NCBI RefSeq assembly: GCF_022808815.1
Contig: NZ_JAKZLC010000003.1
Coordinates: forward strand, 248,001-312,000
Reading direction: 5' to 3'
DNA length: 64,000 nucleotides
DNA from: Geothrix paludis
Lineage (GTDB): Bacteria > Acidobacteriota > Holophagae > Holophagales > Holophagaceae
Positions 1-64,000 of the stretch are shown here, in pieces (the first letter of the stretch is position 1; each line of letters starts with the position of its first letter). The position numbers and the translations under genes are program-made. The notes beneath the pieces were generated by a model that did not search any database, was not told the origin of the DNA, and was given only the letters and a program-made list of their open reading frames with translations.

Positions 1-386
1 GCGCTGGTGCAGAGGGGGGTGCGCTCCTGGCGGCGGCGCTCGGTGATGCGGTTGCGCTCGTCCACGAAGACCACCTTGGGCGCCACGGTCTCGGCCTCCT
101 CGGCGGTCATCCAGCCGTAGGCGGCGATGATCACCAGGTCGCCCTTCTGCACCAGGTGGGCGGCGGCCCCGTTGATGCCCACCTCGCCGGATCCCGGGAT
201 CCCCGGGATCACATAGGTGGACAGGCGCGACCCGTTGGTCACGTCGTAGATGTCGATCTTCTCGTTCTCCATGAAGCCGGCGGCCTCGATGAGCAACGGA
301 TCGAGCGTGATCGATCCCACGTAGTCCAGATCGGCCCTCGTCACGGTGGCGCGATGGATCTTACCGAGCAGGAAGTGACGCAGCAT
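1..386 (-). CDS. panD: Aspartate 1-decarboxylase (PanD), C-terminal end cut by window edge
   Basis: Pyruvoyl-dependent decarboxylase that makes beta-alanine from L-aspartate for pantothenate and CoA synthesis in the cytoplasm. The reverse strand reads [18 protein letters not shown], followed by the YVGSIT self-cleavage site; Gly24-Ser25 is the expected scissile bond that yields the pyruvoyl group. The conserved segments NGSRLSTY and NGAAAH also fit the family. About 128 codons are visible with no stop, and the family is usually about 125-140 residues, so very little is missing. A GGAGG lies 4-5 nt before the ATG at 386. The gene is in the same orientation as panC and panB but separated from them by two small secreted-protein genes and a repeat, so panBCD is dispersed rather than contiguous. 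Confidence 0.93.
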
Positions 387-479
387 GCATCCTCCGGTCC
401 AGGCTCTCAAGGGAGTCCCGGCCAACGCATAAGGATGGACCCAGGTGTACCCCGGGTCCATCCTCGATTTTTGCCCAGT

Positions 480-1040
480 CTAGTTGAACAGCACCACGTG
501 CAAGTCCACGCCCAGCCGGGGCGGGGCCACCGGGGGCGGGGCTACGGGCAGGCGGAAGGCCCCTTCCAGGTCCAGACGGGCCCGGGGGTCGCGGATCTGG
601 CGCAGCACCCAGCGGCCTTCGAGGAAGACGTAGCAGCGGGAGGGATCGCCGGGCACCAGGGCCACGTAGCGCCGGTCGTCGCCGGGACGCCAGTAGCCGT
701 CCATCCAGCCGGGGGCCCGGTAGCGGCGCGGCCGGTCGCGGTCGCGGTCGTGGTCGCGATCATCGTCATCGTAGCGGTGGCGCTCGTACTTGCGCGCCTC
801 CTTGTCCCGCTCCTTCCAGTACTTGCGCTCGGCCTTGTCGCGTTCCTTCCAGTACTTCTGGTCCTCGCGGTCATCCCGGCGATCATCCCTGCGGTCATCA
901 CGGCGGTCGTCGCGGCGATCGTCATGCCGTTCCTCCCGTTCGCCGCGCCAGCCCCGGTGGTCGTCAGGCCGGGCCGTGGCGGGTGGAGCAGTCAGGGAAA
1001 CGGCCGCCAGGAGGGCGGCGCTCATCAAGTGGCGAAACAT
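480..1040 (-). CDS. Secreted Arg/Asp-rich repeat protein of unknown function
   Basis: A 186-residue protein with a clear N-terminal signal peptide (MFRHLMSAALLAAVSLTAPP). A highly charged middle follows, with about four tandem DDRR units, two KYWKERDK units and a run of alternating Asp/Arg. The C-terminal ~50 residues contain YVFLEGRWVL and end in GVDLHVVLFN. That terminal block is clearly paralogous to the end of the next gene upstream (YFLIDGRWEL...GVDLHVALFN), so the two are tandem duplicates with different middles. AGGAG precedes the ATG at 1040. I do not recognise a named family. The charged low-complexity region suggests a periplasmic, possibly metal- or polyanion-binding protein, but that is only inference. 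Confidence 0.75.
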   Translation of the reverse strand: MFRHLMSAALLAAVSLTAPPATARPDDHRGWRGEREERHDDRRDDRRDDRRDDRRDDREDQKYWKERDKAERKYWKERDKEARKYERHRYDDDDRDHDRDRDRPRRYRAPGWMDGYWRPGDDRRYVALVPGDPSRCYVFLEGRWVLRQIRDPRARLDLEGAFRLPVAPPPVAPPRLGVDLHVVLFN

Positions 1041-1052
1041 GGATTCTCCTCG

Positions 1053-1433
1053 CTAGTTGAACAGGGCGACGTGGAGGTCCACGCCCACCCGGGGCAGGGG
1101 CACCGGGGGAGGCGCGGCGGGCATGCGGAGGACATCACGCACCTCGGCCTGGAGGCCCACATTGAAGCCCTTGCGCAGCTCCCAGCGGCCATCGATCAGG
1201 AAATAGGCCCGGTCGGTGTAGCGGGGATCCACGGCAATGTAGGGCCGCTCGGGCAACCGGGAGCCGAACTTCTTGGCCAGGCCCGGGGGCATGCCGCCCT
1301 TCTTGGCCAGGCCCGGAGGCACGCCATCGCGGCCGCGGGCGTGCCCTGGCGGGCCGTCATCCCCGCCTCGGCCATGGCCGCGCCCCTGGGGCATGGCGAT
1401 GAGAGCCGCGGAAATCAGGATCGGGACGAGCAT
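1053..1433 (-). CDS. Small secreted protein with PPGLAKK repeats
   Basis: I place the start at the ATG at 1433, where a GGAGG stands 5 nt upstream and the product begins with a signal peptide (MLVPILISAALIAMPQGRG). An in-frame upstream start exists but would precede the signal with charged residues. The mature protein is Gly/Arg-rich, carries two copies of MPPGLAKK, and ends in a ~50-residue block (YFLIDGRWEL...VGVDLHVALFN) shared with its downstream neighbour. PPGLAKK-type repeats occur in small periplasmic proteins of the RcnB/CigR-like kind, but I cannot confirm membership. The 12-nt gap to the next gene implies co-transcription. Function unknown. Confidence 0.72.
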   Translation of the reverse strand: MLVPILISAALIAMPQGRGHGRGGDDGPPGHARGRDGVPPGLAKKGGMPPGLAKKFGSRLPERPYIAVDPRYTDRAYFLIDGRWELRKGFNVGLQAEVRDVLRMPAAPPPVPLPRVGVDLHVALFN

Positions 1434-1574
1434 GGAACCTCCCGGAATGCGTCTCCGGACAGTCACCCGGAGGACGCCGCCATTCTAACCCCCGGCCCTA
1501 GTGAGGGCCTCCATCCATGGGAGGAGGCGCGGATAGTCCGAAGGGTGAGGCTCTTTCTGTGAAATGCTGTTTTC

Positions 1575-1854
1575 GCCACCGATTTCGCTGATTCCAGTGA
1601 TTAAAAGCGATTCCCGGCTCCAGCGCAGCATGGGCTCCATGGGGGGGGGGGGGGGGGGGGGGGGGGGGTGGGGGGGGGGGGCCCGGGGCCGCCCCGGCGC
1701 AGGGACGGCGGCCCGCGGCGCCAGGGCCGCGATCTTTTGGGGGCTCGCGGCCCTGGCGCCCCCCATGACTTCCGGCGAAGCCGGAGGCGGCCTCCGGCCG
1801 GCCCATGCGGAACCCATCCGAGCCCCAATCAGCGCCATCGGCGAAATCGGTGGC
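1575..1854 (+). repeat. Family A hairpin repeat, copy 1 (expanded by G tract)
   Basis: Intergenic element bounded by the 14-nt inverted ends GCCACCGATTTCGC and GCGAAATCGGTGGC. It carries the shared blocks CAGCGCAGCATGGGCTCCAT, the GCCAGGGCCGCGA stem, CTTCCGGCGAAGCCGGAGG and GGCCGGCCCATGCGG. Clean copies elsewhere are 209 bp. This one is 280 bp because a G homopolymer and GC-rich filler separate the left third from the hairpin. It fills the ~400-bp gap between panC and the small secreted-protein genes. No protein is encoded. Confidence 0.9.
1641..1681 (+). other. G homopolymer inside repeat copy 1 (probable sequencing artefact)
   Basis: About 40 consecutive G residues interrupted by a single T sit exactly where clean copies of the repeat enter their 22-bp stem. 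Reads that fail at a strong hairpin on two-colour instruments are called as G. Together with the same pattern in two other copies, this suggests the tract is not genuine sequence. Confidence 0.7.
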
Positions 1855-1879
1855 TAAAACGCTTTTCGCCGGAACCCGC

Positions 1880-2767
1880 TCAGGCGCCCTGGCCGCCACC
1901 GGTTCCCGTCCCGTGTACGGAAGGGGTCAGGAGGACGTTGTCGATGAGGCGGGTGCTGCCCAGGTAGGCGGCGACGCAGAGGGCGGCGGAGCGGTCCACA
2001 GGGGCCTGCAGGGGCTCCAGGGTCTGGGCATCCACCAGCTCCAGGTACTGGATGGAGTCCGCTCCGGTCATGAGGGCCCGGGCGGTCCCCAGCAGCTTCG
2101 CCGGCTCCCGCTCCCCCTCATCGAAGGCGGCCTTCGCCGCCAGCAGACCCTGGCTGAGGGTCAGGGCGCGCTTCCGCCCGTCCTCGTCCAGGTAGGTATT
2201 GCGGCTGCTCAGGGCCAGGCCATCCGCCTCGCGCACCGTGGGCACCACCACCACGTCCACGGTGAGGTTCAGGTCCCGGGCCATGCGGCGGATCACCGCC
2301 GTCTGCTGGAAGTCCTTCTGGCCGAAGAACGCCAGGTCCGGCTGCACGATGTTGAAGAGCTTCGCCACCACCGTGGCCACGCCCCGGAAGTGGCCGGGGC
2401 GGTAGCGGCCGCAGAGGGTGTCGGCCAGGTGGCCGGGCTCCACATGGGTCTGGAAGCCCGTGGGGTAGATCTCGGCGACCTCCGGCATGAACAGCACCGT
2501 GGCCCCGGTTTCCAGGCAGAGGTTCTGGTCCCGCTCCAGGTCCCGGGGATAGCTGGCCAGGTCCTCGCCGGGGCCGAACTGCGTCGGGTTCACGAAGATG
2601 GACACCACCGTGGCGTCGCAGCGGGCGGCGCTCTGGCGGATGAGGGCCCCGTGGCCCTCGTGCAGGAATCCCATGGTGGGGACGAAGCCGATGCGCTTGC
2701 CCTCGTCCCGCAAGGGTCTCAGGAGGGCACGGAGATCAGCAATGGAACGGACGACTCGCATGGACAA
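1880..2767 (-). CDS. panC: Pantothenate synthetase (pantoate--beta-alanine ligase)
   Basis: Condenses pantoate with beta-alanine using ATP, via a pantoyl-adenylate, to give pantothenate. The HIGH-like nucleotide-binding motif MGFLHEGH is at residues 32-39, followed by VNPTQFGPGED, by FGQKDFQQ in the pantoate/ATP site, and by LSSRNTYL near residue 185. The length of ~295 aa is normal for the family. The start is ambiguous: a TTG at 2767 has AAGGA about 8 nt upstream, whereas the first ATG is at 2761 with poor spacing. The gene lies 46 bp downstream of panB in the same orientation, so it is an operon partner. Confidence 0.97.
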   Translation of the reverse strand: MSMRVVRSIADLRALLRPLRDEGKRIGFVPTMGFLHEGHGALIRQSAARCDATVVSIFVNPTQFGPGEDLASYPRDLERDQNLCLETGATVLFMPEVAEIYPTGFQTHVEPGHLADTLCGRYRPGHFRGVATVVAKLFNIVQPDLAFFGQKDFQQTAVIRRMARDLNLTVDVVVVPTVREADGLALSSRNTYLDEDGRKRALTLSQGLLAAKAAFDEGEREPAKLLGTARALMTGADSIQYLELVDAQTLEPLQAPVDRSAALCVAAYLGSTRLIDNVLLTPSVHGTGTGGGQGA

Positions 2768-2813
2768 AAGCGGGATCCTTCAGAAAGCGCCTGTCAGTTT
2801 ACCAAGGGCGCGA

Positions 2814-3677
2814 TCAGGGGTGCCACTGGGTCAGAACCGGACGAACGGCTTCTGGAAGCGTATAGGATTCCCGGTCGTCGGGGAACCCTCCGGAGCGGAC
2901 ATCCTCGGCCCAGAGGGCCAGGGCGTCTCGCAGGTCTTGGAATCCTTCGGCATAGCGGCGCACGAATTTCGGCGAGGTGCCCGGCAGGAGGCCCAGCACA
3001 TCGTGGAAGACCAGCACCTGGCCCGAGCACCGGGGGCCGGCCCCGATGCCGATGGTGGGAATCTCCAGGGTTTCCGTCACCCGGGCCGCCAGGTCCGCGG
3101 GGATGCCCTCCAGCACCAGGCTGAAGCAGCCCGCGTCCTGCAGCTTCTGGGCGTCCTCCAGCAGGCGGATGGCGTCGCCCTTGTGCTTGCCCTGCACCTT
3201 GAAGCCGCCCATGGGGTTCACGCTCTGAGGCGTGAGGCCCAGGTGCCCCATGACGGGGATCTCCGCGTCGATGAGGGCGTGGATCATGGGCAGGCGCTTG
3301 GCCCCGCCCTCGAGCTTCACCGCCTGAGCCCCGCGCTGGAGAAAGCCTCCCGCGTTGCGGAGGGTGTCTTCCACGCTGAGGTGGAAGCTCAGGTAGGGCA
3401 TGTCCGCCACCAGCATGGCCGTGGGCTGGGTGCGGGCCACGGCCTCCAGGTGGTGGTTCATCATGGCCATGCTGACGGGCAGGGTGTTCTCGAAGCCCAG
3501 GCACACGTTCCCCACGCTGTCGCCCACGAGGATCAGGTCCACGCCCGCCGCATCGGCGATGCGGGCGGTCGCGGCATCGTAGGCCGTGACCATCACGAGC
3601 TTCCGTCCCGCGTGGTGCCAGGCGTGCAGCTGGGGAAGGGTGACGCGGGTGCGCGCGTCCGCGGGCAGGTGGCTCAT
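2814..3677 (-). CDS. panB: 3-methyl-2-oxobutanoate hydroxymethyltransferase (ketopantoate synthase)
   Basis: First committed enzyme of pantothenate synthesis: transfers a hydroxymethyl group from 5,10-methylene-THF to alpha-ketoisovalerate. Recognisable by VMVTAYDAATARIADAAG, ILVGDSVGNV, the metal-binding VADMPYLS region, VKLEGG, PVMGHLGLTPQS and IGIGAG, the usual order along the TIM barrel. I choose the ATG at 3677 (287 aa) with GGAG upstream. The reading frame stays open back through the repeat, and an in-frame ATG at 3716 is possible, but that extension is not family-like. Followed by panC. Repeat copy 2 lies just upstream and would be part of the leader region if the promoter lies beyond it. 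Confidence 0.97.
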   Translation of the reverse strand: MSHLPADARTRVTLPQLHAWHHAGRKLVMVTAYDAATARIADAAGVDLILVGDSVGNVCLGFENTLPVSMAMMNHHLEAVARTQPTAMLVADMPYLSFHLSVEDTLRNAGGFLQRGAQAVKLEGGAKRLPMIHALIDAEIPVMGHLGLTPQSVNPMGGFKVQGKHKGDAIRLLEDAQKLQDAGCFSLVLEGIPADLAARVTETLEIPTIGIGAGPRCSGQVLVFHDVLGLLPGTSPKFVRRYAEGFQDLRDALALWAEDVRSGGFPDDRESYTLPEAVRPVLTQWHP

Positions 3678-3792
3678 GGGGGTCTCCGCTGGAAGGTCGA
3701 AGCCGTGGGCCTCCATGTAACCACCAAAAACCGGAACAGGATGAACAGGTTTCCCGGGGAGGCAGAGGCACATCCAGCGCAAAGCATTTTTC

Positions 3793-4001
3793 GCCACCGA
3801 TTTCGCTGATTCCAGTGATTTAAAAGCGATTCTCTTCCCCAGCGCAGCATGGGCTCCATGGGGGGCGCCAGGGCCGCGATCTTTCGGGGGCTCGCGGCCC
3901 TGGCGCCCCCCATGACTTCCGGCAACGCCGGAAGCGGCCTGCGGCCGGCCCATGCGGGACTCATCCGAGGCCCCATCAGCGCCATCGGCGAAATCGGTGG
4001 C
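3793..4001 (+). repeat. Family A hairpin repeat, copy 2 (clean reference copy)
   Basis: This is the best intact copy, 209 bp. It has terminal inverted repeats GCCACCGATTTCGC/GCGAAATCGGTGGC. A perfect 22-bp stem has arms 3858-3879 and 3892-3913 around a 12-nt loop. A second hairpin at 3916-3934 is CTTCCGGC-AAC-GCCGGAAG. Further palindromic GC (GCGGCCTGCGGCCGGCC) precedes the right end. Flanks are T-rich on the left and A-rich on the right (TTTTTC... and ...TAAAAA), so the outer symmetry extends beyond the 14 bp. No ORF. Confidence 0.93.
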
Positions 4002-4014
4002 TAAAAAGGATTTC

Positions 4015-4383
4015 TCAGCCCCCGTGAACCAGTCTCCGGACCTGAAGGCTCGGGCCGAAGTTCAGGAGCAGGCACACAGGCTTTCCGCTGGCCTTGAGGT
4101 AGTTGAGGCTCTGGGCCATGTGGGCGTCCAGGATGCCCGCGACCGCTTTCAGTTCCACAAGAACTCGGCCCTCCACGAGCAGGTCCACCTGGAACTCACC
4201 CACCAGCGCGCCGTCGTAATGAACCTCCAGGCCATGCTGCTGGATCACCTCAAGTCCCGCCTTGCGCAGCTCGTGGGCCAGGGCATTCTCGTAGACCTTC
4301 TCCAGGAAGCCGTGGCCGAGGGTGTTGGCCACCTTGAAGGCGCAGCCGATGATCCGCTCCGTCAGAGGATCGTGCTCCTGCAT
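4015..4383 (-). CDS. GxxExxY family protein (PD-(D/E)XK nuclease-like fold)
   Basis: 122 residues. The family signature is present as NTLGHGFLEKVYENAL, which contains the GxxExxY motif. Downstream are the nuclease-fold-like acidic and lysine positions in FQVDLLVEGRVLVELKAV (D...E-x-K). The length matches the family (about 120-130 aa). These proteins are widespread in bacteria, often near mobile or repeated DNA. Their activity is not established; the fold predicts nucleic-acid binding or cleavage. GGAGA lies 7 nt before the ATG at 4383. The gene sits alone between two direct copies of repeat A, 13 bp from the left one and 82 bp from the right one, consistent with acquisition as a repeat-bounded unit. 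Confidence 0.9.
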   Translation of the reverse strand: MQEHDPLTERIIGCAFKVANTLGHGFLEKVYENALAHELRKAGLEVIQQHGLEVHYDGALVGEFQVDLLVEGRVLVELKAVAGILDAHMAQSLNYLKASGKPVCLLLNFGPSLQVRRLVHGG

Positions 4384-4465
4384 CGTCTGTCTCCATGTCG
4401 GGAAGGGAGAGACAGCTTAGCCCGGGGGGTCGGCAAATCCGACACCAAAGAAAAAGATGTTTTTC

Positions 4466-4674
4466 GCCACCGATTTCGCTGATTTCAGTGATTTAAAAGC
4501 GATATCCGGCTACAGCGCAGCGTGGGCTCCATGGGGCGCGCCAGGGCCGCGATCTTTTGGGGGCTCGCGGTCCTGGCGCCCCCCATGACTTCCGGCGAAG
4601 CCGGAAGCGGCCTCTGGCCGGCCCATGCGGGACCCATCCGAGGCCCAATCAGCGCCATCGGCGAAATCGGTGGC
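4466..4674 (+). repeat. Family A hairpin repeat, copy 3
   Basis: 209-bp copy, very similar to copy 2, with both inverted ends intact. The central stem has minor mismatches: GCGCGCCAGGGCCGCGA on the left against TCGCGGTCCTGGCGCC on the right. The second hairpin CTTCCGGCGAAGCCGGAAG is perfect. It lies in direct orientation relative to copy 2, with the GxxExxY gene between them. Confidence 0.92.
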
Positions 4675-4704
4675 AAAAAAGGCCTTTCGCCGGAGGCCGC
4701 ACTT

Positions 4705-4763
4705 GGCCAGTCCACACGGAACGCATCCGAGACGCAATCACCGTTACTGGCGAAACCGATGGC
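4705..4763 (+). repeat. Degenerate right-half copy of repeat A
   Basis: Immediately after copy 3, GGCCAGTCCACACGGAACGC followed by ATCCGAGACGCAATCACCGT and GGCGAAACCGATGGC repeats the last ~60 bp of the element with about a quarter of positions changed. It looks like an older tandem half copy. It forms part of the ~260-bp non-coding leader between copy 3 and the start of wza; nothing else is recognisable there. Confidence 0.7.
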
Positions 4764-4937
4764 AAAAAACCACTTTCACCGGGGCTCACCCCTTTCTGCC
4801 CGGGCGCGAAAGCTCGATCCGGGCGGTCTGTGCCTCTTGTCACTTAGTCTCGAATTGTGAATCCCCGGCCACGAATGAGACGATATGAGGCTCTGTTGAA
4901 ACTGGCCTCCAGCTCGTACCTGACCGATAGGAATGGA

Positions 4938-6089
4938 ATGTCTGAGATTCTCCCGATCCACCCGTCCTCTATGCCGGGTGCCCCGGCCCTCTGCCGGCGC
5001 CTCCCGGTCCTGGCCGTCCTGGGCCTGACCCTCCTGCTGGGCGCCTGCCGGGCCCCGGGCATGAAGTTCAACGAGCGCGCCTTCGAGCGGGAGACCCGCA
5101 CCCGGGTGAACGGCCAGGACGTCACCCTGCATCCCCTGAACCCCGAGACCCTCAAGACTTACGGGGCCCGCCCGGCCTCCACGGAGGTCAAGGAGCTGCT
5201 GGCCGCCAAGGTCGAGCCCTACCGCATCGGCCCCCAGGACATCCTCATGGTCACCGTCTGGGACCACCCCGAGCTGACCCTGCCCCTGGGCCAGTACCGC
5301 ACCGATGCCGCCACCGGCATGGTGGTGGACGAGGACGGCTTCCTCTTCTACCCCTACATCGGCCGCGTGAAGGTGGCGGGCCTCACGGTGGTGGAGGCCC
5401 GCGCTCTCCTCACCGCCAAGCTCGATGACGTGCTCCAGCGGCCCCAGGTGAACGTGCAAGTCATCGCCTACCGGTCTCAAAGGGTCTTCATCAGCGGAGA
5501 GGTGCGCAACCCAGCCGTCTACAACGTCACCGACATCCCCTTCACTCTGGCGGAGGCCGTCAACCGTGCCGGCGGCTTTCTGCCCACGGCGGACCAGAGC
5601 CACGTCCTGGTCTCCCGCGGGGATCGGACCTGGTCCCTCGACTTCCTCCAGCTCATGACCCGGGGCAACCGCATCGGTCAGATCCTGCTTCGGGACGGTG
5701 ACTCCGTGCATGTCCAGAGCCGGGACGAGGAACCCGTCTACCTCCTGGGCGAGCTGCGCAACCCCCGCTCGGTGCCGACCTACCACGGCAAGCTGTCCCT
5801 GGCCCAGGCCATCTCCGATGCCGGCGGCATCAACACCACCACCGCCGAGGCCCGGTCCATCTACGTGTTCCGGCGCGGCCAGGCCGAGAACGCCGTGGAC
5901 GTGTTCCACCTGGACGCCTACAACCCCGTGGCCATGGTGCTGGCCGACCGCTTTGCCCTCCAGCCCCGGGACCTGGTCTACGTGGACGCCGGCCCCCTGG
6001 TGCGCTGGAACCGCGTCGTGAGCCTCATCGTGCCCACGGTCTCCGCCCTCACCTCCACCGCCTCCGAAGTCAAGTACCTCAGCCAGTAG
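4938..6089 (+). CDS. wza: Wza-like outer-membrane polysaccharide export lipoprotein
   Basis: Forms the outer-membrane/periplasmic channel for capsule or exopolysaccharide export. The lipobox LLLGAC is preceded by a hydrophobic stretch, so the protein is a lipoprotein. Next comes the polysaccharide export domain (YRIGPQDILMVTVWDHPEL, DEDGFLFYPYIGRVKVAGLT, VNVQVIAYRSQRVFISGEV), then two SLBB-type repeats (NPAVYNVTDIPFTLAEAVNRAGG and NPRSVPTYHGKLSLAQAISDAGG). I choose the ATG at 4938 (383 aa) because AGGAATGG precedes it. The in-frame ATG at 4971 lacks a ribosome site and 4857 gives a charged extension. First gene of the plus arm of the export locus. Confidence 0.93.
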   Translation: MSEILPIHPSSMPGAPALCRRLPVLAVLGLTLLLGACRAPGMKFNERAFERETRTRVNGQDVTLHPLNPETLKTYGARPASTEVKELLAAKVEPYRIGPQDILMVTVWDHPELTLPLGQYRTDAATGMVVDEDGFLFYPYIGRVKVAGLTVVEARALLTAKLDDVLQRPQVNVQVIAYRSQRVFISGEVRNPAVYNVTDIPFTLAEAVNRAGGFLPTADQSHVLVSRGDRTWSLDFLQLMTRGNRIGQILLRDGDSVHVQSRDEEPVYLLGELRNPRSVPTYHGKLSLAQAISDAGGINTTTAEARSIYVFRRGQAENAVDVFHLDAYNPVAMVLADRFALQPRDLVYVDAGPLVRWNRVVSLIVPTVSALTSTASEVKYLSQ

Positions 6090-6092
6090 CCC

Positions 6093-6584
6093 ATGCCCCT
6101 CGCCATCCGCCGCATCCTCGTCCTGTGCGAGGGCAACCACTGCCGCAGCCCCCTGGCGGAAGCCCTGCTGCGGAAGGCCCTCGACCCCGGCATCGAGGTG
6201 CGCTCCGCCGGGCTGGGGGCCCTGGTGGCCCAGCCCGCCCACGAGGAGACCCGGCGCCTGGCCGCGGAGCTGGGCCTCGACCTCGAGGCCCACCGGGGAC
6301 GCCAGGTCAGTCCCGAGCTGATCCGGGACTCGGACCTGGTCCTGGTGATGGACCGGGCCCAGAAGGAAGCCTGCGAGGCCCTGACCCCCCACGCCCGGGG
6401 CCGGGTCTTCCTGCTGGGGCACTGGCTGTCCTCCGAGGGTGAAGGAACAGATGCCGGGAAGACCGGCGGCCAGGAGATCGCCGACCCCATCCAGGGCGGC
6501 CCCGAGGCCCACCGCCTCGCCTGCGAACACATCCAGGGCGCCATCCAGACCTGGCTCCCCCGACTTGCCCCAAGGAACCCATGA
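6093..6584 (+). CDS. wzb: Low-molecular-weight protein-tyrosine phosphatase (Wzb-like)
   Basis: Dephosphorylates the C-terminal tyrosine cluster of the partner kinase and so controls polymer assembly and export. The P-loop CEGNHCRS near the N-terminus matches the C-x5-R-S active site. The general-acid loop is EIADPIQGG near residue 131. The length of 163 aa is slightly long for the family because of an insertion around HWLSSEGEGTDAGKTGGQ. It starts 4 bp after the wza stop and overlaps the kinase gene by 4 bp (ATGA), which indicates translational coupling. Confidence 0.93.
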   Translation: MPLAIRRILVLCEGNHCRSPLAEALLRKALDPGIEVRSAGLGALVAQPAHEETRRLAAELGLDLEAHRGRQVSPELIRDSDLVLVMDRAQKEACEALTPHARGRVFLLGHWLSSEGEGTDAGKTGGQEIADPIQGGPEAHRLACEHIQGAIQTWLPRLAPRNP

Positions 6585-8761
6585 GCGCCACCGAACCATC
6601 CTCCCGTCCCGCCGCCCAGGACCTCCGTGGCCCCGGAGGCGGGGACGAGGTCTCCCTGGGCGAGCTCATCGCCAACCTGTGGGAGGGCCGCCACCTCATC
6701 CTGGGCGCCACCCTGCTGGCCCTGCTGCTGGGCGGCTACTACGCCTGGCGCAAGAGCCCCGTCTACCAGGTGGACGCCCTGCTCCAGGTGGAGGACAAGA
6801 AGGGCGGCAAGGGCGGCCCGGGCATGGAGGCCCTGTCCAGCCTGCTGGACCAGCCCACCGTGGCCCAGGCCGAGATCGAGATCCTCAAGAGCAACCTGGT
6901 GCTGGGCCGCACGGTGGAGGCCTTGGCCCTCGACACCGTGGCCCAGCCCACCTTCAACCCCCTGGTGGGCGATGCCCTGGTGCGCCGCCGCCCCGATGCC
7001 CCCAGCCTGCGCATCGAGCGCTTCGAGGTGCCTGCTCCCTTGATGGGCGCGGCCTTCCGCCTTGTCGCCGGGGAGAACGGTGCCTTCCGCTGGGAGGATC
7101 CCGATGGCCGGGCGCTGGCCACGGGCCACGAAGGTGAGGAACTCAAGGCGGCTTGGCAGGGCCAGCCCCTGGTCCTTCAGGTGCGCCGCCTGGTGGCCCC
7201 CCCGGGCCAACGCTTCAGCCTCACCCGCCAGCCCATCCTCGATGCCATCGAAGCCCTCCGCCAGGGCCTGCAGGTGGCCGAGAAGGGCAAGCAGACCAAC
7301 ATCCTGGGTCTCAGCTTCGAGCACCGCAGCCCCATCCGCGGGGCCGAAATCCTCAACGAGATCGTGGCCCAGTACGTGCGGCAGAACATCGAGCGCAAGG
7401 CCGAGGAGGCCTCCAAGACCCTGGCCTTCCTGCAGGAGCAGCTGCCCCAGCTCAAGGCCAAGCTGGAGGCCGCCGAGAACCAGCTGAACCAGTACCGCAT
7501 GCAGGCCGGCTCCGTGGACCTGCCCGAGGAGGCCAAGCTGGTGCTCAAGCAGAGCGTGGACCTGGAAGGCCAGATTCTGGCGCTCAAGCAGAAGAAGGAC
7601 GAGGTGCTCCGCACCTACAAGGAGCGCTCGGACGTGGTGGCCACCCTGGACCAGCAGATCGCCAAGCTGAGCGGCGAAGCCCGCCAGCTCGACGGCAAGG
7701 TGCGGGCCCTCCCCCGCACCCAGCAGGAGCTGGTGCGCCTCATGCGCGATGTCCAGGTGGACACGGACATGTACACCGCCCTGCTCAACAACGCCCAGCA
7801 GCTGCAGGTAGCCAGGGCCGGCGAGATCGGCAACGCCCGCATCGTGGACCACGCCCTGCCGAGCCTGCGGCCTGTCAGGCCTAATCGCGGCCAGATTCTC
7901 GGCCTCTGCGCCATCCTGGGTCTGGCTGTCGGCATCGGTCTGGCCATCCTCCGACGCCTGCTCCATCAAGGGGTGGAGGATCCCAGGGTGATCGAGGCCA
8001 GCTTGGGGCTTCCGGTGATCGTCACCATCCCCCACAGCGACCGACAGGCGCAACTATTCAAGGACATCCAGAACCAACAGGGGGAGGGGCTTCTTCTGGC
8101 CACGTCCACCCCTGAGGATCAGGCGATCGAGAGCTTGCGCAGCCTGCGCACCAGCCTGCACTTCACCATGCTGGACGCGCCCAATCAGGCGATCATGATC
8201 GCCGGTCCCTCACCCTCCATTGGCAAGTCCTTCGTCAGCAGCAATTTTGCTGCGGTGCTCGCCCAGGGCGGCAAGCGGGTGCTGCTGGTGGATGCGGATA
8301 TGAGGCGGGGCGGGTTGCACCTCTATTTCGGCATCCCCAGGCGCGATCGTGGCCTCTCCGAGGTGCTCGCCGGTGCGATGAACTGGCGGGAGGCCATCCA
8401 CTCGGTGCAGGGGCTGGATGTTCTCACCACAGGCGCCATCCCCCCCAATCCGGCAGAGCTGCTCATGTCCGATCGGTTCAGCAGTCTGGTGAAGGAGGCC
8501 TGCGCCGCCTACGACCACGTGATCATCGACGCCCCCCCCGTCATGGCCGTCACCGATGCCGCCGTGATCGGCACCCGTGTCGGAGCGGTCCTGCTCCTCG
8601 CCAAGGCCGGCCAGCATCCCCTCGAGGAGATCCGAGCCGCGGCCCAGCGCCTTGAAGTCGGGGGTCTGCGCCTGCGGGGCTGCATCCTCAATGACGTGCC
8701 AGAGCGGAAAGGCGGCTATCGCTACCACCGATACGCCTACCACTACAGCTACTCGAAATGA
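6581..8761 (+). CDS. wzc: Polysaccharide co-polymerase / BY-kinase (Wzc-like tyrosine autokinase)
   Basis: Inner-membrane protein with an N-terminal Wzz/chain-length domain (first transmembrane helix around HLILGATLLALLLGGYY). A long periplasmic coiled coil follows at about residues 220-420, then a second helix (ILGLCAILGLAVGIGLAIL), then a cytosolic bacterial tyrosine kinase domain. The kinase has Walker A GPSPSIGKS and Walker A' VLLVDADMRRG. The tail GGYRYHRYAYHYSYSK carries six tyrosines for autophosphorylation. 726 aa, typical for Wzc. It overlaps both wzb and the following glycosyltransferase by 4 bp. Confidence 0.96.
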   Translation: MSATEPSSRPAAQDLRGPGGGDEVSLGELIANLWEGRHLILGATLLALLLGGYYAWRKSPVYQVDALLQVEDKKGGKGGPGMEALSSLLDQPTVAQAEIEILKSNLVLGRTVEALALDTVAQPTFNPLVGDALVRRRPDAPSLRIERFEVPAPLMGAAFRLVAGENGAFRWEDPDGRALATGHEGEELKAAWQGQPLVLQVRRLVAPPGQRFSLTRQPILDAIEALRQGLQVAEKGKQTNILGLSFEHRSPIRGAEILNEIVAQYVRQNIERKAEEASKTLAFLQEQLPQLKAKLEAAENQLNQYRMQAGSVDLPEEAKLVLKQSVDLEGQILALKQKKDEVLRTYKERSDVVATLDQQIAKLSGEARQLDGKVRALPRTQQELVRLMRDVQVDTDMYTALLNNAQQLQVARAGEIGNARIVDHALPSLRPVRPNRGQILGLCAILGLAVGIGLAILRRLLHQGVEDPRVIEASLGLPVIVTIPHSDRQAQLFKDIQNQQGEGLLLATSTPEDQAIESLRSLRTSLHFTMLDAPNQAIMIAGPSPSIGKSFVSSNFAAVLAQGGKRVLLVDADMRRGGLHLYFGIPRRDRGLSEVLAGAMNWREAIHSVQGLDVLTTGAIPPNPAELLMSDRFSSLVKEACAAYDHVIIDAPPVMAVTDAAVIGTRVGAVLLLAKAGQHPLEEIRAAAQRLEVGGLRLRGCILNDVPERKGGYRYHRYAYHYSYSK

Positions 8762-9945
8762 ACACGACGCCGATCCCTCGTTCCTCGTGGCGCATCTGCT
8801 TTGTCACGACCCTCTATGTCACCTTGGACACCTTCGTCCGGCAACAGGCCGAGACTCTGGTGAAAGCCGGTTGGGAGGTTACTTGGGTCTCCGCACCCAG
8901 GACGGGGAATCAACCTGCTCCGCCTGCCGGGGTGCGCCATGTGCCCCTGCCCATTGTCCGCGGGTCTTCAGCCCTTGGAACCATCAGGGGTTTCTTGGCT
9001 TTGTTCAGATTGTTCCGCCGGGAACGCTTCGACCTCGTGCAGTACTCCACTCCGAACGCCGCCTTCTGCGCTTCCCTGGCGGCGCGTCTCGCCGGTCAGC
9101 CACGGCGCTTATACGCCCAGTGGGGGCTTCGTTATGTGGGATTTTCCGGCCTGACGCGCTCGTTTTTCAAGGCGGTGGAACGCTTCGTCTGTGCCTGTTC
9201 CACCTTGGTGCAACCCGACAGCGCTAGCAATCTGGCCTTTGCCATCGACGAAGGCCTGTACCCACCTTCCAAGGGCCGCGTCATCGGCCATGGAAGCGCC
9301 TGCGGGGTGAACCTCGGGCGGTTTGATGCGGACCAGCGAGAATCCTGGCGCGCGGTCCACCGCCAGGAGGCGGGGTTGGACGAGGGTCATGTGGTCATCG
9401 GATTTGTCGGGGCCGTATGCCGGGACAAAGGCTGTAATGAACTGCTCTTCGCAGCCCAGCAGTTGCTCTCGGATCATCCCGAGGCTCGCCTGATGCTTGT
9501 CGGCCCCTGTGATTTTCTCAAGACCTTGGATCCCGCGCTCCTGGCCTGGGCCCAGGCCTCCAATCAGGTGATCTGGGTGCCTCCCACTCGGTGGGTCCCG
9601 GAGTACTTGGCTTGCATGGATGTCTTCGCGTTCCCCAGCTACCGGGAAGGATTCGGCATGGCGGTCGTCGAGGCGGAGGCCATGGGGCTGCCCGTCGTGG
9701 TCACCGACATTCCTGGGCCCCTGGATGCCATGGTGGACGGAATCACCGGGCTCGTCGTGCCGGTGAAGGATGGGCCTGCCCTTGCTTCGGCTCTGCGGCG
9801 CCTGTTAGTTGATCCCTCCTTGCGGGCCCGCTTGGGAGCCGGTGGCCGGGAGCTGGTGGCCAAGCGGTTCGAGCAGACCTGGTTCATGGAACAAGTCCGG
9901 GCGGACAAAGCCAGGATGGTTCAGGAAGGGGCGCTTCATGCCTAG
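8758..9945 (+). CDS. Glycosyltransferase family 4
   Basis: 395 residues with a GT-B fold. The N-terminal half binds the acceptor. The C-terminal donor-binding half contains IGFVGAVCRDKGCNELLFA and VFAFPSYREGFGMAVVEAEA, the latter being the conserved E-x7-E segment, followed by GLPVVVTDIPG. Predicted to transfer a sugar from a nucleotide donor to the lipid-linked repeat unit at the cytoplasmic face. The ATGA overlap with wzc and the 8-bp overlap with the next gene place it firmly in the operon. Linkage and donor cannot be told from sequence. Confidence 0.92.
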   Translation: MNTTPIPRSSWRICFVTTLYVTLDTFVRQQAETLVKAGWEVTWVSAPRTGNQPAPPAGVRHVPLPIVRGSSALGTIRGFLALFRLFRRERFDLVQYSTPNAAFCASLAARLAGQPRRLYAQWGLRYVGFSGLTRSFFKAVERFVCACSTLVQPDSASNLAFAIDEGLYPPSKGRVIGHGSACGVNLGRFDADQRESWRAVHRQEAGLDEGHVVIGFVGAVCRDKGCNELLFAAQQLLSDHPEARLMLVGPCDFLKTLDPALLAWAQASNQVIWVPPTRWVPEYLACMDVFAFPSYREGFGMAVVEAEAMGLPVVVTDIPGPLDAMVDGITGLVVPVKDGPALASALRRLLVDPSLRARLGAGGRELVAKRFEQTWFMEQVRADKARMVQEGALHA

Positions 9946-10729
9946 GGTGTCCATTCTCACCGGGATCTATCAGTGCGAGGCCACCCTGGTGGAGGCTCTG
10001 GAATCCATCCTGGCCCAGACCTTTACGGACTGGGAGATGATCCTCTGCGACGATGGGTCCACCGACCGGTCACCCGAGATCGCCCAATCCTTCGTGGACC
10101 GTGATTCCCGCTTCGTGCTGATTCGGAACCCCCGGAATCTGGGCTTGGCGGCTGCGCTCAACCTGGCCTTTCAGCACGCCAAGGGGGAGTACCTGGCGCG
10201 CATGGATGGCGACGACCGTTCCCGGCCTGACCGGCTGGCCATCCAGGTGGCGTATCTGGATGCGCATCCCAGCTGCGCCGTAGTGAGTGGCGCCATGGCG
10301 TCCTTTGATGAGAAGGGGTTCTGGGGCACCATCCGGCCGAGGCAGCAGGATCCTTCTCTCGAAAGCCTGGCTTGGAGCACGCCATTCACCCATGCCCCCT
10401 GCATGATGCGTCGGGAAGTGCTGGCGCGGGTTGGCGGCTACCGGACCGATGTGGGCCGAGTGGAGGATTACGACCTATGGGTGCGGGTCTACGCTGCGGG
10501 ATTCAAGGGCCACAACCTGGACCAAGTGCTTTACGAGGTGCGGGAGGACCGTGCCACCAATCGCCGCCGGGACTATCGCCGCCGGGTGGATGAGGCTCGG
10601 GTGGCCTGGCGGGCCTGCCGAATGCTCGGGCTGTCATGGCGGGGCCATATCGGAGCGTTGCGCCCTCTTCTGGTGGGTCTGCTGCCCACAGCCATCTATG
10701 AAACCCTGAGGAAGCGCCGGCATGCCTGA
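9938..10729 (+). CDS. Glycosyltransferase family 2
   Basis: 263 residues from the ATG at 9938; the longer open frame upstream lies inside the previous gene. A classical GT-A N-terminus is visible: MPRVSILTGIYQCEATLVEA, then ILCDDGSTDRSPEIA, then ARMDGDDRS, which is the metal-binding DxD. It ends in VEDYDLWVRV, the usual ED acceptor loop. Predicted cytoplasmic or membrane-associated transferase acting on the polysaccharide repeat unit. Overlaps the upstream transferase by 8 bp. Confidence 0.93.
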   Translation: MPRVSILTGIYQCEATLVEALESILAQTFTDWEMILCDDGSTDRSPEIAQSFVDRDSRFVLIRNPRNLGLAAALNLAFQHAKGEYLARMDGDDRSRPDRLAIQVAYLDAHPSCAVVSGAMASFDEKGFWGTIRPRQQDPSLESLAWSTPFTHAPCMMRREVLARVGGYRTDVGRVEDYDLWVRVYAAGFKGHNLDQVLYEVREDRATNRRRDYRRRVDEARVAWRACRMLGLSWRGHIGALRPLLVGLLPTAIYETLRKRRHA

Positions 10730-10783
10730 ATCCCCGGTCCGGTCCACCCGCCGGCCGGGGCCCTCGGCTGAGGGAGCCTGCGT

Positions 10784-11878
10784 GTGATTCCACTTCCCCT
10801 CTACACCCCCATCTTCTACCACGCCGTGTTGGCGCTGGTGCTGGGAACGGCCTTGGTCTATCTGATGTCGCCGTTCGGCGCACCCTCCCGTGCCGTGGGG
10901 GTGGTTCTGACCTGGGGCCTGGCCTTGGCGGTGATCCTCTACATGGGCCTGCGTCCCATCAGCGGGCGGTACTTCGTGGACATGGGCACCTACGCCTTCG
11001 ACTTCAAGCGGCTCCAGGGGCCCGGAGCCCCACCGGTGATGTATGGCGCTGGCGAGTGGGCCTTCGCGGGCTTCATGAAGGCCTCGGCAGCGGCCATGTC
11101 GGCCGAAACCTGGTTCCTGCTCTGCGCAGCCCTGTACGTGGGAGTCATCGCCTGGGCCGTCTGGCGGGTGCATGGCCCCCGAGCCGCCTACCCGACCCTG
11201 CTCATGGCCGTGTCCTCGTTTTCCTTCTGGGCCTATGGCACCAATGGCATCCGCAACGGGCTGGCGACCTCCCTGGTGCTGCTGGGCATGGCATTCCGGG
11301 ATCGCAAGATTCCCATGGCCCTGATCTTTATCCTGGCCATCGGCACCCATGCGTCAGCGATCCTGCCCATCGCCGTCTTCCTTCTGACCTTCGTCTACGC
11401 CAACCCAATGGCCTATTTGGGGGGGTACCTCTTTGCAGTGCTGCTATCCCTGACCATGGGGGGCTGGTGGGAGCAGGCCTTCGCAGCTTCGGGTCTGATG
11501 GGGGATGGGCGGTTCTCCGGCTACCTGGTGGACCAGTCCAACGCCCAGGCTTTCAGCGCCACGGGGTTCCGCTGGGACTTCCTGGCCTACAGCCTCTGGC
11601 CCATCGCCATGGGAGGCTGGCAGATCTTCCGCAATAGGTTCACAGACCGCTTCTACCTCCAGCTCTTCAACACCTACGTCGCCGCGAACGCCTTCTGGGT
11701 TCTGGTGATCCGGGCGAGTTTCTCGAATCGCTTTGCTTACCTGTCGTGGTTCCTGATGTCCTGGGTGATGGTCTATCCCCTGCTGGCAGATGCCGCGTCG
11801 AGGGGACGCAACCGTGCCTTGGCAGGGGTCCTCTTGGCCTATTTCGGGTTCACCTACCTGATGTTCCTGAAGGGATGA
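10784..11878 (+). CDS. EpsG-like polysaccharide polymerase (Wzy-type), multi-pass membrane
   Basis: 364 residues with about nine or ten hydrophobic segments. EpsG-family features include GRYFVDMGTYAFDF after the second helix and FSFWAYGTNGIRNGLATSLV, the conserved NxxR-N/Q motif, in the middle; THASAILP follows. Start is GTG at 10784 with GGGAG upstream. In a Wza/Wzc/Wzx locus this is the expected polymerase that joins flipped repeat units in the periplasm. Assignment rests on topology, the short motif and genomic position, and sequence in this family is poorly conserved. Confidence 0.8.
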   Translation: MIPLPLYTPIFYHAVLALVLGTALVYLMSPFGAPSRAVGVVLTWGLALAVILYMGLRPISGRYFVDMGTYAFDFKRLQGPGAPPVMYGAGEWAFAGFMKASAAAMSAETWFLLCAALYVGVIAWAVWRVHGPRAAYPTLLMAVSSFSFWAYGTNGIRNGLATSLVLLGMAFRDRKIPMALIFILAIGTHASAILPIAVFLLTFVYANPMAYLGGYLFAVLLSLTMGGWWEQAFAASGLMGDGRFSGYLVDQSNAQAFSATGFRWDFLAYSLWPIAMGGWQIFRNRFTDRFYLQLFNTYVAANAFWVLVIRASFSNRFAYLSWFLMSWVMVYPLLADAASRGRNRALAGVLLAYFGFTYLMFLKG

Positions 11879-11882
11879 TCAG

Positions 11883-12611
11883 ATGCCCCGCATCCCCAAG
11901 ATTCTGCACTACTGCTGGTTCGGGAAAGGCAACCTACCGCTGGAGGCAATCCAGTTCATCGATGGGTGGCGAAGGGTTTGCCCCGACTATGAAATCCGCG
12001 AATGGAATGAAACCAATTTCGACGTGTCCTGCTGCCGCTATGTATCAGAAGCTTATGAACGCCGTAAGTTTGCATTCGTCAGTGATTATGCTCGTGGGTG
12101 GGCGCTGCTTCAGCACGGTGGCATCTACCTCGATACTGACGTTGAACTCCTTCGGCCCATGGATGTTTTTCTCGAGCATCAGGCCTTCTTCGGGTTCGAA
12201 CACGGCCACTATGTTGCCACCAGCACCTTCGGTTGCGCCCAGGGCCACGAGATCATCAAGGAATATCTGGCGCAATACCAGGATCGGGCCTTTGTAGAAG
12301 CGAACGGGCGTGAGGACCTGACCACTAACGTCCAGGTACTTACCCAACTCCTCGAACGGCGAGGTCTGATCCTCAATGGCCTGCGACAAGATCTGCCTGA
12401 TGGTGTGGCTTGCTATCCGGAGACTGTGTTCTCCCCTTACGATTACGCCAACTGTCTGGACCATCGGACACCCGCGACGGTGGCCATCCACCACTATGCC
12501 CAGACATGGGTAACACCCAAAGGGAAGGCACTTCGGCGGCTGAAAGAAACTGTTGCGGCTCTCGGTGGTGGGCCTTTGATCAAGTACCTTCGAAGGTTAT
12601 TGCGGTCCTAG
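11883..12611 (+). CDS. DXD-motif glycosyltransferase (GT32/capsular polysaccharide synthesis type)
   Basis: 242 residues. The family hallmark is visible as IPKILHYCWFGKGNLP at the N-terminus, NFDV and then FVSDYARGWALLQHGGIYLD followed by TDVELL, which contains the DxD metal and nucleotide-sugar site. It lies 4 bp after the polymerase gene. GC content drops noticeably from about here to ~18 kb, which suggests the central part of the locus is more recently acquired. Donor and acceptor unknown. Confidence 0.88.
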   Translation: MPRIPKILHYCWFGKGNLPLEAIQFIDGWRRVCPDYEIREWNETNFDVSCCRYVSEAYERRKFAFVSDYARGWALLQHGGIYLDTDVELLRPMDVFLEHQAFFGFEHGHYVATSTFGCAQGHEIIKEYLAQYQDRAFVEANGREDLTTNVQVLTQLLERRGLILNGLRQDLPDGVACYPETVFSPYDYANCLDHRTPATVAIHHYAQTWVTPKGKALRRLKETVAALGGGPLIKYLRRLLRS

Positions 12612-12652
12612 ATTCTTCCCTCGACCACGACACCTCATTCGGGTTAATCGGC

Positions 12653-13852
12653 GTGAAGCATCAATCTCTTGGCACTCGAAGGAGGATTCTAGTCCTCTCC
12701 CACGCCATGCGGATTGGCGGGGTGGAACGGTCCTTGATCGGCCTGCTAGAGCACCTGCTCCTTGAGGGGCATGAGGTGAGCCTCTTTCTCTGGGCTCATG
12801 AAGGGGAGTTCATGGGACTCCTGCCTGCTGGAGTGCGCCTGCTTCCAGAACTGCCGGCCTACACAATGCTTGAGCGCCCCATCCACCGGGTGCTCACCGA
12901 GGGGTATGTGGGCATCGCTCTGGCCCGGTTTGCGGCCAAGGTCGTAACTGCCCTGCGGGATCAGTTTCTGGGGCGACCCGGCTTCCTGCTTCCACGAAGC
13001 CTTCGCTACTGCCTGCCTTTTCTTCCTCCCATTCCAGGGCGCTATGACCTGGTCCTGAGCTTCCTCACCCCCCACGATGTGGCGCGAGCCAAGGTGCAGG
13101 CCGATCGCCGGGTTGGATGGATCCATACGGACTACGGTTCCGTGGAATACGGGGTGGACCAGGCCTTTGAGTGGCCCATGTGGGCCGCCATGGACCGCAT
13201 CCTAGCGGTGTCCGAAGGTGTCCGTGACTCCTTCATCAAGGTCTTTCCGGAAGCGTCAGGCCGCACGGGTGTCATGGAGAACATCCTTTCCTCCACCTTC
13301 ATCCGTCAGCAGGCCGAAGGGGATGTGAGTGCCGAGATGCCCCAGGAGCCGGGAATCGCGCGCCTTTTTTCAGTCGGACGATTCTGCCATGCAAAAAATT
13401 TCGACTCCGTGCCGCAGATTGTGCGCCGTCTGGGTGAATTGGGATGTCTGGTGCAGTGGTACCTCGTCGGCTTTGGGCCCGATGAGGTGCTCATCCGGCG
13501 GCGAATCGCGGAAGAGGGGGTTGGGGATCGCGTCATCATCCTGGGGAAGAAAGCCAATCCCTATCCGTACATGAAGGCCTGCGACCTCTATGTCCAGCCT
13601 TCGCGATACGAGGGGAAGGCCGTGACCGTGCGCGAGGCCCAGATTCTAGGCAAACCGGTTCTGATTACCGCTTATGACACCGCTCCAAGTCAGATCCGCC
13701 ATGGAGAGGATGGGTGGATTTGCTCCCTGGACCCGCAGGGCATTGCTGAGGCGATCCAGATGCTGCTGACGAAACCGGGCCTCATGGCGCGGCTAGCTGA
13801 ATGCGGACATATCAGCAGCCAGGGCATCGAGAATGATGGTTGGTCATTTTGA
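12653..13852 (+). CDS. Glycosyltransferase family 4
   Basis: About 399 residues from a GTG at 12653. There is no good ribosome site, and the open frame extends upstream inside the preceding gene, so the start is uncertain. GT-B features are RILVLSHAMRIGGVERSLIG (N-terminal nucleotide-fold strand and glycine loop), then LFSVGRFCHAKNFD, YMKACDLYVQPSRYEGKAVT and VREAQILGKPVLITAY with the E-x7-E pair. It is the last gene of the plus arm and is followed by a hairpin shared with the opposing gene. Confidence 0.88.
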   Translation: MKHQSLGTRRRILVLSHAMRIGGVERSLIGLLEHLLLEGHEVSLFLWAHEGEFMGLLPAGVRLLPELPAYTMLERPIHRVLTEGYVGIALARFAAKVVTALRDQFLGRPGFLLPRSLRYCLPFLPPIPGRYDLVLSFLTPHDVARAKVQADRRVGWIHTDYGSVEYGVDQAFEWPMWAAMDRILAVSEGVRDSFIKVFPEASGRTGVMENILSSTFIRQQAEGDVSAEMPQEPGIARLFSVGRFCHAKNFDSVPQIVRRLGELGCLVQWYLVGFGPDEVLIRRRIAEEGVGDRVIILGKKANPYPYMKACDLYVQPSRYEGKAVTVREAQILGKPVLITAYDTAPSQIRHGEDGWICSLDPQGIAEAIQMLLTKPGLMARLAECGHISSQGIENDGWSF

Positions 13853-13913
13853 TGGATTTGTGATGGATTTGGTCCAAATTGTTAGAAAATATAAAAGCTT
13901 TAGTTGGGGATTG

Positions 13914-15458
13914 TTACTCAAAAGATGTATTTTTGAGTTTTAATTGCGCGCTATAGCCGGTTTCTCTTAGCAGAATTCGTATGGCATAAGCGGCCGCGGC
14001 CATGGGCGTACCAAGACTGACAAATCCGACGCCAGAGCCCGACTGATGACACCAGGAAGCCCAAGCCATGAGCAACCCCATTCCCACCAAGAACTCCCAG
14101 ATGGCTGGGTTTGTTCGCGAGCAGAATCCCAGGGATCTTCCGTGGGCGAGGATCAATAGCCCAGCGTAGGCCAGGGTGGCGAGGGTTAGTGCCCATGCAG
14201 CGCCCAGGACCCCCCAACGGGGAACGAGCCAGAACAACAGACCGGCATTGAGAAGGGTGAAGGTGCTTTCGTACGCGAGGTACAGGGAACTCCTTCCTTG
14301 GGCCAAGAGGGCCAAGCGGAAACCGGACACCAACACTCGGGCAAAGACCGCGACAGCGAGTAACCGCAGAATCCCGGCTGCTTCGATGAATGAGGTGGTG
14401 TAGAGCAGGCTAAGCAAGTGGGGTGCGAGGCCTAGGATGAACATGAGCCCTGGAAAGGCCAGCAGGACGGACATGCGGAGTTGTTGATTGAAGGAAGCAT
14501 TGAAAGCGCTGGGCTCCCTGACTTGGCTCGCCAACCTGGGGTAGAAATCGGTGCTTAGGGCTGTGAGCACGAAAGTGGCCAGCATGGTCGAAATGGACGA
14601 GGCTGCCTGGTACTGACCTAGCGCAGCCAAGCTGGTGGAGCGTGTGATGGCCAATCGCTCGATATTGGGGTAAACCGCGCCGATCACCGCCGAAAGCATC
14701 ACGGGCGCCCCGAAACGTATAAGCCCGCCCGCCTCAATGATGCGTTCGCGCCAGGGGATCGTGGTCGATGGGAGGTCCAAGCGCCGGGTGTACCAGGCTG
14801 CCACGGCCAGGGTGGCGAAGCCGCCGGCGACGATGGCCAGGGGAATGCCGTAGGGACCGCAGAATACAAGAAGGGGGATGGTTAGGAGTGTTCCTACCAC
14901 GGCCCCAAGGATGTTGATGATGGCCAGGTCAGTGATTCGGCGAAGGCCTTGGATGACACAAGTGTAGGCTGTCGTCAGGGCCCGAAAGAGGATGGTCAAC
15001 CCCAGAATGGCCACTGAGAGGGAAGCACCGGGAGCCTTCAACACCCAAGTGGCGGCAGGGTGGCTGAACCCAATCATCAGGAGGCAACCGACTCCGCCGG
15101 TGGCCCAGGTCGTCACCTTGAGGGTGGAGGCAACCTTGGAAACCTCGATCTGATCCGGAGCCCCGGAATACTGGGCGATTCGTCGGATGCCGCTGGTCCC
15201 CAGGCCGAAGCTGGTCAGGATGGCAATGATCTCCACCCAGCCGGACATCAGGCCGAACAGCCCAACCCCGGGGGGGCCGCTGACGAGGGCGATCACCTTG
15301 GTCCGAACCAGCCCGACGGCCATGACGATGATGGAACTCAGACTGACGATGACCGTGGACTTGAGGATGTCCTTGGATTCGGCTTGCCGGCCCCGGGCTC
15401 CAACGGACAGAGCTGGCGCCAAGTTATTGGCCGGTTGGATGGAGGAAGGGGCGGGCAT
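13914..15458 (-). CDS. wzx: O-antigen/exopolysaccharide flippase (Wzx-like, MOP superfamily)
   Basis: 514 residues with twelve or more predicted helices. The N-terminus STVIVSLSSIIVMAVGLVRT, then KVIALVSGPPGVGLFGLMSG, matches the oligosaccharide-translocase type of the MATE/MOP superfamily. It would move undecaprenyl-diphosphate-linked repeat units across the inner membrane to the EpsG-like polymerase. It is the last gene of the minus arm, 9 bp after the pyruvyl-transferase-like gene. Confidence 0.9.
   Translation of the reverse strand: MPAPSSIQPANNLAPALSVGARGRQAESKDILKSTVIVSLSSIIVMAVGLVRTKVIALVSGPPGVGLFGLMSGWVEIIAILTSFGLGTSGIRRIAQYSGAPDQIEVSKVASTLKVTTWATGGVGCLLMIGFSHPAATWVLKAPGASLSVAILGLTILFRALTTAYTCVIQGLRRITDLAIINILGAVVGTLLTIPLLVFCGPYGIPLAIVAGGFATLAVAAWYTRRLDLPSTTIPWRERIIEAGGLIRFGAPVMLSAVIGAVYPNIERLAITRSTSLAALGQYQAASSISTMLATFVLTALSTDFYPRLASQVREPSAFNASFNQQLRMSVLLAFPGLMFILGLAPHLLSLLYTTSFIEAAGILRLLAVAVFARVLVSGFRLALLAQGRSSLYLAYESTFTLLNAGLLFWLVPRWGVLGAAWALTLATLAYAGLLILAHGRSLGFCSRTNPAIWEFLVGMGLLMAWASWCHQSGSGVGFVSLGTPMAAAAYAIRILLRETGYSAQLKLKNTSFE
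13916..13938. terminator. Hairpin between convergent arms, candidate bidirectional terminator
   Basis: ACTCAAAA-GATGTAT-TTTTGAGT forms an 8-bp stem followed by TTTAA on the plus strand, 63 bp after the last plus-strand glycosyltransferase. It overlaps the last codons of the opposing flippase gene. Position and T-run suit a terminator for the plus arm; efficiency in the other direction is doubtful. Confidence 0.5.
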
Positions 15459-15467
15459 CTATGGGGC

Positions 15468-16442
15468 TCAGGCCACGCTGCTGATGAATGCTCGGCAGGT
15501 TGTTTTGAGAGATTCGGCCCATGCCTCGTGGGTCGTGGGGTTTTCGGGGACGATGCCCCGCTGGAGTAGAGCCTGGAGATCGAAAGTCGCCTCGTAGCCC
15601 CCATCAGGGTGTATGTCTATCCGATGGAACAGGTCGATCAATCCGTCGAAGCGGCAGTGGTCCACCTCGGAAGGAAAGTAGTTCAGGAAGATCACGGGAG
15701 TCCCCAGGGCCAAGCAGGGGAGGGCCGCATGAATCCGGGAGGTGATCACCAACCGGGCCTTCGCGTACCTGGACAAATAGGTCTCGGCCAGTGTGAATCT
15801 GTCTTCCTGGGTTGTCTTGGCGGCGGGCAAGACATGGTGAAGCACACGGGAAGAGGCGAGGAATGTCGCGGGGAAGATTCGATCCAGAAGTCGCTGGCCA
15901 AGCCCCAGCCTTGGGAGGTCGCCCTGGAGGATGTGGCGCACCAGAGATCTCGGGCTCGAAAAGCAGGATGCGAGGGTCGGGAGGCTGAAGAATGGATCGA
16001 CGAGGTAGATTTCCTCCGTTCGTTCGGATGGGTTCCCTCGGTACGAATCCAGGGTCAGGGTCAAACAGCCGGAGAAGTACGCCTCGATACCCACCGATTG
16101 GAGCAGATCGCGGGTGTGATGGTCCCGGCAGCCGATCGGCTGGTGTTCCTTCAGATACGCGATCCCCGTATGGCTGAGGATGCCGGCAGCGGCGCTCGAG
16201 TTAATGTGGAAGGAGGTGAAAAGCGGCTGGATGGTCTTCGAGGGGATCCAGTTCTGGTGATTGTGGGTGAACCATCCATTGAGAATCATGGCGATCGGAT
16301 CGCCGGAGTAGGCCCCCAACTCCTCACGGTTGATCAGTCGGTCTACTGAAGGAAGAAACTGCTTGGCGGCTAGGCTTTGGATGTAATCGCCAAGGTTGTA
16401 GGTCGTAGAAGGATGGTGATAACCCAGCAGGCCATAGATCAT
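15468..16442 (-). CDS. Polysaccharide pyruvyl transferase family protein
   Basis: 324 residues. Family features are the N-terminal NLGDYIQSLAAKQFLP, then GCRDHHTRDLLQSVGIEAYF, GCLTLTL in the middle, and LVITSRIHAALPCLALGTPV near the C-terminus (the conserved SRIH/ALG segment). Characterised members transfer pyruvate from phosphoenolpyruvate to form acidic ketals on sugars. Others in the same fold act as glycosyl- or phosphotransferases, so the exact reaction is not certain. It overlaps the upstream PP-loop gene by 4 bp (ATGA), so the two are probably coupled. Confidence 0.85.
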   Translation of the reverse strand: MIYGLLGYHHPSTTYNLGDYIQSLAAKQFLPSVDRLINREELGAYSGDPIAMILNGWFTHNHQNWIPSKTIQPLFTSFHINSSAAAGILSHTGIAYLKEHQPIGCRDHHTRDLLQSVGIEAYFSGCLTLTLDSYRGNPSERTEEIYLVDPFFSLPTLASCFSSPRSLVRHILQGDLPRLGLGQRLLDRIFPATFLASSRVLHHVLPAAKTTQEDRFTLAETYLSRYAKARLVITSRIHAALPCLALGTPVIFLNYFPSEVDHCRFDGLIDLFHRIDIHPDGGYEATFDLQALLQRGIVPENPTTHEAWAESLKTTCRAFISSVA

Positions 16443-17764
16443 TGCAGACGATTCCTATTGGAGTGGTGGGTCAAGTGGCGGGATAGCCGACGTCTAAGCC
16501 CAAGGTAAACAGAAAATGCCAATGGAAATTGTAAGGCCACCTTTGTCTTAAAGTTGATGTAGGGGGTGCCCTTTTCGGTGCGCTTCCTCTCGATACTGAG
16601 TTGAATGAATTGCGACAGTTCTTTTTGGGCCAACTTGCGGAGGTAGTACCTGTCCGATTCAGGGATGATGAAATTGAGGGGCTTGGCCTGGGCCGCAAGG
16701 TTCTCGATCTGTTTCCAAAGACGAAGGTTGGATGGGTTGGAGGCGAATCGGCCATGCTGGAATGCCTCGAAAAGATACTGAAACGGCTTATCGGGAAGAG
16801 GAATACCGTAGTCCATGGGATTTGCACCATGGAGTGCCAGAGTGACCGCAGTCCGTAGGCATTTTTCACAAACGCCACAATTCAGCGATTCTTTTGCATC
16901 TGAGTAGCAAACCCTCAACAAAGGTTTCGCCGGTAGGTCACGATAGGTCTCGACAATCAACCCGACCTTTTCGGCCCTGGAAAGTTCAGAACCATCATTG
17001 ATGACTTGGGTACTCGCCCAGCGGATTGCGGAGTCAGTCTCTGGCGTCGACCCCCAGGCGAAGTCTGTATCGGACGAGGCGATGTAGATTTTCCCGAGGC
17101 CGTGCAGATGAGCCAAAGGGGCAAGTGATGCTGTAAGCGCAAGTCCATGCTGTACCAAAGCCCACCAGTCAGCAGACACTAAGGCATGGAGGTGGTAAGT
17201 ATAGAATTCTCTGAAATCTGTTTTAACAATTGAACAGGGGAGGGTTGCTATGGGATCTAAGCGCTGGAAATAGGATTGGCAACTTTTCCATTGGAGAGTA
17301 TCCCGTAGAGGAATATCGGCGCCGTGATAGAGGATGAGCCGAGGGGATTCCTTGGCATGCCGGATGAAACTTGTGAAAGCGTCGACTCCTCCGCTGAAGA
17401 GAAGTGCTGTCTTTAAAGGGTTTTCTGAATAAATAGTCTCAATTTTGTCGTAGATTATATTGGATTGAAAATTTCTGTTTGGATGATGGTGGAGAAAAAG
17501 GGCCTTGATTGTATTTATCGATTTTAAAAAAGTCGAGTCTATGGTTGGCACATAGAGGTCGGCGTCCAAGAACCAAGCGATCGGGGCCATGTTGGCGAGA
17601 AAAGGTACTGTCAAAATGGACGCAGGGCAGGTTGAAATATCTTCCTCGTATTCAATGAAAAAGGATCTTTTTCGTTTAAAATAGGACTCAACACCTGGAC
17701 ATTGAAAATGATAGGTCAATCGTTTATTGTTGTTTGATAATAATATTTTTTCCAGCCTAATCAT
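16439..17764 (-). CDS. PP-loop (QueC/asparagine-synthase-like) ATPase in exopolysaccharide locus
   Basis: 441 residues. An uncharacterised ~115-residue N-terminal region is followed by LLFSGGVDAFTSF, the SGGxD PP-loop of N-type ATP pyrophosphatases, which activate a carboxyl or carbonyl group as an acyl-adenylate. Further conserved segments are LILYHGADIPL, IYIASSDTDFAWGS, INDGSELSRAEKVGLI and a CGVCEKC motif (CxxCxxC, probably zinc binding as in QueC). The first third of the gene is AT-rich compared with the window, a sign of transfer. It is coupled by ATGA overlap to the pyruvyl-transferase-like gene. It is not a typical PseA/WbpG amidotransferase by eye. I infer an ATP-dependent sugar or lipid-linked modification; the substrate is unknown. 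Confidence 0.75.
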   Translation of the reverse strand: MIRLEKILLSNNNKRLTYHFQCPGVESYFKRKRSFFIEYEEDISTCPASILTVPFLANMAPIAWFLDADLYVPTIDSTFLKSINTIKALFLHHHPNRNFQSNIIYDKIETIYSENPLKTALLFSGGVDAFTSFIRHAKESPRLILYHGADIPLRDTLQWKSCQSYFQRLDPIATLPCSIVKTDFREFYTYHLHALVSADWWALVQHGLALTASLAPLAHLHGLGKIYIASSDTDFAWGSTPETDSAIRWASTQVINDGSELSRAEKVGLIVETYRDLPAKPLLRVCYSDAKESLNCGVCEKCLRTAVTLALHGANPMDYGIPLPDKPFQYLFEAFQHGRFASNPSNLRLWKQIENLAAQAKPLNFIIPESDRYYLRKLAQKELSQFIQLSIERKRTEKGTPYINFKTKVALQFPLAFSVYLGLRRRLSRHLTHHSNRNRLQ

Positions 17765-17850
17765 AGCTGCCTCTTTTAACCATATCAGTTGTCTTTAATT
17801 TAAAACCGAATGTCATCGAATGACTGCATACATGGGTTCATCTAATAGGC

Positions 17851-18882
17851 TTAGGCCAGGGCTGAATTCAGAGAAGAATTTGATTTTATCCAGGTCAAGC
17901 CATCACTGCACATGGCCATTAGATCGCGTTCGGCACGCCAACCGAGCATGGTGTGCGCTCGGTCGGGATTGGCATAACACAGAGCGATGTCGCCAGGGCG
18001 GCGAGGGCCGAATTGCCAGGGAATGGGGTGTCCCATGACCTTTTCCATGGCTTGGATCATCTCCAGCACAGAATATCCGCGCCCCGTGCCGAGGTTGATG
18101 GGGATGGCGCCTTCGATCCTGGGCAGGGCCTTCAGGGCTGCCAAATGCCCGAGGGCGAGATCGACGACATGGAGGTAGTCCCTCACGCCTGTACCATCTG
18201 GCGTGGGGTAGTCCTGCCCGAAGACTTCCAGGTGAGGGCGATGGCCGCTGGCCACTTGGAGGAGGTATGGCATCAGATTGTTGGGAACGCCTTGGGGATC
18301 CTCACCCAGCAGGCCGGAAGGATGGGCTCCCACGGGATTGAAGTACCGCAGCAGGGCAATGCGCCAGCCAGGTTCGCTCTTGGCCAAGTCCCGGCAGATC
18401 TCCTCGATCATGAGCTTGGAACGCCCATAGGGATTGGTGGCGGAAAGTGGGGAATCTTCGCGGATCGGCACCTCGGCTGGGTCACCATAGACCGTGGCCG
18501 AACTAGAGAACACCAGGTTGCGGCAGCCGGCACCCCGCATGGCCTCCAGCAGGTTCAGAGTGCCCGTGACGTTGTTCTGGTAGTAGGTCAGGGGTACCCG
18601 GGTGGATTCGCCCACGGCCTTCAGGCCCGCAAAGTGGATGACGGTCTGGATGGGATGATCGCGGAAGAGGGCGGCCATGCAGCCTGGGTCTCGCACATCG
18701 CCTTCCACGAAGGTGAAGTCTCGGCCTGCCAGGGTGCAGATGCGGCTGATGACGGAAGGTTTGGCGTTGGCGAAGTTGTCCAGGGCCACGACTGCGTATC
18801 CGGCCTGAAGCAACTCCACGACAGTGTGGGACCCGATGAATCCGGCGCCGCCGGTGACCAGAATGGTGTCGGGGTTGGACAT
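17851..18882 (-). CDS. galE: UDP-glucose 4-epimerase
   Basis: NAD-dependent SDR enzyme interconverting UDP-glucose and UDP-galactose. Visible features are ILVTGGAGFIGSHTVVELLQ (Rossmann GxxGxxG), VALDNFANA, VIHFAGLKAVGES, FSSSATVYG (catalytic Ser) and NPYGRSKLMIEE (catalytic YxxxK), with NLGTGRGYSV near the end. 343 aa, normal length. Start at the ATG at 18882, preceded by AAGGAAG; the longer open frame upstream belongs to the overlapping HAD gene region. Supplies galactose-type donors for the polysaccharide. Confidence 0.97.
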   Translation of the reverse strand: MSNPDTILVTGGAGFIGSHTVVELLQAGYAVVALDNFANAKPSVISRICTLAGRDFTFVEGDVRDPGCMAALFRDHPIQTVIHFAGLKAVGESTRVPLTYYQNNVTGTLNLLEAMRGAGCRNLVFSSSATVYGDPAEVPIREDSPLSATNPYGRSKLMIEEICRDLAKSEPGWRIALLRYFNPVGAHPSGLLGEDPQGVPNNLMPYLLQVASGHRPHLEVFGQDYPTPDGTGVRDYLHVVDLALGHLAALKALPRIEGAIPINLGTGRGYSVLEMIQAMEKVMGHPIPWQFGPRRPGDIALCYANPDRAHTMLGWRAERDLMAMCSDGLTWIKSNSSLNSALA

Positions 18883-18899
18883 GGCTTCCTTCTTTGAAC

Positions 18900-19613
18900 T
18901 CAAGCCTGGCTTGAAAGGAGGGGATTCCAAAGGAACCGACGCAACGCTTCCACGCCCTGGACCCGATGGGTTGCAATGGCCTGAACGGAGGGAGGCTCTG
19001 GGGTGGCATGGACCTGCCCGGGGTGCTCCACTTGCACGGTGATCCATCCCATCTGGTTCGGAGCGATGAAGTCCTTGGCGGGATTGTCGGCGATGTAGGC
19101 CACAGCGGCACCGTTCAGGCCGAATGTGGCTTCCATCTGTCTGAATGCCCTTTGATGAGGTTTCCAGAAATCCCTGCCCCACGCGTCTGTGAGCAAGATG
19201 GGATCGGCCCAGCGGGCGACCCCTAGAGCCTCGGCTTTGCGAGTCTGGGCTTCGAGAAATCCGTCTGAGATCAGGCCGATGGGCATGGCCCTTGCCTTTA
19301 CCTCGTCGAGGAGACGTTCCATGCCGGGATACAACCTGATGTTGGGGCGATGATTCCGATAAACCTGAACCAAGTCGGCCACGGTGAAGCGACCTGCCAA
19401 GCTGGGTCGAGTCGCAAGGAGGGCATCGAAAACCGCCCCCCTCTGGCCAGATTGAACCTCGTGGATGAAGGCAAGGGTTTCCTCGGCAGGAAGGCTGGCC
19501 TCCGTTTCGAGCCAGGCTGCCACCGCCCGGAAGCCGCTCTCGACGTAAGTGCACTCAGGGTAGAGCGTGTCATCCATGTCAAAGACAAGGGCTTTCAGCA
19601 TCATCGGGCCCAT
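18900..19613 (-). CDS. HAD-family hydrolase
   Basis: 237 residues. The HAD catalytic motif is KALVFDMDDTLYPE (nucleophile and acid Asp pair). Motif II lies around IGLISDG, the conserved Lys in WKPHQRAF, and motif IV is YIADNPAKDF. The start is ambiguous among ATGs at 19613, 19604 and 19601; the first overlaps the upstream ATP-grasp stop. Probably a sugar-phosphate or related phosphatase. It is immediately coupled to the ATP-grasp gene, and such pairs recur in polysaccharide loci, suggesting a shared substrate. Confidence 0.88.
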   Translation of the reverse strand: MGPMMLKALVFDMDDTLYPECTYVESGFRAVAAWLETEASLPAEETLAFIHEVQSGQRGAVFDALLATRPSLAGRFTVADLVQVYRNHRPNIRLYPGMERLLDEVKARAMPIGLISDGFLEAQTRKAEALGVARWADPILLTDAWGRDFWKPHQRAFRQMEATFGLNGAAVAYIADNPAKDFIAPNQMGWITVQVEHPGQVHATPEPPSVQAIATHRVQGVEALRRFLWNPLLSSQA

Positions 19614-20566
19614 GGCAGCTGCTCAAGAAAGACCTCGGTGTGGTGCCGGGTCATGTAGAGGTTCTTTCGGTAGGCGCCGAAGGTGGGGGCCAGAGCTTCA
19701 CCCCGGAGCATGCGGAGGATCCATGCTGGGTAATCGCCCCCGGCTGCGCGGGCCAGGGGGAAGCCGCCTCCAAAGCGGGGATTGATCTCGCTGAGGACCG
19801 GGCCGTCAGGCGTCAGAAAGGCCTGAAGGGTGAGGGGGCCCCGGGCACCAAGCCGGCTGCAAGCCTCCAGGACGGTCACCAGCCAGGCATCCACGTCGGG
19901 ACGGTCCAGGGTCACGCCTTGGATGGACTCCCCGCCCAAAGTCCGGATCCGCTCTCGGGGGACGAAGTGGAGGGGACGGCCCTGCAGGTCGAAGCAGGCA
20001 TCGATGGTGATCTCCTGCCCCACCAGCCGCTCCTGGATGATGGGGTGGGGGACGAGGGGGAGCATGCGATCCAGGTCAGGGCGTTGGCAGGGATAGATGT
20101 GGCTGCTGGCGCTGCCGTCCCGGGGTTTGAGGAAAAGGTCCATCGGAAGACGGTCATCGGCGGTTTCCGGCAGCCAGGATGCTGGAACGGGAATTCCAGC
20201 ATCCTTGAAAGCCTGGAAGGTGAGCCACTTGTCGCCGGTGATTCGCACGAAATCTGGCGAGGAGATCAGGGATGTGATGCCCTCGCCCAGGAAACGTGAT
20301 GCGTGGTCCGCGAGGATCTGAAGTTCAGTGTCGATGGTGGGGACAATCAGTTGAATCTGCTGGCGTTGGCACAGGCCGAGTAGGGTGGGGATGTAATCCA
20401 GGGCCGTGACCCTCGGAACCTGGAATGCACCGTCTGCCAAGGCGCAGGCTGGGGCCAGGGGATCCATGTCTGCCACGAAGACCTTGCTTCCCATGGGATG
20501 CGCAGCCTCCAGAAAGGCCTTGAGCAGGGAAACGCGTCGCCCTGCGCTGGTCAGGAGGATGTTCAT
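19601..20566 (-). CDS. ATP-grasp ligase (carbamoyl-phosphate-synthase-like)
   Basis: 321 residues. The N-terminal pre-ATP-grasp fold is MNILLTSAGRRVSLLKAFLE. The nucleotide-binding region has ITGDKWLTFQAFKDAGIPVP and FLKPRDGSASSHIY, then IIQERLVGQEITIDACFD. Metal-binding carboxylate and Asn lie in VLSEINPRFGGGFPLA. ATP-grasp enzymes join a carboxylate to an amine (or other nucleophile) through an acyl-phosphate. It overlaps the sugar-transferase gene by 4 bp and the HAD gene by up to 13 bp. With an aminotransferase in the same operon, acylation of a 4-amino sugar is a plausible role (inference). Confidence 0.85.
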   Translation of the reverse strand: MNILLTSAGRRVSLLKAFLEAAHPMGSKVFVADMDPLAPACALADGAFQVPRVTALDYIPTLLGLCQRQQIQLIVPTIDTELQILADHASRFLGEGITSLISSPDFVRITGDKWLTFQAFKDAGIPVPASWLPETADDRLPMDLFLKPRDGSASSHIYPCQRPDLDRMLPLVPHPIIQERLVGQEITIDACFDLQGRPLHFVPRERIRTLGGESIQGVTLDRPDVDAWLVTVLEACSRLGARGPLTLQAFLTPDGPVLSEINPRFGGGFPLARAAGGDYPAWILRMLRGEALAPTFGAYRKNLYMTRHHTEVFLEQLPWAR

Positions 20567-21198
20567 GAATGCTCCATCGTGGACATTGGAGTAGCGGTCT
20601 GATCCTCTTCAAACTCCGGCATGGTCTCGTGCCCTTCAGCGCTGATCCCTTCCCGCAGGATGACCTTCCGGGCGGTGAGCAGAAGAATCCGCAGGTCCAG
20701 GGTCATGGACCGGTGATCCACGTACCAGGTGTCCAAGGCAAAGCGGGTATCCCAATCCACTGTGTTGCGGCCATTGACCTGGGCCCAGCCGGTGATGCCG
20801 GGCGGGCAGTCGAGACGGCGGCGCTGCTCGGGGGTGTAGCGCGGGACATATCGCACGGGTAGGGGCCTCGGCCCCACGAGGCTGAGGTCGCCCCAGAGGA
20901 CGTTCAGCAGCTGGGGCAGCTCGTCCAGGCTGCTGCTGCGGAGGGCCTGGCCGAAGGGGGTGAGCCGGTCTCCGTCGGGCAGGAGGTGGCCTTCCGGATC
21001 CCGGGCGTCGGTCATGGTGCGGAACTTGAAGATGGTGAAGGGGCGACCGAAACGCCCGGCGCGCGCCTGCCGGAACAGCACAGGCGACCCCAGCTTCCAG
21101 CGCACCAGCAGGGCCGTGAGGGCCAGGACGGGCGCGAGGAGGAGCAGGAGGACCAGGGCGACGCCCAGGTCCAGGGCGCGTTTCAGGAAGGGGTACAT
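20563..21198 (-). CDS. Initiating sugar-1-phosphate transferase (PglC/WcaJ C-terminal type)
   Basis: 211 residues: a short monotopic phosphoglycosyl transferase without the WcaJ N-terminal helices. It begins with KRALDLGVALVLLLLLAPVL (reentrant helix), then PVLFRQARAGRFGRPF and FKFRTMTDA, then the catalytic SSLDELPQLLNVLWGDLSLV with the DE pair and VGPRPLP, then GITGWAQVNGRN. It would load the first sugar phosphate onto undecaprenyl phosphate. The PglC-like size fits a bacillosamine-type (2,4-diamino) first sugar, supported by the adjacent aminotransferase and dehydratase. Confidence 0.93.
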   Translation of the reverse strand: MYPFLKRALDLGVALVLLLLLAPVLALTALLVRWKLGSPVLFRQARAGRFGRPFTIFKFRTMTDARDPEGHLLPDGDRLTPFGQALRSSSLDELPQLLNVLWGDLSLVGPRPLPVRYVPRYTPEQRRRLDCPPGITGWAQVNGRNTVDWDTRFALDTWYVDHRSMTLDLRILLLTARKVILREGISAEGHETMPEFEEDQTATPMSTMEHS

Positions 21199-21200
21199 GA

Positions 21201-22397
21201 TCAGCCGGCGGCCTCGGAGAAGCTGTCACCCATGGCGGCCTCCAGAGCGCCCCGGAGGGTCCGGAGCAGCCGGTCGTGGTGGGCCTCCTTCAGGCCGGGG
21301 TGGACCTGGAACATCAGGCTGGTCTCGCCCAGCTGCCGGGCCACGGGCAGGGGGGCCTCGGGGCCCAGGCCGGCTCCGGTGAAGGCCTTTTCCCGGTAGA
21401 TCTCGCCGCAGCTGCCGCTGAAGCAGGGGACGCCCTGGTTGGCGACCTCGATCATGATGCGGTCGCGGGTCCAGCCTTCCTGCAGCTGCTCGGGGCGGAT
21501 GTAGACGTAGGCCTTGTAGGCGGCGTGGCCGAAGTCGGGGCCGGGGCGGGGCACCCGCAGGGCCGGGTGGCCTTCCAGGCCATCGAGGAGGTAGGCCATG
21601 TTCTGGCGGCGGAGGCGGGTCCACTCCGCCAGCTTGCGGAGCTGGAGGCGCCCGATGGCGGCCTGGACTTCTGTCATGCGCCAGTTGGTGCCGAAGGATT
21701 CGTGCAGCCAGCGGAACCCGGGCGCGTGCTCGCGGTGGTAGACCGCGTCGAAGCTCTTGCCGTGGTCCTTGTATTCCCAGGCCCGGCGCCATACCTGCTC
21801 GTCGTTGGTGGTGAGCAGGCCCCCTTCGCCGCCGGTGGTGATGATCTTGTCCTGGCAGAAGGAGAAGCAGCCCACGTGGCCGAGTCCGCCTACGGGGCGG
21901 CCCTTGTAGGTGGCGCCGTTGGCCTGGGCGCAGTCCTCGATGACCTTCAGCCCGTGCCGCTCGGCCAGCTCCAGGATGGGATCCATGTCGCAGGGCCAGC
22001 CCGCCAGGTGCACGGCGATGATGGCGCGGGTCCGCGGGGTGATCACCTGGGCGATGGACTCGGCGGTGAGGTTGCCGCTGTCGGGATCCACATCCGCCAG
22101 CACGGGGACGCAACCCTGGGCCACGGCGGCACTGGCGCTGGCGATGAAGGTGCGGGGGGTGGTGATGATCTCTGAGCCGGCGGGCAGATCCAGGGCACGG
22201 ATGGCCAGCTCCAGGGCCGCGGTGCCGTTCATGAGGGCCACGCCGTACGTGCAGCCGGAGGCCTCGGCGTACTCCTGCTCGAAGGCCCGGCCCTCCTGGC
22301 CGGTCCAGTAGTTCACCTTGCCGCTGCGGAGGACGCGGGTCACGACCTCGACTTCATCCTCGGCATAGGTGGGCCAGGGGGGGAAGGTGTGGGGCAT
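21201..22397 (-). CDS. DegT/DnrJ/EryC1-type sugar aminotransferase
   Basis: 398 residues, PLP-dependent. Visible motifs are NGTAALELAIRALDLPAGSE, ITTPRTFIASASAAVAQG, VHLAGWPCDMDPI and VIEDCAQANGA (Asp contacting PLP nitrogen). CFSFCQDKIITTGGEGG carries the Schiff-base lysine. These enzymes aminate a 4-keto (or 3-keto) nucleotide sugar using glutamate. The upstream partner is a membrane 4,6-dehydratase that makes the 4-keto substrate. GGAG stands upstream of the ATG at 22397. Unlike pgl loci, no PglD-type acetyltransferase follows. Confidence 0.95.
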   Translation of the reverse strand: MPHTFPPWPTYAEDEVEVVTRVLRSGKVNYWTGQEGRAFEQEYAEASGCTYGVALMNGTAALELAIRALDLPAGSEIITTPRTFIASASAAVAQGCVPVLADVDPDSGNLTAESIAQVITPRTRAIIAVHLAGWPCDMDPILELAERHGLKVIEDCAQANGATYKGRPVGGLGHVGCFSFCQDKIITTGGEGGLLTTNDEQVWRRAWEYKDHGKSFDAVYHREHAPGFRWLHESFGTNWRMTEVQAAIGRLQLRKLAEWTRLRRQNMAYLLDGLEGHPALRVPRPGPDFGHAAYKAYVYIRPEQLQEGWTRDRIMIEVANQGVPCFSGSCGEIYREKAFTGAGLGPEAPLPVARQLGETSLMFQVHPGLKEAHHDRLLRTLRGALEAAMGDSFSEAAG

Positions 22398-22498
22398 GGG
22401 AGGTCTCCGGCAAAGGGCCGTAGGTGCGGCGGGGAAGGTCGAGCAAATGCGAATCGGGTAGGCGATTTAGGCGGGGCGGATGGCCGGGAGGGCCAGGA

Positions 22499-24469
22499 CT
22501 AGGAGCCGTCCGCGAGGTAGACGGGGTTGGCGCCGGAGTGGCGGCGGTCACGGTTCTCTTCGGCGAACCGGCCGAGGCCCAGAGCGGAGGGGGTGTAGGT
22601 GGGCACCAGGCGGCGCAGCCAGCGCAGCATCTGGGCCTGCCGTCGGCCCTCGTCCTCCTCCATGGCGAGGCGCAGGCCATCCAGGCCCTGCTCGAACAGG
22701 GGGTCCTCCGGCTCCCGGAGGTGGGCGTCCAGGACCTTGGGGTGCACGTCCGTGCGGGATTCCTCCTGGGCGGAGAACAGCTCTTCGAAGAGCTTCTCGC
22801 CGGGTCGGATGCCGGTGAACTTCACTTCGATGTCCCGGCCGGGCACCAGGCCCGAGAGGCGGGCCATGTCTGTGGCCAGGTCGACGATGCGGACGGGCTC
22901 GCCCATGTCCAGGACGTAGACCTTGCCGGTGTCGCCCAGGATGCCGGCCTGCAGGGCCAGCTGGCTGGCCTCGGGGATGGTCATGAAGTAGCGGATCATG
23001 TCCGGGTGGGTCACCGTGAGGGGGCCGCCGGCCTGGATCTGCTGGCGGAAGATGGGGATCACGCTGCCCCGGCTGCCCAGCACGTTGCCGAAGCGCACGC
23101 TCACGTAGTGGGCGCCCGCGGGCGCGCGGCGCGCGGCGCGGAGCACCAGACCCTCGGCGATGTGCTTGGAGGCCCCCAGCACGTTGGTGGGGTTGACGGA
23201 CTTGTCCGTGGAGATGTTCACGAAGGTGTGGACCCCCACGGCCAGGGCCGCGTCCAGCACCCGCTCGGTGCCGAAGATGTTGTTGTTGACCGCCTCCTCG
23301 GGGTGGGCCTCGAGGTAGGGCACGTGCTTGTGGGCGGCCGCGTGCAGCACCACCTGGGGCCGCCAGCGCTCGAACACGTGCCGCAGGCGGTTGGTGTGGC
23401 GGATGTCGCAGAGCTCGAGGGAGAGCGCCTGGTTGGGGAACAGGGCGCGGAGATCGCGCTCGATCTCCCACAGGCTGTTCTCGCCGCGGCCCAGGAGGAT
23501 GAGCCGGGCCGGGCGGAAGGCGGCCACCTGGCGGGCCAGCTCGCTGCCGATGGATCCGCCAGCGCCGGTGATGAGCACCGTGGCGTCCTCGAGGATGCTG
23601 CCGAGGGCGCTCTGGTCGAGCTGGATGGGCTCGCGGCGCAGCAGGTCCTCGATGGAGACGTCGCGCAGCTCGGGCTTCCAGGTCCGGGGGCCCAGCAGGT
23701 CGGAGATGCCAGGCACGGTCTTGATGCGGACGCCGGTGGCCTGGGCCTCCTCCCGCAGGCGGCGGATGATGGCGCCGCTGGCGCTGGGGATGGCCAGCAC
23801 CACCTGGGTGATGCGGTGGTCGGCGATGAGGGTGCGGAGCAGCCGGGACGGGCCCATCACGGGGACGCCCTGGAGGAGGATGCCCTGCTTGTCGAAGGCG
23901 TCGTCCACATAGCCGATGACCTGGCTGCCCAGCTCGGGGTGCCGCTGGATCTCCTGGGCCACGAGGAGCCCGGCCCGGCCGGCCCCCACGATGAGCGTGC
24001 GCTGGCGGGCATCGGGGGCTGTCTCCTGCAGAATGCCCTCGTAGCGCGCCCGGACGAAGGTGCGGGCCAGGGCCCAGGTCACGGCAGTGGCGAGGCTGGC
24101 GGTGACAAGGGTGTCGAAGCTGAGGGCGCCTTCGAGGTCGGGCGTGAGGTGGCCGAGGAGCAGGGCGGTCAGGCAGAGGGTGAGGGAGGCTGCCGTCAGC
24201 TGGAGCGTGTCCCTGAAGCCGATGTAGCGGTACTGCTGGCGGGTGAGCCGGAAGCCGAGGTTGACCACCCCGCACAGGCCCACCCAGGCATAGAGGTGCC
24301 AGGCGATGGGGGATCCCACGGACAGGAACCGCTCGCTGGCCGCCCACGCCAGGCCCGCCAGGAGGAGGTCCAGGGTCAGCTTGACCGCCTGCCGGAGCAG
24401 GGGATGGCGCCTCAAGGTGCGGTTGGTGGGCATGGGTTGACTCGGGTTCAGGGAAGGGGAGACATCCAT
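22499..24469 (-). CDS. Membrane NDP-sugar 4,6-dehydratase (FlaA1/WbpM/PglF-like)
   Basis: 656 residues from the ATG at 24469; a TTG extension to 24538 is possible but lacks support. Four N-terminal transmembrane helices (about residues 25-135) precede a CoA-binding-like Rossmann domain (TLIVGAGRAGLLVAQEIQ). The SDR dehydratase domain follows, with VLITGAGGSIGSELARQVA, FVNISTDKSVNPTN and VLGASKHIAE. It converts UDP-GlcNAc-type substrates to the 4-keto-6-deoxy form. In WbpM the residue four before the catalytic Lys is Met (SMK triad), and here it is Leu (VLGASK). First gene of the minus arm, 101 bp before the aminotransferase. Confidence 0.93.
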   Translation of the reverse strand: MDVSPSLNPSQPMPTNRTLRRHPLLRQAVKLTLDLLLAGLAWAASERFLSVGSPIAWHLYAWVGLCGVVNLGFRLTRQQYRYIGFRDTLQLTAASLTLCLTALLLGHLTPDLEGALSFDTLVTASLATAVTWALARTFVRARYEGILQETAPDARQRTLIVGAGRAGLLVAQEIQRHPELGSQVIGYVDDAFDKQGILLQGVPVMGPSRLLRTLIADHRITQVVLAIPSASGAIIRRLREEAQATGVRIKTVPGISDLLGPRTWKPELRDVSIEDLLRREPIQLDQSALGSILEDATVLITGAGGSIGSELARQVAAFRPARLILLGRGENSLWEIERDLRALFPNQALSLELCDIRHTNRLRHVFERWRPQVVLHAAAHKHVPYLEAHPEEAVNNNIFGTERVLDAALAVGVHTFVNISTDKSVNPTNVLGASKHIAEGLVLRAARRAPAGAHYVSVRFGNVLGSRGSVIPIFRQQIQAGGPLTVTHPDMIRYFMTIPEASQLALQAGILGDTGKVYVLDMGEPVRIVDLATDMARLSGLVPGRDIEVKFTGIRPGEKLFEELFSAQEESRTDVHPKVLDAHLREPEDPLFEQGLDGLRLAMEEDEGRRQAQMLRWLRRLVPTYTPSALGLGRFAEENRDRRHSGANPVYLADGS

Positions 24470-24987
24470 CGGTGGGGCTTTCTTAGATGACTCGATGGTA
24501 GGACAAGCGGAAGGGGTATCGGCATGAAATACAAGCAATGAGCGCGGAAAAAGGAGACATGTGATAATCGTTTTCCAGCAGGCTTAATATGCCCATTCAG
24601 AACATTCCCTGAACGTAACCAAGGCCCTAAAGGGCATAATGAACTTGATGGCATCAAAAACCGGCTAATCGGCCGGTTGGGGCGCCTGCGTTAATGTTGG
24701 GATAATGGCGCACTGTCGTAACAGATTTACTAGGTAATTAATTAGCCATAATAATGCTATCAATGCGGGTATTTTCTGCTTGAATAACCGCGTGACAAGC
24801 GATTGATGACCATGTGGGCAAATGATGACGAAGCCATCTGGCGGCACGGGTTCACGGTCGGGACAAGGCCGGAATAGGGCTGGATGGGGTGGCGGATGCG
24901 AGTATCGGATCCCGGTTGTGACGTGAGGCACACCCGGGATACCTGCAGCCGAAGGTCCGGCAGGCTCCTTGGGAAAGAGCTTTTTTC
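24470..24987. other. AT-rich non-coding leader of the minus-arm polysaccharide operon
   Basis: About 500 bp with clearly lower GC than its surroundings, lying upstream of the dehydratase gene and before repeat copy 4. It contains an imperfect hairpin, ACCGGC-TAATC-GGCCGGT, near 24660-24680 and several AT clusters (TAATTAATTAGCCATAATAAT near 24735), but no promoter I can call with confidence. An 88-codon minus-strand frame (24665-24931) has no recognisable domain and odd composition, so I do not annotate it. Probably holds the promoter and regulatory sites for the operon. Confidence 0.5.
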
Positions 24988-25318
24988 GCCACCGATTTCG
25001 CTGATTTCAGTGATTTAAAGGCGATTCCTGGCCCCAGCGCAGCATGGGCTCCATGGGGGGGGGGGGGGGGGGGGGGGGGTGGGGGGGGGGGGGGGGGGGG
25101 GGGGGCCGCGCGGGGGGGGGGGGGGGGGGGGGCGGGGGGGGGGAGGCGCGGCCCCCCCCGCTCGTGGGGGCCCGGGGGGGGCCCCCGGGCGCGGGGGGGG
25201 GGGGGCCCCCCCCCCCCCCCCCCCCCCCATGACTTCCGGCGAAGCCGGAAGCGGCCTGCGGCCGGCCCACGCGGGACCCATCCGAAGCGCAATCAGCGCC
25301 ATCGGCGAAATCGGTGGC
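24988..25318 (+). repeat. Family A hairpin repeat, copy 4 (core replaced by G/C tracts)
   Basis: Both 14-nt inverted ends, the left block (CAGCGCAGCATGGGCTCCAT) and the right block (CATGACTTCCGGCGAAGCCG then GGCCGGCCCACGCGGGACCC) are intact. The central stem-loop present in copies 2 and 3 is absent and replaced by ~175 bp of poly-G passing into poly-C. It lies 27 bp from the stop of the large TPR gene and is the mirror partner of copy 5 on the gene's other side. Confidence 0.88.
25055..25228 (+). other. Poly-G to poly-C tract (probable sequencing artefact)
   Basis: Runs of G from the left, mixed G/C filler, then runs of C up to CATGACTTCC replace a known 22-bp hairpin. G on the side entered by forward reads and C on the side entered by reverse reads is what dark-cycle G calls from both directions would give after merging. 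Poly-Pro and poly-Gly open frames across this span are not genes. Confidence 0.75.
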
Positions 25319-25345
25319 TAAAAAGGCCTTTCGCCGGAAGAAGCC

Positions 25346-28300
25346 TCACTCCCCTTCGGGCACCACGGGCAGGTTCATCTGGGTGGGGGTCCAGTCCTGG
25401 AGGGGGTCGGCGCGGTCGGGGAGGATCCAGCGGAGGCCGGCGGCTTCGACGGTCTGGCGGAAGCGGTGCAGGTCCTCGCGGCCCAGGAAGGCGTTGCCCT
25501 GGCTCTCGGGGAGGTGGGACCAGAGCTCCTGGAAGCTGGGGAAGGCGTCCTGCAGGCGGGCCTTGGCGCCCAGTTTCTCGCCGCGCTGGAGCAGGAGCTG
25601 GGCGCCCTCGGTGCAGGCCTCCACCACCTCGGCGGGGAACTGGAGGTCCCGGGCCGCGGCCAGCACCTCGCTCCAGGCTTCCAGCTCCTCCTCCGCCACG
25701 GCTTCCGTCGCCGGCACCGTGGAAAGCAGCAGGGCGTGGGCGCGGTGCCACTCCAGCTCCAGCCAGCGGGAGCCGGAGCCTTCCACGGGGGCCTTGAGGC
25801 TCTCGAGGATGGCCCAGCCCTGCTCCGGGGCCTCCTGCCGGGTGCGCTGGGATTCCCGGGACAGCACCTGGGCCAGCCGGAGCTGGGCCAGCCGGTGGCG
25901 CCAGAGCATGCCGGAGGCCTCGAACTGGTCGGCCGCGGCCTTGAAGAGCCGGGCCGCATCCCGCCAGGCGCCGCGGAACCGGGCCACGTCGCCCTGGAGC
26001 AGGGTGTGGTCCCCCTGCTCCTCCGGGGCCAGCAGGAGGCGCTGGGCGCCGGACGAAGGGCCCTGGGCCTGGAACAGGGCGTGGTCCGCAGCCACGGGAT
26101 CGCCCATGGCGGCGAAGGTGCGCGCGCGCCAGACCTGGATCATGGCCACCTGGGAAGCGTCGCCCAGCCGCTGGGCCTGGCCCAGGGCCCGGTCCAGGTG
26201 CGTCAGGGCCGGCCCCAGGAACTGCTGGAGGCTCCGCACCGCCCCCAGGGCCAGGTGGCTCTGGCTCTGGAGGCCGAGGTCGCCCTGCAGGCGGGCGGTC
26301 TGGAGGGCCTCCTGGAGCAGGGCGATGCAGGGGCCGGCCTGGCCCTGGGCAAGGCGGACCTGGGCCAGGCCGATCTGGGCCGGCACCAGGCCGCGGAAGT
26401 CCTGCCCGTGCTCCAGCAGGCGCTGGGCGGATTCGAGGTGGCCGGCCGCGCGCTGGAACTGCCCCTGGGCGGCCAGGGCCCGGCCCAGCGCGGTGAGCAG
26501 GGCCGCCTGGTCCTGGGGCTGAGACCGGCCGCCCTGGGGGTGGAGGCCTTCCTCCAGGGCGCGGATGCCCTTGGTCAGGTGGCCCTGCAACAGGTGGAGC
26601 TGGCCCAGGGCCAGGCGCAGGCGGGGCTGCTCGGGATGCAGAGGGTGGTCCTTCAGGCGGGCGGCGGCGCCCATGACCGGCTCCTGGGCCTCGCCGGGGC
26701 GGCGGAGGTGGAGCAGGAGCATGGCCCGCTTCCGCAGCACCCGGGCCTCGGCCAGGCGGACGCCCTCGTGGAAGGCGGATCGCCCCAGGGCGTCCAGGGC
26801 GTGGTCGAGGGCCTCCAGGGCCAGGTCCGTCACGGGCCGCGCCGGGGTCTCCCCGTCGGTGGTTGGCCCCTGGGAGCCGGCGGCCCAGGCATCCGCCAGG
26901 TGCTCGTGCAGGCGCGCCTCGTCCCAGGGCCGGGGCTGGAGCTGGAGGGCCTGCTCCACCATCCGCTGGGCCTCCTGGGGCGGGGCGGGCGGGTGGTGCT
27001 CGAGGGCCTCCAGCACGGCCGCCAGCGCGGTGGCCTCGTCGGAGGCCAGGGCCTGGAGCGTCACCGAGTGGGCCACGGGGCCGCCCTGCTCCTGGATGAC
27101 GGCCAGGAGGGCGCGGGCCAGCCGCTTGAGCTCGGCCTGGGGCGTGTGGGCGAGCACCAGCTCGCGCCAGCGGGGATCGGGCATGAGGGCCTGGCCGCCC
27201 TGGAGCTGGACCAGGCGGGAGCTCAGGGCGCCCTGCTGGGCGTCCTCCAGCGCGTCGCCCGCGAGGCCCAGCAGGCGGCCGAGGGAGCTGGCGGGCACGG
27301 GCCGGTCGGTCAGGGCCAGCAGCCGCACCAGGGTGGCGGCGGCGGGGGTGAGCCGCTGGAGGCGGCCCAGAAAGACCTGCTGCACGAGGTCGGCCTGGGC
27401 ATGGAGGGTCGCCGGGCGGTCGGGGGCCAGGATCCAGTGGTCCTGGTCCCAGGTCAGGGCGCCCTCCTGCTGGGCCAGCTCCAGGACGTTCCGCAGCAGG
27501 CCCGGGTTGCCCAGGCTCTGGGTCAGCAGGTCCGCCACGTAGGCCGGGGGCAGGGCGTGGCGGCCCAGCAGGTCGTCCAGGATGGCGCGGAGGTCCTCGT
27601 CCTCCATGCGATTGACGCCCACCAGGGCCGCGGAGGCCTCCTGCCGCAGATCGGCGATGAGGGGCTTCAGCCCGGCGCCCTGGGCGCCCGTGGTGAGGGA
27701 GAGCAGCCAGGGCAGGTCCGAGCGGTGGACCAGCTCCCGCACCAGCGACAGCACCTCGGGCGCGGCCCGCTCCAGGTTCGAGAGGTGGACGAGGCGGGGA
27801 TGGAGGAGGCGGGCGAAGTCCAGGGCCTCGAGGGCGGCCTTCACCTCCTCGGGCTCGGGGCCAGGGTCCTGGCGGTTCCGGTGGCGCCCGCCGGTGAGGA
27901 AGGCGAAGGCGGGCATCCGCAGGGACAGGGCCCGGGCGGTCTCGGGACGCTGGGCATACAGATCCGCCTCGTTGCCGGCGAGCAGGGTCTCCAGCAGCCG
28001 GCCCAGGAACCGCCCGGCGGATTCGTCCGCGGAGGCTTCGAGGGGGTGGACCCAGATGCCCTCGCCCTCGGCCACGGCGCAGGCCCAGGCCGCCAGGTGG
28101 GCCTTGCCGACGCCCTCCTCGCCCTGGAGGAGGACGATGCGCTCCATGGGGATGGGAGCGTTGAGGCCGAGCATGAGGGACTTGAGGTAGGGCAGCTCCT
28201 GGCTCCGCCCCCGGAGGGGCCGGGCGATGAGCTCCGACAGGTCCCGGGTGTGGATCCAGGGAAGGTCGTCGGAGAGGGCCGAGGCGGGAACGGCCTCGGG

Positions 28301-28774
28301 CAGGAGACTGGCGAGCTCCGGCAGGCCCCAGGGAGCCCCGTCGAGGACGCGCGGGACCTGGGTGAGCCCGGCCCGGAAGGAGATGACCTCGGGGTGCAGG
28401 AACCGGGGGTGCAGGTCACGCGCGAGCTCCCGCGCGAGGTGCTGCGTCAGGGCGGCGCGCTGGGCCGGACCCCAGCCCGGCCAGAGGCGGGAGAGGGGCG
28501 TTCCCTGGAGGGCCTGGAGGTGCCAGGCCTGGCCGTCGTCGAAGCCGAAGTGGCCGATGACCGGATCCAGCGGGTCGGCGTCGCGGAAGCGGGCCAGGAA
28601 GGTGTCGCGCAGCTGGTCCAGGTCGCGCTCCGCGGGCAGCGGCGACCAGATCTGCGCCAGGAAGCGCGCGCCATCGAGTTCCCGTCGCAGGAGCTGGAAG
28701 ACGCAGCCCTCGCCCTGGCCCAGGTCCATGAGCCAGGTGTAGCGGTGCGTCCCGAGGAAGCGCGTCACATCCAC
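25346..28774 (-). CDS. Large P-loop (STAND/AAA-like) ATPase with TPR array, 1142 aa
   Basis: No named family recognised. Residues 1-190 form a degenerate kinase-like or unknown domain (GTHRYTWLMDLGQGEGCVFQ early, then DLHPRFLHPEVISF). Residues ~195-480 form a P-loop NTPase of the signal-transducing type: Walker A GEEGVGKA at 218-225, with Ala where Ser/Thr is usual, LVHLSNLE as a possible Walker B strand, and PWLLSLTTG later. A winged-helix-like stretch follows. From about residue 560 to the end there are helical TPR-like repeats (for example LALGQLHLLQGHLTKGIRAL and LLTALGRALAAQGQFQRAAG). Such proteins are typically cytoplasmic signalling or regulatory scaffolds. The gene stands alone, bounded on each side by an inverted copy of repeat A. 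Confidence 0.85.
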   Translation of the reverse strand: MDVTRFLGTHRYTWLMDLGQGEGCVFQLLRRELDGARFLAQIWSPLPAERDLDQLRDTFLARFRDADPLDPVIGHFGFDDGQAWHLQALQGTPLSRLWPGWGPAQRAALTQHLARELARDLHPRFLHPEVISFRAGLTQVPRVLDGAPWGLPELASLLPEAVPASALSDDLPWIHTRDLSELIARPLRGRSQELPYLKSLMLGLNAPIPMERIVLLQGEEGVGKAHLAAWACAVAEGEGIWVHPLEASADESAGRFLGRLLETLLAGNEADLYAQRPETARALSLRMPAFAFLTGGRHRNRQDPGPEPEEVKAALEALDFARLLHPRLVHLSNLERAAPEVLSLVRELVHRSDLPWLLSLTTGAQGAGLKPLIADLRQEASAALVGVNRMEDEDLRAILDDLLGRHALPPAYVADLLTQSLGNPGLLRNVLELAQQEGALTWDQDHWILAPDRPATLHAQADLVQQVFLGRLQRLTPAAATLVRLLALTDRPVPASSLGRLLGLAGDALEDAQQGALSSRLVQLQGGQALMPDPRWRELVLAHTPQAELKRLARALLAVIQEQGGPVAHSVTLQALASDEATALAAVLEALEHHPPAPPQEAQRMVEQALQLQPRPWDEARLHEHLADAWAAGSQGPTTDGETPARPVTDLALEALDHALDALGRSAFHEGVRLAEARVLRKRAMLLLHLRRPGEAQEPVMGAAARLKDHPLHPEQPRLRLALGQLHLLQGHLTKGIRALEEGLHPQGGRSQPQDQAALLTALGRALAAQGQFQRAAGHLESAQRLLEHGQDFRGLVPAQIGLAQVRLAQGQAGPCIALLQEALQTARLQGDLGLQSQSHLALGAVRSLQQFLGPALTHLDRALGQAQRLGDASQVAMIQVWRARTFAAMGDPVAADHALFQAQGPSSGAQRLLLAPEEQGDHTLLQGDVARFRGAWRDAARLFKAAADQFEASGMLWRHRLAQLRLAQVLSRESQRTRQEAPEQGWAILESLKAPVEGSGSRWLELEWHRAHALLLSTVPATEAVAEEELEAWSEVLAAARDLQFPAEVVEACTEGAQLLLQRGEKLGAKARLQDAFPSFQELWSHLPESQGNAFLGREDLHRFRQTVEAAGLRWILPDRADPLQDWTPTQMNLPVVPEGE

Positions 28775-28884
28775 GGACGAGGCTTTCGCGCGGGTTCAGC
28801 GGGGCGGGGAGGCATGGCGGGAGTGTACCGCAGGGATCCGGAGAATGAGTTGGCCGCTGGTTTCAAAAGCAAAAGCCTTTTTTA

Positions 28885-29128
<244 letters not shown>

Positions 29129-29162
29129 AACAAAGCCTTTCGACCGGACTCAGCCAAGCCGC

Positions 29163-30056
29163 TCAGCGGCTGAAGAAGGGATCCAGGATGACGGCGGCGG
29201 TGAGGACCAGGGCGAAGAGGTTGATGTTCATGAAGACGCGGCGGTAGAGGGGGGCGTCCTGGCCTTCGCGCAGCAGGGGCAGCGAACCGGCGATGAGCCA
29301 GACGGCGCCCAGGCCCAGCATGACCTCCGCCGGCCAGGAGACCAGCACTCGGAACATCGGCAGCAGGCCGCAGGCCGCGGCGGTGCCGCAGGTCCAGGTG
29401 AAGGTCAGCCGGGACAGGCGGGGCCGGCCGAAGACGGACACCAGCGTGGGGAAGCCGGCCTTCTCGTAGCCCTCGGCGTGGAGGCCCACCAGCAGCCAGA
29501 AGTGGGGCACCTGCCAGATGAAGAAGACGAAGGCCAGGGCCAGGACCGAGGGATCCGCCACGCTGCCGCCGGCGGCGGTCCAGCCGATGGCCGGGGGCAG
29601 GGCGCCGATGAGCGAGCCCGGCACCACGGCGAAGGCGCTCACACGCTTGAGGGGTGTGTAGAAGCCGTTGTACCAGCCAAGCGCCAGGGCGCCGAGCAGG
29701 GCCGAGGTGAGGTTGTGGGCGGCCCACAGGAGGCCGAAGCCGGCCACGGCCAGGGTCACAGCGAGGATCGTGGCGGACCCGGCGGAGATGTCCCCGTGCG
29801 GGATGGGCCGCCCGGCGGTGCGGGGCATCATCGCGTCGTAGCGGCGCTCCTGCACCTCGTTGAGGGCGCTGGAGCCCATGGCCAGGAGGAGGATGCCGAT
29901 GAGGGTCGTGATCAGCCCGGCATCCGCCCCGCGCAGGAAGGCCACGTAGCCTGCCGCCGCCGTGAACGTGGAGGCCCCGGAGATGCGCAGCTTGGTCAGC
30001 TCGAGAAAGGTCGAGACGGGGCTGGGCTTGGACAGGGGAAGGGCGGCCACGCTCAC
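29163..30056 (-). CDS. ctaB: Protoheme IX farnesyltransferase (heme O synthase)
   Basis: UbiA-family membrane prenyltransferase that converts heme B to heme O for the terminal oxidase. 297 aa with about eight or nine helices. The first Asp-rich motif is NEVQERRYDAMMPRTAGRP and the second conserved loop is YNGFYTPLKRVS. IGALPPAIGW and WQVPHFWLL are also typical. GTG start at 30056 with AGGAG upstream, 10 bp after the coxB stop. Last gene of the respiratory operon. No ctaA (heme A synthase) is seen in this window. Confidence 0.95.
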   Translation of the reverse strand: MSVAALPLSKPSPVSTFLELTKLRISGASTFTAAAGYVAFLRGADAGLITTLIGILLLAMGSSALNEVQERRYDAMMPRTAGRPIPHGDISAGSATILAVTLAVAGFGLLWAAHNLTSALLGALALGWYNGFYTPLKRVSAFAVVPGSLIGALPPAIGWTAAGGSVADPSVLALAFVFFIWQVPHFWLLVGLHAEGYEKAGFPTLVSVFGRPRLSRLTFTWTCGTAAACGLLPMFRVLVSWPAEVMLGLGAVWLIAGSLPLLREGQDAPLYRRVFMNINLFALVLTAAVILDPFFSR

Positions 30057-30066
30057 GAGGGTGCTC

Positions 30067-31023
30067 CTAGTTCAACGTCTTCAGGTAGCGCACGACTTCG
30101 GCGAGTTCCTGCTCCGTCATGGGCGTCTGGGGCATGGCGGGCGGATAGCCGCGCACCACCTGTTCCATGGGGTTGGTGATGGCCCGGCGCAGGTAGGCCT
30201 CGTCCACGGTGACGGCGCGCATGGCGCCCGCCACGAGGACCTCCTCCTGCCGGCCGTAGAGGGCCTTGAGGGTGGGGCCGACTTTCGGCTTGCCGTCCAC
30301 CGAGTGGCAGGCCAGGCAGCCCTTGGAGGTGAGGACGGCGAGGCCCGGCGGCAGGTCCTTGAGGTCGGGATGGGCCTCGGCGGCGCGGATGGCCTTGCCG
30401 GGCTCGGGGGCGTCGTCGCTGCCGAAGTACCAGGCTTTGAACTCGTCCTCGGGCACCACCACGACCTTGCTCAGCATGAGGCTGTGGTCCACGCCGCAGA
30501 TGACCGTGCACTCGATGTCATACGAGCCCAGCTTGGTGGCCTGGAACCAGGTGGTGTTGGTGCGGGCGGGCACGGCGTCGATCTTGAGGCGGAACGAGGG
30601 GATGAAGAAGCCGTGCACCACGTCGGCGCTGCGGACCTCCATCTTCATGGGCTTGTTGAGGGGGGCGAAGAGCACCTTGCTCTTCTTGCCGTTGGGGTAT
30701 TCGAAGGACCAGCTCCACTGGCGGGCGGTGACCTTCACGGCCATGGCGTCCCGGGGGGCCTGGCGCATGTATTCGTAGTTGGTCCAGCCGTAGTAGAAGA
30801 TCGAGAGGAACAGGGCCAGGGGAATGGTGGTCCACAGGACCTCGAGGCCCAGGTGGCCTTCGATCTGCTCGGCCTTCGGGTGGCGCTTCTTGCTGTAGCG
30901 CACCACGAAATAGATCATCAGCGCCGTGATGAAGATGAGGAACGCGACGGAGAGGCCGAACACGTAGAAAAAGACCGCGTCGGACTTCTGGGCCGATAGG
31001 GCGGCTTGGTTCATCCAGTCCAT
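30067..31023 (-). CDS. coxB: Cytochrome c oxidase subunit II with fused cytochrome c domain
   Basis: 318 aa. Two N-terminal helices precede a cupredoxin CuA domain. The CuA ligands are in CTVICGVDHSLM (C-x3-C-x3-H-x2-M). A C-terminal monoheme cytochrome c follows, with CLACH as the heme site, so the oxidase is of the caa3/cao3 type and can accept electrons through its own heme c. GAGG precedes the ATG at 31023. Placed after coxD instead of before coxA, a less common order that occurs alongside alternative complex III. Confidence 0.95.
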   Translation of the reverse strand: MDWMNQAALSAQKSDAVFFYVFGLSVAFLIFITALMIYFVVRYSKKRHPKAEQIEGHLGLEVLWTTIPLALFLSIFYYGWTNYEYMRQAPRDAMAVKVTARQWSWSFEYPNGKKSKVLFAPLNKPMKMEVRSADVVHGFFIPSFRLKIDAVPARTNTTWFQATKLGSYDIECTVICGVDHSLMLSKVVVVPEDEFKAWYFGSDDAPEPGKAIRAAEAHPDLKDLPPGLAVLTSKGCLACHSVDGKPKVGPTLKALYGRQEEVLVAGAMRAVTVDEAYLRRAITNPMEQVVRGYPPAMPQTPMTEQELAEVVRYLKTLN

Positions 31024-31030
31024 GGGTGCC

Positions 31031-31330
31031 TCAGTGGAAAGCGACGTCGGAGAAGAGCAGGGCGAAGAAGATCAGCAGTGTGCCCAGGGTGACCAGGACC
31101 ACGATCTTGAGCAGCGGCCCCTCGTACTTCAGGTGCATGAAGAAGTAGAAGACCAGGCCGGCCTTGAGGGGCGTCAGCGTGAGCAGGCCCCAGACGGCGT
31201 AGGTCTGGCCCAGGTGGCTCACGCCCACCAGGGCGCCCGTGAGGATCAGCAGGGCCACCCACACCTTGATGAAGGTGCCGTAGCCGGGGTGGTTGGCGTG
31301 CTCGAGGGAGTGTTCGGCGTGTTCGCTCAT
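31031..31330 (-). CDS. coxD: Cytochrome c oxidase subunit IV family protein
   Basis: 99 aa with three hydrophobic helices. The segment PLKAGLVFYFFMHLKYEGPL is characteristic of the prokaryotic subunit IV family (FFMHLK). An N-terminal His/Glu-rich cytosolic stretch precedes the first helix. It sits 7 bp upstream of coxB and 10 bp downstream of coxC. An accessory structural subunit of the oxidase. Confidence 0.9.
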   Translation of the reverse strand: MSEHAEHSLEHANHPGYGTFIKVWVALLILTGALVGVSHLGQTYAVWGLLTLTPLKAGLVFYFFMHLKYEGPLLKIVVLVTLGTLLIFFALLFSDVAFH

Positions 31331-31340
31331 GGTCCTTCCC

Positions 31341-31943
31341 TTACGCGGCCAAATAGAAGAGGGGGAGGAGGAAGATCCAGATCACGTCCACCAGATGCCA
31401 GTAGAGGCCGCTGTTTTCCAGGTGGATGTAGCGGTCCGCGCGGATGCGGTCCGTGGCCACCCACCAGAGCATGACGGAGAGGAGCGAGAGGCCGACGATG
31501 ACGTGGAGCCCGTGGAGGCCCGTCATCGTGAAGTAGAGGCCGAAGAAGACCTGCTCCCCCGGCGGCAGCGTGCCCAGGTGCGGGGCGTTGGGATAGAGGC
31601 CGTGGTGGAACTTGGCGGCCCATTCGAAGGACTTGATGACCAGGAAGGTCAGGCCCAGGGCCAGGGTGGTGCCCAGGAAGGCCATGGCCCGCTTCTTCTC
31701 CGCCCGCTGGATGGCCACGATGGCGAGCACCACCGTGAGGCTGCTGGTGAGCAGCACCAGGGTGTTGATGACGCCCAGGGTGGCGTTCAGCTCGGCGCCG
31801 CCGTGGTGGAACTCGGCGGGGTACTTGTACCGCATGTACGAATAGCCGATGAAGAGGCCGCCGAAGAGGACGATCTCCGTCACCAGGAACAGCCACATGC
31901 CGAGCCGGGCGCCGAAGTCGTCGCGGTGGACGTGCTCACTCAT
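31341..31943 (-). CDS. coxC: Cytochrome c oxidase subunit III
   Basis: 200 aa from the ATG at 31943, with AGGAG upstream. Five helices are visible: GMWLFLVTEIVLFGGLFIGY at the start, then IKSFEW, then FGLYFTMTGLHGLHVIVGLS with the conserved GLHxxHV, and YWHLVDVIWIFLLPLFYL at the end. The short five-helix form is usual for bacterial caa3-type oxidases. It overlaps the coxA stop by 4 bp (ATGA), so translation is coupled. The longer open frame reaching into coxA is a shadow. Confidence 0.95.
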   Translation of the reverse strand: MSEHVHRDDFGARLGMWLFLVTEIVLFGGLFIGYSYMRYKYPAEFHHGGAELNATLGVINTLVLLTSSLTVVLAIVAIQRAEKKRAMAFLGTTLALGLTFLVIKSFEWAAKFHHGLYPNAPHLGTLPPGEQVFFGLYFTMTGLHGLHVIVGLSLLSVMLWWVATDRIRADRYIHLENSGLYWHLVDVIWIFLLPLFYLAA

Positions 31944-33556
31944 TTGGACTCCTGCTCGAAGTGGTAGGGGCCGTGGGTGATGGTGGGGATGGCCTCGAAG
32001 TTCTCCTGGGGGGGCGGGCTGGGGATGGTCCACTCCAGCGTGACGCCACCCCAGGGGTTGTCCTCGGCCTTCGATCCCTTGAAGAGGGCGTAGATGAGCG
32101 TTCCGAAGAAGGCGAGGAGGCCCAGCACCAGGAACCAGCTGCCGACGGTTGCCACCACGTGCATGGTGTGGTACTGGGGCAGGTGGACGTAGTAGCGGCG
32201 GGGCATGCCCATCATGCCGAGGATCAGCATGCCGAAGTAGAGCATGTTGAAGCCGATGAACATGGGGAACCAGGAGGCGTAGATGGCCTTCTTGGAGTAC
32301 ATCTTCCCGGACATCTTGGGGAACCAGTAGAGCAGCGCCGCGAAGAAGGCGAAGCCGGTGCCGCCGAACATCACGTAGTGGAAGTGGCCCACGATGAAGT
32401 AGGTGTCGTGGATGTGGACGTTGATGGCCAGCGCCCCCTGCATGACGCCCGTGAGGCCGCCGATGGCGAAGAGGAAGATGAAGGTCAGGGCGAAGAGCAG
32501 GGGCGGCTGGAAGTCGATGCTGCCTTTGTAGAGCGTGCTCACCCAGTTGAAGACCTTGATGGCGCTGGGCACGGCCACGATCATCGTCAGCAGCGAGAAG
32601 AGCAGCGTGGCCAGGCTGCTCATGCCCGATGTGAACATGTGGTGGGCCCACACCAGGCTGCCCACGCCGGCGATGGCCATGCTGGAGAAGGCGATGGCCT
32701 TGTAGCCGAAGATGGTGCGCTTGGCGAAGGTGGGGATGATCTCGGTGATGGCGCCCATGGCCGGCAGGATCATGATGTAGACCGCCGGGTGGGAGTAGAT
32801 CCAGAACAGGTGCTGGTAGAGTAGGGGATCGCCGCCCTTGGCGGGATCGAAGATGCCGATGCCGAAGAAGCGCTCGAGGATGACCAGCACCAGGGTGATG
32901 GCCAGGATGGGCGTGGCCAGGAGCTGGATCCAGGAGGTGGAGTACAGGGCCCAGCACATGAGCGGCATGCGGAACCACTTCATGCCCGGCGCCCGCAGGC
33001 GGTGGATGGTGGTGATGAAGTTGATGCCCGTCAGCATGGACGAGAAGCCCAGGATGAAGGCGCCGAACACCGCCAGGCTCACGTTGGTGCCGGTCTTCAG
33101 ACTGAAGGGCGCGTAGAAGGACCAGCCCGTGTCGGGCGCGCCGCCGCCGGTGAACAGCGAGAGCACCGCGAGGATGGCCCCGATCATGAAGAAGTACCAG
33201 GACGCCAGGTTCAGTCGCGGGAAGGCCACATCCTTGGCGCCGATCAGGATCGGCAGGAAGAAGTTCCCGAAGACGGCGGGCAGGCCCGGGATGACGAACA
33301 GGAAGATCATGATCACGCCGTGGACCGTGAACAGGGCGTTGTAGGTCCGGGCGGTGATCAGGTGCTGGAAGGGCGTCAGCTGCACCAGGCGCATGAGGAA
33401 GCCGATGCCCACGCCGACGAAGAAGAAGCTGATCATCGAGTAGAGGTAGAGCACCCCGACCCGCTTGTGGTCCGTGGAGGTCAGCCAGGCCATGAGGCCC
33501 TTGCGGGAGCCCGTGTCCACCAGGTAGCTGGGCTGGGCGGTGGCGTGGGTGGTCAT
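31940..33556 (-). CDS. coxA: Cytochrome c oxidase subunit I (heme-copper oxidase, A2-like)
   Basis: Catalytic subunit of the proton-pumping terminal oxidase, 538 aa with ~12 helices. WIYSHPAVYIMILP carries the CuB His and cross-linked Tyr region with the YSHPAVY form that marks A2-type enzymes (A1 types have a Glu in GHPEVY). Further features are WAHHMFTSG (CuB His-His), GYKAIAFSSMAIAG (K-channel region) and VGHFHYVMFGG (heme ligands). GAGGAGG precedes the ATG at 33556. It overlaps sco and coxC by 4 bp each. Confidence 0.97.
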   Translation of the reverse strand: MTTHATAQPSYLVDTGSRKGLMAWLTSTDHKRVGVLYLYSMISFFFVGVGIGFLMRLVQLTPFQHLITARTYNALFTVHGVIMIFLFVIPGLPAVFGNFFLPILIGAKDVAFPRLNLASWYFFMIGAILAVLSLFTGGGAPDTGWSFYAPFSLKTGTNVSLAVFGAFILGFSSMLTGINFITTIHRLRAPGMKWFRMPLMCWALYSTSWIQLLATPILAITLVLVILERFFGIGIFDPAKGGDPLLYQHLFWIYSHPAVYIMILPAMGAITEIIPTFAKRTIFGYKAIAFSSMAIAGVGSLVWAHHMFTSGMSSLATLLFSLLTMIVAVPSAIKVFNWVSTLYKGSIDFQPPLLFALTFIFLFAIGGLTGVMQGALAINVHIHDTYFIVGHFHYVMFGGTGFAFFAALLYWFPKMSGKMYSKKAIYASWFPMFIGFNMLYFGMLILGMMGMPRRYYVHLPQYHTMHVVATVGSWFLVLGLLAFFGTLIYALFKGSKAEDNPWGGVTLEWTIPSPPPQENFEAIPTITHGPYHFEQESK

Positions 33557-34419
33557 TCGGCCTCCTCGGACTTGGTCTTGCGGCCCCGGCGGACGAGGAA
33601 GACCACGAAGATCAGGGCCGCCAGGATGGTGACGGTGGCGCTGATGGCCGTGGTGTTCAGGACGTACCTGCGCCCTGCGGGGTCATAGCTGAAGCAGAAC
33701 TTCAGGAACTTGTTGATGGTGGGCTGGGCCTCGCCGCGCCCGGCCTCCTGCGCCGCCAGCTGGAGGTCCGCCGGCAGGTAGGTGACGCCGTACATGTAGC
33801 GCGTGACCTTGCCCTGGGGGCTGATGAAGATGATGGCCGCGGCGTGGACGAAGTCCTCGCCCACCCGCTTGTACCTGAAGCCCACGGCGTCGGCCAGGGC
33901 GCGGCTGGCGGTGGCGGGGCCCGTGAGGAAGCGCCAGGCGGCGGGGGGGAAGGGCCGGGTGAGCTCGCCCAGGTAGTTGGTGCGCTTCTGCGCGGCCATC
34001 TCGGGCGTGTCCCGCTCGTCGAAGCTGACCGTGAGGACCTGGAAGTCCTTGCCGGGGATCGCCTCCGTGCGGTTCAGCACCTCGACCACCCCATTGAGCT
34101 GGGGCGTGCAGATGCCGGCGCAGCGGAAGTAGTTGAGGGTCAGGATGGTGGGCTTGTCGATGAGCTGGCGCAGGGTGACGGGCTGGCCGTCCTCGCCGTT
34201 CAGGACCAGGTCCAGCGGCAGGGTGGCGCCCAGCTTCTCGTCGATGCCCACTTCCTGGGGGGTGAAGGCGGGGGCCGCTGGGCCTTCAACGGCTGCGGGC
34301 GCCGGGGCCGGGGCGGGTGACGGCGTGGACTTGGTCGCCTGGGCCGCGGCTGGGAGGCAGAGGAGCGCCGCGGCGAGGGTCAGAACGGAGAAGGAGGTGC
34401 GGAGCGGGCGGAAGGTCAT
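33553..34419 (-). CDS. SCO1/SenC-family copper chaperone for CuA assembly
   Basis: 288 aa: signal peptide, a ~20-residue Pro/Ala linker, a thioredoxin-fold domain and a C-terminal transmembrane helix (ISATVTILAALIFVVFLV). The copper-binding Cys pair is FRCAGICTPQLNG (CxxxC), and the distal His is in DFVHAAAIIFISP. It delivers copper to subunit II. The C-terminal anchor is unusual relative to classical Sco (N-terminal anchor) but is common in such clusters. Overlaps coxA by 4 bp. Confidence 0.92.
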   Translation of the reverse strand: MTFRPLRTSFSVLTLAAALLCLPAAAQATKSTPSPAPAPAPAAVEGPAAPAFTPQEVGIDEKLGATLPLDLVLNGEDGQPVTLRQLIDKPTILTLNYFRCAGICTPQLNGVVEVLNRTEAIPGKDFQVLTVSFDERDTPEMAAQKRTNYLGELTRPFPPAAWRFLTGPATASRALADAVGFRYKRVGEDFVHAAAIIFISPQGKVTRYMYGVTYLPADLQLAAQEAGRGEAQPTINKFLKFCFSYDPAGRRYVLNTTAISATVTILAALIFVVFLVRRGRKTKSEEAE

Positions 34420-35108
34420 GGTCGGCCTTGGGGATGGGCCTCGGCGTACTCCCGGCAGAGGATGTCCACGGCGCGGGAAACGGGGATGCGGTTGGGGATC
34501 ACTTCACCGGCGCTGGCGAAGAGCTTCTCCATGGCGGCGGTGGCCTTCGGATCGCTCGTGCCGTGGTCGAAGGCGCCCAGCGACTGCACCACATGGACGA
34601 GCGCCATGCGGTCCCGCTTGGAGAGGTCCGTGTAGGCCACCATGGAGCTGCCTTTGATGCCCTCGTTCAGGGTCTTGTAGATGTCCTCGATCCGGGTGCC
34701 GTTCTTCCAGCCCGCGTTCTGGGTGAAGTTGCGGGGCATGGGGTTGAGGCCCTTCCCCGCCGGCCCGTCCCCCTTGCCCTCGGGACCGTGGCAGCTGGCG
34801 CAGGTCTGCGCGAAGATCGCCTTGCCGCGGGCCATGAGCTCGGGATTGGGCGTCATGACCGTCTTGGGGTCGATGGGCGGGATGACCTGCCGGGCCTGGG
34901 CGGGGTAGTCCGTGGGGTCCAGCCAGCCGGTCTCGCCCTGCACGGCCTGGATGGGCACGGCGTCGGGCTGCGTGTGGGCCTGGTAGCGCAGGCCGGGCAG
35001 CACGGTGAAGCCGAAGAAGGCGGCGATGAAGATGAAGCAGATCACCACCAGCAGGGCGGACAGCAGGCGCTTCAGCTCGTCGGGGGAGAGGTAGTCTTGG
35101 ATCTTCAT
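34416..35108 (-). CDS. Membrane-anchored monoheme cytochrome c of the ACIII/oxidase operon
   Basis: 230 aa. One N-terminal helix (ALLVVICFIFIAAFFGFTVL) is followed by a periplasmic cytochrome c domain with the heme site CASCHGPEGKGDGPAGKG. SSMVAY is a candidate axial Met. It lies between actF and sco with 4-bp overlaps on both sides. A heme domain of ActE type is already fused to ActD here, so this second cytochrome is a candidate electron bridge between ACIII and the caa3 oxidase, although it could itself occupy the ActE position. Confidence 0.88.
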   Translation of the reverse strand: MKIQDYLSPDELKRLLSALLVVICFIFIAAFFGFTVLPGLRYQAHTQPDAVPIQAVQGETGWLDPTDYPAQARQVIPPIDPKTVMTPNPELMARGKAIFAQTCASCHGPEGKGDGPAGKGLNPMPRNFTQNAGWKNGTRIEDIYKTLNEGIKGSSMVAYTDLSKRDRMALVHVVQSLGAFDHGTSDPKATAAMEKLFASAGEVIPNRIPVSRAVDILCREYAEAHPQGRP

Positions 35109-36265
35109 AGCCGGAACTCCAGGCCCTCACGGAGGAAGGGATCGCCGACGGGCATGTCCTCGCCCTTCTGCATGGCGCCGCGGGCCCAGAGCAGGATCCC
35201 GCCCAGGAAGAAGAGGGCGAAGCTGAGCTCGGGCCAGGAGAACCTGGGGCTGGCGCCGAGGATGGGGAAGATGAGCCAGTAGATGTCGAGCACGTGGGCC
35301 CCGAGCATCAGGTAGGCCACGCGGCGCAGGCGCCGGGGATCCTTCTTCGAGTCCCGGGTCACCAGGGCGAAGAAGGGCAGCACGAAGTGCAGGCCCGCCA
35401 GCACCAGCGTGATGAGGTGCCAGGAGCCCTGGAGGCGCACCTTGTACCAGATGACCTCGTCCGGCAGGTTCGCGTACCACATGAGCATGTACTGGGCGAA
35501 GCCGATGTAGGACCAGAACACCGTGAAGGCGAAGAGGAAGCCGCCCAGGTTGTAGAGATGGTCGCCCCGCACGCCCTCCAGCCGGCCCTGGTCCTGGAGG
35601 TGCAGGACCGCCAGGGCCGTGGCCGCCAGGCCGCTGAGGAAGGCGCCGGCGAAGACGTAGACGCCGAAGATGTCGCTGTACCACTCGGGCGTGAGGCCGG
35701 AGATCCAGTCGAAGGCCACCAGCGTCACCACCAGCGCGAAGATGGCCATGAAAGCGGGGGCGAACTTGCGGGCCTTGAAGTTGAACGCCGGATCCTTCGT
35801 GGCGTCCTGCTTGAGCGAGCCGCCCACCAGCACCCAGAGGCCCAGGAGGCAGAGCGCCAGGGCCACGACGGTGCGTGCGGAGAAGAAGGGCATGCTCAGC
35901 CAGAAGGCCTTGCCGGCCAGGAGCGGGTGATGGGCCGCCTCGGGCCGGGCGCCGGGATAGAGCACCGGGATGGCGCCCAGGGCGATGAGGCCGACGGGGA
36001 TCGAGGGGATCAGCAGGGTGGCCAGGCGCTCGGGAATGCGCCGGATGGGCACGCTCCACTTGGCGTTGACCAGGTGCTCCAAGGCCACGATGAACAGCGA
36101 GCCCAGGCCCAGCGTGAAGAGGAGCACGAACCAGAAGACCCAGTTGGCCCAGAAACGCTCGGGGCCGGCGGCGGCGTAGCTGCCGAGGACGCCCAGGGCG
36201 CCCAGGGCCACGGCGCCCCATAGCCAGGAGGCGGGGAGGTTGGAGGCGTTCTTGTCCTGGCTCAT
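35105..36265 (-). CDS. actF: Alternative complex III subunit ActF (membrane quinol-site subunit)
   Basis: 386 aa, about ten helices. ActF is structurally related to ActC/NrfD-type membrane proteins. Visible conserved regions are FWFVLLFTLGLGSLFIVALE near helix 2, FDWISGLTPEWYSDIFGVYV in the middle and WSYIGFAQYMLMWYANLPDE. These match the ActF segments with WxS...P-E-W and QY-MLxWYxNxPxE. Start at the ATG at 36265, overlapping the actDE stop by 4 bp; the 167-codon upstream open frame is a shadow of actDE. Confidence 0.93.
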   Translation of the reverse strand: MSQDKNASNLPASWLWGAVALGALGVLGSYAAAGPERFWANWVFWFVLLFTLGLGSLFIVALEHLVNAKWSVPIRRIPERLATLLIPSIPVGLIALGAIPVLYPGARPEAAHHPLLAGKAFWLSMPFFSARTVVALALCLLGLWVLVGGSLKQDATKDPAFNFKARKFAPAFMAIFALVVTLVAFDWISGLTPEWYSDIFGVYVFAGAFLSGLAATALAVLHLQDQGRLEGVRGDHLYNLGGFLFAFTVFWSYIGFAQYMLMWYANLPDEVIWYKVRLQGSWHLITLVLAGLHFVLPFFALVTRDSKKDPRRLRRVAYLMLGAHVLDIYWLIFPILGASPRFSWPELSFALFFLGGILLWARGAMQKGEDMPVGDPFLREGLEFRL

Positions 36266-37419
36266 CGCGTGGCCACCTTCAGATCCTCGTCCTTGGCGTT
36301 CTGGGCACGCTGGAGGGCGCGCACGTAATCCACCACGGCCCACCGCTCCCGCTCGGAGAGGTAGGGGGCGTGGGAGGGCATAGAATTCTTCCCGTTCACG
36401 ATGGCCCAGTAGATCTTGCCGTCCGGGTAGTCCAGGAACTGCTGGGCCTGAAGGTTGGCGGGCTTGGCGCCGTAGGCCGCCGTCAGGCTGCCCACGCCAT
36501 TGCCTACGGCGCCATGGCACACCTCGCAGCGGTTGGTGTAGACCTTCTTCCCGAGGGCGAAGACCTCCGGGGTGCGCGGCAGCGGATTCACCAGTGAGGC
36601 CGCCTCCTCCTGGGTGCCCGTGGCCGTGGGCAGGTAGCCCCGGGCCACGGTGCCCGGCACCGGCTGCTGCATGCCGTGGCCGTCCTTGAAGAAGTCGGAG
36701 GCTTTCTGGGCGTTCAGCCGGGGCTGCTCGTGCATGTATTTCATGGGGGCCAGCACGGGGAACCACTTGGTGGCGAAGTACATCGCCAGCCCCGCCACCA
36801 CGCAGGCGATGAAGATGCCGCCCAGGGTGCGCAGGATGTAGTCGCTGGTGAGGAAGGGGCTGCGATCCGGCGCAGGCAGGGCCTCAATCTCGATGGCGCC
36901 GGCGGCCTGGAGGGTCCGGGCGGCGGCGGCGCTGTCGAAGGCCTCGCTCTCGGCCTCCACGGCCAGGACGTAGCGGTCCCGGGTGATGCCCTTGATGGAC
37001 TTGGAGGAGAGCACGGGGTGCCCGAAGAAGGGCAGCTTGTTCAGGAGGAACAGCATGCCCAGGCCGGCGGTGAAGGTGGCGAAGAGCACCGTCACTTCGA
37101 ACATGATGGGGATGAAGGCTTCCCAGGAGCCCGCCCCCTTGCCGCCGGTGATGATGGGGTAGTCGATGGCGCTGATCCAGTACTGGAACCCGAAGGCCGT
37201 GATGGCGCCCAGGATGCCCATCACCAGCACCATGCCGCCCAGGGGGGAGCGGCGGAGGCCCAGGGCCTCCTCGATGCCGTGGATGGCGTAGGGCGTGTAG
37301 GCCTCCACGGTGCCGAGCTTGGCGGCGCGCGCCTGGGGGATGGCCTTCATGAGGGCGTCGGGCGTCTCGAAGACGCCGAGGACGGCGTAGGACGTCTCAG
37401 GCATGGTGGTCGTCTCCAT
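36262..37419 (-). CDS. actDE: Fused ActD-ActE: ACIII membrane subunit plus cytochrome c
   Basis: 385 aa. The N-terminal ~175 residues match ActD (DUF3341): YAVLGVFETPDALMKAIPQA, then two helices with GFQYWISAIDYPIITGGK. A further helix (IFIACVVAGLAMYFATKWFP) and a periplasmic monoheme cytochrome c follow, with heme site CEVCHG and probable Met ligand NSMPSHAPYLSE. The reference ACIII has ActD and ActE as separate proteins, so this is a fusion. The start may be 37419 or the ATG at 37404, which has the better-placed GGAG. Overlaps actC's 3' end. Confidence 0.92.
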   Translation of the reverse strand: METTTMPETSYAVLGVFETPDALMKAIPQARAAKLGTVEAYTPYAIHGIEEALGLRRSPLGGMVLVMGILGAITAFGFQYWISAIDYPIITGGKGAGSWEAFIPIMFEVTVLFATFTAGLGMLFLLNKLPFFGHPVLSSKSIKGITRDRYVLAVEAESEAFDSAAAARTLQAAGAIEIEALPAPDRSPFLTSDYILRTLGGIFIACVVAGLAMYFATKWFPVLAPMKYMHEQPRLNAQKASDFFKDGHGMQQPVPGTVARGYLPTATGTQEEAASLVNPLPRTPEVFALGKKVYTNRCEVCHGAVGNGVGSLTAAYGAKPANLQAQQFLDYPDGKIYWAIVNGKNSMPSHAPYLSERERWAVVDYVRALQRAQNAKDEDLKVATR

Positions 37420-38803
37420 GGTGAGAGGGCTGGGCGCCGGGCAGGATCGCCTTCACCTCGGTGGTGGCGATGACCGGCAGGACCCGGGCGAAGAGCAGGA
37501 CGAGCGTGAAGAAGATCCCGAAGGTGCCCAGGAGGACGCCGAAGTCGATCATGGTCGGCTTGTAGATGCGCCAGGCGGAGGGCAGGTAGTCCTGGTGCAG
37601 CGAGACCACGATGATGACGAACCGCTCGAACCACATGCCGATGGTCACGCCCACGGCCACCAGGATCATCCAGAAGTAGCTGGCCCGGGCCTTCTTGAAC
37701 CAGAGGATCTGCGGGATGAAGATGTTGCAGCTGATGGTCACCCAGCCGGCCCAGCCGTAGGTGCCGCTGATGATGTTCATGAAGCCGTGGTGGAGGTACT
37801 CGTTCATGGAGTACCAGGCCGTGAAGCCCTCCATCATGTAGCTGTAGCCCATGATGCAGCTCATGGCGAGGATCACCTTGTTCATCACCTCCAGGTGACG
37901 CATGGTGATCAGGTTCTTGAGCTGCATGGTCTCGCGCACCACCACCAGCACCATCACCACCATGGCGAAGCCGGCGAAGATGGCGCCCGCCACGAAATAG
38001 GGCGGGAAGATGGTCATGTGCCAGCCGGGCACCACGGACGTGGCGAAGTCGAAGCTCACCACCGAGTGCACGGAGAGCACCAGGCCCGTGGCCAGGCCGG
38101 CGAGCAGCAGGTAGGCCTTCTCGTAGTGCTGCCAGTGGGAGGCGGCACCGCGCCAGCCCATGGCCAGCACGGTGTAGATGACCTTCCGGACCTTGCCGGT
38201 CGCCCGGTCGCGCATGGAGGCGATGTCGGGGATGAGGCCCAGGTACCAGAACATCAGGGACACGGAGAAGTAGGTGTTCACCGCGAAGACGTCCCACAGC
38301 AGCGGCGAGCGGAAGTTGGTCCACAGGGCGCGCTGGTTCGGGTAGGGGAAGAGCCAGTAGGCCAGCCAGGGGCGGCCCACGTGGATGAGCGGGAAGATCA
38401 CGGCGCAGATGACCGCGAAGATGGTCATGGCCTCGGCGAAGCGCGCGATGGCGTTGCGCCAGCGTTTGCGGAAGAGGAAGAGGATGGCCGAGATCAGCGT
38501 GCCGGCGTGGCCAATGCCCACCCAGAACACGAAGTTGATGATGTCGAAGGCCCAGAACACCGGGCTGGTGTTGCCCCAGGCGCCGATGCCGGTGGCAAAG
38601 ACGTAGCCGATGCAGCCCACGCCGATGCCGAGGGCCGTGAGGGTGACGGCCAGGGCGATGTACCACTGCTTCGGGGGCTTCGTCTCGGGGAAGGCCAGGA
38701 CCTGGTCGTCCAGGCTGCCGGGCGTGACCACGCCCACGGTGAGCGCGGGCTCGATCAGGGCCTCGGGGATGTCGCCGGCCAGGATGGCGGCATCAGGCTT
38801 CAT
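37397..38803 (-). CDS. actC: Alternative complex III subunit ActC (NrfD/PsrC-like quinol oxidase subunit)
   Basis: 468 aa with ~10 helices. Quinol-binding membrane subunit of the NrfD/PsrC type. Visible features are FVFWVGIGHAGTLISAILFL, FPLIHVGRPWLAYW, PLLWDVFAVNTYFSVSLMFW, HSVVSFDFATSVVPGWHMT and WFERFVIIVVSLHQDYLPS. Start at the ATG at 38803 with GGGAGG 5 nt upstream. It overlaps actB's last codons. Pairs with the iron-sulfur domain of ActB for electron transfer. Confidence 0.96.
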   Translation of the reverse strand: MKPDAAILAGDIPEALIEPALTVGVVTPGSLDDQVLAFPETKPPKQWYIALAVTLTALGIGVGCIGYVFATGIGAWGNTSPVFWAFDIINFVFWVGIGHAGTLISAILFLFRKRWRNAIARFAEAMTIFAVICAVIFPLIHVGRPWLAYWLFPYPNQRALWTNFRSPLLWDVFAVNTYFSVSLMFWYLGLIPDIASMRDRATGKVRKVIYTVLAMGWRGAASHWQHYEKAYLLLAGLATGLVLSVHSVVSFDFATSVVPGWHMTIFPPYFVAGAIFAGFAMVVMVLVVVRETMQLKNLITMRHLEVMNKVILAMSCIMGYSYMMEGFTAWYSMNEYLHHGFMNIISGTYGWAGWVTISCNIFIPQILWFKKARASYFWMILVAVGVTIGMWFERFVIIVVSLHQDYLPSAWRIYKPTMIDFGVLLGTFGIFFTLVLLFARVLPVIATTEVKAILPGAQPSHHGDDHHA

Positions 38804-41801
38804 GGTGACCTCCCACGGTGGCCTCAACGGCGGGGTTCTTCAGATCGGCCAGGTAGGTGATGGCGGGCTTGACGCCCAGCTCTTCGAGCACGCGGTAGGC
38901 GCGGCTGGCGGCCACCAGCTGGGAGACCTTGCTCTTGGGGTCCTTCAGGTCGCCGAAGACGATGGCGTCCGAGGGGCAGCCGGCCATGCAGGCGGTGGTG
39001 ATCTCGCCGTCGAGGATGGCGCGTCCGTCGCCCTTGGCACGGATCTTCACGTCGTTGATGCGCTGCACGCAGAAGGAGCACTTCTCCATGACGCCGCGGG
39101 GGCGGACCGTGACCTCGGGGTTGTTCGCCAGGGTCTCAGGCTCGGTCTTGTAGGCCGTGTACTCCAGGAAGTTGAAGCGGCGCACCTTGTAGGGGCAGTT
39201 GTTGGCGCAGTAGCGGGTGCCCACGCAGCGGTTGTAGGCCATCTGGTTCAGGCCTTCGGGGCTGTGGTTGGTGGCGTTCACCGGGCACACGTTCTCGCAG
39301 GGCGCGTTGTCGCAGTGCTGGCACAGCATCGGCTGGTGGACCACCTTCGGGTTCTCCAGCTCGCCTTCGTAGTAGCGGTCGATGCGGATCCAGTGCATCT
39401 CGCGTCCGCGGGCCACCTGCTCGGGCCCCACGGTGGGCACGTTGTTCTCGGACTGGCAGGCCACCATGCAGGCGGAGCAGCCGGTGCACGCGGCCAGGTC
39501 GATGACCATGCCCCACTTGTGGTCGGGGAACCGCTGCTCTTCGTAGAGGGTCACCAGCTCGGGCCCGTGGTGGTGGCCCTGGGGGTCGTGGGCGAACTCG
39601 TCCATCGTGAGGGAGCGCACCAGGTCGCGACCCTCCATGCGGTGGTGGCTCTGGGTGCGGGAGAGTTCCTTCTTCCCGCCGGCCTTGGCCAGCTTCGCGC
39701 CGCCGCGGACGTGGGCGCTGGCGGGATCCAGGCCCACCAGGGGGAAGGCGTTGACGCCCATGCCCTTGGCCACGCCGCCGGTGGTGCGGCCGTAGCCCAG
39801 CGCCAGGGCCAGCACGCCCTGGGCCTGGCCCGGCTGGATGACCGCGGGCAGGCGCAGGGTGGCGCCGTCCAGGGAGAGGCTGACCCAATCGCCCTCTTCG
39901 AGGCCCAGGGCCTTCGCGTCCTGCACGGAGACGGCCACGGGGTTGTCCCAGGTCATCTTGGTGATGGGATCCGGCGTCTCCTGCAGCCAGCTGTTGTTGG
40001 CGTGGCGGCCGTCGTGGGTGGCGAAGCCGGGGAAGAGCACCAGCTCGAGGCCGTCAGCTTTCGCGGCGGTGGCCTTCTTGGCGGCGGCGGCCACGGAGGC
40101 GCCCTTGAACACCGGCGCAGAAGCCTTCGCATCACCCTTCACCAGGCCGTCGTGCAGGGCCTGCTCGAAGGAGGTTCCGAAAGGCAGCTCCTTCTTCCAG
40201 CGGACCTGCAAGTAAGCGTGGTAGCCGTCGGGAACAGTGGCGCCGAGCGCCTTCAGGAGGCCCAGGAGGAGGTCCTCACCCTGGCGGGTGTCGTAGAGGG
40301 TGCCGATGGCGGGCTGCTGGAGGACCGCAGCGCCGGGCGTGGCGTAGTCGCCCCAGCTCTCCAGCCAGTGGTTCTCCGGCAGCAGCAGCTGGCACTGGGC
40401 GGCGGTCTCGTCCTCCACCTGGCCGATCCAGGCCCGGAAGGGCACCTTGGCCACGGCTTCCTTCCATTGGGCGGCCTTCGGGTAGGTGTAGGCGGGGTTC
40501 ACGTCCCAGAAGAGGACGGCGGCGTAAGCGCCGGAGGCCATCTTCTGCGCGGCGGCCTCCAGATCCTTCACCGTGGCCAGGGGCTCGGCGGCGCGGACGG
40601 CCACGGCCTCGGAGCCCAGCATGGCGTTCAGCAGGTGGGAGGCCTGGTGTGCTTCGGCGGGCATCTGGGCCCCGCAGAGCACCACGGCGTTCCGGCCGGC
40701 GGCCCGGAGGTCCTTCACCAGGTTGGACCAGGTGGCTGCCGGAATGCCCGCGGGGGCGCCCGCGGGAATTCCGGATAGATCCGTGCCAGCGGGCAGCGCC
40801 ACGCCCTTGGCCGCCAGCTCCTTCGCCAGGGCGAAGGCCACGGCGCCGAGGCGCGAGGGCGACACGGGCACGCGCTGATCGGCGTTGGTGCCGGTCAGCG
40901 TGAGGGGGCCTTCCAGCACCCAGAGACGGTTGATCTCATCCTTCGCGCTCTTCAACCTCCGCTTGGCGCCCCAGGCGGCCTGGGCTTCGGGATCCTCGCC
41001 GTTCAGGAAGTCCGCGCCCAGCGACAGGATCACCTTGGCCTTGTCCAGCCGGGGCTGGAGATCCACGGCCTGGCCGAAGCTGGCCTGGGCGGCCACCTCG
41101 GCGGCATCGCCCACGGCGGGCTCATAGGCCAGGTACTCCAGGGTGGGCAGGGTGGTCTTGAGGTCCGCCAGCAGGGCCTTGCGGCTGGGCGAAACCACGG
41201 CCCCGGAGACCAGCAGCACGGGCTTGCCCGCGGCCTTGGCGCCCCGGAGCGCGCCGTGGAGCTGGGCTTCCACGTCCGCCCAGCTCGCCACATGGCCCTG
41301 GGCCTTGGGAGCCCGGAGGCGGTCGGGATCGTAGAGGCGCAGCACGTCGGCCATGACGCGGGGGCTGGTCTTGCCCTTCACGCCGGGATGCTCGTCGTTG
41401 CCCGTGAGGTGGATGGGGCGGCCCTCGCGGGTCTTCACCAGCACGGGGTAGACGCGGCGGCCCTCGTGGGTGGCGCTGGCGTAGTAGTTGGCCACGCCGG
41501 GGACCACCTCCACCGGGCGCTTGGTGTAGGGCACCACGGTGCCCTGGCCCTTGCGGTCGCAGGCCACGGTGGCGGCCAGGGCAGCGGCGGCGCTCACCAG
41601 GCCCAGGAAGTCGCGCCGGGAGACGCCGTTCTGGGGGGGCAGGCCATGGACGTCGTCGTAGTCAGGGCCGGTCGGGATGGCGCCGGGCAGGAACTCATCG
41701 TGGGCGGCCCGCTGGGCCTCCGGCGTCTCGATGCGCTCCTCGAGGGTGCGCCAGAAGCGCGGGGTCTCGATGGGGCCGTGTTCGGGAAGTCGTGTCTTCA
41801 T
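38793..41801 (-). CDS. actB: Alternative complex III subunit ActB (molybdopterin-fold plus 4Fe-4S ferredoxin domains)
   Basis: 1002 aa. A Tat-type signal RRDFLGLVSAAAALAATVAC follows a ~60-residue N-terminal segment; the final Cys could also be lipidated. The large middle has the molybdoprotein fold without a bound cofactor in known ACIII. The C-terminal ~270 residues are a four-cluster ferredoxin module: CTGCSACMVAC, CQHCDNAPCENVCPV, RYCANNCPYKVRR and CSFCVQRI with CMAGCPSDAI. This fused B1+B2 arrangement is normal for ActB. Follows actA and the 64-aa ORF. Confidence 0.96.
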   Translation of the reverse strand: MKTRLPEHGPIETPRFWRTLEERIETPEAQRAAHDEFLPGAIPTGPDYDDVHGLPPQNGVSRRDFLGLVSAAAALAATVACDRKGQGTVVPYTKRPVEVVPGVANYYASATHEGRRVYPVLVKTREGRPIHLTGNDEHPGVKGKTSPRVMADVLRLYDPDRLRAPKAQGHVASWADVEAQLHGALRGAKAAGKPVLLVSGAVVSPSRKALLADLKTTLPTLEYLAYEPAVGDAAEVAAQASFGQAVDLQPRLDKAKVILSLGADFLNGEDPEAQAAWGAKRRLKSAKDEINRLWVLEGPLTLTGTNADQRVPVSPSRLGAVAFALAKELAAKGVALPAGTDLSGIPAGAPAGIPAATWSNLVKDLRAAGRNAVVLCGAQMPAEAHQASHLLNAMLGSEAVAVRAAEPLATVKDLEAAAQKMASGAYAAVLFWDVNPAYTYPKAAQWKEAVAKVPFRAWIGQVEDETAAQCQLLLPENHWLESWGDYATPGAAVLQQPAIGTLYDTRQGEDLLLGLLKALGATVPDGYHAYLQVRWKKELPFGTSFEQALHDGLVKGDAKASAPVFKGASVAAAAKKATAAKADGLELVLFPGFATHDGRHANNSWLQETPDPITKMTWDNPVAVSVQDAKALGLEEGDWVSLSLDGATLRLPAVIQPGQAQGVLALALGYGRTTGGVAKGMGVNAFPLVGLDPASAHVRGGAKLAKAGGKKELSRTQSHHRMEGRDLVRSLTMDEFAHDPQGHHHGPELVTLYEEQRFPDHKWGMVIDLAACTGCSACMVACQSENNVPTVGPEQVARGREMHWIRIDRYYEGELENPKVVHQPMLCQHCDNAPCENVCPVNATNHSPEGLNQMAYNRCVGTRYCANNCPYKVRRFNFLEYTAYKTEPETLANNPEVTVRPRGVMEKCSFCVQRINDVKIRAKGDGRAILDGEITTACMAGCPSDAIVFGDLKDPKSKVSQLVAASRAYRVLEELGVKPAITYLADLKNPAVEATVGGHHEA

Positions 41802-41805
41802 GGGG

Positions 41806-42000
41806 TCATCCGCGGCGCTTGATGGCGTGTTCGGGGGGCGTGATGGGGATGCGGAGGGGAACCGCTTCCGGCGGCGTCTCCGGAGGGGTCTCGCGGTCCG
41901 GGCGGAAGACGAGGCCCAGGGCCTCCCGGCCCAGGAGGAGCGGGCCCGCCAGCAGGGCGGCGGCGCGGTCGAGCAGCGGCTTGCGGGTCTCGTCGGCCAT
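41806..42000 (-). CDS. Small 64-aa protein between actA and actB
   Basis: Begins MADETRKPLLDRAAALLAGP and ends ITPPEHAIKRRG. AGGAG stands 8 nt before the ATG. It lies 11 bp after actA and 4 bp before actB, so it is certainly within the transcription unit. One moderately hydrophobic segment, then Pro/Glu-rich sequence. I do not recognise the family. It could be a small ACIII accessory or assembly subunit; the function is inferred from position only. Confidence 0.7.
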   Translation of the reverse strand: MADETRKPLLDRAAALLAGPLLLGREALGLVFRPDRETPPETPPEAVPLRIPITPPEHAIKRRG

Positions 42001-42011
42001 CGTCGGAGCTC

Positions 42012-42575
42012 CTAGCGGTGGCAGGCGGCGCAGTTCTCGGCGCCCCGGGTGATCTTGGAGCCGGCGGGCAGCGCGGCGTGGGGATCCCGGTGGCAGGCCA
42101 GGCAGTTGCCCATGCGCATGCCCATCTCGCGGGTGACCACCTTCATGGTCTGCACCTCGCCGTGGCAGCTCTGGCAGGTGATGCCGGCGTTCACGTGGGG
42201 TCGGTGGTCGAAGAAGACGTGATCCGGAAGGGTGTGGACCCGCTGCCAGAGCATGGGCTCGCCGGAGGCGGCGACCTTCGCCAGCTTCTGGATGGCCGGC
42301 CGGTCGGTCCGGGTCACCTTGTGGCAGCTCATGCAGAGGTCGACGCTGGGGATGCCCGCCACCCGGGACTTGTCCACGCCGGAGTGGCAGTACTGGCACT
42401 GCATGCGGAGGGTGCCGGCGTGCAGTTCGTGGGAGAAGGGGATGGGCTGCTCGGGGGCGTAGCCCTTGGCGAAGCGGTCCGGCTGGGTGAACCAGCCCAC
42501 GGTGAGCACCGTGAGAAGGACCGCCACGGCCCCGGCCGGCAGGACGAAGCGGAACGCTCGGTCGAATTGGTGCAT
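42012..42575 (-). CDS. actA: Alternative complex III pentaheme cytochrome c ActA
   Basis: 187 aa. One N-terminal transmembrane or signal-anchor helix (FVLPAGAVAVLLTVLTVGWF) is followed by exactly five CxxCH heme sites: CQYCH, CMSCH, CQSCH, CLACH and CAACH. FSHELHAG and FDHRPHVNAG supply distal His ligands. This is the number and layout of ActA. Start at the ATG at 42575, preceded by AGGGG; the open frame continues ~78 codons upstream without family similarity. First gene of the 13-kb respiratory operon. Confidence 0.95.
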   Translation of the reverse strand: MHQFDRAFRFVLPAGAVAVLLTVLTVGWFTQPDRFAKGYAPEQPIPFSHELHAGTLRMQCQYCHSGVDKSRVAGIPSVDLCMSCHKVTRTDRPAIQKLAKVAASGEPMLWQRVHTLPDHVFFDHRPHVNAGITCQSCHGEVQTMKVVTREMGMRMGNCLACHRDPHAALPAGSKITRGAENCAACHR

Positions 42576-42835
42576 GCACAACCCCTGGAAAGTTCGGATC
42601 CGCGCAGTGGCCGGAGCCAGTGGGGACTGAAGGGACGGTGGGACGCGGGACGGATCGGAGGTGATGGCCAGGGATTCTGGCAGGTGCCGGGCGAGCCGGA
42701 AGGGATTCCTTCCGGGTGTCGGCGTCTCCGTCCAGAGAATGTCGGCGGAGCGGCGTCTGAAGTAAGACGACACTCGTGTCCAGAGGACTTGGTCACGCTG
42801 GGGCGACATTCGGCAAATTTGTGTCGCAAGTCACC

Positions 42836-42864
42836 ATCATAGATCAGTGCCACAGGATTGTTTA
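42836..42864 (-). promoter_or_regulatory. Candidate sigma70-type promoter for the act-cox operon
   Basis: On the minus strand TAAACA (-35, 42859-42864) and TATGAT (-10, 42836-42841) are separated by 17 bp in an AT-richer pocket of the 488-bp gap before actA. The transcript would have a ~250-nt leader. Two matches this loose occur by chance, so it is only a candidate. The rest of the gap (42576-43063) shows no gene. Confidence 0.35.
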
Positions 42865-43063
42865 TCCCTTTTTTCTGAGGCAGATCCAGCGACTAAGGGG
42901 ATTATCCGGTGTTCTATTTCGAGACCTGTGGAGGTGGCGATTTCCTCCAGGTCAGAGGCCGTCGAGACGAGGCCGGCTCCGCCTCCGCACCCGAGGTGGC
43001 GCATAACCTCCCGGAACCTCTTCTTTGTCAGGGGTTTGGGATTTTTCGCGGGGTCTGACCACC

Positions 43064-43687
43064 CTACCTGGGGAAGCCCATCCAGGGTTTCAGGAGCCCC
43101 AGCTGGAGGAAGAGGGCGCCCATGCGCTCCACGGGCAGGCCCATCACCGTGGAGAAGCTGCCCTCGACCCCCTCGATGAACAGGGCCCCGATGCCCTGGA
43201 TGGCGTACGAGCCCGCTTTGTCCATGGGTTCGTGGGTGCCGATGTACCAGCGGATCTGGGCCTCGGTGAGGGGGCGGAACACCACCTGGGCCGTGTCCAC
43301 GAAGCTGTGGACCTGATCGTTCCGCTGGAGGCAGAAGCCGGTGTGCACCTGGTGGGCGCGGCCCTGGATCAGGCCCAGCATCCGCACGGCGTCCTCCGCG
43401 TCGAGGGGCTTGTTGAGCGTGTGATGGTCCACGGCCACGGTGGTGTCCGCGGCCATCACCCAGCGGTCGGGATTGCGGCCGGCCACCACCTCGGCCTTCA
43501 GCTCCGCCAGGCGCAGCACCAGGTCGCCGGGCTCCTCGTCCAGCAGGGGCGTCTCGTCCACCTCGGGCGCCTGGATCTCGAAGGGGATGCGCATGGCCTC
43601 CAGCCAGTGGCGCCGGCGCGGACTGCTGCTGGCCAGGATCAGGGGCTTCAGGGCGGCCTCGGGGAGGCCGGGGAGGGTTTCGCTCAC
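43064..43687 (-). CDS. maf: Maf-family nucleoside triphosphate pyrophosphatase
   Basis: 207 aa. House-cleaning enzyme that hydrolyses non-canonical or methylated nucleotides. LILASSSPRRRHWLEAM is the N-terminal signature, WVMAADTTVAV carries the catalytic Asp region, and GSYAIQGIGALFIEGVEGS and VMGLPVERM are the late motifs. The start is a GTG at 43687 that overlaps the stop of the upstream acetyltransferase (GTGA), giving VSETLPGLPEAALKPLILAS. Last gene of a four-gene minus-strand operon. Confidence 0.95.
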   Translation of the reverse strand: MSETLPGLPEAALKPLILASSSPRRRHWLEAMRIPFEIQAPEVDETPLLDEEPGDLVLRLAELKAEVVAGRNPDRWVMAADTTVAVDHHTLNKPLDAEDAVRMLGLIQGRAHQVHTGFCLQRNDQVHSFVDTAQVVFRPLTEAQIRWYIGTHEPMDKAGSYAIQGIGALFIEGVEGSFSTVMGLPVERMGALFLQLGLLKPWMGFPR

Positions 43688-44184
43688 CGCAGGCCCCGTT
43701 GCTCGAGCTCGGCGATGCCCACCCGCATGTGGAAGCTGTCGACTTCCTGGCCCAGGCGGAAGCCGAAGCGGGGGTAGAAGTTGGCCGCGTCCCGGGTCTC
43801 CAGGACGAAGCGCTGCACCTCGCCCGTCCAGGGGTGGCGCAGGGCCCACTTCACCAACTCTGTCGCGACGCCCAGGCCCATGAGGTCCCGGGCCGTGACC
43901 ACGTCGTAGAGCTTGGCTTCGTAGGCGTGGTCGGACCAGAGCCGGGTGGCACCCACCAGGCGGCCGCCTCGATGGCCCTCGGGCACGAGCCGGGCCGTCA
44001 GCAGGCGCGAGCAGGCCAGCAGCCGCCGCCACTGGCCGATGGTGCGGTCCGCGGTCCAGTAGACCTCTTCCGCCTGGAAGAAGATCTGGAGCTCGCGGGG
44101 GTCCACGCTCCAGGTCTCGTCGAAGAAGGCCACGGTGCCGTGCGGGGTCGAAAGCGGCTCGGGTACGAGGAGATCGCGGTCCAT
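43684..44184 (-). CDS. GNAT-like N-acetyltransferase
   Basis: 166 aa from the ATG at 44184. The acetyl-CoA-binding region is LYDVVTARDLMGLGVATELV (R/Q-x-x-G-x-G/A type, here MGLGVA), followed by FVLETRDAANFYPRFGFRLG, the usual C-terminal F-Y-x-x-x-G-F strand. Substrate unknown. The start shares a base with the lnt stop (TGATG), and the stop overlaps the maf start, so the three are translationally coupled. Confidence 0.85.
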   Translation of the reverse strand: MDRDLLVPEPLSTPHGTVAFFDETWSVDPRELQIFFQAEEVYWTADRTIGQWRRLLACSRLLTARLVPEGHRGGRLVGATRLWSDHAYEAKLYDVVTARDLMGLGVATELVKWALRHPWTGEVQRFVLETRDAANFYPRFGFRLGQEVDSFHMRVGIAELEQRGLR

Positions 44185-45686
44185 CAGGCCTTCCGGGCTA
44201 GGGCCTTCCAGCCTAGCAGTACCGTTCCGAGCGCCAGTCCCGCCATCAGCCCCGGCAGCAGCCAGGCGGAACGCGCGGGGGTGTGCACCGGCCGCCAGGT
44301 CAACGCCACGGCGTAGGCTCCTTCGCTGAGCGGCTCGCCCCAAAGCTCGAAGCGGCCGTCCTCCCGGAACACGCCGGACTTCCCCGTGAGTGTGGCCCGC
44401 AGCAGGGGGACGCCCAGCTCCGTGGCGCGGAGGCGGATCTGGGCGGCATGCAGGTCCGTGGCGATGCTGCGGTCGAACCAGCCGTCGTTGGTGTGGTTGC
44501 TCAGCAGGTCCGCGTGGCCCAGTTCGAAGCCCCGGCGGGTGCGCTGGGTCAGGAGGGCCTCGCTGCAGATGAGGGGATGCACGTGCAGGTCGCCGGCGGG
44601 GGTGGGCACGGCGAAGGCGCAGCCCTCCTTGAGTTCCCCGGCCTCCTGGGACACGAAGCCCATCTTCCCGTCCATCCAGCGGCGGAAGGGCTCGGGGCCC
44701 GGCGTGCGCTCGCCGAAGGGCATGGGCTCCGTCTTCGCGAAGACGAAGGGGGGCCGGCCGGCGGCCTCGCCCCGCACCAGGTTGTAGGGACCTCCCTCGG
44801 TGCCGAAGAGCCAGGCCACGCCCCGGGACACGGCCTCGGCGGAAAGCCGCAGGTCCGGGTGGCGGTCGTCCCGGCCCAGCACCGAGCTCTCGGGCCAGAG
44901 GAGCAGGGTGGCGCGCCCGGCCCTCGGCCAGTCCCGGGCCTTCAGCAACGCGTCGCTGCGCCGCCACATCTCCGCTTCCATCCCCGGCCAGCGCACGCCA
45001 GCGGGGAAGTTGGGCTGGATCATGGCCACGTCGAGGGCCCGCTCCCCGTCGCGGGGCAGCAGAAACCAGGCGCCTCCCAGCAGGAACATCAGACCCACGG
45101 CGAAGCCCGCCCCCGCCAGGGTCCGCCGGGGAGAGGCGCCCTGGGCCAGGTGGGCGGCGGTCCAGGCCCCGGCGCCCCAGGCCAGGGCCGACAGGCCCGA
45201 GGCGCCCAGGAACGCGGCGGAGCGCGCCGGCCAGGGCAGGGAACCGAAGGCGGCGCCCCAGGTCCAGGGGTAGACATGGAACCCCCAGGTCTCCCATCCC
45301 ATCAGGAGGAAGGCGGCCACGCAGGCGGCGGCCAGGGGCCCGATGCGGCGGAAGGCCCAGCGCGATCCCAGGGCCACCAGCCAGAGCCCCGTGGCTTCCC
45401 AGAGGCTCAGCAGGACCGTCCCCAGCAGGGCCAGGCCGAAGGGCAGCCCGCCCTTGGAGGCCAGGGTCTGGGGCACCCACTGGTAGAGGAGGAGGAGGCC
45501 GCCCAGGATCGCCGTCCAGGTCCACACCGCGTGGCGCCCCTTGAACAGGCCTTCCAGCAGCAGCACGGGGAAGAGCAGCGCCAGGGCCGGCTCCAGCCAG
45601 CCCCCCAGGGCGCCGGGGAAGCGGAAGGCGAGCATGAAGATGCACGCCAGCACGGCGGTTTCGAGGGGACGGAGGAGGGAAGGCAT
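44184..45686 (-). CDS. lnt: Apolipoprotein N-acyltransferase
   Basis: Third enzyme of lipoprotein maturation, in the inner membrane. 500 aa with about seven or eight N-terminal helices and a nitrilase-like periplasmic domain. The catalytic triad is visible as Glu in LLLWPESSVLG, Lys in FAKTEPMPFGERTP and Cys in HPLICSEALL. NHTNDGWFDRS is the conserved loop after the Cys. I choose the ATG at 45686; a GTG at 45722 would overlap the upstream gene. Fits a Gram-negative envelope, as does the Wza lipoprotein. Confidence 0.95.
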   Translation of the reverse strand: MPSLLRPLETAVLACIFMLAFRFPGALGGWLEPALALLFPVLLLEGLFKGRHAVWTWTAILGGLLLLYQWVPQTLASKGGLPFGLALLGTVLLSLWEATGLWLVALGSRWAFRRIGPLAAACVAAFLLMGWETWGFHVYPWTWGAAFGSLPWPARSAAFLGASGLSALAWGAGAWTAAHLAQGASPRRTLAGAGFAVGLMFLLGGAWFLLPRDGERALDVAMIQPNFPAGVRWPGMEAEMWRRSDALLKARDWPRAGRATLLLWPESSVLGRDDRHPDLRLSAEAVSRGVAWLFGTEGGPYNLVRGEAAGRPPFVFAKTEPMPFGERTPGPEPFRRWMDGKMGFVSQEAGELKEGCAFAVPTPAGDLHVHPLICSEALLTQRTRRGFELGHADLLSNHTNDGWFDRSIATDLHAAQIRLRATELGVPLLRATLTGKSGVFREDGRFELWGEPLSEGAYAVALTWRPVHTPARSAWLLPGLMAGLALGTVLLGWKALARKA

Positions 45687-45688
45687 CT

Positions 45689-46453
45689 TCAAGGTCTGGA
45701 CCTTCTCGCCACTTCGTAGCACGCGATGCCCGCCGCCACAGCGGCGTTGAGACTCTCCACGCCCTGGATGGGGATGGCCAGGCGCCGTACGGCCGGGGGC
45801 AGGTCCACCCCCTGCCAGCCGTGGCCTTCGCTGCCCACCCAGAGGCGCAGGGGTGCTGAAAGATCGGCCTCGGCCAGGGGCACGGCGCCGGGGCCGCCGT
45901 CCAGGGCGTACCAGCGGCCTTCATCCGGCTCCAGCCGCGCCGCCCGGCGCAGGGGCATCAGGAAGGCGGCACCCATGCTGCCGCGCAGAGCCCTGGGGTG
46001 GAAGGGATCTGCGCAGCCCGGCCCCAGCAGGGCCTCCTGGAAACCGAAGGCGGCGGCGCTGCGGAGGAGCGCGCCGAGGTTGCCCGGATCCTGGATGCCC
46101 CAGGCGCCGATGACGCGCTCGGCCAGGGGCCCGGCGGGCTCGGGGCCCAGGTCCATCAGCAGGGCGTGCTCTGGCGGACTGCCCGCGTCGGCCAGCTCCC
46201 GCATGAGGGCTTCGCCGAGCACCTGGGTTTCCGCGCCCAGGATGGCCTCCAGGGGGTGGGGGACGGCCTGCTCCAGCCTCAGCCAAAGGGCCGGCTGGAG
46301 CCGTTTTCCGGCTGCGGTCCGCCGAGTTTCGGCCCAGGCCTCAATGAGCTTCGAGCCCAGCAGGAGCGTGGCCTCGCGGCGGGCGCCGCCCGGGCGGAGG
46401 CGGGCCAGGAGCTCCTTGAAGCGCGGATTGGCTTTGCTGGTGAGGGTGGGCAT
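45689..46453 (-). CDS. SpoU-family (TrmH-like) RNA 2'-O-methyltransferase
   Basis: About 254 aa from the ATG at 46453; in-frame starts at 46474 and 46522 add a region without family features. The knotted SPOUT domain motifs are clear: WGIQDPGNLGALLRSAAAFG (motif 1), LWVGSEGHG (motif 2) and AIPIQGVESLNAAVAAGIAC (motif 3). The N-terminal ~90 residues resemble the RNA-binding lobe of the RlmB/TsnR group. The target is rRNA or tRNA, which one cannot be told. Two bp upstream of lnt. Confidence 0.9.
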   Translation of the reverse strand: MPTLTSKANPRFKELLARLRPGGARREATLLLGSKLIEAWAETRRTAAGKRLQPALWLRLEQAVPHPLEAILGAETQVLGEALMRELADAGSPPEHALLMDLGPEPAGPLAERVIGAWGIQDPGNLGALLRSAAAFGFQEALLGPGCADPFHPRALRGSMGAAFLMPLRRAARLEPDEGRWYALDGGPGAVPLAEADLSAPLRLWVGSEGHGWQGVDLPPAVRRLAIPIQGVESLNAAVAAGIACYEVARRSRP

Positions 46454-46605
46454 GGGGACCGGGTCCGGGGACATCACGGGACGCCCCCACCCTGGGGATG
46501 GCAGCGCCAACATGAGCATCATGCCAGGGAGCCGGTCCGCCTCCTCTGAAGAAGGCCGCGCCGTGCCCCGCGATGCCCTCCTGGGTGCCGCGATACCCTG
46601 CTGGG

Positions 46606-47532
46606 ATGGATGACGACGCGAAGGACCCGGCCACCGGGGGTTCAGACACAGGCCTGGGGCTGGGCTTCCTCCTGGTGGCCATCTCGGGGATCTGCTTCGG
46701 CCTCCTGCCCATCTTCAACCGCCAGGCGGCCGCCCTGGGCTTGGGACTCCCCACCTTCCTGGCGGTGCGCTTCCTCGTGGCTGGAGGCGCCCTCTGGCTG
46801 TGGCTGCTCCTGCGGGGCGTCCGCTTCACCCTCACGCCGACCCAGATCGCCGGCTTCGTGGGCATGGGCGCCCTCTACGTGGTGGAGAGCGGCCTCTATT
46901 TCGCCAGCTCCCGCCGCATCCCCGTGGCTCTCACGGCCCTGTTGCTCTACCTCTACCCCGCCATGGTGGCCCTGTGGGAGGTCCTGGCCGGGCGGCACCG
47001 CCTGGCGGGCCGCGACCTGATCGCCCTCATCGCCTCGCTGCTGGGAACGGCCCTGGCCGTGGGCGCGCCGGGCCGGGGCACGGATGTCCTGGGCCTCGTC
47101 ATGGGGCTCGCCACGGCCTTCGGGTACACCGCCTACATCCTGCTGGGCGCGCGCCTCCAGAAAGGGGTGCCCTCGCTGGTCGCCAGCGCCTGGATCATGT
47201 CCAGCGCGGGGCTCATGTACCTGGTCCTGGCCCTGGGCTCTCACCGGTGGGAGCCGGCCCTGGCCCTCCGCGCCTGGAAGCCCCTGCTGGGGCTGGCCGT
47301 GATCGGCACCTTGCTGCCCATTCCCCTGCTTCTGGCTGGCATGGCCCGGGTGGGCGCCGCCCGAGCCTCGGTCGTCAGCACCCTGGAGCCGCTGGCCGCC
47401 TGCCTGTTCGGGGCCCTCTTTCTCCATGAGATCCTGCTGCCCTGGCAGTGGGTAGGCGCGGCCCTGATCCTCGGGGCGGTGATCCTCCTCTCCGTGGAGC
47501 GGCGGCCGGACGAGCCCCTGGCGGAGCGGTGA
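46606..47532 (+). CDS. EamA/DMT-superfamily transporter
   Basis: 308 aa with ten hydrophobic helices in two EamA repeats: GLGFLLVAISGICFGLLPIF at the start, LYLYPAMVALWEVLAGRHRL closing the first repeat, and STLEPLAACLFGALFLHEIL closing the second. The family exports amino acids or metabolites; the substrate cannot be predicted. ATG at 46606 with only a weak ribosome site. Transcribed divergently from the methyltransferase operon. Confidence 0.9.
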   Translation: MDDDAKDPATGGSDTGLGLGFLLVAISGICFGLLPIFNRQAAALGLGLPTFLAVRFLVAGGALWLWLLLRGVRFTLTPTQIAGFVGMGALYVVESGLYFASSRRIPVALTALLLYLYPAMVALWEVLAGRHRLAGRDLIALIASLLGTALAVGAPGRGTDVLGLVMGLATAFGYTAYILLGARLQKGVPSLVASAWIMSSAGLMYLVLALGSHRWEPALALRAWKPLLGLAVIGTLLPIPLLLAGMARVGAARASVVSTLEPLAACLFGALFLHEILLPWQWVGAALILGAVILLSVERRPDEPLAER

Positions 47533-47735
47533 TTCGGGCGGGTGGTCTGTTGGGCTCTCTCCGGGCAGGACCGGAGGCCCGTTTCCCCGGGGTCGTCTGC
47601 CGGGAGGCTGCCCTCTGGGGGGCCCATGGGCCCAGGTTCCCCGTGGGATCTGGGATGGATCAAACAGCGATGTATTAGACTATCCGCTCCATCCGACCTT
47701 TCTTTCCATCCCTCTGCGCCTTTCCAGGAGCACCG

Positions 47736-49850
47736 ATGCAACCTTTTGTCCCCTCTGACCAGAACCTGCGGGAGTTCTCCCTGCGGGCGGTGCTCATCGG
47801 CCTCGTCATGGCCGTGGTGCTGGGTTCCGCCAACGCCTACCTCGGCCTGAAGGCCGGCATGACCATCGCCGCCACCTATCCCGCGGCCGTGATCGGCATG
47901 GCCCTCATCAAGCTGATGAAGGGCACCATCCTGGAAGAGAACATGGCCCGAACGGTGGGCAGCATCGGCGAGTCCGTGGCCGCCGGCGCCATCTTCACCG
48001 TCCCGGCCTTCGCCATCAGCGGCATCTGGCCCAAGTTCTTCACGGCCGGGCACTACGTCACCAGCTCGCTGATCATGTTCGGCGGCGGCGTGCTGGGCAT
48101 CATGTTCGTGGCCCTGCTCCGCCGCGTGATGGTGGAGGACGCCGAGCTGCCCTACCCCGAGAGCGTGGCCGCCGCCGAGATCCACAAGGCCGGCGCCCGC
48201 GGGGGCAGCGGCACGAAGTTCCTCTTCGGCGCCATGGGCCTCGGCGCCGCCATCCAGGCCCTGGTGCAGATCTCGGTCTTCGCCAGCACCTGGGAGCGAT
48301 TCGTGGCCTTCAAGACCACCACCATCAACCTCGTCGGCACCTGGAAGGCCAAGGTGGCGGGCGGCATGCTGCTCAGCTCCCCCGGCATCAGCCCCGCCTA
48401 CATGGGCGTGGGCTACATCATCGGGCCCAAGCTCGGTGCCCTGAACTTCTCGGGCGGCATCATCGCCTGGGGCCTCCTCGTGCCCATCATCACCTACTTC
48501 CTGGCGCCGGGCGTCCTGCCCGAGGGCGCTTCCCAGGGCGACTGGATCGCCCTGTCCTACTCGGTGTGGAAGTTCATCGTCCGCCCCATCGCCATCGGCG
48601 GCATGCTCGTGGGCGCCGGCTTCACCCTCTTTAAGATGCGCAAGAGCCTGGCCACGGGCCTCACCCGCTCGGTCTCCGACATGAAGAAGGCCGCGGCCGG
48701 CGAACACGTGGTGGACCGCGTCAACAAGGACCTGCCCTTCACCAACGTCCTGTTCGGCCTCGGATTCGCGGCCCTGGTGACGTTCTTCATCACCTGGCGC
48801 ATCTTCCAGGTGAGCCCGCTGGTTTCCTTCGTGGCGGCCCTGGTGGTGGTGATCCTGGGCTTCTTCTTCGCGGCCATCAGCGGCTACCTGGTGGGCATCA
48901 TGGGCTCGAGCAACAACCCGATCTCCGGCCTGACCCTGACGGCCCTGGTGATCACGGCCCTCGTGATGGTGCTCCTCGGCGTGAAGGGCCAGGAAGGCGT
49001 TGCCGCGGTGCTGGGCGTGGCGGCCATCGTCTGCGTCTCCGCCGCCGTGGCCGGCGAGATGCTGCAGGACCTCAAGGCCGGGCACATCCTCGGCGGCACC
49101 CCCTGGCGCATGGAGATGGGCGACCTCATCGGCGTGGCCCTGGCCTCCGTGGTGCTGTTCATCCCCCTCATGGTGCTGCACGAAGGCGACATCTCCGCCC
49201 AGGGCACCAAGCGCATCGCCGAGCTGACCGCCCAGCAGGTGCAGGTGGTCACCGCCCCCGATGGCAAGACCTACACCCTGGACGAAGTGAAGAAGCTGCC
49301 CGCGGACCAGAAGAAGGCCGTGCTCTCCCTGGACGCCGGCTTCGGTTCCAAGCAGCTGGCGGCGCCCCAGGCGGGCCTCATGGCCCTGCTCAGCAAGGGC
49401 ATCGTGGAAGGCAAGATGGCGTGGCCGCTGATCATCGTCGGCATGATGATGGGCTTCGCCTTCATCCTCATGCAGGTCAAGAGTCCCATGCTGGTGTCGG
49501 TGGGCATGTACCTGCCGCTGGAGACCACCTTCGCGATCTTCCTGGGCGGCCTCATCAAGGGCGCCGTGGAGATGATCGGCGCCAAGCGGGGCCTCAACGA
49601 GGCCCAGAAGGTGCGCGTGGAGAACAATGGCGTGCTGCTGGCCGCCGGCCTCATCGCCGGCGAGGCCCTGGTAGGCCTGCTCTTCGCCTCCTTCGCCTTC
49701 TTCGAGGTGAAGTACAAGATCTTCGCCGACCCCGGCATGTTCTGGATCAGCCTGCTGATCCTGGCCGGCATCGCCGTCTACCTGGTGAGGGTGCCCCTGG
49801 CCAACGCCGGCGAAGCCGACGAGCCCGCGCCACCCAGCGCGAATTTCTAG
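47736..49850 (+). CDS. OPT-family oligopeptide/metal-complex transporter
   Basis: 704 aa with ~14-16 helices. LREFSLRAVLIGLVMAVVLG, then NAYLGLKAGMTIAATYPAAV, is the OPT N-terminal signature. EDAELPYPESVAAAEIHKAG and ISGYLVGIMGSSNNPISGLT are further family motifs. Proton-coupled inner-membrane uptake of oligopeptides or siderophore-like complexes; the substrate is not assignable. AGGAG precedes the ATG. A cytosolic insertion near residue 500 (TAPDGKTYTLDEVKKLP) is present. Followed by two strong hairpins. Confidence 0.93.
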   Translation: MQPFVPSDQNLREFSLRAVLIGLVMAVVLGSANAYLGLKAGMTIAATYPAAVIGMALIKLMKGTILEENMARTVGSIGESVAAGAIFTVPAFAISGIWPKFFTAGHYVTSSLIMFGGGVLGIMFVALLRRVMVEDAELPYPESVAAAEIHKAGARGGSGTKFLFGAMGLGAAIQALVQISVFASTWERFVAFKTTTINLVGTWKAKVAGGMLLSSPGISPAYMGVGYIIGPKLGALNFSGGIIAWGLLVPIITYFLAPGVLPEGASQGDWIALSYSVWKFIVRPIAIGGMLVGAGFTLFKMRKSLATGLTRSVSDMKKAAAGEHVVDRVNKDLPFTNVLFGLGFAALVTFFITWRIFQVSPLVSFVAALVVVILGFFFAAISGYLVGIMGSSNNPISGLTLTALVITALVMVLLGVKGQEGVAAVLGVAAIVCVSAAVAGEMLQDLKAGHILGGTPWRMEMGDLIGVALASVVLFIPLMVLHEGDISAQGTKRIAELTAQQVQVVTAPDGKTYTLDEVKKLPADQKKAVLSLDAGFGSKQLAAPQAGLMALLSKGIVEGKMAWPLIIVGMMMGFAFILMQVKSPMLVSVGMYLPLETTFAIFLGGLIKGAVEMIGAKRGLNEAQKVRVENNGVLLAAGLIAGEALVGLLFASFAFFEVKYKIFADPGMFWISLLILAGIAVYLVRVPLANAGEADEPAPPSANF

Positions 49851-49860
49851 GTTGATGCTC

Positions 49861-49901
49861 GCGGGGGGTTCGGGGGGGGGCGCACCCCCCCGGACCCCCG
49901 C
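49861..49901 (+). terminator. GC-rich hairpin after the OPT gene
   Basis: GCGGGGGTTCGGGGGG-like sequence pairs with CCCCCCGGACCCCCGC, giving a long stem 10 bp after the stop codon. There is no U-run, so it may act as an RNA stabiliser or a factor-dependent terminator. Confidence 0.55.
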
Positions 49902-49906
49902 GCTAA

Positions 49907-49924
49907 GGCCCGCAAACGCGGGCC
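49907..49924 (+). terminator. Second hairpin after the OPT gene
   Basis: GGCCCGC-AAAC-GCGGGCC, a perfect 7-bp stem directly after the first hairpin and followed by CCCCGCTTCTC. Tandem hairpins here probably separate the OPT transcript from the PqqD-like gene. Confidence 0.5.
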
Positions 49925-49960
49925 CCCCGCTTCTCACTCTTCCCAGCCAGGGTCCTATCC

Positions 49961-50293
49961 ATGTCCTCCTTCCCCGATGAATCCTTCCTCGCCCTCGTCC
50001 CTGTGCAGGCCGTGGCGGCCGAACCCGGCGTGGGGGACACACTGGTCCTGATCCGCCCCAAGATCCTGTCCCCACGCTGGGCCTGGCTGGTGCGGCTGAT
50101 GAAGCGACCCAACTTCCGGGTGAAGCTCGACGCCCGCGGCACGGCCCTGTGGCAGGCCTGCGACGGCGCGCGCACCGTGGCGCAGGTGATGGAGGCCATG
50201 GCCCAGGCCCACCCCGGCGAGCCCGATGCCGGCTTTCGCGCCGCCCTGTTTCTCCGCGAACTGGCCCGGGGCGGGTTCCTGCGGCTGTCGTAG
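49961..50293 (+). CDS. PqqD-like small protein
   Basis: 110 aa. FRVKLDARGTALWQACDGAR followed by TVAQVMEAMAQAHP matches the PqqD fold (LDxxGxxxWxxxDGxxTVxEI). PqqD-like proteins bind peptide substrates for radical-SAM or other RiPP enzymes, but stand-alone ones also occur in envelope contexts. No precursor peptide or radical-SAM partner is visible nearby. The N-terminal 45 residues are extra relative to PqqD. Function unassigned. Confidence 0.75.
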   Translation: MSSFPDESFLALVPVQAVAAEPGVGDTLVLIRPKILSPRWAWLVRLMKRPNFRVKLDARGTALWQACDGARTVAQVMEAMAQAHPGEPDAGFRAALFLRELARGGFLRLS

Positions 50294-50312
50294 CCAGGGG
50301 AAAGAAAAACGC

Positions 50313-50346
50313 CAACCGCAGAGAACGCGGAGAACGCAGAGGAAAG
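50313..50346 (+). repeat. Short tandem 'gagaacgc' repeat
   Basis: AACCGCAGAGAACGCGGAGA followed by ACGCAGAGGAAAGC, in the gap between the PqqD-like gene and clpS. It is a short imperfect tandem (period ~9) of a kind often seen between genes in bacteria. It faintly resembles the ends of repeat B (AACCGCGAAAGACGCGAA). Confidence 0.5.
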
Positions 50347-50407
50347 CAGACGCTGATTTCTCCTCGCCCCGGAGCCCCGCTATCCTGGTGCCCCGGAGGC
50401 ACGATCC

Positions 50408-50725
50408 ATGGCCAGGCAGTCGAAGGAGGCGGGCCAGGTCCTCACCCGCCAGCGGGCGAAGGTGAAGGAGCCCGGCCTGTGGAAGGTGCTCCTCCACAAC
50501 GACGACTACACCACCCAGGAGTTCGTGGTGTGGCTGCTGAAGACGGTGTTCCGCAAGGCTGAGCCCGAGGCCACCGCCATCATGCTGGCGGTGCACCGGG
50601 CGGGCGTAGGCGTGGCGGGTGTCTACACGAAGGACGTGGCCGAGACCCGCGCCGAGCGGGGGCGGCAACTGGCCGAGCGTGAGGGCTTCCCCCTGCTGCT
50701 CACGGTGGAGGCCGAGAATGCCTGA
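50408..50725 (+). CDS. clpS: ATP-dependent Clp protease adaptor ClpS
   Basis: 105 aa. LWKVLLHNDDYTTQEFVVWL is the ClpS signature (HNDDYT); MLAVHRAGVGVAGVY is the second conserved helix region, with His and the hydrophobic pocket for N-terminal Leu, Phe, Trp and Tyr. It delivers N-degron substrates to ClpA. GGAGG stands 8 nt before the ATG. It overlaps clpA by 8 bp, so the adaptor and unfoldase are coupled. Confidence 0.96.
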   Translation: MARQSKEAGQVLTRQRAKVKEPGLWKVLLHNDDYTTQEFVVWLLKTVFRKAEPEATAIMLAVHRAGVGVAGVYTKDVAETRAERGRQLAEREGFPLLLTVEAENA

Positions 50726-52967
50726 ATCTCCTCAGATCGGCGCCGACCTGAACCAGGGCTTCCAGCGGGCCTTCGAGCTGGCCAAGGCCCGGCGCCACGA
50801 GGACGTGGCCCTGGAGCACCTGCTGCTGGCCCTGCTGGACAATCCCCACGCCGCCAAGGCGCTGAAGGGCTGCGGCGTGAAGCTGGACGCCCTTCGCCGA
50901 GACCTGGAGGCGGCCCTGGAGCGGCTGTTCGAGCCGGTGCCCGAGGGCGAAGAGGTCCAGCCCCACAGCACCCTGGGCTTCGTGCGGGTGGTGGAGCGGG
51001 CCCTGGTCCACGCCTTCAGCGCCGGGCAGAAGGAGGTCCGCGGCGGCGAGCTGCTGCCGGCCTTCCTGGAGGAGGAGGCCAGCCACGTGCGCCACCTGCT
51101 GGAGAAGCACGGCGTGAAGCGGCTGGCCCTGCTGAAGGTGCTCAGCCATGGGCCCGCGGCTCCAAAGGCCAGGACACCGGCGAAGAAGCAAGTCGAAGCA
51201 GAGGAAGACGAGGGCACCGTGGCCGAAAACCCGCTGGAGGCCTACGCGACGGACCTGGTGGCCCGGGCCGCGGCGGGCCGGCTGGATCCCTTGGTGGGCC
51301 GCGACGCCGAGATCACGCGTATGGCGCAGGTGCTCTGTCGGCGCCGGAAGAACAACCCCTTGCTGGTGGGCGAGCCCGGCGTGGGCAAGACGGCCATCGT
51401 CGAGGGCCTGGCCCGCCGCATCCACGAGAAGAAGGTGCCGGAGCCGCTCAAGGCTGCCCGCATCTTCGCCCTGGATCTGGGTGCGCTCCTGGCCGGCAGC
51501 CGCTACCGGGGAGACTTCGAGGAGCGCCTCAAGGCCGTGCTGAAGGCTCTGGCCGACGAGCCCGGCGCCATCCTCTTCGTGGACGAGCTGCACACCCTGG
51601 TGGGCGCCGGCGCCACCAGCGGCGGCGCCATGGACGCGGCCAACCTGCTGAAGCCGGCCCTCGCCTCCGGCGACCTGCGCTGCATTGGCGCCACCACCTT
51701 CCAGGACCTCAAGGGCTCCCTGGACCGCGACCGCGCCCTCTCCCGGCGCTTCCAGGTGGTCGAGGTGAGCGAACCCACCACGGCCGATGCACTGGACATC
51801 CTCCAGGGCCTGAAGCCCTCCTACGAATCGCACCACGGCGTGACCTACTCGAACGAGGCCCTGGAAGCCGCCGTGCGCCTGGCGTCCAAGCACCTGACGG
51901 ACCGCAAGCTCCCGGATAGCGCCCTGGACGTGGTGGACGAGGCCGGCGCCGCCCAGAAGCTGCTGCCGAAGAAGGCGCGGGCGAAGCAGGTGGGCCCCGC
52001 CGAGATCGAGGCCGTGGTGGCCCGCATGGCCCGCGTTCCGGTGGCCTCCGTCAGCGCTGACGACCGGGAAGCTTTGCAGACGCTCGAAGCGCAGCTCCGG
52101 GCACAGATCTACGGCCAAGACCAGGCCTGTGAAACGGTCGCCGGCGCCATCAAGCTGGCACGCTCCGGCCTGCGGGATCCCTTGAAGCCCATGGGCTGTT
52201 TCCTCTTCGCCGGGCCCACAGGCGTGGGCAAGACGGAGCTGGCCAAGCAGCTCGCCAAGGCCCTGGGCATCGCCTTCCTGCGCTTCGACATGAGCGAGTA
52301 CCAGGAGAAGCACACGGTGGCGCGGCTCATCGGTGCGCCGCCCGGCTACGTGGGCTACGAGGAGGGCGGCCTGCTCACGGATGCCGTGCGGAAATCCCCC
52401 CACGCGGTGCTGCTGCTGGACGAGCTGGAGAAGGCCCACCCGGACCTCTTCGGAATCCTGCTCCAGGTCATGGACCACGCCACGCTCACGGACAGCCATG
52501 GGCGCAGCGCGGACTTCCGCCACACGGTGCTCGTGATGACCACCAATGTCGGTGCCCGGGAGCTGTCGGCCCGGCAGGTGGGTTTCGCCGAGGCCGGGGC
52601 CCGGAAGACGGCCACCGGGGCCCTGGAGAAGGCCTTCAGTCCCGAGTTCCGCAACCGCCTGGACGCCATCCTCCAGTTCGCGCCCCTGGGCCGGGAGTCG
52701 ATGGTCCGCGTGGCGGACAAGCACCTCCGCGAGCTGGAGGAGCAGCTCAAGGAGAAGGACGTGACCCTCGTCTGTACCGAGGCGGCCCGGGCCTGGCTGG
52801 CGGAGAAGGGCCACGACCCGGCCTTCGGTGCCCGCCCCATGGCGCGGCTCATCGAGCGCGAGCTGCGCCGGCCCCTGGCGGAGGCCATCCTCTTCGGGCC
52901 CCTGGCCAAGGGCGGCAAGGCCACCGTGGACCTCCAGGACGGCCGGCCGTGCCTGTCTTTCGGCTGA
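50718..52967 (+). CDS. clpA: ATP-dependent Clp protease ATP-binding subunit ClpA
   Basis: 749 aa. A ClpN double repeat at the N-terminus ([20 protein letters not shown]) binds ClpS. AAA domain 1 has Walker A GEPGVGKT and Walker [14 protein letters not shown] domain 2 has GPTGVGKT and [13 protein letters not shown]. There is no ClpB middle coiled coil, so this is ClpA and not ClpB. It unfolds proteins into ClpP (not in this window). Start at the ATG at 50718 inside the clpS end. Confidence 0.97.
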
Positions 52968-53626
52968 CGAAGGCCCTGGTTTTCCCGGACCCGGAGCTGG
53001 CGGAGGACGGCCTGCTGGCCATCGGCGGCGACCTCAGCGAGGCGCGTCTCCTGCTGGCCTACCGCAGCGGCATCTTCCCCTGGTACGGCGAGGGCGATCC
53101 CTTGCTCTGGTGGTCGCCGCCAGAGCGGGCCCTGCTGCGTCCCGGCCACCTGCACCTGTCGGCCCGCACCCGTCGCAGCCTGCGCCATCGCCCCTTCGAG
53201 ATCCGCTTCGACACGGCCTTTGAAGGGGTCATCGGCCATTGTTCCCAGGTGCCGCGCCCCGGCCAGGATGGCACCTGGATCACGCCGGAGATGCGCGAGG
53301 CCTACATCGCGTTGCACCAAGCAGGCCACGCCCACAGCGTGGAGGCCTGGCGGAACGGCGAGCTGAAGGGCGGCCTCTACGGCGTATCCCTGGGCCGGGC
53401 CTTCTTCGGCGAGAGCATGTTCAGCCTGGAGCCCGAGGCCAGCCGCGCGGCTCTCCAGGCCCTGGACGAGCGGCTGAAGGCCTGGGACTTCGCCATGATC
53501 GACGGCCAGCTGCCCCACGAGGGCCTGAGGGGCTACGGCTTCCAGGTCGTGCCCCGGGCCCTGTTCCTGGAGGAGCTGGTGGAGGCGCTGCGCTGGCCAG
53601 AACGGAGCGGGAGCTGGTCGGCCTGA
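52949..53626 (+). CDS. aat: Leucyl/phenylalanyl-tRNA--protein transferase
   Basis: 225 aa. Adds Leu or Phe from charged tRNA to proteins starting with Lys or Arg, creating ClpS-recognised degrons. Motifs are GLLAIGGDLSEARLLLAYRS, GIFPWYGEGDPLLWWSPPER, GTWITPEMREAYIALHQAGH, HSVEAW and FFGESMFS. GTG start at 52949, overlapping the clpA end by 19 bp. The clpS-clpA-aat order puts the degron writer, reader and unfoldase on one transcript. Confidence 0.96.
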   Translation: MPVFRLTKALVFPDPELAEDGLLAIGGDLSEARLLLAYRSGIFPWYGEGDPLLWWSPPERALLRPGHLHLSARTRRSLRHRPFEIRFDTAFEGVIGHCSQVPRPGQDGTWITPEMREAYIALHQAGHAHSVEAWRNGELKGGLYGVSLGRAFFGESMFSLEPEASRAALQALDERLKAWDFAMIDGQLPHEGLRGYGFQVVPRALFLEELVEALRWPERSGSWSA

Positions 53627-53645
53627 CTCAGCCAGAAGAGCATGC

Positions 53646-53766
53646 AACCGCGAAAGACGCGAAAGGGCGCGAAACGCAGCGGAGTCTGGCCGCCTGGGCC
53701 TTCGGCTCCCTCCGCGCCATGCGCGGCTGGTCACACGCAGGGCGATTCGCGTCTTTCGCGGTTCGA
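53646..53766 (+). repeat. Family B palindromic repeat, copy 1
   Basis: AACCGCGAAAGACGCGAAAG at the left pairs with CGCGTCTTTCGCGGTTCGAT at the right. The interior has CTGGCCGCCTGGGCCTTCGG and CGCGCCATGCGCGGCTGG hairpins. The same blocks occur inverted at 62480-62690. Non-coding; fills the gap after aat. Confidence 0.8.
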
Positions 53767-53778
53767 TCCTTTCAGGGC

Positions 53779-53808
53779 ACCATCACCGCAATCGGCGAGA
53801 TCGGTGGC
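53779..53808 (+). repeat. Remnant right end of repeat A
   Basis: CACCATCACCGCAATCGGCG followed by AGATCGGTGGC matches the last ~30 bp of family A. No other part of the element is found, and it is directly joined to repeat B copy 1, so the two families are adjacent here. Confidence 0.6.
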
Positions 53809-53819
53809 CAATGGCTTTT

Positions 53820-54956
53820 TCAGCGTCTTCCCTCCGCGTTCTCGGTGCCTCCGGGCTGGATCCTTTCCTCGGGCCGGCCCGCCTCCGCCGACCGCAGCCG
53901 GATCAGGCTGATCTCGCCCCGCCGCCACAGCCGCATGCGCGGGCCCCAGGTGCCGGTGCCGCGGCTGACGATCAGGGTCATGTCCCCCACCTGGGCCCGC
54001 CCGGACAGGGTGGAATAGACCCTCGCCACGAGGTACCCGAAGGGCCAGATCTGGCCAGCGTGCGTGTGGCCGGCGAGCATGAGCCCCACGCCCGAGCGGG
54101 CCGCCGGTTCCAGCTGGGTGGGCCGGTGGGACAGCAGCACCAGGGCGCCGGCCGGGCGCTCCCGGGGCACAGTCCACGCGGCCTGACGGAGGCTCCGGCC
54201 CGCGTCCGCCCGGCCCGCCAGGACCAGGCCGGGCACGGGGCTGGCGAGGGCGTTCCGCAGGACCCGCACCCCCGCCGCCTCCAGGGGGGCCCCGGCGACG
54301 CCGTAGTGCTCGTGGTTCCCATCCACTCCCCAGACGCCCAGCGGGGCCCGCAGGCCTTCGAGGGCCCGGATCGCGCGGGGATCGGGCCGGCCGTGCCCCT
54401 CGAAGACGTCCCCGAGAAGCACCACCAGATCGGGCCTCAGGGCCTGGACCTGCGCCACCCGGGCCGCCAGCCAGTCCGGCCCCAGGATGGCGCCCACATG
54501 GAGGTCCGACAGGGCCGCCACCAGGAGGCCGTCCCGCTCCGGCGGCAGGCCCCGCAGAGCCACCTCGTAGGCCACGACCTCGGGTGGGCGCAGGCCCTGG
54601 ACGGTCGCGAAGGCGGCCAACCCCAGGCTGGCCAGGAGGGCCCACCCCCGCAGGCGGGGCGCCGCGGCGCGGAACCACCAGCCGAACCCCGTGGCCACAT
54701 CCACGGCCAGGAGGCAGGCGAAGGCGAGGAAGAGGAGGCCCAGCACGGTCATGCCCGCGAGGGCCGCCCAGCCCGCGCCGGGGAAGGCGGCCTCATGCCC
54801 CAGGATCCCCCCGGCGACCATCAGGCCCCAGGCTCCCGCGAAGGTCATCCAGAGGCGCCGCCGCGGACCGCGTGCGAACCAGGGAACCGAGGCCGTGCGC
54901 CAGGCCACGTAGGCCAGCACCAGGGCCGATACCAGGAGGAGGATGCCGATGAACAT
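53820..54956 (-). CDS. Membrane-anchored calcineurin-like metallophosphoesterase
   Basis: 378 aa. Three or four N-terminal hydrophobic helices (~residues 1-125) precede the phosphoesterase domain. All metal-binding motifs are present: ALSDLHVGAI, LLGDVFEGHG, GVDGNHEHYG, LLSHRP and LAGHTHAGQIWP. Related YaeI/YkuE-type enzymes hydrolyse lipid-linked or phosphodiester substrates; the substrate here is unknown. It follows the P-type ATPase in TGAGCCATG spacing, so translation is probably coupled. Confidence 0.9.
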   Translation of the reverse strand: MFIGILLLVSALVLAYVAWRTASVPWFARGPRRRLWMTFAGAWGLMVAGGILGHEAAFPGAGWAALAGMTVLGLLFLAFACLLAVDVATGFGWWFRAAAPRLRGWALLASLGLAAFATVQGLRPPEVVAYEVALRGLPPERDGLLVAALSDLHVGAILGPDWLAARVAQVQALRPDLVVLLGDVFEGHGRPDPRAIRALEGLRAPLGVWGVDGNHEHYGVAGAPLEAAGVRVLRNALASPVPGLVLAGRADAGRSLRQAAWTVPRERPAGALVLLSHRPTQLEPAARSGVGLMLAGHTHAGQIWPFGYLVARVYSTLSGRAQVGDMTLIVSRGTGTWGPRMRLWRRGEISLIRLRSAEAGRPEERIQPGGTENAEGRR

Positions 54957-54959
54957 GGC

Positions 54960-57545
54960 TCAGCCTCCGGCCGGGGCGGCCCGGTGGCGTAGGAGCTTGA
55001 AGGCCTCGAACCAGAGGATGCTGGCGAAGCCCACCCCCAGGGCCAGCGGGACGTCCAGGCCGTGCAGCGGGGCGAAGTGGAAGAGGCGCTGGGCCACGGG
55101 CCAGGCGAGCACCAGGGCCAGGCAGGCGGTGGTGCCGCCCAGCACCCACCAGAGGGCGGGGTTGGGGCTCCACAGGCTGCCGAGGATGCTCCTCGACCAG
55201 GACCGGTTGGCCAGGATGATGGCGAGAAAGGACGCCACCAGGCCCGCGAAGGTGAGGGCGCGGGCCGCGTCGTGGCCATGGGTGGGCCGGGCCAGGAGGT
55301 AGACCGCCACGCAGGCGGCCAGGGCGGTGATCCCCTGGAGCACGGCCAGCCCGGTGGCCTTCAAGCTGAACAGGCGCTCCTGGGGGTCCCTGGGCGGCCG
55401 GCGCATGACGTCGGGCTCGGCCGCCTCCGCCTCGAAGATCAGCGTGCAGGAGGGATCGATCACCAGCTCCAGGAAGACGATGTGGACCGGCAGCAGCAGC
55501 AGGGGCCAGCCGAGGAAGACCGGCAGCAGGGACAGCCCGGCGATGGGGATGTGCACGGCCAGGATGAAGGCCACAGCCTTGCGGATGTTGTCGAAGATGC
55601 GCCGGCCCATCCGGACGGCGGCCACGATGGAGGAAAAGTCGTCGTCCAGTAGCACCAGGTCGGCGGCCTCCCGGGCCACGTCCGTGCCGCGGCCCCCCAT
55701 GGCCACGCCGATGTGGGCGGCCTTGAGGGCCGGGGCGTCGTTCACGCCGTCGCCCGTCATGGCCACCACCTCGCGGTTGGCCTTGAGGGCGGCGACGAGG
55801 CGCAGCTTCTGCTCCGGCACCACGCGGGCGAAGACATTCACCTCCCGGATCCGCGCCGCGAGGTCCGCGTCGCTCATCCGGTCCAGCTCGGGCCCGGTGA
55901 GGACGTGCTCGGGATGGGGCAGGCCCGCCTGCCGGGCGATGCTGACCGCGGTGGCCGGGTAGTCGCCGGTGATCATCACCACGCGGATGCCCGCGGTGCG
56001 GCACTCCGCCACGGCGGCGGGCACGCTTGGGCGCACCGGATCCTCCAGGCCCAGCAGGCCCACGAAGTCGAGGTCCAGGTCGTGGTGGGCCTCCGGAAGG
56101 TCAGCGGCGCCGTAGCGACCGCGGGCGACGCCCAGGACGCGCAGGCCGTGGGACGCCAGCTCTGCCACCCGCGCCTCCACCCGGGCCTGGCGGTCCGGGG
56201 GCAGGTGGCAGAGGTCCACGACGGCCTCGGGGGCGCCCTTGGTGGCTACGACGATCTGGTCATCGCCACAGTTCCAGGCGTGGGTGACGGCCAGGAGGCC
56301 GGGCATCAGCGGGTATTCCCTGGCCAGGGACCAGTCCGGGTGCAGGTGCTCGGTCTCCACCAGCCAGGTCTTCCCGGCGGCGTGGAGGGCCCGCTCCATG
56401 GGATCGAAGGGATCCTTCCGGCTGGCCAGGATGGCGTATTCCATCAGCTCGTGCACCGGCTCGGGAAGGTCCGGCCCGGTCGCCGCCAGATCCTGGGCAT
56501 GACCTGCCACATCCAGCCGCCGGAGGGTCATCTGGTTGAGGGTGAGGGTTCCGGTCTTGTCCACGCACAGGACGGTGGCCGCGCCGAGGGTCTCGATGGC
56601 GGGCATGCGGCGGGTGAGGACCCGATGGCGGGAGATGCGCCAGGCGCCCAGCGCCAGGAAGACCGTGAGCACCACGGGGAATTCCTCGGGGAGTGTGGCC
56701 ATGGCGAGGGCGATGCCGGCCAGCAGGCCGTCCTTCCACACCTCCAGGTCGCCGCCCCGGGTCAGTCCGTAGAGGACCACCACCGTCACGCAGGCACCCA
56801 GGCTGAGCAGGGCGAAGGTGCGCACCAGCCGGCCCGTCTCCCGCTGGAGGAAGGTGGATTCCGGCTCCACCTGCTGCAGGGCTTTGCCGATCCGGCCGAG
56901 CTCCGTCCGGAGGCCCGTGGCCAGGACCTCGGCCACGCCCTGGCCCGCGGTCACCAGCGTGCCCGAGAAGACCGAAGGCAGATCGTCCCCGCCCGGGGGC
57001 CCCATGGCGCGGGCCTCGGCGGAGGCCGCCTTGCGGACGGGCACGGACTCGCCGGTGAGGAGGGACTCGTCCACGGACAGGTGGAGGCCGGCGCGCAGGA
57101 GGGCGTCCGCGGGCACCCGGTCGCCCTCGACCAGGACCAGGATGTCGCCGGGCACCACCTCGCGGCCCGGGATGCGGCGCTGCCGGCCGTCCCGGATCAC
57201 CAGGGCCCGGGGGCTGGAGAGGTCCCGCAGGGCCTCCAGGGCGTGCTCCGTCCGCCGCTCCTGGACGATGGTGATGCCCATGACCACGAAGACGAAGCCG
57301 AGCAGCATCGCCGCGTCCCCGTGCTCGCCCATCAGCAGGTACAGCGCGCCCGCGGCGACGAGCATGATGAACATGGGCTCCCGCACCACCTCCCAGGCGA
57401 TGGCCAGGAAGCCGCGCCGGTCCCGGGAGGGCAGCTCGTTGGGGCCATCGCGTTCCAGGCGACGCCGCGCCTCGGCTTCGGAGAGGCCGGCAAAGCCCTC
57501 CAGGTCGAGGCCGGAGGGTCGATGGATGCGAGCTTCGGCAGTCAT
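54960..57545 (-). CDS. Cation-translocating P-type ATPase (P2-like)
   Basis: 861 aa. N-terminal cation-ATPase domain (GLSEAEARRRLERDGPNELP), A-domain DESLLTGESVPV, M4 motif ATLPEEFPVVLTVFLALGAW, phosphorylation site CVDKTGTLTLN, nucleotide-binding KGAPEAV, hinge MTGDGVNDAPALKAAHIGVA, then C-terminal helices with VHIVFLELVIDPSCTLIFEA. The PEEFP in M4 replaces the PEGLP of Ca2+/Mg2+ pumps, so ion specificity is uncertain. Start at the ATG at 57545; the 13-codon extension lacks support. 146 bp separate it from ftsZ. Confidence 0.93.
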   Translation of the reverse strand: MTAEARIHRPSGLDLEGFAGLSEAEARRRLERDGPNELPSRDRRGFLAIAWEVVREPMFIMLVAAGALYLLMGEHGDAAMLLGFVFVVMGITIVQERRTEHALEALRDLSSPRALVIRDGRQRRIPGREVVPGDILVLVEGDRVPADALLRAGLHLSVDESLLTGESVPVRKAASAEARAMGPPGGDDLPSVFSGTLVTAGQGVAEVLATGLRTELGRIGKALQQVEPESTFLQRETGRLVRTFALLSLGACVTVVVLYGLTRGGDLEVWKDGLLAGIALAMATLPEEFPVVLTVFLALGAWRISRHRVLTRRMPAIETLGAATVLCVDKTGTLTLNQMTLRRLDVAGHAQDLAATGPDLPEPVHELMEYAILASRKDPFDPMERALHAAGKTWLVETEHLHPDWSLAREYPLMPGLLAVTHAWNCGDDQIVVATKGAPEAVVDLCHLPPDRQARVEARVAELASHGLRVLGVARGRYGAADLPEAHHDLDLDFVGLLGLEDPVRPSVPAAVAECRTAGIRVVMITGDYPATAVSIARQAGLPHPEHVLTGPELDRMSDADLAARIREVNVFARVVPEQKLRLVAALKANREVVAMTGDGVNDAPALKAAHIGVAMGGRGTDVAREAADLVLLDDDFSSIVAAVRMGRRIFDNIRKAVAFILAVHIPIAGLSLLPVFLGWPLLLLPVHIVFLELVIDPSCTLIFEAEAAEPDVMRRPPRDPQERLFSLKATGLAVLQGITALAACVAVYLLARPTHGHDAARALTFAGLVASFLAIILANRSWSRSILGSLWSPNPALWWVLGGTTACLALVLAWPVAQRLFHFAPLHGLDVPLALGVGFASILWFEAFKLLRHRAAPAGG

Positions 57546-57691
57546 GGGATCACCGCGGATCCGCGAGGTCCGTGCATGGAACACGGACCGATCCCCATCA
57601 CCTTAGCTCCGCTCCGGCGTGAACGCCGAAGGGAAATCGCTCCCCGACCGCCTCGGCGGTCTGTGCGGTCACTCGATGGGCAACCGCGCCG

Positions 57692-58981
57692 TCATTCGAT
57701 GGGCAGCCGCCCCTGGCCCAGCCGGATGATGGCGGGCACGTGGAGGTCGTCGTTGCCACCGGGCAGCTCACCGCTGGGCGTGGGGGCCTGGGGCAGGAGG
57801 CGGGTGGGGGTGGGGCCCTGCTCGCTGGCGGGCACCTCGCCGTAGACCCGGCCGCTGGGGCCGTTCACGGGGAGAATGGCCTGGCCGTTCACGGGCAGGA
57901 CCGCCTGGCCGTCCACGGGCTGGATCCCGGCGGCGACCAGCGTCGGCGCGGCGGCCTCCACAGCCCCGGCCAGGTTCAGGCTGTGGCGGCGGTCCTGCAG
58001 GAGCTTGTCCTCGCCGTCGAAGCCGCTGGCCAGGACGGTGACCAGCACGCGGTCCTCCATGCCCTCGCCCTCCACGGTGCAGGCCTTGATGTCAGGGCGG
58101 CCGTTGTAGTGCTCCTGCAGGTAGTTCATCGCGGTCTCGATGGCGGAGGCCTCCATGACCTCCCAGTCGGCGGTGATGGACACCATGACGTTGGCGGCGG
58201 CGCCGGTCTGGGCGCGCTCCAGCAGGGGGCAGGCCAGGGCCTTCTTGAGGGCGTCCATGACGGCCTCCTCGCCGCGGCCCGCGCCGGTGCCGATGAGGGC
58301 CTCGCCGCCATCCCGCAGGACGGCCTCCACATCCGCGAAGTCGCCGTTGATGATGCCGGGTTTGAGGATGAGGTCCGCGATGCCGCGCACGCCCTGGATG
58401 AGCACACCGTCCGCCACGCGGAAGGCCTCCTTCATGGTCACACGGGCGTCGCAGACGGCCTTCAGGCGCTCATTGCTCACGACGATGACGGTATCGGCGG
58501 TCTCACGCAGGTTGGCGAGGCCGGACAGGGCCAGGTCGCCCTTCTTGCGGCCCTCCCAGGCGAAGGGCGTGAGCACCACGGCCACGGTGAGGGCGCCCAG
58601 CTCCCGGGCGAAGCTGGCCAGCACCGGCGCCGCGCCCGTGCCCGTGCCGCCGCCCATGCCGCCGGTGATGAAGACCATGTCGGCGCCCTGGAGCGCCGCC
58701 AGCACTTCCTCGCGGCTCTCCTCGGCGGCCACGGCGCCGCGCTCGGCGCTCCCGCCCGCGCCCAGGCCCCGGCTGCTCTGGGGGCCCAGCGGCAGCTTCA
58801 GGTGGGCCTTGCTCTGGGAGAGGCTCTGCTGATCGGTGTTCATGGCGATGAACTGCACGCCGGTCACGCCGCTTTCGATCATGCGGTTGATGGCGTTGCA
58901 GCCCGCGCCGCCCACGCCCAGCACCTTGATGTTGGCGCCGGGAAGGCTGTGCGGGCAGGGGAGGAAGGGGGTCTCAGACAT
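57692..58981 (-). CDS. ftsZ: Cell division GTPase FtsZ
   Basis: 429 aa from the ATG at 58981, with GGGAG 6 nt upstream. Tubulin-type GTPase forming the Z-ring. Motifs are IKVLGVGGAGCNAINRMI, the GGMGGGTGTGAAPVLA tubulin signature and the T7-loop region NGDFADVE. The C-terminal linker holds a short repeat, PVDGQAVLPVNGQAILPVNG. The C-terminal peptide LHVPAIIRL, which binds FtsA, is followed by nine more residues. 36 bp downstream of ftsA. Confidence 0.97.
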   Translation of the reverse strand: MSETPFLPCPHSLPGANIKVLGVGGAGCNAINRMIESGVTGVQFIAMNTDQQSLSQSKAHLKLPLGPQSSRGLGAGGSAERGAVAAEESREEVLAALQGADMVFITGGMGGGTGTGAAPVLASFARELGALTVAVVLTPFAWEGRKKGDLALSGLANLRETADTVIVVSNERLKAVCDARVTMKEAFRVADGVLIQGVRGIADLILKPGIINGDFADVEAVLRDGGEALIGTGAGRGEEAVMDALKKALACPLLERAQTGAAANVMVSITADWEVMEASAIETAMNYLQEHYNGRPDIKACTVEGEGMEDRVLVTVLASGFDGEDKLLQDRRHSLNLAGAVEAAAPTLVAAGIQPVDGQAVLPVNGQAILPVNGPSGRVYGEVPASEQGPTPTRLLPQAPTPSGELPGGNDDLHVPAIIRLGQGRLPIE

Positions 58982-59017
58982 CGGAACTCCCGAGTGGGGC
59001 ATCACGGAGGACAGGCA

Positions 59018-60232
59018 CTAGAAGAGTTTCTTGAAACGGCCGAGGAAACCGTCTCCCCGGTCCTGCTTGCCGCGGGTCTCGCTCATGTCCCGGGCGAGGG
59101 ATTTCACCGCGCCCAGGGCGTTCACGAAGTAGGGGTTGCCGGTGGCCTGGGGCAGGCCGGAGACGCCGATGATGCGGCCCAGCACCACGCGGGGGCGCCC
59201 CAGGATGGTCTGGGCGAGGATGGCGAGGTGGGTGAGGAGGGCGCCGCCGCCCACCAGGTGCACGCCGCCGTGGATCTCGTGCATGAGGCCCGTGCGGCCC
59301 ATCTCGGCCAGCACCAGGTTGAGCAGCTCCGCCGCCCGGGCCTGGAGCACCTCCGCGATCTCGCGGCGCGAGACCAGGCGGCCCTCCTCCTCGAGCTCGA
59401 TGGATTCCTCAGGGGGCACATGGTTGTGCAGCACCGTGCCGAAGCGGATCTTGATGCGCTCGGAAGCCGCGATGCCGCCCAGGTGCTTGGTGATCTCCAG
59501 GTCGCGGGTGAAGTGCATGCCGCCGATGGGGATCACCGCCGAGTGGAACAGGGTGCCGTGCAGGAAGATGCCCAGGTGCGTGAGGTGCTCGCCGATGTCC
59601 ACCACCACGGCGCCGTTCTCGCGGTCCTCGCGGCTCAGCACGGCTTCGGCGCTGGCCAGGGGCGAGTACATCAGCTCCGCGCCGTGCAGGCCCGCGTTCT
59701 TCAGCGCCAGCTGGATGTTCATGATGACGGGGCTCGGGGCCACGATGATGCGGACCTCGGCCTCGAGCGATTCACCGAACATGCCCACCGGGTTGCGGAT
59801 ATCCCGCTGGCCCTTGATGTGGAACATCTGGGGGATGCGGTGGAGGACCAGCTCCTCCTTGGCCAGTTTGCAGCCGTTGGTGGCCTGCTCCAGCACGCGG
59901 TCGCGGTCCGAGGCGGTGATGATCTTGTCGCTGCTGCTGATGGTGATGGAATCGCGGAGGTTCTCGCCCTTGAACTGGATGCCGTCCACGGCCACGCGGA
60001 TGCCGTCCACCTTGGTCTGGCCGGCCGTGTTCATGGCTTCTTCCACGGCGCGCACGACGGCGCGGGTGCAGAGGTCCATGTCCGTGATCTGGCCCTGGGT
60101 GAAGCCGCCCTGGGGGGAGGCCTGTCCGGTGCCCGTCACATTCAGCGTCCCGTCTTCCTCCTGGACGGCCACCACCGCCACCACTTTGCTTGCACCGAGG
60201 TCGAGGCCTAGGAGAACGGCACGCTGAGGCAT
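59018..60232 (-). CDS. ftsA: Cell division protein FtsA
   Basis: 404 aa from the ATG at 60232, with AAGGAAAAGGA upstream; the longer frame adds a basic stretch without homology. Actin-like ATPase that tethers FtsZ to the membrane. Motifs are VLLGLDLGASKVVAVVAV (phosphate 1), VVVDIGEHLTHLGIF (phosphate 2) and GVHLVGGGALLTHL (adenosine). The C-terminus GFLGRFKKLF is the amphipathic membrane-targeting helix. Confidence 0.96.
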   Translation of the reverse strand: MPQRAVLLGLDLGASKVVAVVAVQEEDGTLNVTGTGQASPQGGFTQGQITDMDLCTRAVVRAVEEAMNTAGQTKVDGIRVAVDGIQFKGENLRDSITISSSDKIITASDRDRVLEQATNGCKLAKEELVLHRIPQMFHIKGQRDIRNPVGMFGESLEAEVRIIVAPSPVIMNIQLALKNAGLHGAELMYSPLASAEAVLSREDRENGAVVVDIGEHLTHLGIFLHGTLFHSAVIPIGGMHFTRDLEITKHLGGIAASERIKIRFGTVLHNHVPPEESIELEEEGRLVSRREIAEVLQARAAELLNLVLAEMGRTGLMHEIHGGVHLVGGGALLTHLAILAQTILGRPRVVLGRIIGVSGLPQATGNPYFVNALGAVKSLARDMSETRGKQDRGDGFLGRFKKLF

Positions 60233-60325
60233 GAAGATCCTTTTCCTTGCTCTAGGTTTACACCACTTCCGTGCCGGGTTCGAGCCTTTGCGCACGGAAA
60301 AAACGCCGCTTTCTTCCCCGGCAGG

Positions 60326-61114
60326 TCAGCGTGGCGTCTTGACGCCGGCCGGGGCATCCTCAGGTTCCCCCACGGCGACCTCCTCGTCCCAGCGCAGGTC
60401 GATGTACCGGAGCCGGGCCAGATCCGGCCTCTGGGACAGGCGGTCGACGAACAGGCCCTGGAAATTGGGCACGTTTTTCGTCACATCTTGGCGGGACAGG
60501 TAGATCGGGGCCGGAAGGCCCTCGATGTAGGCCACGGGCCCCTTGGGGCTCCAGCGGAACTCGGTCACCCGGTCGTAAAACCCCGCCTGCTTTTCCCTCA
60601 AAACCCGTGCAGCGCTCACGAGCCGGGCCAGACCCTGGTCCGTCTGGCTGGCGGGATCCACCACGACGGGAATGGGACTTAGGTTCGCCTGATTGACCCG
60701 ATCCAGGAGGATGCCGTCGTCGGAGACGAGGAATACGCCGTTGCTCCGCACCAGCCAGAGCACGGGCCGCCGTTCCTCCACGACGAGGCTGAGGCGGTCG
60801 GGGGGGTCCTTGCGGATCTGGAGGTTCCGCACCCAGCGCTTGGCCTCGATCCGGGACCGGAGCTCCTCCGCGTCCAGCCAGAAGAGGGGCTTGCCCAGCG
60901 CCAGCTTCTCCGCCAGGGCCTGGATCTCCGCCTGACGCTCGCCCCGGCAGCCGCTCACGTTCACCTGCTCGATGGTGAGCTTCTGCAACCCGAGATACCG
61001 CGTGCCCAGCTCCATCAGGGCCCAGGCCCCCCCGCCCAGCACCACCACCGTGAGCCCCGCCCGCACCCAGGGGAACCAGGGGCGCTTGGGGCGGGTGCGA
61101 GGGAGCATGGACAT
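60326..61114 (-). CDS. ftsQ: Cell division protein FtsQ/DivIB
   Basis: 262 aa: short basic cytosolic tail, one transmembrane helix (AGLTVVVLGGGAWALMELGT), then a POTRA domain (LQKLTIEQVNVSGCRGERQA...WVRNLQIRKDPPDRLSLVVE, then ERRPVLWL). A beta domain follows, with VSDDGILLD. The order ftsQ-ftsA-ftsZ is the standard end of the dcw cluster, but no mur or ddl gene precedes it here; a divergent sigma factor does. Confidence 0.93.
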   Translation of the reverse strand: MSMLPRTRPKRPWFPWVRAGLTVVVLGGGAWALMELGTRYLGLQKLTIEQVNVSGCRGERQAEIQALAEKLALGKPLFWLDAEELRSRIEAKRWVRNLQIRKDPPDRLSLVVEERRPVLWLVRSNGVFLVSDDGILLDRVNQANLSPIPVVVDPASQTDQGLARLVSAARVLREKQAGFYDRVTEFRWSPKGPVAYIEGLPAPIYLSRQDVTKNVPNFQGLFVDRLSQRPDLARLRYIDLRWDEEVAVGEPEDAPAGVKTPR

Positions 61115-61197
61115 GGGGGTCAGTCTACCGCCTGGAGGCGGCGGCCTGGATGGGCTGGATGGCTGGAAGCCTCCCTTAAGAGCTGGGAGGATGCCCC

Positions 61198-62445
61198 ATG
61201 GCTTCCATCGCCCCCGGGGGCATTCCGGATTTCCTCGATTCCCTCTTCCGTTCGGAGTCGCGGCGGATCCTCGCCTCCTTGATCCGGCTGCTCGGGGATT
61301 TCGATCTGGCGGAAGACGGGATGCACGATGCCTTCGCGGCCGCGCTGGAGGCCTGGCCCCGGGACGGTGTTCCCGGGAATCCCCGCGCCTGGCTGGTGTC
61401 CACAGGGCGCTTCAAGGCGATCGACCGCCTGCGGCGGTCCGCGCGGTTCAGCACCTCGCTTGAGACCCTGGCGGAGCTGCCCGCCGAGGGGCCGTCGGAA
61501 TGGGTGGAGGAGGAAGGCGTCGAAGACGACCGCCTGCGGCTCATCTTCACCTGCTGTCACCCGGCCCTGCCTCCGGAGGCCAGCACGGCGCTGACGCTCC
61601 GGGAGGTGTGCGGCCTGACGACGGAGGCCATCGCCCGGGCCTTCCTCACCGCCCCGTCCACGCTGGCCCAGCGGATCGTCCGTGCCAAGGCGAAGCTCCG
61701 CGAGGCGGGCATTCCCTTCGAGATCCCCGCCCGGGCCGACCTGCCGGACCGGCTGGACGCGGTGCTGAAGGTCGTCTACCTGGTGTTCAACGAAGGCTAT
61801 TCCGCCTCTTCGGGGGAGGCGCTGACGCGCCCGGACCTCTCGGACGAGGCGATCCGCCTGGGGCGGCTGCTCCTCGAACTGCTGCCGGATCCGGAGGTGA
61901 TGGGCCTCCTCGCCCTCATGCTGCTGCAGGAGTCCCGGCGGGCCGCGCGGGTCTCGCCCGAGGGGGACCTGGTGCTGCTGGAGGACCAGGACCGCTCCCG
62001 GTGGGACCGGGCCCTGATGGCCGAAGGGAAGGCGCTGGTGGACCAGGCGCTGGCCTCCCGCCGGGTGGGCGCCTACACGCTCCAGGCCGCCATCGCCGCC
62101 GCCCACGCCGAGGCGGCCGAGGCCCCGGCCACGGACTGGACCCGGATCATCGGGCTGTACACCCTCCTGGCCCGGGTGGCGCCCTCGCCCGTGGTGGACC
62201 TCAACCGGGCGGTGGCGGTGGCCATGCGGGACGGCCCCCAGGCCGGGCTGGACCTCACCGATGCCCTCCTGGCACGCCGCGACATGGCGGAGTACCACCT
62301 GGCCCACTCGGTCCGCGCGGACCTCTGCCGCCGCCTGGGGAGGACGGAAGAAGCGCTTGCCTCCTACCGCCAGGCCCTCGGGCTGGTCCAGCAGGGGCCC
62401 GAGCGGCGGTTCCTCGAGCGGCGAGTGGCCGAGCTTCAAAAATAA
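61198..62445 (+). CDS. ECF sigma factor with C-terminal extension (ECF42-like)
   Basis: 415 aa. Sigma-2 region around LLGDFDLAEDGMHDAFAAAL and NPRAWLVSTGRFKAIDRLRR; sigma-4 helix-turn-helix around LREVCGLTTEAIARAFLTAP then STLAQRIVRAKAKLRE. A ~230-residue C-terminal extension begins VYLVFNEGYSASSGEAL and includes a TPR-like end (YRQALGLVQQGPERRFLERR). These features define the ECF42 type, which lacks an anti-sigma factor and is typically encoded beside DGPF/YCII proteins, as here. GGGAGG precedes the ATG. Divergent from ftsQ. Confidence 0.93.
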   Translation: MASIAPGGIPDFLDSLFRSESRRILASLIRLLGDFDLAEDGMHDAFAAALEAWPRDGVPGNPRAWLVSTGRFKAIDRLRRSARFSTSLETLAELPAEGPSEWVEEEGVEDDRLRLIFTCCHPALPPEASTALTLREVCGLTTEAIARAFLTAPSTLAQRIVRAKAKLREAGIPFEIPARADLPDRLDAVLKVVYLVFNEGYSASSGEALTRPDLSDEAIRLGRLLLELLPDPEVMGLLALMLLQESRRAARVSPEGDLVLLEDQDRSRWDRALMAEGKALVDQALASRRVGAYTLQAAIAAAHAEAAEAPATDWTRIIGLYTLLARVAPSPVVDLNRAVAVAMRDGPQAGLDLTDALLARRDMAEYHLAHSVRADLCRRLGRTEEALASYRQALGLVQQGPERRFLERRVAELQK

Positions 62446-62479
62446 TTCCTGATTATTGGCCTACTCGCGCTTGGTAATG

Positions 62480-62690
62480 ATCGAACCTCGAAAGACGCGA
62501 ATCGCCCTGCGGGCGCGCGAATGGCGAACGATCCTGCTTCCGCCTCCACGCGCGGGGCGGGTCTGGCGGCCTTCAGAAGCCGGCATTCCCGCCCCGCGTG
62601 TGCCCAGCCGCGCATCGCGCGGCTGGGGGCCGAAGGCCCAGGCGGCCTATCTCCGCCGCGTTTCGCGCCCTTTCGCGTCATTCGCGGTTC
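62480..62690 (-). repeat. Family B palindromic repeat, copy 2, inverted and longer
   Basis: ATCGAACCTCGAAAGACGCG at the left and TTTCGCGTCATTCGCGGTTC at the right repeat the ends of copy 1 in opposite orientation. The shared interior is CCCAGCCGCGCATCGCGCGG followed by GGCCGAAGGCCCAGGCGGCC. About 90 bp of extra palindromic sequence (CCACGCGCGGGGCGGG... CCCGCCCCGCGTGTG) lengthen it. It fills most of the 361-bp gap between the sigma gene and its DGPF partner. Confidence 0.8.
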
Positions 62691-62806
62691 CTTGCTTTTC
62701 TGGCTGGGTCAGGCCGATTACAAAAAAACTTCGGTTCCCTGTCGAAACAGCGCCTCCCCGAACGACCAGGGGGTGAAGGGGTCAGAGCAACCCCATAGGA
62801 GCCACC

Positions 62807-63214
62807 ATGAAATACATCTGTTTCGGGTACCTCGATGTTCAGCAGTGGGCGACCCTCTCCCAGGACAAGCAGCACGCCATGATCGACGCGTGCTTCGCCT
62901 ACGATGAGGGCCTGAAGAAGGACGGCCACTGGGCCGGCGGGGAGGGGCTGCAGGGCCCGGACACTGCCGTCATGGTGCGCTTCGAGCAGGGCAAGGCGTC
63001 CGTGACGGACGGCCCCTACGCCGAGACCAAGGAGCTGCTGGGCGGCCTCCTGATGCTGGAGGCGCGGGACCTCAACCACGCCATCCACCTGATCTCGAAC
63101 CACCCGGGCCTGAAGATGGGGCCTTGGGAGATCCGGCCGGCAGCGGACCTGGACAAGATGATTCGCGAAAGCGAGGCACGGCGTGCCAAGGCCAAGGGGA
63201 AACCTGCTTCCTGA
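62807..63214 (+). CDS. YCII-related DGPF-domain protein
   Basis: 135 aa, ferredoxin-like YCII fold. The family motif DGPF appears as VTDGPYAETKELLGGLLML (Phe to Tyr). GPWEIRPAADLD is near the end. AGGAG precedes the ATG. DGPF proteins are the usual genomic partners of ECF42 sigma factors and are thought to be part of the response they control. Biochemical role unknown. Confidence 0.92.
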   Translation: MKYICFGYLDVQQWATLSQDKQHAMIDACFAYDEGLKKDGHWAGGEGLQGPDTAVMVRFEQGKASVTDGPYAETKELLGGLLMLEARDLNHAIHLISNHPGLKMGPWEIRPAADLDKMIRESEARRAKAKGKPAS

Positions 63215-63371
63215 GAAGGGCGCATCAGGTCCGCCAAATCTCCACTTCGGATTCCAACTCCCTGCCTTGGTTTGCGTGCACTTTCTTCTGCACGCGGATC
63301 ATGAGTTCAACGAGTTTTTCCTTGCCGTAATCCCGAGCTTGCATGGCATCTAAACATACGAGAGGAAAATC

Positions 63372-64000
63372 ATGAGCAAGGTATTTGTGAACATCGCGCT
63401 TAGCCTCGATGGCTACATGGCGCCGGAAGGAATGACCATGGAGAACCCCGCGTATAAGAACTGGGGTGCCAAGTGGGGTGCGCTGATGGCTTGGCTCATC
63501 AATCAACAGTACTTTCGCGAGAACCTCCTCAAGCTCGAATCAGGAGGAGAAACCGGACCGGTCAATGACCTGGTTCGCAGGACCACCGAGCGCATCGGTG
63601 CCAACATCATGGGCAAGCGGATGTTCGACCAAGGCGAGCGCGCCTGGCCAGAAGAGGCTCCGTTTCACACACCGGTATACGTTCTTACCAATGAGAAACG
63701 CGAGCCCTGGATGCGCCCCGGTGGCACGACCTTTTACTTCGTCAATGAAGGGCCAGAGCGCGCCCTAGAATTGGCTCGGGAATCCGCAGGCAGTCGTGAT
63801 ATTCGTGTCGCGGGTGGACCGGATGTGATCCAGCAGTATCTGAACCTAGGTGTCGTTGATGAGCTGGAAATCGCCTTGGCACCCGTGTTTTTCGGCGGCG
63901 GGCGGCGTCTCTTCGAGAACCTAAGCGAGCCCGGGCCGCAGTTTCGCATAGACAAGGTTTTTGATGGTCCAGCCGCCACACACCTGCGCTATGTCCGTCA
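63372..64000 (+). CDS. Dihydrofolate-reductase/RibD-C fold protein, C-terminus cut by window
   Basis: About 209 codons are visible with no stop. The N-terminus MSKVFVNIALSLDGYMAPEG is typical of the DHFR-like RibD C-terminal family. GANIMGKRMFDQGERAWPEE is the conserved GRxTF/Y-like segment, and IRVAGGPDVIQQYLNLGVVD followed by ELEIALAPVFFGGGRRLFE is the NADPH-binding GG...Q half. Not a housekeeping FolA. Base composition is lower in GC than in the sigma and DGPF genes, so it may have a different origin. GAGG lies close upstream. The 157-bp gap before it holds no convincing gene. Confidence 0.9.
   Translation, partial: MSKVFVNIALSLDGYMAPEGMTMENPAYKNWGAKWGALMAWLINQQYFRENLLKLESGGETGPVNDLVRRTTERIGANIMGKRMFDQGERAWPEEAPFHTPVYVLTNEKREPWMRPGGTTFYFVNEGPERALELARESAGSRDIRVAGGPDVIQQYLNLGVVDELEIALAPVFFGGGRRLFENLSEPGPQFRIDKVFDGPAATHLRYVR

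Follow-up and report, generated by a model that had tools for sequence, protein, structure and literature searches.

A predicted ATP-grasp ligase and HAD phosphatase at the acetyltransferase position of an amino-sugar polysaccharide locus in Geothrix paludis

Introduction

The Campylobacter-type bacillosamine pathway consists of PglF, PglE, PglD and PglC. An outline of it is given in PMC6519341, which also describes the Qui2NAc4NR O-antigen loci of Flavobacterium psychrophilum, where the acyl groups on the 4-amine vary and the PglC homologues are virtually identical save for distinct C-terminal sequences. Acylation is predicted there to depend on PglD-homologue acyltransferases, one of them with an acyl carrier protein (PMC6519341), whereas the locus analyzed here has an ATP-grasp protein.

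In Neisseria, PMC11130364 presents PglB2 as an ATP grasp/phosphoglycosyl transferase that yields a glyceramido sugar in the GATDH pathway, with alleles that have the N-terminal phosphoglycosyl transferase (PGT) domain in common and differ in the part that follows. A split pglB2 is reported to remain functional, and a figure legend in PMC6959607 includes a HAD hydrolase among the genes drawn for the N. oralis pgl region, its position not given. An ATP-grasp protein in place of an acetyltransferase is already in print for Neisseria, a precedent missed by the first-pass annotation of the present DNA. In the literature searched, which lay chiefly outside subscription journals and included passages of PMC11130364, PMC6959607, PMC6519341, PMC4569582, PMC12355684 and PMC4431377, we found no account of ATP-grasp and HAD as a pair in polysaccharide loci. 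Here we analyze such a pair in a stretch of 64,000 nucleotides from Geothrix paludis (the window).

Results

Open reading frames and Pfam/NCBIfam profiles revealed a tight minus-strand run encoding a dehydratase, DegT, PglC, ATP-grasp, HAD, GalE, PP-loop and pyruvyl-transferase-family proteins and a flippase, and all gene families named for this arm by the first-pass annotation were present as predicted. The window contained no Rfam family and no tRNA. The predicted PglF-type membrane 4,6-dehydratase (22499..24469; Polysacc_synt_2, 9e-110) was assigned the ATG at 24469 as its start, the mechanical reading frame running from 24538, and its substrate is presumably UDP-GlcNAc, as is usual for the family. 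The predicted DegT/PglE-type aminotransferase (21201..22397; PF01041, 1.5e-89), expected to produce a 4-amino sugar, has a match at 1e-60 in 14 of 77 family genomes, our own counted; its gene lies 2 nucleotides from that of the PglC-type small PGT (20563..21198; 211 aa; PF02397, Bac_transf, 4.4e-59). An ATGA overlap joins pglC to the gene of the carbamoyl-phosphate-synthase-like, PylC-like ATP-grasp ligase (19601..20566), a proposed N-acyl ligase on the 4-amine, and the stop codon of the latter is overlapped by candidate start codons of its partner, the HAD phosphatase (18900..19613; PF00702, 5.2e-16). The run continues with a GalE UDP-glucose 4-epimerase (17851..18882; NF007956, 443.2 bits, above the cut-off of 394), whose start was placed at the ATG preceding the conserved N-terminus. 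A second ATGA overlap connects a PP-loop ATPase gene (16439..17764) with that of a PS_pyruv_trans family protein (15468..16442; PF04230, 7.3e-16), and a Wzx-type flippase (13914..15458; PF01943, 1.2e-19) completes the run. These overlapping start and stop codons indicate that the coupling claimed earlier for the ATP-grasp/HAD and PP-loop/pyruvyl-transferase-like pairs is real.

The absence of a PglD-type acetyltransferase from the run was likewise borne out: dehydratase, aminotransferase and small PGT are present without PglD, and no acetyltransferase lies among the genes. A search for one elsewhere in the genome, set in advance as a test, was negative for the NeuD/PglD family, the top match scoring 52.4 bits against a cut-off of 160.8. 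At a threshold of 1e-35, the own genome (96.65% complete) gave no PglD-type protein, whereas 9 of the 20 further genomes sampled from the genus have one. The window resembles the Campylobacter-type pathway in its dehydratase, aminotransferase and small PGT, and differs from it by having ATP-grasp and HAD instead of PglD.

Compared by published description, Neisseria PglB2 resembles the window in that a PGT with ATP-grasp replaces a PGT with acetyltransferase at the same locus. The window has the small Bac_transf PGT and an ATP-grasp protein at the acetyltransferase's place. However, PglB2 is one polypeptide whereas the two proteins of the window are encoded by separate, ATGA-overlapping genes; the run also adds the overlapping HAD gene and is a polysaccharide locus, whereas PglB2 serves a pilin glycan.

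The ATP-grasp protein scored 405.2 bits against NF009405 (carbamoyl phosphate synthase-like protein), passing the curated cut-off of 390. Its predicted model (pLDDT 91.6) gave 2pn1 and PylC (4ffl) as top PDB matches, with which it has the fold and a PylC-like N-terminal domain in common. PylC joins amino acids, and its substrates differ from those proposed here; we know of no assigned function for 2pn1. In the HAD protein, the DxDDT and DNPxKD-type sequences, which we take to be HAD motifs, are conserved; its profile matched mixed HAD relatives in the PDB, pointing to no substrate.

In view of PylC among these relatives, and of D-Ala ligases and an L-amino acid ligase among the profile matches, one may ask whether the ATP-grasp protein acylates the 4-amine with an amino acid such as glycine or alanine while the HAD protein has an unrelated role, e.g. 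sugar-phosphate dephosphorylation. We consider this quite unlikely, as an unrelated HAD protein would leave unexplained why HAD and ATP-grasp vary together more than each of them does with the sugar enzymes (see below), and as the only published precedent found (PMC11130364, PMC6959607) is glyceroyl.

Next, we compared the window with another genome of the genus, G166. It has dehydratase, DegT and PglC genes at the same place and colinear with ours (91%, 92% and 82% amino acid identity, respectively), followed by a PglD/NeuD-type acetyltransferase gene (TIGR03570-type, 157.5 bits against the cut-off of 160.8) in the slot that holds ATP-grasp and HAD in the window. DNA identity per 100 bp was 81-96% at 21200-20701 and then 46-56%, placing a junction at about 20700 on the minus strand, in the 3' end of pglC. 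The flanks at 24505-20684 and 8747-1722 are conserved and colinear in G166; between them, 8747..20700 forms a variable cassette with no DNA homology to G166, which has about 16 kb of other DNA there. This collapse of identity inside the 3' end of pglC makes the alternation of ATP-grasp plus HAD with a PglD-type gene look like a cassette swap. With a PglD-type gene in this slot of a relative, the best-favored reading is that the 4-amine bears some amide different from acetamide.

We then turned to the 80 named loci whose ATP-grasp proteins are closest to that of the window; in 26 of them at least one flank shows fewer than five genes. The PglC/ATP-grasp/HAD/DegT set was found again across phyla, which speaks against chance. 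HAD is the next gene downstream of ATP-grasp in 55 loci, and PglC is immediately upstream of ATP-grasp, or fused to it, in 31. HAD comes next in 27 of these 31, and its absence from that position in the other 4 implies that it is not indispensable. One Clostridiales metagenome-assembled genome (L066) encodes a PglC-ATP-grasp fusion followed by HAD; Neisseria PglB2 is described with this same domain arrangement, and the glyceramido sugar that it makes gives the central idea a precedent. Distance correlations over 26 loci were 0.88 between ATP-grasp and HAD, 0.49 with PglC and 0.54 with DegT; in 18 non-redundant loci the values were 0.84, 0.28 and 0.46. The co-variation of ATP-grasp is thus much tighter with HAD than with PglC or DegT.

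Neither PglC nor DegT was seen within five genes in 13 of the 55 ATP-grasp/HAD neighbors (with the short flanks of 26 of the 80 loci to be kept in mind), and the gene that follows the pair in two loci (L048 and L050) starts, by eye, like a NeuB-type synthase. Such cases would fit a pair that acts off the 4-amine, for instance on a different amino sugar or on a side group at another position of the repeat, leaving the 4-amine free. The occurrence of a PglD-type gene at the position of the pair in G166 and the PglC fusion in L066 argue against this, and we regard it as very improbable.

The first-pass annotation had proposed to see in homologous loci whether ATP-grasp/HAD replaces pglD. The same slot in G166 agrees with such a replacement, but it is not strictly exclusive. 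In L151 (genome G339), a fusion of a PglD domain with another domain lies directly upstream of ATP-grasp-HAD-PglC, this ATP-grasp protein being only 32% identical to ours. In L079 a PglD-like gene stands on the opposite strand at a distance of 1.8 kb, and another four of the 80 loci carry such a gene at greater distance; in L154 a short hexapeptide-type protein adjoins DegT. The idea that PglD and ATP-grasp strictly exclude each other, contradicted by L151 and L079, was dropped. In 30 PglD loci read with flanks of at most about 1.5 kb, neither ATP-grasp nor this HAD occurred in any, PglC occurring in 8 and DegT in 15. Of 13 DegT loci of the family, 7 show no PglD and no ATP-grasp over the stretch read.

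The PglC tail was also considered as a marker of the acyl group. In a rough test that compared 35 PglC proteins encoded next to ATP-grasp, that of the window among them, with 14 PglC hits drawn from 36 loci (30 PglD, 6 family), no motif separated the two sets, and in several rows of both the pattern fell on an internal motif rather than the tail. The marker was rejected.

The PP-loop protein (441 aa) matched no Pfam or NCBIfam family at 0.001, the QueC profile included, and its sequence found only weak ankyrin matches in the PDB. Each of the 11 rows of its alignment preserves SGG[VL]D and NCxxCxKC, and the predicted fold has a core resembling QueC, a likeness limited to the core fold. No evidence ties this protein to the amide that it had been proposed to serve along with ATP-grasp. 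With the pyruvyl-transferase-family protein it might form a second decoration pair, in which addition of a pyruvate ketal, or of another group, is followed by amidation of its carboxylate through QueC-like adenylation; this proposal, which concerns the PP-loop pair and is compatible with a 4-acylamino sugar, we judge unlikely. The modeled QueC-like core would fit it, as would two loci (L056 and L057) that group PS_pyruv_trans, PP-loop and a flippase-size gene (513-515 aa) beside PglC-ATP-grasp-HAD-DegT, and a Priestia plasmid on which a pyruvyl-transferase-family gene is followed by two PP-loop paralogues. Yet the best QueC match had a Foldseek E of 0.013, and the window's pyruvyl-transferase-family protein is barely like those of L056/L057 (28-32% over 62-81 aa), has no measurable likeness to that of the plasmid, and was matched in only one (L158) of nine regions from the phylum that surround distant PP-loop homologues.

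Discussion

The gene content and the comparison with G166 make it likely that the locus produces a lipid-linked 4-acylamino-4,6-dideoxy sugar, acylated via ATP-grasp with HAD as functional partner. Enzyme reactions and their order we infer from family knowledge. PglF would dehydrate a UDP-sugar (UDP-GlcNAc by analogy), and DegT would set the amine at C4. ATP-grasp, filling the role of the acetyl-CoA-dependent PglD of relatives, would convert a small carboxylic acid to an acyl-phosphate and couple it to the 4-amine. PglC would then transfer the acylated sugar-1-phosphate to undecaprenyl phosphate, and this sugar would begin the repeat. HAD would most likely dephosphorylate either the phosphorylated acid (e.g. 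phosphoglycerate to glycerate) or a phospho-acyl product.

The earlier claim that the amine is decorated with an amide other than acetate stands as the best reading of the G166 slot; its suggestion of an amino acid does not, as nothing points there and glyceroyl is the sole precedent found. As in the Neisseria variant, the acid on the amino sugar is probably not acetate, and it is probably a small hydroxy or phosphohydroxy acid; a glyceroyl-like group and the substrate of HAD we infer only. A tentative and bolder proposal, possible but on balance doubtful, is that ATP-grasp and HAD form a mobile two-enzyme N-acylation module in several phyla. The ligase would join a phosphorylated hydroxy acid from central metabolism (e.g. 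phosphoglycerate) to the amino sugar and HAD would strip the phosphate, so that glyceramido-type rather than acetylated sugars result, with the module exchanged for PglD as one cassette by recombination inside pglC.

If the favored explanation is true, it would mean the following: 1) a class of ATP-grasp genes whose sole annotation is 'carbamoyl phosphate synthase-like' would gain a job, placing a non-acetyl acyl group onto the first sugar of a surface glycan; 2) the glyceroyl group in the Neisseria GATDH pathway may arise through a partner phosphatase that dephosphorylates an acid; 3) the acyl group of the initiating sugar would be easier to read from a genome; and 4) one recombination inside pglC would explain how strains change that acyl group.

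Organization of the minus-strand gene run

Family profiles and ORF analysis confirmed the gene inventory that the first-pass annotation had given for the minus arm. The window lies on contig C3 of a 3.4-Mb genome in 9 contigs, and on its minus strand, from 24469 to 13914, profile matches identify in order a PglF-type dehydratase (22499..24469), DegT (21201..22397), PglC (20563..21198), ATP-grasp (19601..20566), HAD (18900..19613), GalE (17851..18882), PP-loop (16439..17764), PS_pyruv_trans (15468..16442) and flippase (13914..15458). Genes overlap or nearly touch at four borders (DegT/PglC, PglC/ATP-grasp, ATP-grasp/HAD and PP-loop/pyruvyl transferase), and the run is probably a single transcript. 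The ATP-grasp protein scores 405.2 bits against a curated NCBIfam NF009405 cut-off of 390, and its predicted model (pLDDT 91.6) is closest to 2pn1, then to PylC. The HAD protein keeps DxDDT, K and DNPxKD, which we take to be the HAD motifs.

Exchange between PglD and ATP-grasp/HAD

The same annotation had proposed that the ATP-grasp/HAD pair stands in place of a PglD-type acetyltransferase. The absence of PglD holds genome-wide: a search for the NeuD/PglD family (TIGR03570) at 1e-35 found no match in the window's genome, the strongest weak match reaching 52.4 bits against a cut-off of 160.8. At that threshold, TIGR03570 matches occur in 66 of the 297 genomes of a phylum sample, including 9 of its 20 other same-genus genomes. 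At 1e-70, NF009405 hits 24 of the 297, counting the window's own genome, and not one of those 20; G317, a same-genus genome outside it, has one NF009405-type ATP-grasp (locus L147).

A DegT search of 77 family genomes at 1e-60 hit 14, counting the window's own, and the surroundings of the 13 others were fetched. G166, of the same genus, shares 91% identity with the window in PglF, 92% in DegT and 82% in PglC, and directly after PglC encodes a NeuD/PglD-type acetyltransferase of 217 aa (a full-length match of 157.5 bits, just below the 160.8 cut-off). DNA identity to G166 is 78-99% per 100 bp from 24400 down to 20701, with three 100-bp windows under 80%, and from 20700 on it is 46-56%, the drop falling within the last part of pglC. 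Homology returns at 8747 and runs to 1722. Because homology is lost at 20700 and regained at 8747, we conclude that the conserved flanks enclose an exchanged stretch, 8.75-20.70 kb, one of whose junctions lies inside pglC. There is also a step in G+C content, from 0.70-0.72 at 21-24 kb to 0.46-0.63 at 12-21 kb. The junction is paralleled in Flavobacterium psychrophilum where, according to an extract of PMC6519341, PglC homologues are nearly identical save for distinct C-terminal sequences in strains for which different 4-acyl groups are predicted. The window also contains a dispersed repeat, roughly 230 bp long and in part an inverted repeat, at 1570-1859, 3781-4009, 4460-4682, 24978-25060, 25223-25326 and 28879-29140; full or partial copies are 69-94% identical to that at 3781-4009, and the colinear G166 region has similar copies.

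Among the 12 other family DegT loci, two (L146, 174.2 bits; L149, 160.6 bits) carry a PglD-type gene adjacent to DegT or PglC and lack ATP-grasp, two (L147 and L154) have ATP-grasp and HAD, one (L151) has both types, and seven have neither PglD nor ATP-grasp within the stretch read. The short hexapeptide-type protein beside DegT in L154 matches the PglD profile in its repeat part only. In L151 (719-4784), a PglD domain fused to a second domain is followed by ATP-grasp, HAD and PglC, placing both acylation enzymes side by side. We then took the best 30 loci of the TIGR03570 search, with flanks of at most about 1.5 kb, some ended by contig ends. PglC was present in 8 and DegT in 15, and within these flanks neither ATP-grasp nor this HAD was found in any of the 30. 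Conversely, a PglD-like gene was found in the fetched stretch of 5 of 80 ATP-grasp loci, in one of them within 2 kb. Since L151 and L079 depart from this pattern, ATP-grasp and PglD are usual, not strict, alternatives.

Recurrence of the ATP-grasp/HAD pair

Searching species genomes of bacteria and archaea yielded at least 571 confirmed ATP-grasp relatives among at least 587 matched stretches. The best 80 were kept, a set biased to close relatives, and neighbours were called with profiles from the window's proteins. Judged by organism name, these 80 span Acidobacteria, Bacillota, Bacteroidota, Pseudomonadota, Actinomycetota, Cyanobacteria, Chloroflexi and others. HAD immediately follows ATP-grasp in 55 of them; PglC immediately precedes it or is fused to it in 31, and in 27 of those HAD comes next. 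Within five genes of ATP-grasp (fewer were available on a side in 26 loci), HAD occurs in 65/80, DegT in 46/80, PglC in 39/80 and PglF in 27/80, PglC, HAD and DegT together in 26, and all four in 14. Over the same distance, the 55 HAD-next loci divide into 27 with PglC and DegT, 8 with PglC only, 7 with DegT only and 13 with neither. Locus L066 (Clostridiales MAG) encodes PglC (residues 42-239) and ATP-grasp (246-559) as one protein, whose PglC domain was counted in this breakdown and not in the five-gene counts of the 80; directly after it comes a fusion of HAD with a LicD domain (L066:10945-12426). Plasmid annotations list aminotransferase, sugar transferase, ATP-grasp and HAD in Priestia filamentosa p3, and sugar transferase, ATP-grasp, two glycosyltransferase entries, HAD and aminotransferase in Segatella copri. 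In L062 and L060 a GNAT/FemAB-like gene (Acetyltransf_6) separates HAD from DegT, and L073 has a gene there that is similar in size and start. In L048 and L050 the start of the gene after the pair resembles, by eye, that of a NeuB-type nonulosonic acid synthase; the pair may therefore serve other amino sugars too.

Pairwise distances of ATP-grasp proteins correlated with those of HAD at 0.88, PglC at 0.49 and DegT at 0.54 (26 loci with all four proteins). The values were 0.84, 0.28 and 0.46 in 18 non-redundant loci, and 0.82 (64 loci), 0.48 (38) and 0.56 (38) in larger sets. On subsampling, the advantage of HAD stayed above zero (2.5th percentile 0.16 versus PglC and 0.20 versus DegT). By these sequence comparisons, ATP-grasp and HAD appear to be one unit. 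Since common species history alone would lift all three correlations alike, the HAD substrate would be tied to the acid or product of ATP-grasp and not to the sugar.

The PP-loop/pyruvyl-transferase pair

The PP-loop protein carries an NCxxCxKC cluster, and its model (pLDDT 79.3) has a core resembling QueC, for which the Foldseek match to 2pg3 reaches a probability of 1.00 but an E of 0.013. Matches passing 1e-8 were found in 7 of the 297 phylum-sample genomes, own included. Only one of nine fetched stretches with distant relatives (L158) matches the window's pyruvyl-transferase-family protein. Closer relatives in L056 and L057 adjoin PS_pyruv_trans genes and a flippase-size gene next to the ATP-grasp cassette, and on a Priestia plasmid PP-loop relatives come after a pyruvyl-transferase gene. 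Two haloarchaeal plasmids (L197, L198) encode PP-loop homologues that are about 30% identical; genes nearby carry the annotation glycosyltransferase, polysaccharide deacetylase, flippase or glycoside hydrolase, and no pyruvyl-transferase gene is annotated in the stretch around the homologues.

Discussion

ATP-grasp enzymes form acyl-phosphates and amides. The first-pass annotation had the sugar amine, or a carboxylate on the polymer, carrying an amino acid or other amide. The PglD-type gene in the ATP-grasp/HAD slot of G166 supports this interpretation in part; amidation of a carboxylate by the PP-loop protein is a guess. Which acyl group is added, what HAD acts on and the stereochemistry of the sugar are all inferred. 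In Neisseria, the glyceroyl role of the PglB2 C-terminal domain is termed proposed in an extract of PMC6959607, and a passage of PMC4569582 states that split pglB2 keeps functionality. The central chemistry, acylation by ATP-grasp, is already known in kind. Within the literature searched, the following are new: HAD as a partner co-inherited with ATP-grasp, the spread of the cassette over several phyla, and the exchange of PglD and ATP-grasp/HAD between species of one genus.
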